DNA from: Rhodospirillaceae bacterium
GTDB taxonomy: Bacteria; Pseudomonadota; Alphaproteobacteria; GCA-2731375
DNA: 32,438 nt
Direction: 5' to 3'
Assembly: GCA_018667855.1 (NCBI GenBank)
Contig: JABIRL010000363.1
Location: 1-32,438 of the forward strand
Program-made: the position numbers and the translations under genes
The notes under the pieces: generated by a model
Databases searched by the model: none
What the model was told of the DNA's origin: nothing
What the model saw: only the letters and a program-made list of their open reading frames with translations
Shown here: positions 1-32,438 of the stretch, piece after piece
Layout of the letters: each line of letters starts with the position of its first letter
How positions within the stretch are numbered: the first letter of the stretch is position 1

Positions 1-1
1 A

Positions 2-625
2 GAGGACATGGACTACGCCGACGGGTTGTTCACGGTGGCCGGCACGGACCGAAGCATGAGCCTGGTGGATGTGGCCAGGTCCGCATTCATGCACGCCAAG
101 TTGCCCCCCGATCTGGAAGGCGGATTATTTGAAACCGCCACATTTTCGCCCGAAGCCGACACCTTTCCCAACGGCGCCCATGTCTGCGAAGTGGAAATCG
201 ATCCCGAAACCGGCCAGGTGAATTTGGTCAGCTATTCGGTGGTCGACGATGTGGGCACGGTGATCAATCCCATGGGCCTGAAGGGTCAGATCCATGGCGG
301 CATTGCCCAGGGCCTGGGCCAGGCATTGATGGAACAGGTGGTCTATGATCCCGACAGCGGGCAGATCTTGAGCGGCTCCTTCATGGATTACACCATGCCC
401 CGGGCGGATACGACCTGTGCGATCCAGGTGGAAAGCAATCCGGTTCCGACCAAGCAAAACCCCCTTGGCGCCAAGGGCGCGGGCGAGGCCGGTACGGTTG
501 GCGCCCTGCCGGCGGTGATGAACGCGGTGCTGGACGCCCTGGCGCCGCTCGGTGTGCGCGACCTGGACATGCCGGCGACCAGTGACCGGGTCTGGCATGC
601 CATCCAACAGGCCAAGACTACCTGA
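2..625 (+). CDS. Xanthine dehydrogenase/CO dehydrogenase-family molybdopterin-binding subunit, C-terminal part (5' truncated by window)
   Basis: The reading frame is open to the window edge, so this is the last ~207 residues of a larger protein; the ATG at 8 is probably internal. The text is typical of the C-terminal molybdenum-cofactor domain of the xanthine dehydrogenase/CoxL family. It has the VVDDVGTVINP stretch, the GQIHGGIAQGLGQAL helix and, near the end, GAKGAGEAGTVG, which carries the glutamate that acts as catalytic base in this family. Such subunits hydroxylate N-heterocycles, aldehydes or aromatic acyl-CoAs, with FAD and 2Fe-2S partner subunits that are not visible here. In an anaerobic aromatic setting a 4-hydroxybenzoyl-CoA reductase-like role is conceivable, but the substrate cannot be read from this fragment. 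The next gene starts 38 bases downstream on the same strand. Confidence 0.85.
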   Translation, partial: EDMDYADGLFTVAGTDRSMSLVDVARSAFMHAKLPPDLEGGLFETATFSPEADTFPNGAHVCEVEIDPETGQVNLVSYSVVDDVGTVINPMGLKGQIHGGIAQGLGQALMEQVVYDPDSGQILSGSFMDYTMPRADTTCAIQVESNPVPTKQNPLGAKGAGEAGTVGALPAVMNAVLDALAPLGVRDLDMPATSDRVWHAIQQAKTT

Positions 626-663
626 CAAATACAGTGGGCTGGACGAAGGCCCGAAAGGCTGTG

Positions 664-1677
664 ATGACCGACCATCAAGTTTTCAATCTGCCCGATTTGA
701 CTTTGCAATCAGGTGTTACCTGTCCCGATGCTAGTCTGGTCTACAAGACCTATGGCGAACTGGCCCCGGACAAATCCAATGTGATCGTCTATCCCTCGGC
801 ATTCGGTGGCCGACACATGGATATGGAATGGATCGTCGCCGAAGGACGGCCAATGGATCCGACGAAATACTTCATCGTCATCATGAATATGTTCGGCAAC
901 GGGCTGTCCACCTCGCCCAGCAACGCCACGGCGCCGCTGGACCGGGCGCAGGCGCCGCAGTTTACGATTTACGATAATGTCATGGCGCAACAGAGATTGT
1001 TGCGGGAGGTATTCGGGATCGAACGCATCGCGCTGGTCTTTGGCCGTTCCATGGGGGCCATACAGGCTTTTCACTGGGGGGCGTTGTTTCCGGAACAGGT
1101 GGCGCGGATCTGCTGCATCTGCGGCGCGGCCCGGCCATCGCCGCATAATCAGCTGTTCCTGCAGGGCTTGTGGGCGACGCTGACGGCGGACGAGAACTGG
1201 AAGGCTGGCTGGTTCGAGGATCAGCCGCAACGCGGTTTACTCGCGCTGGCGCGGGTCTATGCCGGCTGGGCCATGAGCCAGGCTTTCTATCGGGAGGAGA
1301 CATGGCGAGATCTTGACTATGCCTCGATGGAGGAATTCGTCGTTGCCCGCTGGGAAGGTTTTCTACAACGCCACGACGCCAACGACATTCTGGCAATGTT
1401 TTGGTCCTGGCAACATGCGGACATCAGCGCTAACGAGATATACAAAGGTGATTTTGATGGCGCACTCGGCGCCATTCAGGCCAAGGCCCTGATCATGCCG
1501 TCACGCAGCGATCTCTATTTCAGGGTGGAGGACAATCGGCGCGAAGTGGCCCGCATGCCGAACGCCGAATTACGCCCGATTGAATCAATCTGGGGCCACA
1601 TGGCCGGCTCCTGGCCGGAAGGCGCCGAGGACGGCCGTTTCATCGACGAGGCCGTCCACGAACTATTGGCGTCTTAG
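664..1677 (+). CDS. Alpha/beta-hydrolase of the homoserine O-acetyltransferase (MetX)-like family
   Basis: A 337-residue alpha/beta-hydrolase. The nucleophile elbow is GRSMGA (Ser129) and the late catalytic histidine lies in IWGHMAG (His312). The N-terminal half (YKTYGEL, the NMFGNGLSTSPSN region) resembles MetX-type acyltransferases. True MetX usually has GGSMGG at the elbow and a stricter GYxTYG start, so I call this a family relative rather than methionine biosynthesis. An upstream GTG at 634 would add ten residues, but GAAAGG lies about 5 bases before the ATG at 664, which favours that start. The gene follows the molybdenum subunit closely, so the two could be co-transcribed. Likely role: hydrolysis or acyl transfer on a catabolic intermediate; substrate unknown. 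Confidence 0.8.
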   Translation: MTDHQVFNLPDLTLQSGVTCPDASLVYKTYGELAPDKSNVIVYPSAFGGRHMDMEWIVAEGRPMDPTKYFIVIMNMFGNGLSTSPSNATAPLDRAQAPQFTIYDNVMAQQRLLREVFGIERIALVFGRSMGAIQAFHWGALFPEQVARICCICGAARPSPHNQLFLQGLWATLTADENWKAGWFEDQPQRGLLALARVYAGWAMSQAFYREETWRDLDYASMEEFVVARWEGFLQRHDANDILAMFWSWQHADISANEIYKGDFDGALGAIQAKALIMPSRSDLYFRVEDNRREVARMPNAELRPIESIWGHMAGSWPEGAEDGRFIDEAVHELLAS

Positions 1678-1678
1678 A

Positions 1679-2911
1679 TCAGCGGACGAATTCAACGCCG
1701 AAGGTTCCCAGATCGGCTAATTCCTTGTCGGGCAGGGCGGCGCGGGTTTCTTTCATGGCATCCCCATCGTAGGACGCGGTGAGCTCCTTGAGCCTGGGAT
1801 AGACTTCCTGGGAAAACAAAGTCATTGATCGTCTGGTCTGTTCGAACGTCAGATGGCCGGCCTGGCCCATGATCAGCAAGTTACCGAAACCACCGGAATA
1901 ATCGTAGAACGCTTTGATCTGTTCATAGACCTGATCCGGGGTGCCGCAGAACATATTGCCCCGCGCCATCTGGTCATCCAGGGTGGCCTGCAAGGGAATA
2001 CCCGCCCCGCCCCGGCTGCCGCTGGCGATTTGCGCCGCCACCGCCGGCGGGTGATAGCCCGGCGGATTGCTGTATTCCACGGGGACCTTGTTCGAAGTCA
2101 TGTACCACAGCAGCAACTCGCCGCCGGCCTTCGCCTCCGCCTCATCATCGGCCACATAGATCAGGGCGCAATAGGCCAGCCGGTCAAGTGGTGCTTCATG
2201 GCCATGGCGGGCCATATAACCGTTCCGATAGCCATCGAATATGGACCGAACGCCCGGATAGCCGGCCAGGAAGACGGCGCCGGTATATTCATGTTCCGCC
2301 ACCGGCACGGCCGTGCCAGCGCTGCCGATTGTCACCCAGATCGGGGGATGGGGTTGTTGGTAGGGCCGCGGCCAAACGTTGACCTGACGGGCGTGAAACC
2401 AGCGCCCTTCAAAATTGAAGGGTCCGTCGTGGGTGGTCCACGCCTTGATGATCAGGTCATGGGCTTCCCACATCCGCTCGGTACCGCGATAGGGCGAGAC
2501 ATTCGCGGGCGCGGTTTCATAAGGCACGCCGCGCACGAAGCCGCATTCCAGGCGGCCGCGCGAGATTACATCGATCATCGCCATCTCTTCCGCCGTGCGG
2601 GTTGGCCGCGGCAGATTGGACAAGGGATTGCCTAACACCAGAATGCGCGCCGTCTTGGTTTCCCGCGCCAGGATGCCGGCAATTATCGGCACCGACGGCA
2701 CCACACAGGTCGCGGTCTGATGATGCTCGTTCAGCATGATTTCCAGGCCGAGGTCTTCCGCCATCAGCCACATATCAAGGAATTGATGGTAGTTATCGGC
2801 GCCTATTTCCGGATCGTAATGTTTATTCGGCAAGCTGACCCGAATGGAGCGATATGTGTCCTGATCGGGCAGCTGGGGATAGGCATCCTCGGTAAAAAAC
2901 CATGCTTTCAC
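1679..2911 (-). CDS. LLM-class flavin-dependent oxidoreductase (luciferase-like monooxygenase)
   Basis: A 410-residue member of the bacterial luciferase-like superfamily, a TIM barrel using reduced FMN or F420. Visible family marks are the early LMLNEHHQT segment, RILVLGNPLSNLPRP, the VISRGRLECGFVRG loop, WEAHDLIIKAW, and near the C-terminus FCGTPDQVYEQIKAF, the usual GTPxxV motif. The start is a GTG preceded by GGGAGG at good spacing. It lies 28 bases downstream of the alpha/beta-hydrolase gene on the same strand, with the hydroxyacid dehydrogenase further upstream, so the three probably form one minus-strand operon. It likely oxygenates or desaturates a small organic substrate; the sequence does not show which. 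The stop is only 1 base away from that of the convergent MetX-like gene. Confidence 0.85.
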   Translation of the reverse strand: MKAWFFTEDAYPQLPDQDTYRSIRVSLPNKHYDPEIGADNYHQFLDMWLMAEDLGLEIMLNEHHQTATCVVPSVPIIAGILARETKTARILVLGNPLSNLPRPTRTAEEMAMIDVISRGRLECGFVRGVPYETAPANVSPYRGTERMWEAHDLIIKAWTTHDGPFNFEGRWFHARQVNVWPRPYQQPHPPIWVTIGSAGTAVPVAEHEYTGAVFLAGYPGVRSIFDGYRNGYMARHGHEAPLDRLAYCALIYVADDEAEAKAGGELLLWYMTSNKVPVEYSNPPGYHPPAVAAQIASGSRGGAGIPLQATLDDQMARGNMFCGTPDQVYEQIKAFYDYSGGFGNLLIMGQAGHLTFEQTRRSMTLFSQEVYPRLKELTASYDGDAMKETRAALPDKELADLGTFGVEFVR

Positions 2912-2939
2912 GGCGCGGGACCTCCCAAATTCGGTTTAT

Positions 2940-3722
2940 TTATTTTGTGAACGATGCGACGGCTTGAACGAAGGCGGCGGGCTGTTCAGCCTGGGGGGCA
3001 TGCCCGGCCTCGGGGATAACGACCATCTCGGCGCCCTTGATCATGTCGCAGAACGCGCGGCCGTAATCCGGTGTGACCAGGCCGTCGCTTTCGCCCCAGA
3101 TCAGCAATGTGGGGACATCAATCCGATGCAGCCGGCCGGGCAGCTTCGGGTTATGCATATAGGGCTGCCAGGTATATAGCCCCAGGGCGACCCGGTTGGA
3201 TTGCATGACCTGCCGCTGGGCATCGGTCATGGCGGTGGGATCGGGGGCCTTGGCCGGATCATGCCACATGAGCCGGGCAAGATCGTCCGGCGGGGTGGCG
3301 AAGACGTCGGCGATATCGCGGTCCTCGCGACCGCCGACCTTGACGCCGACCGGATCCACCAATATCAGCTTCGACAGGCGCGCCGTCGATATCACGGCCA
3401 GTTCCGCCGCCGTCCAGCCACCCATGGAGAACCCCATCATGACGGCATCGTCGAGTTCAAGCGCATCCATCAGATCAAGGTAAAGATAGATCAAATCGGT
3501 CAGATCATCGAAGTGGTCGGGAATGGCCGAGCCGGCGAAGCCCGGATGCACGGGCGCGATAATCTCGAAGGATTCCGCCAGCTTGTCGGCAAACGGCATT
3601 GCCGCCACGGGCCCGCCGCCGCCATGAAGCATGAACAGCTGGGGCCCCGTTCCCTTGCGGACGACATCGACCGTTGCACCCGGCAGTTTAATACTGGTGG
3701 TACGTTCCGAACTTCCCGCCAT
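2940..3722 (-). CDS. Alpha/beta-fold hydrolase
   Basis: A 260-residue hydrolase of the C-C bond hydrolase/haloperoxidase-like alpha/beta fold. The oxyanion region is MLHGGGGP (~residues 33-40), the nucleophile elbow is GFSMGGWTA (~98-106), the acid is in WGESDGLV, and the histidine is in PEAGHAPQAEQPAAF near the C-terminus. That is a complete Ser-Asp-His triad at typical length. It sits between the D-2-hydroxyacid dehydrogenase (92 bases upstream) and the flavin monooxygenase (28 bases downstream), all on the minus strand. A role in cleaving an ester or C-C bond of an oxygenated product is plausible, but no specific substrate is indicated. Confidence 0.85.
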   Translation of the reverse strand: MAGSSERTTSIKLPGATVDVVRKGTGPQLFMLHGGGGPVAAMPFADKLAESFEIIAPVHPGFAGSAIPDHFDDLTDLIYLYLDLMDALELDDAVMMGFSMGGWTAAELAVISTARLSKLILVDPVGVKVGGREDRDIADVFATPPDDLARLMWHDPAKAPDPTAMTDAQRQVMQSNRVALGLYTWQPYMHNPKLPGRLHRIDVPTLLIWGESDGLVTPDYGRAFCDMIKGAEMVVIPEAGHAPQAEQPAAFVQAVASFTK

Positions 3723-3814
3723 TTTGCCCGATGCCCTCCAACCTTATTGTTTTAAGTTCGGCCATTCGGCCTTATGGAATTTGCGTGACGATCCACCATA
3801 CAATGCCCCGTGCC

Positions 3815-4804
3815 TTAGACAATGTCCTTCGGATCGACCTCGTTTTCCAGCGCCTTGCCCTTTACATGCCGCGCAATGTTATCAAGGAACAGTTGCTCCC
3901 AACGGGCCTGACTGCCGTCTCCACCAAAGGAGGTGTGGGGGGTGAGGCGTACTTTCGGATGGGACCAGTAGGGATCATCCGCGGGCAGTGGTTCCTGGCG
4001 AAATACATCCAATACGGCGGCGGCAAGACGGCCGTCATCAAGCGCGGCGATCATGGCGTCATCCACGATCAATGCGCCGCGTGCCACATTGATCAGAATG
4101 GCGCCCTGTTTCAAGGCCGCGAAAAAGCCCGCATCGGCGAAATCCCTGGTATCATCGTTAAGGGAGCACGCCAGGACGACCACGTCGGCCTCGGGCAGAT
4201 AGGCTCCAAGATCCGCCATGGTGCCGGCCTTGTCGACCAGATCGGATGTTTCCGGTGACCGGCGCACCACCATGGTCTTGGCGCCAAAGGATTTGACCCG
4301 CTTCGCGACCTGCTGGCCGATAGCACCAAAACCGACGATCAGCCAGTTCATCCGTGAAACTTCGTGAAACGGTGTAACCTGCCATAGCTTGTCGGCCTGC
4401 TGGCTTGCCTGCAACTCAATCGGGTGAAGCAGGTTCAAGGCATGGGCCATGACGTATTCGGATATGGCAACCGCCTGGGCGGAGCTGTTGCAAATTCGGA
4501 TGCCCTTGTCGGCTAGCTTTTTGTAGTGGGGATTATCCAAGCCGGCATTGAAGGTTTGCAGCACGCCAACGGATTTACTTCCAAGGGCCAGCTCGAACGC
4601 CTTGGCCAGGGCGCCGTCGGCGCTGATCCTGGGGCTCAGCCAGAAATAATCAATCTCGCGCTCACTGGACGGAATATCTACGCCTTCGGTCGGTACCCAG
4701 CCATCCTTACTGAACGGGTGGACAACGATATCCAAATCAAGCGCATCGAGACGCTCACCGATTAACTCAAGCGCCTTGTCGTAAATCGCGACGGTAACGG
4801 GCAT
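3815..4804 (-). CDS. D-isomer-specific 2-hydroxyacid dehydrogenase
   Basis: A 329-residue NAD(P)-dependent 2-hydroxyacid dehydrogenase, the usual length. The nucleotide-binding motif is IVGFGAIGQQVAKRV (~residue 155). The three catalytic residues are visible: Arg in NVARGALI, Glu in RQEPLP and His in TPHTSFGG. The ATG start has AGGAAGG upstream. The family reduces 2-oxoacids to D-2-hydroxyacids or oxidises them. The protein has no extra regulatory domain, so it is closer to glyoxylate/hydroxypyruvate reductase types than to the serine-pathway SerA. It heads the minus-strand group that includes the alpha/beta-hydrolase and a flavin monooxygenase. The exact substrate is unknown. Confidence 0.88.
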   Translation of the reverse strand: MPVTVAIYDKALELIGERLDALDLDIVVHPFSKDGWVPTEGVDIPSSEREIDYFWLSPRISADGALAKAFELALGSKSVGVLQTFNAGLDNPHYKKLADKGIRICNSSAQAVAISEYVMAHALNLLHPIELQASQQADKLWQVTPFHEVSRMNWLIVGFGAIGQQVAKRVKSFGAKTMVVRRSPETSDLVDKAGTMADLGAYLPEADVVVLACSLNDDTRDFADAGFFAALKQGAILINVARGALIVDDAMIAALDDGRLAAAVLDVFRQEPLPADDPYWSHPKVRLTPHTSFGGDGSQARWEQLFLDNIARHVKGKALENEVDPKDIV

Positions 4805-4881
4805 AATTCGCCTTCCTGAAAAAATTGTACTAGCTCATGACAACGTGTACGGCGCGCGGTGGATAATCCGTCCCGACACCG

Positions 4882-5697
4882 TCAAACGGGCTTATCGCCC
4901 TCCAAGATGACCCGCCACAACAAGCGTTCCTCGGCCTGGTCGAAATCCGGATCGGCGCGATGCATGGCGCAACGGTTGTCGCAGATGACCACATCGCCCA
5001 ATGTCCAATGATGGCGCAATGTGTTTTCCGGCCTGATCGCCTGATCCAGCAAATCATCCAGGAAGGGGCGGACGGCATGGTTTTCCATGCCTTCAATATC
5101 CAGCGCCTTGGTCAGGTGAAAGTAGAGCGCCTGTTTACCTGTCTCGGGGTGTGTGCGCACCATGGGGTGGCGGACGCCTTGGCTGTGCCGAGCCCGATCC
5201 GCGGCCGAATAGCTCGGACTGTCGGGCTCCATGCTATTGAGGGTCACCATGTTTTCGATTCTGTCCCGAGCTTCGGAGGACAGATACCGGAGTCCCTCGT
5301 ACATATCCGCGAAACAGGTATCACCGCCCGCACCGGGCAGTTTGCGGGCATACAGGACCGTCGCCTTGGGCGGCCGTTCGTGATTGGTATGATCCGTATG
5401 CCACATGGCAGCCGGGCGCATGTTTTCCCGGTTAACGATGCGGCTGACTTCCGGACATTCGGGCAGTCGAAAGTGCGCCCGGTGTTGCATCATGGGCGCA
5501 CCGAAATTCGCGATACCATCCCGAAACTCCCGTGCCGTCAGGTCTTGGCCGCGTATGACAAGAATGATGTTGTCCAACAGCGCCTGGTTCAGGGTCGCCA
5601 CGGTTTCGGCCTTCATCGGCCGCCGCAAATCCAGGCCAACGACCTCCGCGCCGAAGGTATCGCTCAATGTATCGCGCAATGGATTGACGGAAATCAC
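4882..5697 (-). CDS. TauD/TfdA-family Fe(II)/2-oxoglutarate-dependent dioxygenase
   Basis: A 271-residue dioxygenase with the full facial triad: His100 and Asp102 in MWHTDHTN and distal His246 in CAMHRADP. Arg262 in ERLLWRVILEG is the expected 2-oxoglutarate-binding arginine. TauD-family enzymes hydroxylate sulfonates, aryloxyalkanoates and similar compounds, releasing sulfite, phenol or an aldehyde. I place the start at the GTG at 5697 because an AGGGAG ribosome site lies 8 bases upstream. A TTG at 5715 would add six residues and overlap the upstream stop codon, but that would put the ribosome site inside the gene. The gene follows the flavin monooxygenase (stop at 5712) almost without gap, so they are probably co-translated. 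The enzyme needs O2, so this operon is likely used aerobically. Confidence 0.88.
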   Translation of the reverse strand: MISVNPLRDTLSDTFGAEVVGLDLRRPMKAETVATLNQALLDNIILVIRGQDLTAREFRDGIANFGAPMMQHRAHFRLPECPEVSRIVNRENMRPAAMWHTDHTNHERPPKATVLYARKLPGAGGDTCFADMYEGLRYLSSEARDRIENMVTLNSMEPDSPSYSAADRARHSQGVRHPMVRTHPETGKQALYFHLTKALDIEGMENHAVRPFLDDLLDQAIRPENTLRHHWTLGDVVICDNRCAMHRADPDFDQAEERLLWRVILEGDKPV

Positions 5698-5711
5698 GGT
5701 GATGTCTCCCT

Positions 5712-6977
5712 TCAATCGTTCTTTGCGGCCTCGCGTTGTTTCTGAGCATCGAACACGGAGGCACGAACCGCCGCTTTAACTACGGGCACATCCTCGCGGG
5801 CCAGGGGTTGCATATAGGTTTTGCGGGCCAGGGCCGCCTCGATATACGGCGCCAATTCGGCGGCTTTCTTGGCTTCCCTCTCTTCCACGTCTTTGGTGAA
5901 GTCTGGCATGACCTTGTCGGCGAACAGTTCCAGGGATTCACAGATATTCTGGTTGGTATTGCGGCCGGCCTGCTGCAGGAAGATGACCTGATCGATGCCG
6001 ACCTCCTGGAAATCGCTCAAATGCCGCGCCATGTCGTCCGGCGTTCCAATGCCGGCGCCGTCATATTCGGCCCGCGACATCGCCGCCTGGATCAGCCGGT
6101 CGGAAGCGTCACCGCGTTTTTCCATGAAATCTCCCCACATGTCGGAATGGCCGGGGGTGAAATCCTCGGCCACCAGCTTCTGTTGGGAATAGCGGAAGAA
6201 TTCGAAATTATCCTGGCCCCGACGGATTGCCTCGGCGCGATCCTCGTGCATGGAAAAAGCGGAAACCATGGCTAGATTGGCATTCACCGACCAACCAAGC
6301 GGTACGCATTCCTCGCTCTTGATGATGTCGTAATAGATCTTCGACCAGTTCTTGGCCTCGTCCGGATCAAGGAAGGAAAACGCCAAGGCGCCAATGCCGT
6401 TGCGCGCCGCGACCTTAATGGTGTCGCGGTTGGTACAAGCCATCCACAAGGGCGGATGGGGGGTCTGCAAAGGTTTGGGCAGGACATTGCGGCAGGGAAA
6501 GGAAAAGCCCTCGCCCTCGAAGCCCGGGTAGGGCGTCAGCATCATCATGTTGCAGATCTGCTCCGCCGCTTCCAGCGCCATGGCCCGTTTCGTTCTGGCG
6601 GAGATGCCGAAGGCGCCCAACTCCAACCGCGTCGCGCCTTCGCCAATGCCGAATTCGACCCGGCCATCGGACAGTAAATCAAGGGTCGCCAGACCCTCGG
6701 CAGTACGGGCGGGATGATTGTAGTTGGGTATGACCTGGCGGATGCCGTGGCCAAGGCGGATATTTTTCGTCAGCCCGGCGGCGGTCGCCAGGAACACCTC
6801 CGGGGCGGAGGCGTGGGAATATTCGTCCAGAAAATGATGCTCGACCTCCCAGGCGTAATCGAAACCCAATTTGTCGGCGAGGACGATTTGATCCAAGGCT
6901 TCCTTGAACAGACGGTGCTCGTCACCATCGTTCCAGGGGCGGGGCAGTTGCAATTCGTAAAAGACACCGAAACGCAT
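5712..6977 (-). CDS. LLM-class flavin-dependent oxidoreductase
   Basis: A second luciferase-like monooxygenase, 421 residues, distinct from the one at 1679-2911. Recognisable segments are the opening MRFGVFYELQLPRPW, WEVEHHFLDEYSHASAPEVF, the RLGHGIRQV strand, LSDGRVEFGIGEG and a late GTPDDMARHLSDF motif. The tail after about residue 350 is highly charged and helical. The ATG start is preceded by GAGGAG with 9-base spacing. A promoter with an inverted repeat in its spacer lies about 75-95 bases upstream. The TauD gene follows immediately, making a two-enzyme oxygenase transcript. The substrate cannot be assigned from sequence alone; desulfurisation or dealkylation would fit the TauD partner, but that is inference. 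Confidence 0.87.
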   Translation of the reverse strand: MRFGVFYELQLPRPWNDGDEHRLFKEALDQIVLADKLGFDYAWEVEHHFLDEYSHASAPEVFLATAAGLTKNIRLGHGIRQVIPNYNHPARTAEGLATLDLLSDGRVEFGIGEGATRLELGAFGISARTKRAMALEAAEQICNMMMLTPYPGFEGEGFSFPCRNVLPKPLQTPHPPLWMACTNRDTIKVAARNGIGALAFSFLDPDEAKNWSKIYYDIIKSEECVPLGWSVNANLAMVSAFSMHEDRAEAIRRGQDNFEFFRYSQQKLVAEDFTPGHSDMWGDFMEKRGDASDRLIQAAMSRAEYDGAGIGTPDDMARHLSDFQEVGIDQVIFLQQAGRNTNQNICESLELFADKVMPDFTKDVEEREAKKAAELAPYIEAALARKTYMQPLAREDVPVVKAAVRASVFDAQKQREAAKND

Positions 6978-7045
6978 GGCTCAACTCTCCTCAATATTAT
7001 CGGGGGCGGCCATCTCACGTGATCGGCGCTACCGGTGGGGCCTCA

Positions 7046-7074
7046 ACTATAGATATTACACCTGTAATTTGGAA
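7046..7074 (-). promoter_or_regulatory. Predicted promoter with 6+6 bp inverted repeat operator in the spacer
   Basis: On the minus strand a -35-like TTCCAA (7069-7074) and a -10-like TATAGT (7046-7051) are separated by exactly 17 bases. Almost the whole spacer (7055-7068) is a perfect inverted repeat, ATTACA-GG-TGTAAT read on that strand. An operator between -35 and -10 is a common place for a dimeric repressor or a MerR-type activator. It would control the monooxygenase-TauD operon starting at 6977. No candidate regulator lies next to it. The -35 match is weak, so the repeat is the stronger evidence. Confidence 0.45.
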
Positions 7075-7098
7075 GGGCTCCAAAACTGCGCCTTCCCG

Positions 7099-8253
7099 CT
7101 ATAAGCCCATGCGCTGGGCGATCACATTGCGTTGGATCTCGGAGGTGCCGCCGCCGATGGGGCCGACACGGGCATCGCGGAACATCATCTGCATGTCCTG
7201 ATCCAGGATATAGCCGGCCCCGGCCAGGATCTGCATGGCCATGTCCGCGACCTTCCAGTTGACCTCCGTCGCGTAGGCCTTGGCGACCGCGTTCTCCATG
7301 ATTGGGTCCAGACCCGCATCCAGCATCCGCGCCACGCGGAAGGTTTGCGCCCGGGCGGTCTGGTACATCATCTGCATCTCGGCGAATTTATGGCTGACCG
7401 CCTGGAACTTGCCAATGGGTCGGCCGAACTGCTGGCGCTCCTTGGCGTAGGCCAGGGCATGCTCCATGATCTTCAGGGTGTTGCCGACGCCGTTGGCCGC
7501 CAGGTTCAGGCGCTCCACGTTGAGGCATTTCATCAGGCCGTCCCAGCCGTCGTTTTCCGTGCCGATCAGGCGATCGGCAGGCAGGCGAACGTCCTCGAAG
7601 AAACAATGATTGGCCTCGGTCGTATTTCGCCCCAGGGCATCCAGGCGCTGCACCGTAACGCCGGGCAACGTGGTATCGACCACGAACATGGAAATACCAT
7701 CATAGCCCCGGCCCGGCTTGGTCTTACAGACGACCACCAGATTATGGGCCACATGGGCGGCGCTGTTATAGATTTTTTGGCCGTTCAGGATGTAGTCATC
7801 GCCGTCCCGTACGGCCAGGGTCTCGATCGAGGCCACGTCGGAGCCGTGATCAGGCTCGCTCAGGCACAGCGCCAGGCGCATCTCGCCCGCGATCACTTTC
7901 GGCAGGATCTCCCGCTTCATTTGGTCACTGCCGTGCAGCGCGATATGCATGCCGGCATAGATGCAGGTGATGCCCCAGGCCTGGGCGATGCCGCCATAGT
8001 GATAGGCCAGGGCCTCGGCCAATACCGCCAAATCGGTGAAGGATCCGTCCTGGCCGCCGTATTCCGCCGGGTAAACGATGCCGTTGACGCCGGCTTCCGC
8101 CAGGGCGGCGCAGGCCTCGAACGGGTACTCGCCTTGCTTATCCAGTTCGCGGATTTTCTCCGGCGGCAAAACCCGTTGCAGCGTACCAAGCACGCTGTCG
8201 CGCAGCAGTTTCTGCTCGTCCGTGAAACCGAAGCTGAGATTTGGATCAGCCAT
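7099..8253 (-). CDS. Acyl-CoA dehydrogenase
   Basis: A 384-residue flavoprotein of normal family length. Marks include LCLSEPDHGSDVAS (FAD/substrate loop, ~residue 128), the EDVRLPADRLIG segment, KERQQFGRPIGKFQAV and the C-terminal IGGGTSEIQRNVIAQRMGL. The usual YEGT glutamate position reads GGGT, as in isovaleryl/long-chain-type members, where the catalytic glutamate lies elsewhere. The substrate class is therefore not medium straight-chain by default. The ATG start has AAGGAGG upstream. It lies downstream of the enoyl-CoA hydratase on the same strand, with only a gene remnant between them, so the two probably work in one CoA-thioester beta-oxidation route. Role in an aromatic or alicyclic acid route is possible but not shown. 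Confidence 0.9.
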   Translation of the reverse strand: MADPNLSFGFTDEQKLLRDSVLGTLQRVLPPEKIRELDKQGEYPFEACAALAEAGVNGIVYPAEYGGQDGSFTDLAVLAEALAYHYGGIAQAWGITCIYAGMHIALHGSDQMKREILPKVIAGEMRLALCLSEPDHGSDVASIETLAVRDGDDYILNGQKIYNSAAHVAHNLVVVCKTKPGRGYDGISMFVVDTTLPGVTVQRLDALGRNTTEANHCFFEDVRLPADRLIGTENDGWDGLMKCLNVERLNLAANGVGNTLKIMEHALAYAKERQQFGRPIGKFQAVSHKFAEMQMMYQTARAQTFRVARMLDAGLDPIMENAVAKAYATEVNWKVADMAMQILAGAGYILDQDMQMMFRDARVGPIGGGTSEIQRNVIAQRMGL

Positions 8254-8273
8254 GAAAAAAAGCCTCCTTACAT

Positions 8274-8444
8274 TTACATGAGGTCCTGCAACAGCGGCCG
8301 TACTTCGTTGGCGAAGCGCTCCAGTTGCTCATGCCGCCGTTCGTAGGGTCCGGCGAAATCGAGCGAGATGCGGCGCACGCCCGCATCATGATAGGCGCGT
8401 ATGCGGGTCGCGACATCCCCCGGCGTGCCAAGCGCCCCGTTCCT
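8274..8444 (-). pseudogene. C-terminal remnant of an LLM-class flavin oxidoreductase
   Basis: Between the hydratase stop and the acyl-CoA dehydrogenase start, one minus-strand frame reads about 56 codons ending in TAA at 8274-8276. It carries GALGTPGDVATRIRAYHDAG, then VRRISLDFAGPYERR and FANEVRPLL. This is the GTPxxV C-terminal signature that the two intact luciferase-like genes in the window also carry. A stop (TGA, 8445-8447) blocks the frame just upstream, and there is no start codon or N-terminal barrel. It looks like the tail left by a deletion that removed the rest of a third monooxygenase gene. A longer overlapping ORF in another frame has no family features and was ignored. Confidence 0.7.
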
Positions 8445-8459
8445 TCAGGGGCAGGCACA

Positions 8460-9248
8460 TCACCATTTCGGGGCGCGGCGTTCCTGCAGCGCTGCCAAAC
8501 CCTCCGCCAGGTCCGGGCCGTTCAGGGTCATGACCTGGTTACGGTCCTCCAAGGCCAGGGTGGCGGTCAGCGATGGTGCGTCCATGGCCGCGTTTAGGGC
8601 ATCCTTGGTCAGGCGCAGGCCGAGGGGCGCGGTGGCCAGCATTTGGTTGATATATTCCTGCGCCACGTCCAGCATCTCTTCGTCCGCGACCGCATCGTTG
8701 ACAAGGCCGATGCGTTCCGCCTTGACCGCATCAATGAACCGCCCGGTGTACATCAACCCCGCCGCATTGGCGGCCCCGACAAGTCGGGGCAGATGATAGC
8801 TGGTACCCATATCGGCGCCGGTCAAACCAATCTTGATAAAGGCGCAATTCATACGGGCACTATGGCCGGCGATGCGAATGTCGGCGGCCAGCGCCAGGGA
8901 AAAGCCGCCCCCCGTGGCGGCACCATGAACAAGGGCGATAATCGGCTGGGGGCAGCGGCGCATGGCGAAGATTATGCCGGATATTTTCCGCTGCAGTTGA
9001 AAGTCGGACTCAGCGCCCTTGGCAAGAAACTGCAGGAAATCCTGCACATCCGCACCGGCACAAAATGCCCGCCCCGCACCCCGCAAGACTATGATACGGG
9101 TTTCCGGTTTATCTCTCATGGCTTCGAAATAGTCGAAAAGCTCATCGATCATTTGAAGGTTGAAGGCATTCAGCCGTTCGGGCCTATTAAACGTCAGCCA
9201 ATCGACACCGTTCTCGTGCGTCAGTTCCAGGGTTTGAAAATCAGGCAT
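8460..9248 (-). CDS. Enoyl-CoA hydratase/isomerase family protein
   Basis: A 262-residue crotonase-fold protein. The first oxyanion/CoA segment is GRAFCAGADVQDF (~residue 65) and the second is HGAATGGGFSLALAADIRIAG (~residue 105), both standard for the family. Position 2 of the usual catalytic glutamate pair is not obvious: the region reads GADMGTSYHLPRLVG, so hydratase versus isomerase activity cannot be settled by eye. An upstream in-frame start at 9389 would add 47 residues of unrelated sequence. I chose the ATG at 9248 because GAAGGA lies 8 bases before it and the family N-terminus begins there. It precedes the monooxygenase remnant and acyl-CoA dehydrogenase on the same strand. Confidence 0.87.
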   Translation of the reverse strand: MPDFQTLELTHENGVDWLTFNRPERLNAFNLQMIDELFDYFEAMRDKPETRIIVLRGAGRAFCAGADVQDFLQFLAKGAESDFQLQRKISGIIFAMRRCPQPIIALVHGAATGGGFSLALAADIRIAGHSARMNCAFIKIGLTGADMGTSYHLPRLVGAANAAGLMYTGRFIDAVKAERIGLVNDAVADEEMLDVAQEYINQMLATAPLGLRLTKDALNAAMDAPSLTATLALEDRNQVMTLNGPDLAEGLAALQERRAPKW

Positions 9249-9395
9249 ATCATTTATCCTTCGCTCGAGCCCGGAGGCGCACCGCATTTCATTTCGACCC
9301 ACATTGGTCATAAATTTTAGCGATGTAAACTGGCCCCAATGTTGATGCCCGCATAGATCGTAGCCTATTGCCGGATTTCCCGGGACCATCTCAGG

Positions 9396-9800
9396 TCATT
9401 TAGTTGGGGCAAATTTGAGCAAAGACTTCAGGGTAATGGACTGCATGGTGGCGCGGGTTATGTCGTCGATTTCGGCCCGCACGTTGTCCAGGGCCAGGCT
9501 GATGGGTGTCGCGGTATCCGGCTCGTCATCATCGGGTTGTTGCGAACCCGGCTCGAACTGCTCGATGATATCCCACAGGGTGACCCGTTTGACATTGCCG
9601 CTGAAGCGGTAACCGCCGCCTACGCCACGTACCGATTGGATCAATCCGGCGCGCACGAGCTGCCGCATCACCTTGGCCAGATGGTGGGCCGAAATATTGT
9701 AGCGGCCGGCGATGTCGGCGGTGGATAGTTGCCGGCCGGGCTCGGCGGCCAGTTCCAGGACCGCGTACAGGGCAAAAAGAGTGGATTTCTGCAGGCGCAT
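9396..9800 (-). CDS. Rrf2-family transcriptional regulator without cysteines
   Basis: A 134-residue Rrf2-type winged-helix regulator. The N-terminus has the family pattern (ALYAVLELAAEPGRQLSTADIAGRY), the recognition helix ISAHHLAKVMRQLVRAGLI and the wing VRGVGGGYRFSG. IscR, NsrR and RsrR bind Fe-S clusters with three cysteines in the region after the wing. Here that region (EPGSQQPDDDEPDTATP) is acidic and the whole protein has no cysteine, so it cannot sense through a cysteine-ligated cluster. It is the last gene of the korA-korB-ferritin-GNAT group (13 bases after the GNAT gene), which suggests it regulates that operon or the divergent bcr operon. The effector is unknown. Confidence 0.85.
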   Translation of the reverse strand: MRLQKSTLFALYAVLELAAEPGRQLSTADIAGRYNISAHHLAKVMRQLVRAGLIQSVRGVGGGYRFSGNVKRVTLWDIIEQFEPGSQQPDDDEPDTATPISLALDNVRAEIDDITRATMQSITLKSLLKFAPTK

Positions 9801-9812
9801 TCAGGTTCGCCT

Positions 9813-10253
9813 TCAGGCCGGGTCCAAGGTTTTTTCCAGCTCCAGATAAGGCCCCGCCGTCAGGCCCTGGCTGCGGAAAAAAGCCAGGTTCAGGGGATCA
9901 TCGCGGGAAACCATGGTGCGCACGGTAGAGACGCCGCCACGCTGGAAGCGCCGGCATATGGCTTCCAGCAAGCTGCTGCCCACACCGCCCTCGCGGCAAT
10001 CGGGTGAGACGTTGACGGCAAAAACCCAGCCGCAAGGGGGTGAGCCAAATTCCCATGTGCGGATTTCACCGACGATGAAGCCGACAATCACGCCGGTCAA
10101 TTCGGCGATCAGAAAACTGCGTCCGGGATGTGGCTGCAGCATGTCGCGCCAATATTCCGGTTTTGCCAGACCGGTGTGAAGTTCATCCAATTTGATGATG
10201 GTGGCGATATCGCCGTCCGTGGCGTCGCGAATAGAGATCGCGGTGTCTATCAT
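9813..10253 (-). CDS. GNAT-family N-acetyltransferase
   Basis: A 146-residue GNAT protein. Motif A, the acetyl-CoA pyrophosphate loop, is the REGGVGSSLLEAI segment following FAVNVSPDC (~residues 78-98). The C-terminal strand-helix FFRSQGLTAGPYLELEKTLD is the usual motif B region. The residues CGWVFAVNVSP match the beta-4 strand that positions acetyl-CoA. The target (protein, amine or antibiotic-like molecule) is not shown by sequence. It lies 50 bases after the ferritin-like gene and 12 before the Rrf2 gene in a minus-strand operon headed by korA. A regulatory acetylation role in CoA-ligase or aromatic metabolism is possible but is inference only. Confidence 0.82.
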   Translation of the reverse strand: MIDTAISIRDATDGDIATIIKLDELHTGLAKPEYWRDMLQPHPGRSFLIAELTGVIVGFIVGEIRTWEFGSPPCGWVFAVNVSPDCREGGVGSSLLEAICRRFQRGGVSTVRTMVSRDDPLNLAFFRSQGLTAGPYLELEKTLDPA

Positions 10254-10303
10254 AGTCCCTGGAATCCCGGCGGTACCTGTTGCAGTAACCGTTATCCGGG
10301 GAA

Positions 10304-10807
10304 TTATAGCGGCATTGGCTGGTCCATGTCCTCCCGCTCTTCATCGTTCGATGAATCCAGGCGGGATAGCCAGGCCTGAACCATGCGAACATGTTCAGCT
10401 TCCTCGGCCGCGAATTCGGTCGCCAAAGTGCGCAGATCGCCCTCGGGTATATTGGCGGCATGATGTTCATAGAAATCTCGCGCCCGGCGCTCGGCCGCCA
10501 AGGCCTGGGTCAAGGCCTGCCGTGGTGACATTAAATGATGGACATCGCCGAACGGAATAACTTCCGGGCTTTCGAGACTGCCCCAACTATAGTCCGTGGC
10601 AGCCAGGGTGACATTGGCGGCACCATGTTCAAGGCTGAGTTCAGCGGCGTGTTTTGCCTCGATTTCCGCCAATTTTGAGAATAGGTCGCCGACCTCATGG
10701 TTGTTGGAGGTGTGCATTTGCGAGGCCAATTCCTCATAACGCTCGGCGGCTTCGCTCTCTATGGCATAGGCGTGGGCCAGCAGAGTGGCCCGGTCCGTGA
10801 TGGTCAT
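10304..10807 (-). CDS. Ferritin-like (rubrerythrin-type) di-iron protein
   Basis: A 167-residue four-helix protein with di-iron ligands spaced as in the ferritin/rubrerythrin superfamily. Helix 1 has IESEAAERYEELA, helix 2 EIEAKHAAEL, helix 3 LAAERRARDFYEHHA and helix 4 EFAAEEAEHVRM, giving the paired E...ExxH motifs. No rubredoxin domain with CxxC pairs is present, so it is not a full rubrerythrin. Its start overlaps the korB stop as ATGA, so the two are translationally coupled. A role in peroxide/O2 scavenging or iron supply for the oxygen-sensitive Fe-S enzymes encoded alongside (KorB, BcrA/D, ferredoxin) fits the context and is inferred. Confidence 0.83.
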   Translation of the reverse strand: MTITDRATLLAHAYAIESEAAERYEELASQMHTSNNHEVGDLFSKLAEIEAKHAAELSLEHGAANVTLAATDYSWGSLESPEVIPFGDVHHLMSPRQALTQALAAERRARDFYEHHAANIPEGDLRTLATEFAAEEAEHVRMVQAWLSRLDSSNDEEREDMDQPMPL

Positions 10808-11637
10808 GGCTGGAACTCCGTTTCAAAATCAACCGAACTTACGACTTCAAGGTTAACAGAAGGTTGGTAAGGTGCCCGGTCGCCGCGAAACAGGATTCCC
10901 GTGTTGAAGCCATCATCGGTAAGGACCCGGCGCGCGGCACGGGCCCGGTCGGAAGTTTCGTCAACGGCCGCCGGATGGACTTGTTTAGCCCAATCCCGCT
11001 CCTCGGGTCGGAAAGTGACACAGGGGCTGAGGATTTCGAGTAGCGAAAATCCGGGATGACGGATCGCCTCGACAATCATTTGCGCCGTATTGGCCGGATC
11101 GCCGGAAAACGAACGGGCGACGAAATTGGCACCGGCGGCAAGGGCGATGACCAGGGGATGGAACGGCCGCAGCCCGGTGCCGCCCGGTACCAGGGCGCTG
11201 TCCCATTCGGGCGGCGTGGTGGGCGAAGGCTGGCCCTTGGTCATGCCATAGACCTGATTGTCCATGACGATGTAGGTCAGATCCACATTACGCCGGCAGG
11301 CATGCAGAAAGTGATTGCCGCCGATTGAATAGCCGTCTCCATCGCCACCCGCCGCGATCACCAACAGATCCGGCCGGCTGAGCTTCAGGCCCGTGGCCAG
11401 GGGCAGGGCCCGGCCATGGACACCGTGAAAGCCATAGCAATTGGTATAGGCCGGCACTCGGGAGGAACAACCAATGCCCGAGATCACGGCGATTTCCTCC
11501 GGCCGGCGGCCCACGTCGGCCATGGCTTTCGTGATCGCCATCAGGACCGAAAAATCGCCGCAGCCGGGGCACCAGACGGGCTTCAGTTCCGATTTGTAAT
11601 CCCGCGCGGTCAGCGGGCAGGCGGATTCCGTGCTCAT
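10804..11637 (-). CDS. korB: 2-oxoacid:ferredoxin oxidoreductase beta subunit (2-oxoglutarate:ferredoxin type)
   Basis: A 277-residue TPP- and Fe-S-binding subunit. The opening has WCPGCGDF (Cys23, Cys26), then GIGCSSR (Cys57) and a late SPCVTF (Cys206), the four cysteines expected for the single 4Fe-4S cluster. The TPP/Mg motif is GGDGDGYSIGGNH (~residues 97-109). The start at 11637 overlaps the korA stop (ATGA); a longer frame from 11823 would only run inside korA. In Thauera, Azoarcus and Magnetospirillum, KorAB oxidises 2-oxoglutarate to succinyl-CoA and reduces the ferredoxin used by benzoyl-CoA reductase. The divergent bcr-fdx operon here makes the same link very likely. The oxoacid specificity is assigned from this context. 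Confidence 0.88.
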   Translation of the reverse strand: MSTESACPLTARDYKSELKPVWCPGCGDFSVLMAITKAMADVGRRPEEIAVISGIGCSSRVPAYTNCYGFHGVHGRALPLATGLKLSRPDLLVIAAGGDGDGYSIGGNHFLHACRRNVDLTYIVMDNQVYGMTKGQPSPTTPPEWDSALVPGGTGLRPFHPLVIALAAGANFVARSFSGDPANTAQMIVEAIRHPGFSLLEILSPCVTFRPEERDWAKQVHPAAVDETSDRARAARRVLTDDGFNTGILFRGDRAPYQPSVNLEVVSSVDFETEFQP

Positions 11638-13349
11638 GATAGCCAGTCCTCCAATTTTGCGGCGATTTCGTCCGCCCGAAATGGCTGCGGGCCGGGCCGG
11701 GCGTAAAGATCCGCATGGCTGGGCAGATCGAACTGCGCCTTTAGGTGGCCAAAGAACTGCGCCATCTGGCTTTGTTCGACGACCATGATCCGCTCGCAGC
11801 CCGCCAGGGCCCGGGCCAGGCATTCCGGTTGGGCCGGGCTGATCAGACGCAGGGAGATCAGGCGCAGACGCTCGCCATGGGGATCGATCCGCCGCATGGC
11901 CTGGCGAACCGGGCCAGTCGTGGACCCCCAGGTGATGATGGCGGCCGGGCCGTCACCTTCGATCTGGGCCCAATGATCGCCGTAATCAAAATTCGTGACC
12001 TTGGTGAGGCGTTTTTCCAGTTGCCTGTTGTGATCTTCGACGCCGGACGACGGTATTCCGGTTTCGTTATGTTCCAGACCATCGGCGGTATACTGCCCGC
12101 CGGGCGTGCCGGGTATGGCCATGGGCGAGACGCCCGATGCGGTAACGGCATAACGTTGATAGTTCTCTGCCGGTGCCTCCACCACCAGGCGGCGGGTCGC
12201 GAAAGCCAGTTCGGCCGGCCGCTCCACGACGCCCAGGGCCTGGCCGAAAGATTGATCGGACAACATGATGACCGGTACCTGCATGGATTCCGCCAGGTGG
12301 GTGGACCATTGCGCCGTGAACAGGCAATCGGCTATGGAATTCGGCGCCGTCACCACATGCGGGGCATCACCATGCAGGCCATAGACCGCTATGTTCAGAT
12401 CGGACTGTTCCGATTTGGTCGGAATGCCGGTGGACGGCCCGCCGCGCATGACGTCGATCACCAGCAGGGGAATTTCTGCCGCGACAGCCAAGCCGATGCT
12501 TTCGCTCATCAACGCCAGGCCGGGTCCCGATGTTGCCGTCAGCACCGCGGCGCCGCCGAACGAGCCGCCGATAATCATATTGATGGAGGCCAGTTCATCT
12601 TCCGCCTGGACCAGCAAACCGCCGGCCTTTTGCAGGCGCGGGGCCAGCCATTCCAGGATTTCCGTCGCCGGCGTGATGGGATAGGCGGCGGCAAACCGAA
12701 CCCCGCCGCGCATGGCGCCGTAACCTGCTGCCTGATTGCCGGAGATAATCCAACGCGGCGCGGCGCCTTCGCTGGGTGCCAGCGGCATGGAATCAAGTCC
12801 CTCGGCCTCGATATAACCCAAGCCAATCGCGGTCCGGCCCTGGCTCATGGTCGCTTCGCCCTTGCTGGCCAGACGTTCATCGACAAGTTCCATGACCACG
12901 TCTTTTGGCAGGCCCAGCGCGCCCGCCACAGTGCCCAGAGCAACCATGTTGGGGCGCGTGCCTTTATGAGTCCGGGTCAAGGACTTCAAATTGATTTCCA
13001 CCAGCGCCGGGCGGTGATCGGTAACAATGGCGGGCGGGTTCGTTCCGGGCAGACCCGAGATCACCAGCGCGTCTGACGCGATGTTCAGCTCTCCGGCAAA
13101 GCGTTCCGCGTTGTTCCAATCAATGGCGAACAGCAGGTCGATCCGGTCGCCCTGTATCTCCACCGGGCTGGTGGACAGGGTAACAAAGGCCGCCGCTTCG
13201 CCGCCCCGGATTTGCGGGCCAAACGATTTCGTCATCAGACCGAAGTATCCGGCCCGCGCCGCGACCCGCAGCAGAATTTCGGCCGCCGTCATGACGCCTG
13301 CGCCGCCGCTGCCAATCATCGCGATGGTTTGAGCCTTTGATCCGGTCAT
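11634..13349 (-). CDS. korA: 2-oxoacid:ferredoxin oxidoreductase alpha subunit with fused gamma domain
   Basis: A 571-residue subunit in the gamma-alpha fusion arrangement. Residues ~1-190 are the gamma domain (IGSGGAGVMTAAEILLR, SFGPQIRGGEAAAFV). Residues ~210-400 are the pyrimidine-binding domain (GNQAAGYGAMRGGVRFAAAYPITPATEI, ATSGPGLALMSESIG). The rest is the C-terminal CoA-binding domain region. There is no ferredoxin-like delta domain, as in two-subunit Kor enzymes. The ATG is preceded by AGAGGAA. It is the first gene of a minus-strand operon korA-korB-ferritin-GNAT-Rrf2 and faces bcrC across a 198-base intergenic region. Together with KorB it should supply low-potential electrons to ferredoxin for benzoyl-CoA reduction. 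A pyruvate or other 2-oxoacid substrate cannot be excluded by sequence. Confidence 0.88.
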   Translation of the reverse strand: MTGSKAQTIAMIGSGGAGVMTAAEILLRVAARAGYFGLMTKSFGPQIRGGEAAAFVTLSTSPVEIQGDRIDLLFAIDWNNAERFAGELNIASDALVISGLPGTNPPAIVTDHRPALVEINLKSLTRTHKGTRPNMVALGTVAGALGLPKDVVMELVDERLASKGEATMSQGRTAIGLGYIEAEGLDSMPLAPSEGAAPRWIISGNQAAGYGAMRGGVRFAAAYPITPATEILEWLAPRLQKAGGLLVQAEDELASINMIIGGSFGGAAVLTATSGPGLALMSESIGLAVAAEIPLLVIDVMRGGPSTGIPTKSEQSDLNIAVYGLHGDAPHVVTAPNSIADCLFTAQWSTHLAESMQVPVIMLSDQSFGQALGVVERPAELAFATRRLVVEAPAENYQRYAVTASGVSPMAIPGTPGGQYTADGLEHNETGIPSSGVEDHNRQLEKRLTKVTNFDYGDHWAQIEGDGPAAIITWGSTTGPVRQAMRRIDPHGERLRLISLRLISPAQPECLARALAGCERIMVVEQSQMAQFFGHLKAQFDLPSHADLYARPGPQPFRADEIAAKLEDWLS

Positions 13350-13361
13350 GGCGGTTTCCTC

Positions 13362-13390
13362 TTGACGGCTATTCCGTATTATGGTACTTA
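13362..13390 (+). promoter_or_regulatory. Predicted sigma70-type promoter for the bcr operon
   Basis: TTGACG (13362-13367), 17 bases, then TACTTA (13385-13390) on the plus strand. Predicted transcription start is near 13397, giving a leader of about 150 bases before bcrC. The -10 is inside a near-perfect 12-bp palindrome, GTACTTAAATAC (13384-13395; one symmetric pair mismatched), which could be a regulator site. The divergent korA promoter lies opposite and overlaps it. Confidence 0.4.
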
Positions 13391-13396
13391 AATACT

Positions 13397-13426
13397 AGTT
13401 TAGCCAAATCAACAACGTTTTGTCAA
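13397..13426 (-). promoter_or_regulatory. Predicted sigma70-type promoter for the korAB operon
   Basis: Read on the minus strand: a perfect TTGACA -35 (13421-13426), an 18-base spacer and a TAAACT -10 (13397-13402). Predicted start is near 13390, about 40 bases before the korA ATG at 13349. The start region of each promoter falls inside the other's -10 region, so this promoter and the bcr promoter face each other and should exclude simultaneous polymerase binding. This is from pattern matching only. Confidence 0.45.
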
Positions 13427-13547
13427 CGCTATTGGGGATTTTTCGGCGGCGGCGGACAGATCGGGCAGGATCAACGAACGGCAAAAGGGGATACGGCAAT
13501 GTCAGGGGATGACGACGTTTTGGCGATGAATTGGGAGAAGAACCAAG

Positions 13548-14747
13548 ATGCCCCCGAAAAAGCCCGCGAAAAGCCCCGCACAAAATTCCGTGCAGAATAT
13601 TGTCGATCGCTGCCAGGCACTGTTTGACGATCTGGATTTCACGGCCGTCAAGGATTGGAAGGCGGCGCATCCCGGCGCCAAGGCTATTGGCTATCTGCCC
13701 ATTTATGTGCCACGCGAGATTATTCATGCCGCTGGCATGTTGCCCGTGGGCATCCTTGGCGGCGGCGACCAGCTGGAAGTGATCCACGGCGATGCCTATT
13801 ACCAAAGCTACATCTGCCGTATTCCCCGTTCCACCATCGAACTGGGTCTGACCGGGCGGCTGGACTGCCTGGACGGCATGCTGTTTCCCTCCATCTGCGA
13901 CGTCATTCGAAATTTGTCGGGCATGTGGCAGTTGCTGTTCAAGGACAAGTACGTCAAATATTTCGACGTGCCGCAAACCTACCGCGATGATATCGCCGGC
14001 ACTTTCTATATCCATGAACTGCAGACTTTGCGGGAAGATCTGGGAAAAATGGCCGGCCGCACGATCACCGATGATGATCTGCGCAACTCCATCGCCGTCT
14101 ATAACGAGAATCGCGTCGCTATCGCCGAATTGTACCGGTTGCGCGCCGTACAGCCCTGGCAGGCGCCAACATCGGAGATCTATTTATTGCTCCGTGCCGG
14201 CATGGTTCTGCCCGTGGAAGAACACACGCAGCTGCTGGCCGACTACGTGACCGCCGCCGATCAGGAAGAGCGGCCGCGACGGGACAATTGCCGCGTCGTG
14301 GTCAACGGCGTGTTTTGCGAACAGCCGCCCCTGGGCCTGATCCGATCCCTGGAAATGGCCGGCTGTTATGTGGTGGACGATGATTTTCTGTTGATCACCC
14401 GCTGGCTGCTGGATGAGGTGCCCACGGACGGCGATCCACTAGACAATCTGTCCAAGGCTTTTTTGCACCGTTCAGCCGCGACGTCCGCCAAGTTTGAGCC
14501 GAACAAAGCGGACAAGGGCCGTTTCCTGATCGAGCAGGTGCGCAACAGCCGTGCCGAGGGCGTGATCTTCGCCGCGCCCAGTTTCTGCGATCCGGCATTG
14601 TTGGACCGGCCCATGCTGCAGGAGGCCCTGAACCGAGACGACATCCCCTTCACCGCCTTCAAGTACGCCGAAAACACCGGCCAGATGCAGGCGATCCGCG
14701 AACAAGCCGGCACCTTCGCCGACAGCATTAAATTATGGAGCGCATGA
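13548..14747 (+). CDS. bcrC: Benzoyl-CoA reductase subunit C (class I)
   Basis: A 399-residue member of the HgdB/FldBC-like family, matching the C subunit of ATP-dependent benzoyl-CoA reductase (BadD in Rhodopseudomonas). Subunits B and C form the module that binds benzoyl-CoA and carries Fe-S clusters for the two-electron ring reduction. Cysteines at expected regions include SYICRIP, SICDVIRN, NGVFCEQPPLG and SFCDPALLD. The opening ~15 residues (PPKKPAKSPAQ) are a basic tail. The ATG has GGGAGAAG upstream. Subunits C, B, A and D follow in one operon in the same order as Thauera bcrCBAD. The next gene overlaps the stop codon. The paralogous 2-hydroxyacyl-CoA dehydratases are excluded by the four-subunit context. 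Confidence 0.92.
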   Translation: MPPKKPAKSPAQNSVQNIVDRCQALFDDLDFTAVKDWKAAHPGAKAIGYLPIYVPREIIHAAGMLPVGILGGGDQLEVIHGDAYYQSYICRIPRSTIELGLTGRLDCLDGMLFPSICDVIRNLSGMWQLLFKDKYVKYFDVPQTYRDDIAGTFYIHELQTLREDLGKMAGRTITDDDLRNSIAVYNENRVAIAELYRLRAVQPWQAPTSEIYLLLRAGMVLPVEEHTQLLADYVTAADQEERPRRDNCRVVVNGVFCEQPPLGLIRSLEMAGCYVVDDDFLLITRWLLDEVPTDGDPLDNLSKAFLHRSAATSAKFEPNKADKGRFLIEQVRNSRAEGVIFAAPSFCDPALLDRPMLQEALNRDDIPFTAFKYAENTGQMQAIREQAGTFADSIKLWSA

Positions 14748-16036
14748 TGGCCAAGGCAGCCCCGCAAGACGTGATCAAGGAATCTTCGATGCTGAAGCAG
14801 AAGGAGATGATCGACGCCAATTTCAAACTGTTGTCCACGGCAAACGAAGAAGGCCGCAAGGTCTCTTCCACCTTCGTGCCGGGCAATCTGAACGAGTTGC
14901 AGATGTGCTTTGATCTGAACTGCAATTTCCCCGAGATCAATGCCCTGCAAAACGGCATGCGCAAGAAATCCGGCCGCTTCATCATGGAGGCGGAGCGCGA
15001 TGGACAGTCGGAAGACGTCTGCACCTATGTGAAATCCGATCTGGGCATGATCATGCAGGGCAACATCGGACCCACCGGCGACAAATTGCCGGATCCGGAT
15101 GTTCTACTGCTGTCCTACACCGGCTGTTTCACTTTTATGAAATGGTTCGAGCTGGTGCGTGAAAAGTATGATTGCGAAACCATAATGCTGCACGTGCCCT
15201 ATCAGGCCGACGGCAAGATCACCCAGAACATGCGCGACTATGTGGTCAAGCAGTTGAAGGAAGACGTGATCCCCACCCTGGAACGGGTCAGCGGCGTCAA
15301 GTTCGACATCGATCGCTTGCGCCAATACATGCGGCAATCGGCAAAGGCCGAGGAAGACCTGGTCTGGATACTGCAATCGGCCAAGAACCGACCCTCGCCC
15401 ATCGACGCCTTTTTTGGCGGCGTCTACTACATCGGCCCAATCTTCACGGCCTTTCGCGGCACCGAGGCGGCGACGGAATATTACAGCACCCTGCGCGGCG
15501 AGATCGAACAGCGTATAGCCAACGGCCAGGGCCCGGTCACACCCGAGGGTGATTTCGGCAAGGAAAAATTCCGGCTGGTCGTCGAAGGCACGCCGAACTA
15601 CACAAATTTCCGCGAATTCTGGAAGATGTTCTATGACGAAGGGGCGGTCGTTGTCGCCTCCACCTATACCAAGGTCGGCGGGGTTTACGACTTCGGCTTC
15701 CGCCATGACCCGGACAATCCCATAGAGTCGCTCGCCGACTATTGCCTTGGTTGCTACACCAATCTCAGCCTGCCGGCGCGGATCAGGATGTTGCAAAGCT
15801 ACATGGAGGATTACGAGGCCGACGGCCTGCTGATCAATTCCGTGAAAAGCTGCAACAGCTTCTCCGCCGGGCAGTTGTTGATGCTGCGGGAACTCGAAAA
15901 ACGTACCGGCAAGCCCGGCGCTTTCATCGAAACCGATCTGGTCGATCCGCGTTATTTCTCCGCCGCCAATGTGAAGAACCGGATGGAAAGCTATTTCCAA
16001 ATGCTGGAGCAAAAAAGCGCCAGCCGGGCCGCTTAA
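14744..16036 (+). CDS. bcrB: Benzoyl-CoA reductase subunit B (class I)
   Basis: About 430 residues, the length expected for the B subunit (BadE equivalent), and HgdB-like in fold with the C subunit. Visible features are LQMCFDLNCNFPEINALQNG, LLSYTGCFTFMKWFELV, ADYCLGCYTNLSLPAR and a late LLINSVKSCNSFSAGQ, which supply conserved cysteines for cluster binding. Three ATGs are possible (14735, 14744, 14747). A GGAG lies just before the ATGATG at 14744-14749, so I favour that region, overlapping the bcrC stop; the 14735 ATG has no ribosome site. With BcrC it forms the catalytic heterodimer where benzoyl-CoA is reduced to cyclohexa-1,5-diene-1-carbonyl-CoA. Confidence 0.92.
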   Translation: MMAKAAPQDVIKESSMLKQKEMIDANFKLLSTANEEGRKVSSTFVPGNLNELQMCFDLNCNFPEINALQNGMRKKSGRFIMEAERDGQSEDVCTYVKSDLGMIMQGNIGPTGDKLPDPDVLLLSYTGCFTFMKWFELVREKYDCETIMLHVPYQADGKITQNMRDYVVKQLKEDVIPTLERVSGVKFDIDRLRQYMRQSAKAEEDLVWILQSAKNRPSPIDAFFGGVYYIGPIFTAFRGTEAATEYYSTLRGEIEQRIANGQGPVTPEGDFGKEKFRLVVEGTPNYTNFREFWKMFYDEGAVVVASTYTKVGGVYDFGFRHDPDNPIESLADYCLGCYTNLSLPARIRMLQSYMEDYEADGLLINSVKSCNSFSAGQLLMLRELEKRTGKPGAFIETDLVDPRYFSAANVKNRMESYFQMLEQKSASRAA

Positions 16037-16051
16037 GGGGAGGATCACAAT

Positions 16052-17389
16052 ATGGACTGTTTTATCGGTATCGACCTGGGCTCCACCACCACCAAGGCGG
16101 TGGTGATGGATCAGAACCTGCAGGTTCTGGGCCGGGGTATCACCAATTCCCGCTCCAACTATGACGTGGCGGCCGAGGTTGCCAAACAGGAGGCCCTGCT
16201 GAATACCCGCTTCCATCTGTTCCGCCAAAGCCTGGATGGCGTTTCCGCGTTGGATGGCCGCTTGGACGAATTCCTGGACCAGCTGGTGCGGGACTTCCGG
16301 TTGGAGCAGTTTCTGGAGCAGTTGGCTGATCTGGAACAAACTTGTATCGCCAATGCGGATCCCGAACGTTTCGGCGGCGAGACGGAAGCCTTACATGAGG
16401 CCCTGGCCGAGGTCTTTCGTCGGTTGACGGTGGAGGCGCCGGAGCAGTTCGCGCCGGGCGCCCAGCGCAAGTCAGATTTCTTTCGCGATATCGCCGGCTC
16501 CCGCTATCTGGCGGTGGGCGAGGCAGTGGCAGGTGAATGCGATCTATCGTTTGATCATGTCCTGAACGTCTATGACCGTTCCATCATCGATGTGGAAAAC
16601 CGCATTTCCGAAGAGACCCTGTCGGACAAACTGCTGCGCGCCTTGGACCGGACCTTTACAGCTTTTGCCGATCTGTCGGCGGCCTCCGATGCGGTACATG
16701 CACCGATCAGGGCGGTACTGGATACGGCGTTGCAGGAAACCTATGTCATCGGCACCGGCTATGGCCGGGCCCGGCTGCCGTTCTCCAAGGAACATATTCG
16801 TTCGGAAATTCTCTGCCATGGTCTGGGCGCCCATGTCATGTATCCCGACACCGCCACCGTGCTCGATATAGGCGGCCAGGATACCAAGGCGATTCAGGTT
16901 GATCCGGCGGGTATCGTGGAAAACTTTCAGATGAACGACCGCTGCGCCGCCGGTTGCGGCCGCTACCTTGGCTATATCGCAGACGAAATGAACCTCGGGC
17001 TGCACGAACTGGGGCCCCTGGCGCTAAAATCCACCCGTAATGTGCGCATCAACTCCACCTGCACGGTTTTCGCCGGGGCCGAGTTGCGCGACCGGCTGTC
17101 CCTGGGGGAGGCCCGGGAAGATATCCTGGCCGGACTGCATCGCGCGATCATTCTGCGCGCAATGTCGATCCTCTCGCGTTCGGGCGGGATCCGCGATCAA
17201 TTCACCTTCACGGGCGGCGTCGCCAATAACGGCGCGGCCGTGAAGGCCTTGAAGCAGTTGATCAAGGAAAACTATGGCGACCTGACCATCAACATCGACC
17301 CGGATTCCATCTACACCGGCGCCCTGGGCGCGGCGACCTTCGCCCGCCGGGCGGTGGATGGCGACGCAACGGCAATTACGGAGCACTAA
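16052..17389 (+). CDS. bcrA: Benzoyl-CoA reductase subunit A, ATPase/electron activator (class I)
   Basis: A 445-residue ASKHA-fold ATPase of the BcrA/BadF/HgdC type. The phosphate-1 motif is [15 protein letters not shown] (~residues 6-20) and the second phosphate/adenosine motif is [13 protein letters not shown] (~272-284). The inter-subunit 4Fe-4S ligands are predicted to be Cys298 in DRCAAGCG and Cys337 in NSTCTVFAG. They are 39 residues apart, the same distance as in HgdC-type activators. The long insert between ~60 and ~240 distinguishes BcrA from the shorter BcrD. It pairs with BcrD; ATP hydrolysis drives ferredoxin electrons to the BC module. The ribosome site is GGGGAGG, 8 bases before the ATG. 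Confidence 0.93.
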
Positions 17390-17390
17390 G

Positions 17391-18245
17391 ATGCAGATCC
17401 ATACAACGGCGGGAATCGACATCGGCACGGGCGCGGTCAAGGCGGTCTTATTTCAGAGCGAGGGCGGCGAAAATCCGAAATGGCTCGGCAAGCGGCTGGA
17501 GCGTATTCGCCGGCGCGATCCCCTGGATCTGGCCCGCCAATGCTTTGAGGAAATGCTGCTCGAGGCCGGCGTGCGGGAAGTCGACGTCAACTATATCGCC
17601 ACCACGGGCGAGGGCGAAAACGTTGAATTCCGCACCGGTCATTTCTATTCCATGACCACCCACGCCCGGGGCGCGATCTTTCTGCAGCCCGATACACGGG
17701 CGGCGATGGATGTGGGCGCCCTGCACGGCCGTGCCATCCGGGTCGATGCGCGGGGCAAGGTGCTGACCTACAAGATGACCAGCCAGTGCGCCTCAGGCTC
17801 CGGGCAGTTTCTGGAAAATATCGCCCGCTATCTGGGGGTTGCCCTGGACGAGGTCGGGGCCTTGTCGCAACAGGCTGATGACCCCGAGGCGGTCAGCTCC
17901 ATCTGTGCCGTGCTGGCGGAGACGGATGTGATCAACATGGTCAGCCGGGGTATCTCCACGCAAAATATTCTCAAGGGCATCCATACCTCCATGGCCGATC
18001 GGCTGGTCAAGCTGTTGAAGTCCACCAAGGTGGATGAAGGCGTGGTGCTTGTCACCGGCGGCCTGGCCAACGACAGCGGCCTGGTCGCGACCATGGCTGA
18101 GCGTATGGCGGCGCAGAAGATGGATGGCCTGGAATTGCAATCCCATCCGGATTCAATTCATGCCGGCGCCATCGGCGCGGCCCTGTGGGGCGCCTTCCGC
18201 CACAAGAAGTTGGCGGATCTGGAAGCCCTGCCCATTGCATCCTGA
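17391..18245 (+). CDS. bcrD: Benzoyl-CoA reductase subunit D, ATPase/electron activator (class I)
   Basis: A 284-residue short ASKHA ATPase (BadG equivalent). It begins GIDIGTGAVKAVLF (phosphate-1) and has DVGALHGRAIRVD as the second motif. Its cluster cysteines are Cys133 in SQCASGSGQF and Cys172 in SSICAVLAE, again 39 residues apart, so a single 4Fe-4S can be shared between BcrA and BcrD. A longer frame from 17358 overlaps bcrA, but GGAG 7 bases before the ATG at 17391 marks the real start, one base after the bcrA stop. The C-terminus has LVTGGLANDSGLVATM, typical of the fold. Ferredoxin follows 34 bases later. Confidence 0.92.
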   Translation: MQIHTTAGIDIGTGAVKAVLFQSEGGENPKWLGKRLERIRRRDPLDLARQCFEEMLLEAGVREVDVNYIATTGEGENVEFRTGHFYSMTTHARGAIFLQPDTRAAMDVGALHGRAIRVDARGKVLTYKMTSQCASGSGQFLENIARYLGVALDEVGALSQQADDPEAVSSICAVLAETDVINMVSRGISTQNILKGIHTSMADRLVKLLKSTKVDEGVVLVTGGLANDSGLVATMAERMAAQKMDGLELQSHPDSIHAGAIGAALWGAFRHKKLADLEALPIAS

Positions 18246-18279
18246 AATAGCACCCTGAATTCATCGCGAGGAAACGATC

Positions 18280-18528
18280 ATGGCCCTGTTGATCAACGAA
18301 ACCTGCACCGGTTGCGATGCGTGCGAGCCAGTCTGCCCCAACGAAGCGATTACGGTTGGCGATCCCATCTATGTCATCGACGCCTTCAAATGCACCGAAT
18401 GTGTCGGTCACGAGGATGAACCCCAATGCCGCATGGTCTGCCCCGTGGTCGACTGCATCGTACAAAACCCTGACTTTGTCGAAAGCGAGGACGAGTTGTT
18501 GGAGAAGTTCGAGGCGCTCGAAGCTTAG
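18280..18528 (+). CDS. fdx: 2[4Fe-4S] ferredoxin, electron donor to benzoyl-CoA reductase
   Basis: An 82-residue ferredoxin of the Allochromatium-type extended class. Cluster ligands are Cys9, 12, 15, 19 (CxxCxxCxxxCP) and Cys38, 41, 50, 54 (CxxC-8 residues-CxxxCP), plus an extra Cys59. The eight-residue loop between Cys41 and Cys50 and the acidic C-terminal helix are typical of the long-loop, low-potential ferredoxins found with BCR operons. It should carry electrons from KorAB to BcrA/BcrD. AGGAAA lies upstream of the ATG. Located 34 bases downstream of bcrD, so part of the same operon. Confidence 0.92.
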   Translation: MALLINETCTGCDACEPVCPNEAITVGDPIYVIDAFKCTECVGHEDEPQCRMVCPVVDCIVQNPDFVESEDELLEKFEALEA

Positions 18529-18540
18529 AGGGCAATGACG

Positions 18541-18786
18541 ATGGAAATTAGCGTGCCCCATTGGCAGGCCGAAGACGGCTGGCACATTGATGTGCGCGGT
18601 CTTGGCCCGCCGCAGCCCATGGTGCAAATCTTGACCCTGCTGCAAATCACCACCGACAGCGAAGTGATCGTGCATCACGACCGGGAACCGATCTACCTCT
18701 ATCCCGAGCTGGCGGAACGGGGTTGGAACCATGAAGTCATTCCCGGCGAGGATGGCGAGGTGCGTTTGCGCCTGTGGCCGGAATAG
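18541..18786 (+). CDS. DUF2249-domain protein
   Basis: An 81-residue protein matching the DUF2249 fold. It has GWHIDVRGLGPPQPMVQIL at the start, IVHHDREPIYLYPELAERGW in the middle and a short C-terminal strand. DUF2249 proteins commonly occur beside hemerythrin-like and NnrS-type genes in denitrifiers; their biochemical role is not settled. The family seems related to SirA-like folds. The ATG at 18535 is only 2 bases from the GAGGG ribosome site, so the ATG at 18541 (8-base spacing) is the better start. It follows the ferredoxin gene by 12 bases and overlaps or abuts the next gene, so it is in the bcr transcript. Confidence 0.8.
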   Translation: MEISVPHWQAEDGWHIDVRGLGPPQPMVQILTLLQITTDSEVIVHHDREPIYLYPELAERGWNHEVIPGEDGEVRLRLWPE

Positions 18787-18791
18787 ATGCC

Positions 18792-20078
18792 ATGACAGCC
18801 GGTACCGCGACTTTTCTTGGCAGTGCGTCAGAGCGTTTGCTGCCGCCCGGCATCGTGTTTCGGTTTTTCGGCACGGCGGTCATATTCCACGCCGTCGCCT
18901 GGGCCGTTGTGGCCATGCATGGCGAACAATTATCGGAATACCGGGGCGGGAGCGGGCCAATACTGGCGGCACTGCACCTCGTCACCCTGGGTGTATTCAC
19001 CATGACCGCCATGGGCGCCAGTCTGCAGCTGTTGCCGGTCGCGACCCTGCAGGGTTTTGCCGCGCCGGGCGCGATCAGTGCTTTGTGGTGGCTGTTTACG
19101 GCGGGAACCATTTGTTTGACCGTGGGCATGTACTGGAACAGTTATCAGGCCATGATACTGGGCGGCGGCGCCGTGACCCTGTCCGTCGTATTTTATCTCT
19201 GCCTGCTGGTGGGAAATCTGCGCCAGGGTGGAGCCATGGCGGTCGTGGTCGCGCATGGCCGGCTGGCGGCATTCTTTCTGGTTGTCCTTTTGGTCCTGGG
19301 TTTGGCTTTGATCATCAACCAACGGACAGGAATGTTGGCCGATAGCCAGCGCGCCGGGATCAGCCATATGTTGCTGGCCGCGTACGGATTCATGGGTCTG
19401 CTGGCCATGGGGTTTTCCTATGTTTTAATACCCATGTTCGCCTTGGCGCCCAACCCGCCGGACAGATGGGCGCTGCTTGCTTTGATCTGCATCTGTGTCG
19501 GGCTTGCCCTGGGCGTGACGGGCACATGGCTGGGCCGCGACGCCTGGGCCGCTGTTGGCGGCGGCCTCGGCTTGCTGGGCGGCGCCGTTCATGTTGCCTT
19601 GATGGTTCTAACCCTTCGGCGGCGAATGCGGAAGCGGTTGGGTCCGGCCTTCACTCTGATCCGGCTGTCGTGGGCGCTGTTTCTGCTCAGTCTGCTGTTG
19701 GGAACGGCCTGGACGATCGATTTGTCCGGGGACTGGGGACCGGCCATGTTTGGCCTGGCTTTGCTGGGTTGGTTGTTGAGTCTGTTGCTGGCGATCCTGC
19801 AACGGATTGTGCCCTTTCTGGCTTCCATGCATGCGGCCGCCAATCTGAAACGACGGCCGCCGACGGTAACCGCGCTGACCGCACCGGGGCCGCTTGCCAT
19901 ACATCTCTGCTGCCATTGCGGCGCCCTGGCGCTGTTGGCGCTGGGTATTCTTCTGAACCTGCCGCTTTTGGTGAAATTGGGGGCGGTTCTGGGTTTGGCG
20001 GGGGCCTTGGCTTTCGTCTGGTTTTTCTATCTGGCCATGGCCAAATTCCGAACCGCACTTTCACCACTCACGCCATGA
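18792..20078 (+). CDS. Polytopic membrane protein, NnrS / heme-copper oxidase subunit I-like
   Basis: A 428-residue, very hydrophobic protein with about twelve predicted membrane segments. The stretch AALHLVTLGVFTMTAMGASL (~residues 57-76) and a later VVAHGRLAAFF resemble the histidine-bearing helices of NnrS and of small heme-copper-oxidase subunit I-like proteins. Another candidate ligand is ISHMLLAAYGFMGLLAMGFSY. A HLCCHCG segment lies near the end. NnrS proteins relate to nitric oxide stress, binding heme and copper; the neighbours (DUF2249, hemerythrin) support this group. The start may be the ATG at 18792, or a GTG at 18774 overlapping the preceding gene. Function is inferred from family resemblance and context. 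Confidence 0.6.
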   Translation: MTAGTATFLGSASERLLPPGIVFRFFGTAVIFHAVAWAVVAMHGEQLSEYRGGSGPILAALHLVTLGVFTMTAMGASLQLLPVATLQGFAAPGAISALWWLFTAGTICLTVGMYWNSYQAMILGGGAVTLSVVFYLCLLVGNLRQGGAMAVVVAHGRLAAFFLVVLLVLGLALIINQRTGMLADSQRAGISHMLLAAYGFMGLLAMGFSYVLIPMFALAPNPPDRWALLALICICVGLALGVTGTWLGRDAWAAVGGGLGLLGGAVHVALMVLTLRRRMRKRLGPAFTLIRLSWALFLLSLLLGTAWTIDLSGDWGPAMFGLALLGWLLSLLLAILQRIVPFLASMHAAANLKRRPPTVTALTAPGPLAIHLCCHCGALALLALGILLNLPLLVKLGAVLGLAGALAFVWFFYLAMAKFRTALSPLTP

Positions 20079-20605
20079 ACGAAAAAGAAAGAATTGAGCA
20101 TCACATGTACCACGACAGCCAAATTGCCCAACTGCTGCATGACGAGCACCTTCGTACCATTGACCTGATGAACCGCCTGGAAGAGGCGACCAGCGGCCGG
20201 CGCGCCAAATCAGCGCCCGCCGATGATGATACCGCGGCAAAGCTTTTGCTGGCGGATCTGCATGCGGAACTGCAAGGCACGGCGGAACATCATTTTAGTT
20301 TCGAGGAAGAGAATATCTTTCCCGCGCTGATGGCCATTGGCGATGTGGGAATCCCGACCATTCTGCGCCAGGAGCATGCCCTGCTGCGTAATGTTTCGGA
20401 AACCCTGTTGCCCCTGGTGGAGCGTGCGCGGGAAGGCGGCTTTACGGAGCCGGATTGGTTGGAATTCCGCGATTTGGCACTTGATCTCGTGGAGCGGCAC
20501 ATCACCCATATCCAGAAAGAGGAAATGGGACTTTTGCCGGCCTTAAGCTCTCTGTTCGATGCCGAAGCGGCGAGTGAACTGGTCATCCGCTATGCCGAAA
20601 AATAA
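20075..20605 (+). CDS. Hemerythrin-like (HHE domain) protein
   Basis: A 176-residue four-helix hemerythrin-like protein. Iron ligands occur as LLHDEHLRTIDLM (first His), AEHHFSFEEENIFPAL (HxxxE pattern), ILRQEHALLRN and ERHITHIQKEEMGLLPAL (His-His-Glu). These give the expected di-iron site, which binds O2 or NO. The start overlaps the stop of the membrane-protein gene (ATGA), so the two are co-translated. A much longer frame upstream overlaps that membrane gene and is not real. Likely role: O2/NO sensing or scavenging, or Fe-S repair as in RIC/YtfE relatives. Context suggests protection of the oxygen-sensitive benzoyl-CoA reductase encoded upstream. Confidence 0.85.
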   Translation: MNEKERIEHHMYHDSQIAQLLHDEHLRTIDLMNRLEEATSGRRAKSAPADDDTAAKLLLADLHAELQGTAEHHFSFEEENIFPALMAIGDVGIPTILRQEHALLRNVSETLLPLVERAREGGFTEPDWLEFRDLALDLVERHITHIQKEEMGLLPALSSLFDAEAASELVIRYAEK

Positions 20606-20662
20606 AAGACCAGCCGAATTAATGTGGTGCGGCGATTTGCCGCCAACAGACGGGGCGCTCCT

Positions 20663-20676
20663 TTGATCTAGGTCAA
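20663..20676. promoter_or_regulatory. FNR/DNR-type (CRP-FNR family) binding site
   Basis: TTGAT-CTAG-GTCAA is a near-perfect FNR-family palindrome. A -10-like CATGAT lies at 20699-20704, which puts the box centre near -41.5 and the predicted start near 20711, the geometry of a class II FNR-activated promoter. It would drive the PAS-BTAD regulator starting at 20749 under low oxygen or nitrogen-oxide conditions. FNR and DNR/NnrR share the motif, so the actual regulator cannot be told apart. Confidence 0.7.
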
Positions 20677-20748
20677 ACCCCGGGGTCGGCTTTGGGAGCA
20701 TGATTTTTGGCAAGTTGATGACGGCGCAATAGAATAGGGGGATGGGCC

Positions 20749-21918
20749 TTGAAGACGACTGATCTGGTTGCTTTCGCCTCCGATCCGGCTTTTGCCGTCA
20801 ATGGGGATATGCGGGTGGTGGCGTGGAATGCTGCCGCCGAGACCTTGCTGGGTTATTCCGCCGCCGAAGCCGTTGGGCAAAGGTGCGGCCATGTGTTGCA
20901 GGCTTTCTATCCCACGGGCGAGCCGCTTTGTTCCATTCTATGCGAGGGCCGGGCCTGTATGGGTATGGGGCATAAATGGTCTCTCGCCGCCTGCCGCATC
21001 CGACACCGTAGCGGCGACATGGTTGCCGCCGGGATCTCCACGCTGGTCTTGCCGGTCGACGCGAGAACGGAACCCGATGGTGACGCGGTCGCCGTGATTT
21101 TCATGCGAAATATAAGTGGCGAAGCCGAGGAAATCGGGGCCGTAACACCATTGCGAATTTTTACCATGGGACAGTTCGGCCTGGCGATCGCCGGCGAAGG
21201 GTTGAACGTTGAAGGCTGGAAGCGGAAACAGGCAGCCATGGTTCTGAAAATCCTGGTCAGTCATCTGGGCCGGCCTGTTCACCGCGAGCGGCTGATCGAA
21301 TGGCTATGGCCCGATGCGGATGCGACCCGCGGTTGGGAGCGTTTGAAAGTTACAGTTTCCTACCTGCGGGGCAAGTTGCGCGCCGGTGGCGGCGTGGAGG
21401 ATGTGATTGAAACGGTGGGTCAATCCTATTTGCTGCGCCGGGATGCGGTCTGGGTTGATTCAGACGCATTCGCTTCCTTGGTTACGGCCGGTTTGGAATT
21501 TCTTGCCGACGATAACTTGGGTGAAGCACGGGCCCGTTTTGAGGAGGCGGAAAGCCTCTATCGCGGTAACTATCTGGAAGACGAACCCTACGCCGAATGG
21601 TGCGCCGAAGAGCGGGAGCACTTGCGCGAGGTTCACCTCGAACTGTTGGCCGGAATGGCGAAAACCTATGCCGCGGAAGGTTTGTATATGGAAGCCTCCC
21701 GCGTTTGCCGCACCGCACTGTACCATGATCCCTGCCGCGAAAGTTTTTTGCGCGCCTTGCTTGAAAACCTCGTCAACTTTGGCCGACCGGACTGGGCCGA
21801 GGCGCACTATGCGTCATGGTGTCGCAGCCTTGATGACGAATATGGTCTGCAGCCGACCGATGAAACCCTCAGAGTTTACCGCGATTTAGTCGCCGGGCGG
21901 AGTGCCGCCGCCAGCTAA
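20749..21918 (+). CDS. PAS-domain SARP-like transcriptional regulator (winged helix plus BTAD)
   Basis: A 389-residue regulator of unusual architecture. Residues ~1-125 form a PAS domain (AFAVNGDMRVVAWNAAAETLLGY) with five cysteines: Cys46, 61, 65, 70 and 82. Four of them are in the stretch EPLCSILCEGRACMGMG and just before it, so metal, Fe-S or redox sensing is possible. Residues ~140-225 are an OmpR/SARP-type winged helix (LKILVSHLGRPVHRERLIEWLWP, LKVTVSYLRGKL). The rest is a BTAD tetratricopeptide-like domain (ALYHDPCRESFLRALLENLVNFG, YGLQPTDETLRVYRDL). The start is a TTG with AGGGGGA 7 bases upstream; the nearby ATG at 20742 terminates after six codons. It lies between an FNR-type box and the downstream reductase genes, so I infer it controls them. 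Confidence 0.82.
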   Translation: MKTTDLVAFASDPAFAVNGDMRVVAWNAAAETLLGYSAAEAVGQRCGHVLQAFYPTGEPLCSILCEGRACMGMGHKWSLAACRIRHRSGDMVAAGISTLVLPVDARTEPDGDAVAVIFMRNISGEAEEIGAVTPLRIFTMGQFGLAIAGEGLNVEGWKRKQAAMVLKILVSHLGRPVHRERLIEWLWPDADATRGWERLKVTVSYLRGKLRAGGGVEDVIETVGQSYLLRRDAVWVDSDAFASLVTAGLEFLADDNLGEARARFEEAESLYRGNYLEDEPYAEWCAEEREHLREVHLELLAGMAKTYAAEGLYMEASRVCRTALYHDPCRESFLRALLENLVNFGRPDWAEAHYASWCRSLDDEYGLQPTDETLRVYRDLVAGRSAAAS

Positions 21919-21970
21919 CTGGCTGTTTCCGACTGTTGTTCATGATCCTGACATGACCTGGCGGCGCGGT

Positions 21971-22001
21971 GTTACCGACGTGTTACCGCCCCATGCTACC
22001 G
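21971..22001 (+). repeat. Heptamer direct-repeat array 1 (GTTACCG), candidate SARP operator
   Basis: Three direct heptamers: GTTACCG at 21971, GTTACCG at 21982 and GCTACCG at 21995, so spacings are 11 and 13 bases. SARP-family regulators bind heptamer direct repeats spaced about 11 bases, one DNA turn. It lies just after the SARP-like gene. An autoregulatory or downstream role is possible. Confidence 0.5.
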
Positions 22002-22070
22002 ATTTGCCATGTCCAAAAGACAGCAAACTTCACAGCAAAATTCGATGCGGCATCGGATGTTTCCCCCGGT

Positions 22071-22112
22071 GTTACCGCCAGTATTACCCATGGTGTTACC
22101 GCAGCGTAACCG
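22071..22112 (+). repeat. Heptamer direct-repeat array 2 (GTTACCG), candidate SARP operator
   Basis: Four heptamers: GTTACCG (22071), ATTACCC (22083), GTTACCG (22095), GTAACCG (22106), with spacings 12, 12 and 11 bases. The last two also form a GTTAC-N6-GTAAC inverted pair, so the array may serve a dimer as well. It lies 70 bases upstream of the small ORF at 22182 and ~340 bases upstream of the first peroxidase gene. No clear -10 hexamer was found at the expected place. A short GC-rich hairpin (22141-22154) follows. Confidence 0.5.
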
Positions 22113-22181
22113 CCCCATGCTCGGATGCTTGGGAACCTGCCCCGCCGGGGCGGGACAAGCAAACGAGACGGCGGATGCGAA

Positions 22182-22397
22182 ATGGTTGAACCGGGAACTC
22201 CGGGGTCGTTCGTGGCGCGGATTTGGTTGGAAGGTGAATCGGGGAATAACCCAACGTGGCGCGGTCACATACGCCACGTCCAGGGAAAGGAAGAGGGTTA
22301 TTTCCAAAATCTCTCGGAAATGAAGGCGTTTCTCGAGCGGATCAGCGGCATTCCCCTGCCACTCAAGGATAATTCGGAAGCGGATGACCAGGAATGA
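22182..22397 (+). CDS. Small conserved hypothetical protein
   Basis: A 71-residue protein, MVEPGTPGSF start, with the pattern FVARIWLEGESG, WRGHIRHVQGKEEGYFQNL and MKAFLERISG. This WRGHIRHVQ...YFxxL...FL layout resembles a small protein type I have met in many bacteria without known function. It is predicted to be cytoplasmic and has no cysteines or signal peptide. No good ribosome site is visible, so the start is uncertain; the frame is open further upstream to 22125, but the similarity begins near 22182. It lies between the heptamer arrays and the first peroxidase gene, on the same strand, 57 bases before that gene. It may be the first gene of the reductase operon. Confidence 0.55.
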   Translation: MVEPGTPGSFVARIWLEGESGNNPTWRGHIRHVQGKEEGYFQNLSEMKAFLERISGIPLPLKDNSEADDQE

Positions 22398-22454
22398 AAA
22401 GTTCAAACAAAACGAAATTGCCGAAGCCGTTCTTTGTTGTTGAGAGGTCTCGTG

Positions 22455-23576
22455 ATGAATAGAAAATTACCGTCAAGGATCGTCAGGCTGGTGCCCTTGG
22501 CGACCGGCGCCGTGATTGCCGCCATGCTGGCCGCCTCGCCGGCAGCGGCAGCGGACTTCGGACCCGTCAAGACCATGAAGGTCGACGCCAAGAAGGCCGC
22601 GTTGGGCAAACGTTTGTTTTTTGACCCCCGTCTGTCGGGGGATGCCGCGATCAGCTGTTCCACCTGTCATATCCCCGACAAGGGTTTCGCGGATGGGTTG
22701 CCGCTGGCCAAGGCCTATCCCGGATCGGAAGGTTTTCGTAACACGCCCACCTTGATCAACGCCGCGCAAAAGGCGGCCTGGTTTCATGACGGGCGCATCG
22801 GCACCAACCTGAACGATGTGACGCGCGAATCCATCACTGAAACCTACTCCATGAACATGGACATGCGTCTGATGCAGGAACGCATCAAGCAGGATCCCAT
22901 CTATGTAAAGATGTTCAAGGATGCCGGCTATGGCGAACCGTCCAACGGGTCGGTCCGCAAGGCAATTCCCGAATTTCTGAAAACCCTGACATCGCGGGGC
23001 GCGCCCTTCGATAAGGGCAATTTGTCCGACGCCGCACAGCGCGGTTTTGAGCTGTTTAAGGGCAAGGCCGGCTGTGCGCAATGTCATTCCGGCGACAGGT
23101 TCAGCGACGATCAACCCCATAACACGGGCGTGCCGGAAAATCCCGAGATCTGGTCGAACCCCTTGCGGCACATTACCTACGTCGCCTTCGGCATGTTCAT
23201 CGGTATTGAGAATTATATGAACGTTCGCCGGGACGTGGGCGCCCATATCCGCACCCACAAGTCCGATGGCTCCGATATCGGCAAGTTCATGACGCCGACC
23301 CTGCGGGAGCTGAAACAGACCGCGCCGTACATGCACAACGGCACCATGGCGACCCTGGCCGACGTGGTGACCTTCTACAACAACGGCGGCGGCACGGATG
23401 CCAATCAAGATTCCCGGATCAAACCCCTTGGTCTCAGCAAGGAAGAGCGGGCCAATCTAGTTGCTTTCCTGGAATCCCTCTCCGGCGATCCCCTGACCGG
23501 GCCCGAGCATGTCTGGAAGGACAAAATCAATGTCAATTACGCGGCCATCGAAAACTGGCTGCAAGCGAAGAATTAG
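22455..23576 (+). CDS. Di-heme cytochrome c peroxidase/MauG-family protein, IdrP-like
   Basis: A 373-residue periplasmic protein. The signal peptide spans ~residues 1-31, ending ...ASPAAAA before DFGPVK. Two c-type heme sites are seen: CSTCH (Cys68, Cys71, His72) and CAQCH (Cys207, Cys210, His211). The C-terminal part has APYMHNGTMATL, typical of the CCP/MauG family. A nearby ATG at 22434 exists, but TGAGAGG 7 bases before the ATG at 22455 favours the latter. It is one of two such genes ahead of a Rieske and a molybdopterin gene. In iodate reductase clusters two such peroxidases (IdrP1, IdrP2) are thought to process hydrogen peroxide or hypoiodous acid produced in iodate reduction. Whether this is P1 or P2 cannot be told by eye. 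Confidence 0.85.
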   Translation: MNRKLPSRIVRLVPLATGAVIAAMLAASPAAAADFGPVKTMKVDAKKAALGKRLFFDPRLSGDAAISCSTCHIPDKGFADGLPLAKAYPGSEGFRNTPTLINAAQKAAWFHDGRIGTNLNDVTRESITETYSMNMDMRLMQERIKQDPIYVKMFKDAGYGEPSNGSVRKAIPEFLKTLTSRGAPFDKGNLSDAAQRGFELFKGKAGCAQCHSGDRFSDDQPHNTGVPENPEIWSNPLRHITYVAFGMFIGIENYMNVRRDVGAHIRTHKSDGSDIGKFMTPTLRELKQTAPYMHNGTMATLADVVTFYNNGGGTDANQDSRIKPLGLSKEERANLVAFLESLSGDPLTGPEHVWKDKINVNYAAIENWLQAKN

Positions 23577-23585
23577 GAGATCGCC

Positions 23586-24728
23586 ATGAAAAAGAGCAAA
23601 ACACTCTCGCTCGCGGTCGTTCTGATCGCACTGGGTATTTCATCACCGGCCACGGCTGATATGAACCCGCCGCTGGCGGCACTGGGCCCGGTCCCAGTCC
23701 CCGCCGATAACCCGCAAACACCGGCCAAGATCGCGCTTGGCAAGTTGTTGTTCTTCGATACCCGGATCGGCGGTGACGCCTCCGTCTCCTGTGCCGATTG
23801 CCATATGCCGAAACAGGGCTGGGGTTTCAATGATCCCATCTCCCGCGGCTACCCAGGCGTCATTCACTGGCGCAACAGTCAGACGGTCGTCAACTCAGCC
23901 TACCTTGGTAAGTTGTTCTGGGCCGGCTCGGCCAAGTCCCTGGAAGCACAAGCGCCTGGCGCCGCGTTGGGTGCCGTGTCGGGCAATGGTGAACGGGATA
24001 TGGTCGAGGCGCGTCTCGCCTTTATTCCGGAATACGTCAAACGTTTCAGGGACGTGTTCGGTGACGATTGGCCAAAGGTCAATAACGTCTGGAAAGCCAT
24101 GGCCGCGTTCGAACGGACATTGATCCATGATCAGACACCGTTCGACAAATTCATGCGTGGTGACAAAGACGCCTTGAGTGCCGAGCAGAAGCACGGCTTG
24201 CGACTGTTCCAGGGCAAGGCCAATTGTATCGAGTGCCACAACGGCCCGCTGATGACGGACCAGAAATTTTACAACCTTGGTGTTCCCCGTGCCGAAGACT
24301 GGCTGGAGAACGGCATGGCGCAAATCACCTTCCGCTATGAGCAATATGCCAAGGGCACGACGGAAAAGCTGTATCGCACCATCAAGGATGATGCCGGCCT
24401 GTACTACCGGACCAAGGAAAAGTCCGACATGGGCAAATTCCGCACACCGCCCCTGCGTTACATCGCTTACACGGCACCGTACATGCACAACGGCTCGTTC
24501 TTCGACTTCGATGAAATCGTCGAATTCTACAACGAAGGCGGCGGCAGCAATGATTTCACCGACGGCAAATTCGCCAAGAACAAGACCAAGCTGCTGAAAC
24601 CGTTGAATCTCTCGGACAAGGAAAAGGTTGCTCTGGTTGCCTTCCTTGAAGCCCTCAGCGGCAAGGAAATCAAAATGTCGACGCCGAAACTGCCGCTCTA
24701 TGCGCCGCTACCGGCCGCGACCAATTGA
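23586..24728 (+). CDS. Di-heme cytochrome c peroxidase/MauG-family protein, IdrP-like
   Basis: A 380-residue paralogue of the preceding gene with its own signal peptide (MKKSKTLSLAVVLIALG... cut after PATA). Heme sites are CADCH (Cys69, Cys72, His73) and CIECH (Cys214, Cys217, His218). It shares the APYMHNGSFFDFDEIVEFY segment and the LVAFLEALSG tail with its neighbour, but is clearly diverged, so the pair is not a recent duplication. AGGAG lies 6 bases before the ATG and 4 bases after the stop of the first peroxidase gene. The next gene starts 11 bases after its stop, so peroxidases, Rieske and molybdenum subunit look like one operon. Function as above; the sequence shows no lid cysteine or tryptophan cofactor features to choose MauG over CCP. 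Confidence 0.85.
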   Translation: MKKSKTLSLAVVLIALGISSPATADMNPPLAALGPVPVPADNPQTPAKIALGKLLFFDTRIGGDASVSCADCHMPKQGWGFNDPISRGYPGVIHWRNSQTVVNSAYLGKLFWAGSAKSLEAQAPGAALGAVSGNGERDMVEARLAFIPEYVKRFRDVFGDDWPKVNNVWKAMAAFERTLIHDQTPFDKFMRGDKDALSAEQKHGLRLFQGKANCIECHNGPLMTDQKFYNLGVPRAEDWLENGMAQITFRYEQYAKGTTEKLYRTIKDDAGLYYRTKEKSDMGKFRTPPLRYIAYTAPYMHNGSFFDFDEIVEFYNEGGGSNDFTDGKFAKNKTKLLKPLNLSDKEKVALVAFLEALSGKEIKMSTPKLPLYAPLPAATN

Positions 24729-24739
24729 GGATATGGGAC

Positions 24740-25330
24740 ATGAATAAGCACATCCAAAAGAAACCTGAATCCGGCGTCCGCTCCCTGCCGTCGAAGAAGG
24801 ACCACCCGGCTGGCAAATGCCTGATGTCACGGCGCAAGATGTTGTTTGCTTCCGGCATGGCAACGGCAACGGTAATGGTCGCCATGAGTGCCGATCCGGC
24901 GGCGGCCAAGGTTCCGGCCATGGTGGCGACCTATCCCCGCAAAAAAATCGCCAAGTTAAGCGAATTGAAAACCGACCAACCAATCGGCTTCGAATATCCG
25001 GACCAGGGCGCCTATGCGCAATCCATGCTGGTCAAGATGGGTACGGAAGCGGGGGGAGGTATTGGCCCGCAAAAGGACGTGGTCGCCTTCAACTATTTCT
25101 GCACCCATCAGGGTGGCGATTTGTCGGGCACTTACAAGGGCGACACCAAATCTTTGGGCGCCTGTCCGCTGCATCTGTCCACCTATGACCTGACCCGTCA
25201 CGGCATTCTGATTTCCGGCCAGGCCTATCAGAGCCTGCCGCAAGTGCTGCTCGAACTGGACGGCGACGACATTTATGCCGTCGGCGTGTTCGGCCTGATC
25301 TTTGGCCGTTACGACAACCTGCAAGGATAG
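24740..25330 (+). CDS. idrB: Rieske 2Fe-2S subunit with Tat signal (IdrB/AioB-like)
   Basis: A 196-residue Rieske protein. A long basic N-terminus precedes a twin-arginine signal, MSRRKMLFASG (Arg31-Arg32), followed by a hydrophobic stretch to ...PAAAK. Cluster ligands are Cys121 and His123 (CTHQGGD) and Cys142 and His145 (CPLHLSTYD). The two extra cysteines that form a disulfide in classic Rieske proteins are absent (Gly and Leu instead). AioB-type subunits of arsenite oxidase share this size and signal, and IdrB is its iodate reductase counterpart. A TTG at 24725 would add five residues; the ATG at 24740 has GAGGAT upstream. It likely exports the folded A subunit with it, since the next gene lacks a signal. 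Confidence 0.82.
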   Translation: MNKHIQKKPESGVRSLPSKKDHPAGKCLMSRRKMLFASGMATATVMVAMSADPAAAKVPAMVATYPRKKIAKLSELKTDQPIGFEYPDQGAYAQSMLVKMGTEAGGGIGPQKDVVAFNYFCTHQGGDLSGTYKGDTKSLGACPLHLSTYDLTRHGILISGQAYQSLPQVLLELDGDDIYAVGVFGLIFGRYDNLQG

Positions 25331-25343
25331 GGAGAACGATAAG

Positions 25344-28016
25344 ATGTCGACCCCATATTACATTCCAGAAACCAACGTTCCCCTGCCCCCCAAGGGCGCC
25401 GAGGTTATCACCACAGCCTGTGACTACTGCATCGTCGCCTGCGGCTACAAGGTCTACCGCTGGCCTGTCGCCGGCGGTCACGACGGCGGCCCGAAGGCTG
25501 AACAGAATGCCTTTGGCGCTGATTTCCCGGTGGAAACCCTGGGGCCGTGGGTAGCGCCCAATCAGCACAACATCGTGCTGCACAACGGTGAACCCAACCA
25601 CGTGGTGATCATCCCCGACAAGGACACCAAGTTCGTCAACACGGATGGAGATTCATCCCTTCGCGGCGGCTGTATTGCCCAGAAATGCTATAATCCACAG
25701 ACTCCCACCCGCGATCGGCTGAAATCACCGATGATGCGCATCTATGGCATCCTGCAACCGGTGCCGTGGGACTTCGCCCTGGATGTAGCGGCCGAAGTTG
25801 GCAACTATGTGCGGACAAAACATGGCGTCAACGCCTACGGCGTGAAGACTTATTCCTATCAGTATATCGAGAATACCTACGCCATTACCAAATATGCCCT
25901 GCGTCATGTGAACACGGCCAACTTTACGTTCCATGATACCCCGTCCGATGTTTCCTCGACGCCGGGCTTCCGTGATGCCGGTTTCGATAACTTCGGTCCG
26001 GCCTACGAAGACTGGATGAATGCCGAGACCCTGTTGGTCTGCGGTACGGATCCGTATGAGACCAAGACCATTCTGTGGACCCAATGGATCATGAAAGGCA
26101 TCCAGAACGGCCAAAAATGCATCATGATGAACCCGCGCCGCACAGCCGGCGTGGCCTATGCCGAAAAGAACGGTGGGCTGTGGCTGGACGTTAATCTGGG
26201 CACCGATCTGCTGGTGGTGAACGCCATCGCCAGGATCATCGCCGAGAACGGCTGGCAGGATGCCGACTGGATCAAGAACTGGGTCAACAACAAGTGGGGT
26301 TCGTCCTCGGGCTTTGGTCAGGGCACCCGCAACACACCGTGGCAATGGCGCACGACGTGGGGCAAGTTCCAGACCAACGGTTATGATGACTGGAAAAAAT
26401 GGCTGCTGTCCCGGGACGAGTTCAAGCCGGAGAACGCGGCACAGGTCGCCGGCATCGACGTCAAGAAGATCTATACCGCCGCCGAGTGGATGGCCAAGCC
26501 CAAGGGCGGCAAACGGCCCAAGACCTCGATCATGATCGAGAAAGGCTTCTATTGGTCCAACAATACCGGCAACACCATGGCTATCAGCGCCCTGGCGATC
26601 ATCGTCGGTGCCGGCGGCAGGCCGGGTCAGGTTGTCGGCCGGGCCGGCGGCCATCAACGTGGCGGCCAGCGCGGCGGCAAGTACCCCCGCAATAAATCCC
26701 CCATGAAAGTGCCGGGCCGTCGCCGGCGCGCCCTCGACACCGATACCTGGACCATGTCGGGGCATACCCGTTTTGCCCATGTCATCGGTACGACCTGGAT
26801 CCAATCCATGTGCGGCAGCCAGCAACTGGCGAAAAAATTCGAGGAGATGACTGTCGCCAACCCCCATCAAATCCGCTCCTACGATAAGCAGGATATCATC
26901 GATACCCTGAAGCGCCGGGCGGATTCGGGCGGCATGGTGGTGATCAATCAGGATATCTATCTGGTCGACCCTATCGGTAATCGCTACGCCGATATCATCT
27001 TTCCCGCCGCCACCTGGGGCGAGGAAACATTCATGCGGGCCAATGGTGAACGGCGTCTGCGCGTCTATAACAAATTCTATGACGCGCCGGGCGAGGCCAG
27101 ACCGGATTGGTGGATCATCGCCGAATTGGCCAAGCGTATGGGTTTCGACGGCTTCGATTGGAAAAACTCCAATGACGTGGCCGAGGAATCTGCCCGCTTC
27201 TCGCGCGGCAGCCGCAAGGATTTCAACATGATCAAGGTCGCCGCCCGACGTGAGGGCAAGACCCTGCATCAAAAGTTGGGTGAATTCGGAACCAACGGCA
27301 TCCAGGGTCCGGTATTCATGAAAGACGACGGCACCCTTGTCGGTACCAAGCGGTTGCATGATACCACCCGTAAACTGCCAGAGACCGGACCGGCCGCGGG
27401 CAATGTCTTCAACAAGAAGCTGACCCACTTCAACAGCCAGACCGGTCGCTGCAATATCGAGAAATCGCCCTGGTCCCTGTTCTCGGACTATTGGGAATGG
27501 ATGAAGCCCAAGGGTAACGAGCTGTGGTGCACCTCCGGCCGCACCAACGAGCGGTGGCAGTCGGGCTTCGATGACCGCCGCCGTCCGTATGTGGTGCAAC
27601 GCTGGCCGGACAATTACGTGGAAATGCATCCCGATGATGCCAAGGAACGGGGCATCGAAAGCGGCGATATGCTGATGGTCTACTCCGATCGGGTACCCAA
27701 CCTGAAGGAAACCATCCTGGGTGTCGAGGGCAGCGACTACAGCTTCTCGGGCCAGATGAAGGCCGGCAACGTGGAGCTGACCCGGGCCGCCGTGACCGGT
27801 GTTGCCATGGTCACCCGGCACATCAAGAAGGGCATCATCTTCATGGACTTCCTGCATACCTCGCAGCCCGCGAATGCGCTGGAAGGCCGTGTCGTCGATT
27901 GGATCAGCGGCAATTACAACTACAAAATGGGTGTCGCCAAGGTGAAGAAGATCGGCGTCTCGCCCTATAAAAATACCTTCCGTTCCATGTCCTTCGCACC
28001 AAGGGACATCACCTGA
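25344..28016 (+). CDS. idrA: AioA-family molybdopterin oxidoreductase, probable iodate reductase catalytic subunit
   Basis: An 890-residue molybdopterin oxidoreductase of the arsenite oxidase (AioA) branch. The N-terminal Fe-S motif is Cys26, Cys29, Cys33 (ACDYCIVACG). The fourth ligand position reads SSLRGG (~104-109), as in AioA with its 3Fe-4S cluster, not a cysteine. Domains include AYEDW near 220-224, GRAGGHQRGG (Arg433, His437), a basic GRRRRALD stretch (~464) and the C-terminal molybdopterin-binding region (LWCTSGRTNERWQSGFDD). It has no signal peptide, so it probably hitchhikes with the Tat-exported Rieske subunit. GGGAG 9 bases before the ATG supports this start. The gene set P-P-B-A matches IdrABP1P2 in content. 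Arsenite oxidase is the main alternative. Confidence 0.75.
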   Translation: MSTPYYIPETNVPLPPKGAEVITTACDYCIVACGYKVYRWPVAGGHDGGPKAEQNAFGADFPVETLGPWVAPNQHNIVLHNGEPNHVVIIPDKDTKFVNTDGDSSLRGGCIAQKCYNPQTPTRDRLKSPMMRIYGILQPVPWDFALDVAAEVGNYVRTKHGVNAYGVKTYSYQYIENTYAITKYALRHVNTANFTFHDTPSDVSSTPGFRDAGFDNFGPAYEDWMNAETLLVCGTDPYETKTILWTQWIMKGIQNGQKCIMMNPRRTAGVAYAEKNGGLWLDVNLGTDLLVVNAIARIIAENGWQDADWIKNWVNNKWGSSSGFGQGTRNTPWQWRTTWGKFQTNGYDDWKKWLLSRDEFKPENAAQVAGIDVKKIYTAAEWMAKPKGGKRPKTSIMIEKGFYWSNNTGNTMAISALAIIVGAGGRPGQVVGRAGGHQRGGQRGGKYPRNKSPMKVPGRRRRALDTDTWTMSGHTRFAHVIGTTWIQSMCGSQQLAKKFEEMTVANPHQIRSYDKQDIIDTLKRRADSGGMVVINQDIYLVDPIGNRYADIIFPAATWGEETFMRANGERRLRVYNKFYDAPGEARPDWWIIAELAKRMGFDGFDWKNSNDVAEESARFSRGSRKDFNMIKVAARREGKTLHQKLGEFGTNGIQGPVFMKDDGTLVGTKRLHDTTRKLPETGPAAGNVFNKKLTHFNSQTGRCNIEKSPWSLFSDYWEWMKPKGNELWCTSGRTNERWQSGFDDRRRPYVVQRWPDNYVEMHPDDAKERGIESGDMLMVYSDRVPNLKETILGVEGSDYSFSGQMKAGNVELTRAAVTGVAMVTRHIKKGIIFMDFLHTSQPANALEGRVVDWISGNYNYKMGVAKVKKIGVSPYKNTFRSMSFAPRDIT

Positions 28017-28023
28017 TCGCAGC

Positions 28024-28063
28024 GCGGGTCCGGATCTGAACAGAAATGTTCAGCCGGGCCCGC
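28024..28063 (+). terminator. Strong stem-loop after the molybdenum subunit gene
   Basis: Starting 8 bases after the idrA stop, a 17-bp stem (one G-T wobble, one 2-base bulge) closes a GAAA tetraloop at 28043-28046. There is no run of T directly after it, so it is either a weak or factor-assisted terminator or a 3' stabilising element that separates idr mRNA from the downstream HEAT gene. Confidence 0.5.
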
Positions 28064-28121
28064 AACTGCGTTGGAGCCCAATTTTAGAATTAGAAAAATA
28101 CAACTCTGCGAGTTCCAGATC

Positions 28122-30335
28122 ATGATTATTCACCGCGACCAAGCGCAGTTTCAGCCGAGCGAGCCCGAAACGCCCGTTGGCCCAACCGAAGTATGCCGGA
28201 TGTTGGGCAATATTCTTGCCGATGGCGTCGATGTACACCGTTGTCTCGCGGCCCAGGCCTTGGGACGAATTGGCGGTGAAGATACGTTGCAACCGTTGAT
28301 CACCGCGTTGCTGGACGAAGACGAGGATGTGCGCACGGACGCGGCCGAGGCCTTGGTTCGTCTGGCCGATCCCCGGGCCGGGCAACAGCTGCTTGAAAAC
28401 CTGCTCGGCGATCCCTGTGCCGAAGTCAAAATTGCCGCGATCGAGGCTCTGGCCAAGCTGGGCGACAACAGCGTTATCCCCTGGCTGCGCCGGATTGTCG
28501 CCGGCCGGGATGAAGAGATCGTCTGGGATGAACAGGAATTTTATTCAAGCGGTTGGGATGACTGGGTCGATATCCAGATTGCGGCGGTCAAGGGCCTGGC
28601 CGAACTTGGCGTGGGCGAAGCCGTACCTGACATCATCGCCGCCATGGCGGATGAAGCCGGCCAGGATATGACGGAAGTTGCCTTTAAGGCGCTGGCCCGC
28701 ATGGGCGAACCGGGAATTCAGGCTTTGGCGGGCATTCTCGATGATCCATCGGCCCGCCTGCGTCGACGCGCGGCGACGGCGTTGGCCTCCAGCCAGATCG
28801 AAGGCGCGCGGGACTATTGCGCCGGTGCGCTGATCGATACGGCGCCGGAAGTCCGCTTGGCCGCGTTGCGTGGCATGGCTGCGGGCGATGCCGCCGATTC
28901 CCGTCTTGAACCCTTATTGCGGGATCCAGACGCCGGGGTTCGGGCTGCCGCCATCACCCTTTGCGCCGTCCACTACGTGGATCAGTTGTCCGTCGCCATT
29001 GCCGATGACGCGATCCAGGTGCAGCTGGCCGGCTTGATTGTTATCGCCGGGCTATCCACTGCCTCGTCTGACGAGGCTTTGTCCGACCAGGCGTTGTTGG
29101 CCGCGGTCCGCGATCGGCTGACGGGTGAAACGGCGGCGGCAGCGGCCCGTGCGTTTGCAGCTTTGGCCCGGGGTGGGGCGATGGCCGAGTTGACCGGTAT
29201 GTTGCAGGATGTTGATCGGCCCGAAGCCGACCGGTTGGGTGCATTGCAAGGTTTGGCTGCGATCGGCGGCGGCGAGGCGGTCGCCGCCTTGGTCGCCGTG
29301 GTCGATGACAAGGATCGCCCGATCCGCCTCGAAGCCATGTCGGCCTTGGGTAAATTGGCGGTTCAAGATCAAATTTGGCCCAACGAGGCCGGCTCGGCAT
29401 TGATCGCGGCGCTGGGCGGCTGTCATGAGCCGGACGAGCCCCCCGAGCCCGCCGTCGCCGAAGTGATACCGCTTCAAGTACCCTCTGAACCGGCGCTACC
29501 TGGTCCGGCGCCGGAACAGACCGCGTTTCCCACCTCCACCCTGAACGCTCTACTGGCCGATGTGCCCGAGGCGCGGGAGACGGCCGGTTTGCCCCGGGAT
29601 GGCGTTGAACTGACACCGATGGATATGGAACGCTTGGCCCTGGCGAAACGGATCAAGAAAAGCAAGAAACGCATGCCGATCGCGCCAAAAGTGGTGCGCC
29701 ATCAGGATATACGGCGGTTTGCCGCCCGCGTGCTGGGTGAATTGCCCCATGGGGATGTGGCCCAACAGCTGGCCCTCGCCCTTGCGGACGGCGATGGCGA
29801 GGTTCGCATGGCGGCGGCGGATTCACTGGCTCGTATTGGTGCGCGGCCGGGCACGCTGTGCGACGACGTCTCGGCGGCGATTTTAACGGCGTTGGGCACG
29901 GCGGACCGTGATTTGAAGCTGCTTCTACTGCGCGCCTTGGCGGGCTGTCCCGGTGAGGACGCCATCGTGGCGTTGCGCGGGTATCTCGTGGACGAGGATT
30001 CGTTCCTGCGTTCGGAGGCCATTCGCGGCCTTTCGAATTTGGCTCGGGTCGGACCGGAGATCGATGACCTGCTGGGAGATCCTGACCCTTCCGTCCGCCT
30101 TTGCGCGGCCGAGGCCATCGCGATGGAAAAGGCCGAACGCGCCATTCCGGCCCTGGTCGATTTCGCCCTTTCGTTCGAGGGCTACCACGGCAAACAGGCA
30201 GCCGGTCTGCTTCGTGAACTGGATGCAGCGGCGGCCGGCGGGCTTTTCCTAAATGTATTGCGCGATCCGGCGTACAAGCGCGCCTGGGCCATCGCCATTC
30301 CTGCCCTGGGCACTTTGAACGAACAAAAAGCATAA
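28122..30335 (+). CDS. HEAT-repeat protein
   Basis: About 737 residues of tandem PBS-lyase-like HEAT repeats, such as LGRIGGEDTLQPLITALLDE and LVRLADPRAGQQLLENLLGD, each of ~30 residues. Two repeat blocks (~15-435 and ~530-735) are separated by a Pro/Glu/Ala-rich linker and a basic KRIKKSKKRMP segment (~435-530). There is no signal peptide or transmembrane segment, so it is cytoplasmic. HEAT proteins are scaffolds; in molybdoenzyme or cytochrome operons they may help subunit maturation, which is my inference. A TTG at 28071 gives a longer frame, but it lies by the hairpin, so I chose the ATG at 28122; neither has a strong ribosome site. It lies between the reductase genes and the cupredoxin gene on the same strand. 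Confidence 0.75.
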   Translation: MIIHRDQAQFQPSEPETPVGPTEVCRMLGNILADGVDVHRCLAAQALGRIGGEDTLQPLITALLDEDEDVRTDAAEALVRLADPRAGQQLLENLLGDPCAEVKIAAIEALAKLGDNSVIPWLRRIVAGRDEEIVWDEQEFYSSGWDDWVDIQIAAVKGLAELGVGEAVPDIIAAMADEAGQDMTEVAFKALARMGEPGIQALAGILDDPSARLRRRAATALASSQIEGARDYCAGALIDTAPEVRLAALRGMAAGDAADSRLEPLLRDPDAGVRAAAITLCAVHYVDQLSVAIADDAIQVQLAGLIVIAGLSTASSDEALSDQALLAAVRDRLTGETAAAAARAFAALARGGAMAELTGMLQDVDRPEADRLGALQGLAAIGGGEAVAALVAVVDDKDRPIRLEAMSALGKLAVQDQIWPNEAGSALIAALGGCHEPDEPPEPAVAEVIPLQVPSEPALPGPAPEQTAFPTSTLNALLADVPEARETAGLPRDGVELTPMDMERLALAKRIKKSKKRMPIAPKVVRHQDIRRFAARVLGELPHGDVAQQLALALADGDGEVRMAAADSLARIGARPGTLCDDVSAAILTALGTADRDLKLLLLRALAGCPGEDAIVALRGYLVDEDSFLRSEAIRGLSNLARVGPEIDDLLGDPDPSVRLCAAEAIAMEKAERAIPALVDFALSFEGYHGKQAAGLLRELDAAAAGGLFLNVLRDPAYKRAWAIAIPALGTLNEQKA

Positions 30336-30350
30336 CGAAAGGACAATTCC

Positions 30351-31136
30351 ATGCAGCTCAATAAATTGACCATTGGCCTGGCCTTTAGCATCTGCGCCGC
30401 CCTGGCCTTTGCCGCGCCCAGTGAAGCGGCGAAGCGGGGCAAGTACAAGGAAGCGGCCGTGACGGATGGCGGCGCGGTCATGGGCAAGGTCAGTTTCGAA
30501 GGCGCGGTTCCCAGTGACGCCATCGAAAATATCCTGATCACCAAGAACGTGGATGTCTGCGGCAAGGGCGAGCGTGAAGTGGTCTGGGTTGATGTGAAGG
30601 GCGGCGCGCTGCGGGGCGTGTTCGTTTTTCTGGATAAAATTAAATCCGGCAAAAAGTGGGGCAAGCCGGAATTCGGCGAATATATGGTCAATCAAAAGGG
30701 TTGCCGCTTTCGTCCCTGGGCCCAGGTCGTGCGGCCCGGCCCCTTCGTGATCCGTAACAGCGACGCGGGTGTCCTGCACAATATCAACGCGCGGGAATTG
30801 ATCGGCGTCGAAAAGGGCCGGGTGGTGAAGAAAACCCTGTTCAATTTCGGCCAGCCGGACCCGGGCGATATCAAGGACAAGATCAAGCCGCGCCGGTCGT
30901 CCTATATCGGTATCAACTGCGAAGCCCATAATTTCATGTTCGGCTTCATCCTTGCGCCGACGCATCCCTACGCGGTGGTGGTCGGCGAAGACGGCTCCTT
31001 CTCCATCGATAACATTCCGCCCGGCAAGTACACCCTGAAGGCCTGGCATCCCCGCTTCGGCATCAAGAAAGCCAAAATCACCGTTGCCCCCAAGGGCACG
31101 GTGGAAACCAACTTTGCCTTCGCCGAGGCCCAGTAA
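30351..31136 (+). CDS. Secreted cupredoxin-like protein with C-terminal regulatory-like beta domain
   Basis: A 261-residue exported protein with a signal peptide (MQLNKLTIGLAFSICAALAF, cut near SEAA). Residues ~35-205 resemble the plastocyanin/methylamine-utilisation-type cupredoxin family. Predicted type 1 copper ligands are His143 (VLHNIN), Cys190, His193 and Met196 (NCEAHNFM, a C-x2-H-x2-M set). Cys70 and Cys118 may form a disulfide. Residues ~215-260 form a short carboxypeptidase regulatory-like strand domain (DGSFSIDNIPPGKYTLKAW). AAAGGA lies 7 bases before the ATG. It lies 15 bases after the HEAT gene and 38 before the membrane gene, so a shared operon is likely. A role as periplasmic electron carrier is inferred; a purely structural copper-less version is possible. 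Confidence 0.7.
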   Translation: MQLNKLTIGLAFSICAALAFAAPSEAAKRGKYKEAAVTDGGAVMGKVSFEGAVPSDAIENILITKNVDVCGKGEREVVWVDVKGGALRGVFVFLDKIKSGKKWGKPEFGEYMVNQKGCRFRPWAQVVRPGPFVIRNSDAGVLHNINARELIGVEKGRVVKKTLFNFGQPDPGDIKDKIKPRRSSYIGINCEAHNFMFGFILAPTHPYAVVVGEDGSFSIDNIPPGKYTLKAWHPRFGIKKAKITVAPKGTVETNFAFAEAQ

Positions 31137-31156
31137 CGGTCGGCAAGTAACGGTCG
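31132..31156 (+). repeat. Tandem 11-bp repeat (AGTAACGGTCG), period 14
   Basis: The 11-mer AGTAACGGTCG occurs at 31132 and 31146, around the stop codon of the cupredoxin gene (TAA 31134-31136). It looks like a local duplication and has no evident function. It lies upstream of the GGGGA ribosome site of the next gene. Confidence 0.6.
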
Positions 31157-31174
31157 AATGGATTGGGGACGCGA

Positions 31175-32438
31175 ATGATGGCGAGCAGAAAATCCAGCAA
31201 GGGAACGAGCGGTTGGTTCGACCGGTTTTTCTCCCTCGGCAACTTGGGTCTGACAAGTTTTCTGGTGCTCTGTCTCGCCGTCGCCGCGACCCCGGCCCTG
31301 GCGCTGGAGGAAAATGTCTACCGCCAGTTCCTCGGCATCGATTCACGGCGTCTGATCTGGTTCCTGGCCCAGATGCATCTGTTCTTCGGCGCTTTCGTCC
31401 TGGGCGTGCCGCTGTTCGCGGTCATCATCGAAATTGTCGGCTGGAACAACAAGGATCCGAAGTTCGACAAACTGGCCTACGAATTCACCTCTCTGTTGAG
31501 TGTCGCCTACGCCACTACAGCCGCCCTGGGCGGCCTGTTGGCGTTCGCGCTGTTCACCCTGTATCCGACCTTCATGGGGTACATGGCGGGCATCTTCAAG
31601 GACATCATGTTCCTCTATGCCCTGCTGTTCTTCGGCGAGACCTTCGCGCTGTATATGTACTACTACGGCTGGCATTGGCTGAAGAGCGACAAGCCGTTCC
31701 CGGTCAGCCTGCAATGGCTATTCCGGCTGTTTGCCATTCTGATCGCGGCTTTTGGTCTGGTCTTCGCCCTTGGCCTGTTTGGCCCGGAAATGCGGCCTGA
31801 CACCCGCTGGTTCATCCTGCTGCTCTACATCACGCCGACAGCCATCGGCTTCTGGATGATCCGGGATCTGAAGTCCTCGCACATTTTTATCGGCATCATG
31901 CTGAACGTGTTCGGCACCGCCATCATGCAACTGGCCAATTCCTGGGCCGGCTACATGATGAGCCCGACCGGCGTTGACGGCGACGGGGTCTTTGTCGGCA
32001 CCGTCTGGAATGCTTTCGAAAACGTCCTGGCCACGCCCATCGCCATTCACCGCATGCTGGGCAATCTGGCTTTCGGCGGCCTGGTCGCCGGCGCCTACGC
32101 CGCCGTCAAGTTCATCGGCGCCAAGACCCCGGCCGAGAAGGCTCACTACGACTGGATGGGCTATATCTCCAACTTCGTGGCCATAGCCGCCCTGATCCCG
32201 CTGCCCTTCGCTGGCTACTATCTGGGGCGGGAGGTCTATTCCACCTCCGCCGTGATGGGCAATAACATGATGGGCGGTGATTTCTCCTGGACCTTCATCA
32301 TCCAGGCCATGCTGGTGGGCTCCCTGTTCGTAATCTCCAACTATTATTTGTGGAGCGGCATGACCCGCATCCCAGGAGCACAGCGCTATTACAAGTTCAT
32401 CAAATACATACTGTTCGCGTTGATCGTTTCCTTCGCCA
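31175..32438 (+). CDS. Cytochrome bd-type oxidase subunit I-like membrane protein (3' truncated by window)
   Basis: An incomplete polytopic membrane protein, 421 residues visible. A basic start (MMASRKSSKG) and a first hydrophobic stretch (ending ...TPALALEEN) look like a cleavable or anchoring N-terminus. His68 (LAQMHLFFGAFVLG) sits where CydA-type subunits carry their first heme histidine, and Glu155 (FFGETFALYMYYYGW) matches the acidic residue of the heme helix. I also see RMLGNLAFGG, and at least nine membrane segments overall. The large quinol-binding Q-loop of CydA is not obvious in the visible part. CydA-like proteins of this divergent kind occur in nitrite-oxidising and anammox bacteria; their role is unsettled. 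Following the cupredoxin gene, it may connect the periplasmic pool to the quinone pool for the upstream reductase. Confidence 0.6.
   Translation, partial: MMASRKSSKGTSGWFDRFFSLGNLGLTSFLVLCLAVAATPALALEENVYRQFLGIDSRRLIWFLAQMHLFFGAFVLGVPLFAVIIEIVGWNNKDPKFDKLAYEFTSLLSVAYATTAALGGLLAFALFTLYPTFMGYMAGIFKDIMFLYALLFFGETFALYMYYYGWHWLKSDKPFPVSLQWLFRLFAILIAAFGLVFALGLFGPEMRPDTRWFILLLYITPTAIGFWMIRDLKSSHIFIGIMLNVFGTAIMQLANSWAGYMMSPTGVDGDGVFVGTVWNAFENVLATPIAIHRMLGNLAFGGLVAGAYAAVKFIGAKTPAEKAHYDWMGYISNFVAIAALIPLPFAGYYLGREVYSTSAVMGNNMMGGDFSWTFIIQAMLVGSLFVISNYYLWSGMTRIPGAQRYYKFIKYILFALIVSFA

Follow-up and report, generated by a model that had tools for sequence, protein, structure and literature searches.

Four open reading frames were confirmed on the forward strand between positions 22455 and 28016 of the window (the whole stretch of 32,438 nt that was analysed), where they follow each other in the order P2-P1-B-A with a spacing of 9–13 nt. 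The first two encode di-heme peroxidases of 373 aa (22455..23576; idrP2-like) and 380 aa (23586..24728; idrP1-like), which match the Pfam family CCP_MauG and contain two CxxCH motifs each as well as a hydrophobic, Sec-like N-terminus. They are followed by an idrB-like gene (24740..25330) encoding a Rieske subunit of 196 aa with a Tat-like motif (SRRKML), the Rieske motif CTH...CPLH and AioB chains as matches in the PDB, and by an idrA-like gene (25344..28016) for a molybdenum catalytic subunit of 890 aa, which carries a CDYCIVAC motif and in which no export signal was seen. The Tat- and Sec-like calls were made by motif, hydropathy and eye and denote predicted export only. Matches of B to TIGR02694 and of A to TIGR02693 both exceed the curated cut-offs. 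The NCBIfam label for these enzymes reads arsenate reductase (azurin), and because of this label Idr enzymes are easily miscounted as arsenic genes. Reading frames, motifs and families agree with the initial annotation of the locus, which had recognized two di-heme peroxidases, a Tat-exported Rieske protein and a molybdenum subunit in one operon.

The same annotation had set the gene order apart from that in the name idrABP1P2, but an unusual order can be ruled out. P2-P1-B-A is the standard order: of the 84 loci whose sequence extends 2.9 kb or more upstream of A, 83 have it, the window included, and it is also found at the locus of Denitromonas iodatirespirans IR-12. Because this order recurs so regularly, linkage of the four genes is far beyond chance. 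According to PMC10989891, idrP2, P1, B, A is likewise the order in Pseudomonas SCT, Denitromonas IR-12 and M. iodofontis. The name idrABP1P2 does not correspond to the gene order.

Sequence comparison places the operon in the Idr group

In a tree of the catalytic subunit comprising 30 of the 103 unique sequences, the Idr (25 rows) and AioA (5 rows) proteins were split at 100/100, and the window was found on the side of IR-12 IdrA; another A tree used 56 of the 103. Clade I, to which IR-12 belongs, was supported at 97/99 and clade II, which contains the window, at 100/100. Identity of the window IdrA to IR-12 IdrA, outside whose clade it lies, is 49%, as compared to 27–33% for AioA. We took a His and a Glu residue, located on NT-25 AioA, to mark the arsenite site: both are present in 5/5 AioA and 0/96 Idr-type sequences. 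At these columns the window has Pro and Asn, IR-12 Thr/Ser. The Arg and His of the R-x-GGH motif are kept in all 101 sequences (AioA and Idr-type), and 30 columns separating Idr from AioA are common to at least 98% of the 96 Idr-type rows, across clades. The P1 sequences cluster with IR-12 P1 and the P2 sequences with IR-12 P2, in either case separately from five other di-heme peroxidases of kin genomes that were included in the tree. Both the catalytic subunit and the peroxidases therefore side with Idr, as had been proposed initially, and assignment of the operon to the Idr group rather than to arsenite oxidase is well supported at the level of sequence. Membership in clade II lowers the claim of a proven substrate, not that of belonging to the Idr group. 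For IdrA, absence of an amino-acid ligand to molybdenum is stated in PMC10100899.

Masses of IdrA were compared for complete proteins from one family, which has a match in 21 of 394 genomes (17 at 74–88%, 3 at 49–50% and 1 partial at 44%). Clade II proteins have 99.7–100.1 kDa, with two others of this clade at 99.5 and 99.6 kDa, and those of the clade I type 99.2–99.4 kDa. For IdrA of Roseovarius azorensis 99.4 kDa are given (PMC11445184); a clade placement by mass alone would be uncertain, though the value tilts a little away from there being a tested member in clade II.

Genes flanking the operon

Upstream of the operon lies the gene REG (20749..21918, forward strand) coding for a SARP-like regulator with PAS, winged-helix (Trans_reg_C) and BTAD domains according to Pfam; in close kin it is likewise located upstream of the island. 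It is followed by direct repeats on the forward strand (21969..22101), namely GTGTTACCG at 21969, 21980, 22069 and 22093 and GTATTACCC at 22081, whose neighbours stand 11–12 nt apart. In 14/14 loci having REG, GTTACC stands in the interval that separates this gene from the following gene of the island. Of 68 loci in which no REG was detected, nine also carry GTTACC upstream of P2, two of them at least twice. The GTTACC direct repeats are putative sites of the regulator. Upstream regulator and downstream electron-transfer block had both been left out of the initial annotation.

Downstream of A, the gene for a HEAT-repeat protein (28122..30335, forward strand; nine stretches matching Pfam HEAT_2) follows, in which no signal peptide was seen by eye. 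A HEAT gene adjoins A in 58/62 clade II, 1/1 clade III and 0/20 clade I loci with 2.5 kb of downstream sequence. A literature search, judged by title and with subscription papers and preprints mostly outside its reach, yielded nothing linking iodate with a HEAT repeat. The next gene, here called CUP (30351..31136, forward strand), encodes a protein with a hydrophobic N-terminus and a C-terminal part resembling CarboxypepD_reg, the Pfam match being just below the cut-off. Alignment of 19 sequences revealed invariant His143, Cys190, His193 and Met196 residues, a putative type-1 copper set, which suggests that CUP may be a blue-copper protein. A PDB search with CUP gave no match in this putative copper part.

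The last gene, BD1 (31175..32438, forward strand; PF01654), encodes a bd-like membrane protein and is cut by the contig end. Its missing part lies on another contig of this genome, C122, both contig ends overlapping by 58 identical nt. There, the remainder of BD1 is followed by cA1, cB1, EB1, cD, cE, BD2, cA2, cB2 and EB2 (cA, cB, cD, cE, EB and CUP being our own labels), and then by a 725-aa ORF, a radical SAM gene and an amine/protoporphyrinogen-oxidase-like gene, an order that is identical in kin. In the block, a set made up of a bd-like protein, c-type cytochromes and a cytochrome-EB_dh protein thus occurs twice; the two sets are homologous, with identities of 46% (BD), 30% (cA), 31% (cB) and 36% (EB) for the proteins of G002. 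PF01654 covers positions 3–117 of 418 in BD1 and 2–239 in BD2 of its own genome; residues 11–122 of BD1 match PDB 5doq_A, so similarity to CydA is N-terminal only. EB1 and EB2, in kin as well as on C122, are EB_dh proteins that contain a membrane helix as well as two heme c motifs, and EB1 matches the PDB chains 6h5l_B (1.5e-53) and 7b04_C, nitrite oxidoreductase subunit C (7e-12). ORFs of 725 aa and 740 aa share one block position, the name USP having been given by eye.

Several other features were considered and discarded. The stop codon in cA1 of G002 does not reflect recoding: a TAG stands where nine other kin loci, possible duplicates of the same genomes among them, have AAA/AAG. Insertion of the island at the tRNA-Ser called by ARAGORN (19538-19625) was rejected, the repeat of its 3' end being absent from the window and C122; the tRNA call itself looks doubtful. 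Spread of the block by plasmids was dismissed, as no plasmid record matched BD1 at 1e-10, and so was a TorD-like chaperone within the island, as PF02613 has a single match in the genome and this lies on contig C295 instead of C279 or C122.

Pairing of the operon with the benzoyl-CoA pathway, as suggested by the initial annotation, is weak. All four benzoyl-CoA reductase (Bcr) subunits near the operon are genuine, but no Bcr homologue was found at E 1e-10 in any other compared Idr locus; 45 clade II loci have at least 9 kb upstream of A, long enough, given the spacing of the window, to take in the two Bcr genes closest to the operon. The Bcr genes are therefore treated as chance neighbours.

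A candidate electron route to Idr and its alternatives

This arrangement is best read as iodate reduction in which the downstream block supplies electrons from the quinone pool, and we consider this an even call on the sequence evidence. What the sequences show is the gene content of the island, its clade, the linkage and co-occurrence of its parts and the repeats upstream: in the lineage of the window, the Idr operon heads a larger island including the HEAT gene, CUP and the block. Regarding substrate, direction of electron flow and the role of each added gene, we infer the following. Quinol electrons would pass through the membrane block and then through CUP, the putative blue-copper carrier, to IdrB. 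They would enter IdrAB via the Rieske cluster of IdrB and a 3Fe-4S cluster, and the periplasmic IdrAB complex would reduce iodate at its molybdenum site, while the two di-heme peroxidases may handle peroxide or related products. A role of BD in quinol oxidation is hypothetical: bd-like proteins of this block type are described in PMC3578206 as being without the known quinol-binding residues.

Coupling of block and Idr was assessed by co-occurrence. Within the genus, BD1 is present in 7/7 genomes with Idr and 0/4 without. Among 385 genomes of the class, Idr occurs in 12, BD in 10 and both in 7 (Fisher 4e-10, relatedness not corrected). Three of the ten genomes with BD (G058, G067 and G092) lack Idr, and G014, a genome of the same family that is 81% complete, has Idr and no BD. 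At the locus level, 57 clade II loci have 8 kb of downstream sequence, and in 40 of them this stretch contains no BD gene, while a BD gene is present upstream in 5/45; in clade I it was found in 0/17 loci downstream and 0/16 upstream. Hence, Idr as such does not depend on the block, which is missing from the vicinity of most clade II loci and of every clade I locus examined. This distribution and the three Idr-less genomes would fit a block that is an independent neighbour, e.g. a terminal oxidase or a redox-stress module, with Idr being fed by bc1 and soluble cytochrome c, in line with the clade I model of PMC8801600, which runs via cytochrome c551. We regard this possibility as somewhat doubtful: block and Idr co-occur across genus and class, they are linked in clade II as well as in clade III (L052), and the same regulator and GTTACC repeats precede Idr and the Idr-less block of G092.

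Reduction of another (halogen) oxyanion, such as bromate, chlorate or selenate, would be compatible with the same wiring. At 49% identity to IR-12 IdrA, the substrate could have changed, and the arsenite-site columns differ between both clades. Yet the four-gene set and its order are unchanged and the 30 Idr-specific columns are kept, which renders such a shift improbable. A complex running backwards, i.e. oxidizing iodide or another donor and passing electrons to oxygen or uphill to quinone like nitrite oxidizers, appears very improbable, and we know of no iodide-oxidizing Idr. The block is described together with nitrite oxidation (PMC3578206, PMC6606698), and genes of the heme-copper oxidase superfamily (PF00115) are present in 9/9 kin genomes, but RuBisCO is present in only 1/9 and Idr, as far as characterized, works as a reductase (PMC8692401, PMC11445184). 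Arsenite oxidase, the name that automatic annotation would give on the basis of the TIGR02693 and TIGR02694 scores and of AioAB being the nearest solved structures to A and B, is rejected as most improbable in view of the loss of the site residues and the tree split, at low identity to AioA and in the presence of two peroxidases that Aio loci lack according to PMC8692401.

Returning to the reading in which quinone-pool electrons serve to reduce iodate, the block may, more tentatively, be no part of nitrite oxidation but a wire of general use that connects high-potential periplasmic molybdenum enzymes with the quinone pool and can run in both directions. In nitrite oxidizers, electrons would leave the enzyme for quinone, whereas in the lineage of the window quinol would supply Idr, under a dedicated SARP-like regulator. 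If this is true, these Alphaproteobacteria respire iodate with a coupling site of their own. That one architecture accompanies a second kind of molybdenum enzyme narrows the possible function of the block and provides another system for testing it. A part of the alphaproteobacterial Idr clade also gains a proposed electron route, which bears on the conversion of iodate to iodide in low-oxygen water. Some kin MAGs have sample names (SI0xx, Arabian12, casp150) that presumably refer to Saanich Inlet, the Arabian Sea and the Caspian.

Comparison with known systems

AioAB shares with the window a molybdenum subunit with a CxxCxxxC cluster motif, a Rieske partner and the same NCBIfam models. It differs in that the window operon is distant in sequence, lacks the arsenite-site residues and has the peroxidases added. 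Much closer is Idr of D. iodatirespirans IR-12 and Pseudomonas SCT, with the same four genes in the order P2-P1-B-A, a Tat-like B, Sec-like N-termini of P1 and P2, none seen on A, the CxxCxxxC motif and a position on the same side of the tree. In contrast to these systems, the window IdrA falls into a separate clade, a HEAT gene is added and the lineage has a linked membrane block. Absence of a quinone oxidoreductase from the Idr cluster is noted in PMC8692401, and c551, moaA and a two-component system are named as accessories in PMC8801600.

A block of bd-like protein, alternative NxrC and cytochromes c occurs in Nitrospira, Nitrospina and Kuenenia (PMC6606698, PMC3578206). In our literature search, which left subscription papers and preprints mostly outside, Idr and a bd-like block were not found joined in print; the search addressed this combination and not other descriptions of the block, and in its widest form the single hit dealing with iodate reductase was a general DMSO-reductase survey. 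As a check for nitrite oxidoreductase, kin genomes were compared with the model of the type II DMSO-reductase alpha subunit (TIGR03479), whose cut-off was exceeded in 0/9; weaker matches were obtained in all nine, the strongest being a 1258-aa frame in G138. Compared by described architecture, both blocks contain a bd-like subunit with N-terminal similarity to CydA, additional c-type cytochromes and an EB_dh protein in which two heme c sites are combined with a membrane helix; a cupredoxin-like gene is located nearby, and in Nitrospira the unit is likewise duplicated a few genes downstream. The difference lies in the partner and the host: the block adjoins nitrite oxidoreductase there and Idr here, where the hosts are mostly without RuBisCO.

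The operon very probably encodes an enzyme of the Idr type

The window spans contig C279 (32,438 bases) from end to end; the contig belongs to an alphaproteobacterial draft genome of 5.3 Mb. At 22455-28016 it carries four co-directional genes separated by 9-13 nt, which encode, as the initial annotation had read them, two di-heme peroxidases (P2, P1), a Tat-type Rieske protein (B) and a molybdenum subunit of 890 residues (A). NCBIfam names B and A as small and large subunits of arsenate reductase (azurin), both above the curated cut-offs, and the closest solved structures to these two are arsenite oxidases. Relatives were collected from whole genomes, plasmids and named genome contigs; of 495 found in the last, the best 80 were kept. 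One member of the collection is Denitromonas iodatirespirans IR-12 (L097), which needs idrA, since growth by iodate respiration is lost upon its deletion (PMC8692401).

A careful tree of the catalytic subunit, for which 30 of the 103 unique sequences were chosen, split the 25 Idr-type rows from the five AioA rows at 100/100. The window fell into a clade of 13 rows (clade II; 100/100) and IR-12 into a separate clade of 10 rows (clade I; 97/99). A third clade of two rows joined clade II at just 83/67, and more firmly in the P1 and P2 trees. The same three clades were recovered in a quicker tree of 56 rows. The A protein of the window is 49% identical to IdrA of IR-12 and 27-33% identical to AioA. 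His and Glu of the arsenite site, at positions known from A. faecalis work and located on NT-25 AioA, are present in 5/5 AioA and 0/96 Idr-type sequences, two fragments being excluded, while Arg and His of the R-x-GGH motif occur in all 101 sequences of both types. P1 and P2 each grouped with their IR-12 counterpart, away from five further di-heme peroxidases encoded in kin genomes, among which long branches meet according to a program warning. Since A splits from AioA and both peroxidases side with those of IR-12, the proposed assignment to Idr rather than Aio held, and neither a catalytic subunit nested within the arsenite oxidases nor peroxidases foreign to P1/P2 were found. The enzyme is thus very probably of the Idr type, and iodate is its likely substrate.

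Gene order had been regarded as unusual, which proved wrong: P2-P1-B-A is the normal arrangement, seen in 18/18 clade I, 62/63 clade II and 3/3 clade III loci whose upstream sequence reaches far enough. These counts derive from 97 loci remaining after removal of seven duplicate regions, with clades assigned from identity to the window. The same order is described for SCT, IR-12 and M. iodofontis in PMC10989891. The sole exception, L096, shows no B gene; it is one of two Idr loci (with L090) in the Hyphomicrobiales MAG OFTM323. Idr sets also reside on plasmids, namely a clade II set on a 1.7 Mb replicon of Vibrio sp. THAF190c (L018; IdrA 66% identical) and a clade I set in Azonexus hydrophilus NCP973 from groundwater (L019), followed by genes for a c-type cytochrome and moaA.

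Genes upstream of the operon

The initial annotation had also pointed to a neighboring benzoyl-CoA pathway. The reductase genes are genuine, as a complete class I set BcrC-B-A-D lies at 13548-18245 with all members above NCBIfam cut-offs, and a 2-oxoacid:acceptor oxidoreductase pair is encoded at 10807-13349 on the opposite strand. The association with Idr was not borne out: no Bcr homologues were detected in any other locus of the set, though 45 clade II loci offer at least 9 kb upstream of A. A tRNA-Ser(GCT) called by ARAGORN at 19538-19625 lies within a GC-rich coding-like stretch and is probably spurious.

HEAT-repeat and putative copper proteins follow the catalytic subunit

A HEAT-repeat gene directly follows A in 58/62 clade II versus 0/20 clade I loci with 2.5 kb downstream available. 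The clade II exceptions are L018, L054, L096 and L047, the last from genome G298, in which a homologue lies farther down the island (L141). In the window's lineage the HEAT gene is followed by CUP, whose residues His143, Cys190, His193 and Met196 are invariant in 19/19 aligned sequences and are read as a putative type-1 copper site. The C-terminal part of CUP resembles carboxypeptidase-regulatory domains, and its putative copper part gave no PDB match. CUP, radical SAM and protoporphyrinogen-oxidase-like genes also occur upstream of idrP2 in five betaproteobacterial clade I loci (L074, L077, L098, L115, L128), so part of the island is common to clade I.

A duplicated bd-like/cytochrome block lies downstream

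CUP is followed by BD1, a membrane protein whose similarity to subunit I of cytochrome bd spans positions 3-117 of the 418-position profile and which matches PDB chain 5doq_A. The window breaks off inside BD1, and contig C122 of the same genome starts with the identical 58 bases. C122 continues with the rest of BD1, a diheme cytochrome, a membrane cytochrome and a diheme EB_dh protein, then two small cytochromes, and then a second set of bd-like protein, diheme cytochrome, membrane cytochrome and EB_dh protein, homologous to the first at 30-46% identity. Behind these sets follow an ORF of 725 aa and genes for a radical SAM-SPASM protein and for a member of the flavin amine-oxidase family. In the related genome G002 the radical SAM protein is nearest to NirJ2/AhbD, below their cut-offs, and the amine-oxidase-family protein exceeds the protoporphyrinogen oxidase cut-off. 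Stretches resembling the C-terminus of the protochlorophyllide reductase BchB (PCP_red) are found in the 725/740-aa ORF, in its G002 copy, and also in the radical SAM protein (11108-14569 of L159, the C122 locus, and L139). The cytochrome gene cA1 of G002 (L042, 13.4 kb in island orientation) contains an in-frame TAG where its kin have a lysine codon, reflecting either an assembly error or a broken gene.

Within the genus, BD1 is present in 7/7 genomes with Idr and 0/4 without. Four further members of the family were searched: Idr and block are both absent from G012 and G013, G011 has the block and no Idr match, its contig ending within the HEAT gene, and G014 has Idr and no BD. Across 385 genomes of the class, Idr occurs in 12 (excluding two genomes with an AioA-like match alone), BD in 10 and both in seven, an association with a Fisher value of 4e-10 that ignores kinship. 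The clade III locus L052 likewise links Idr and block, its BD1 being 75-78% identical versus just 57% for IdrA. Five clade II loci carry a more distant bd-like gene upstream rather than downstream. Several counts speak against the link: BD is missing downstream in 40 of the 57 clade II loci that offer 8 kb on that side, and clade I lacks it in all 17 stretches inspected downstream and all 16 upstream. Three BD-positive genomes lack Idr, and by eye no molybdenum enzyme was seen beside their blocks.

Upstream of the island stands REG, a PAS/BTAD (SARP-like) regulator, and GTTACC occurs between REG and the next island gene in 14/14 REG-positive loci, with at least two copies in 11, a spacing of 11 nt in six and the opposite strand used in one. 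Judged against single-base shuffles only, the three one-copy loci are not significant (p 0.06-0.11). Within 700 bases before P2, GTTACC is found in 12/13 REG-positive versus 9/68 REG-negative loci, and at least two copies in 9/13 versus 2/68. Locus L076 (G009) has three copies before P2 and no REG within ~7 kb upstream; its regulator may be located elsewhere or have diverged. One of the 14 loci, L161 (G092, contig C75), is a natural Idr-less form of the block: REG and GTTACC repeats precede it, and Idr, HEAT, CUP and BD1 are absent from the stretch. As the same regulator and repeats precede both Idr islands and this block, they provide separate support, uncorrected for kinship, for a putative regulon that unites block and Idr.

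Proposed function and comparison with known systems

Quinol electrons would enter the block, whose cytochromes, perhaps with CUP, would pass them to IdrB and then IdrA, while P1/P2 would clear peroxide or related products. Maturation of IdrAB might be assisted by the HEAT protein, cytoplasmic by appearance; the single TorD-like gene of the genome is located outside the island. That the block is the electron donor of Idr has about an even chance of being right, and therefore an iodate reductase fed from quinol by the block, the best explanation as a whole, is held with equally divided confidence.

Idr itself is already known. Alphaproteobacterial idr clusters appear in earlier reports (PMC8692401, PMC11445184). 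All confirmed iodate respirers of that time are stated to have formed one small clade (PMC8801600), and iodate reduction was later shown in three marine Alphaproteobacteria (PMC11445184). Idr joined with a block of the nitrite-oxidizer type was not found in the literature searched. The hosts do not look like nitrite oxidizers, since no type II DMSO-reductase alpha subunit exceeded the family cut-off in nine kin genomes and RuBisCO occurred in one of them; weaker alpha matches were present in all nine, the strongest being a frame of 1258 aa in G138. Two PDB chains, both Kuenenia proteins, are matched by the G002 EB_dh protein: 6h5l_B (E 1.5e-53, along the cytochrome portion) and 7b04_C, which is subunit C of nitrite oxidoreductase (E 7e-12). 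Support in sequence is limited to these PDB chains; in architecture, the block of the window's lineage matches that described beside nitrite oxidoreductase in Nitrospira, Nitrospina and Kuenenia (PMC6606698, PMC3578206).
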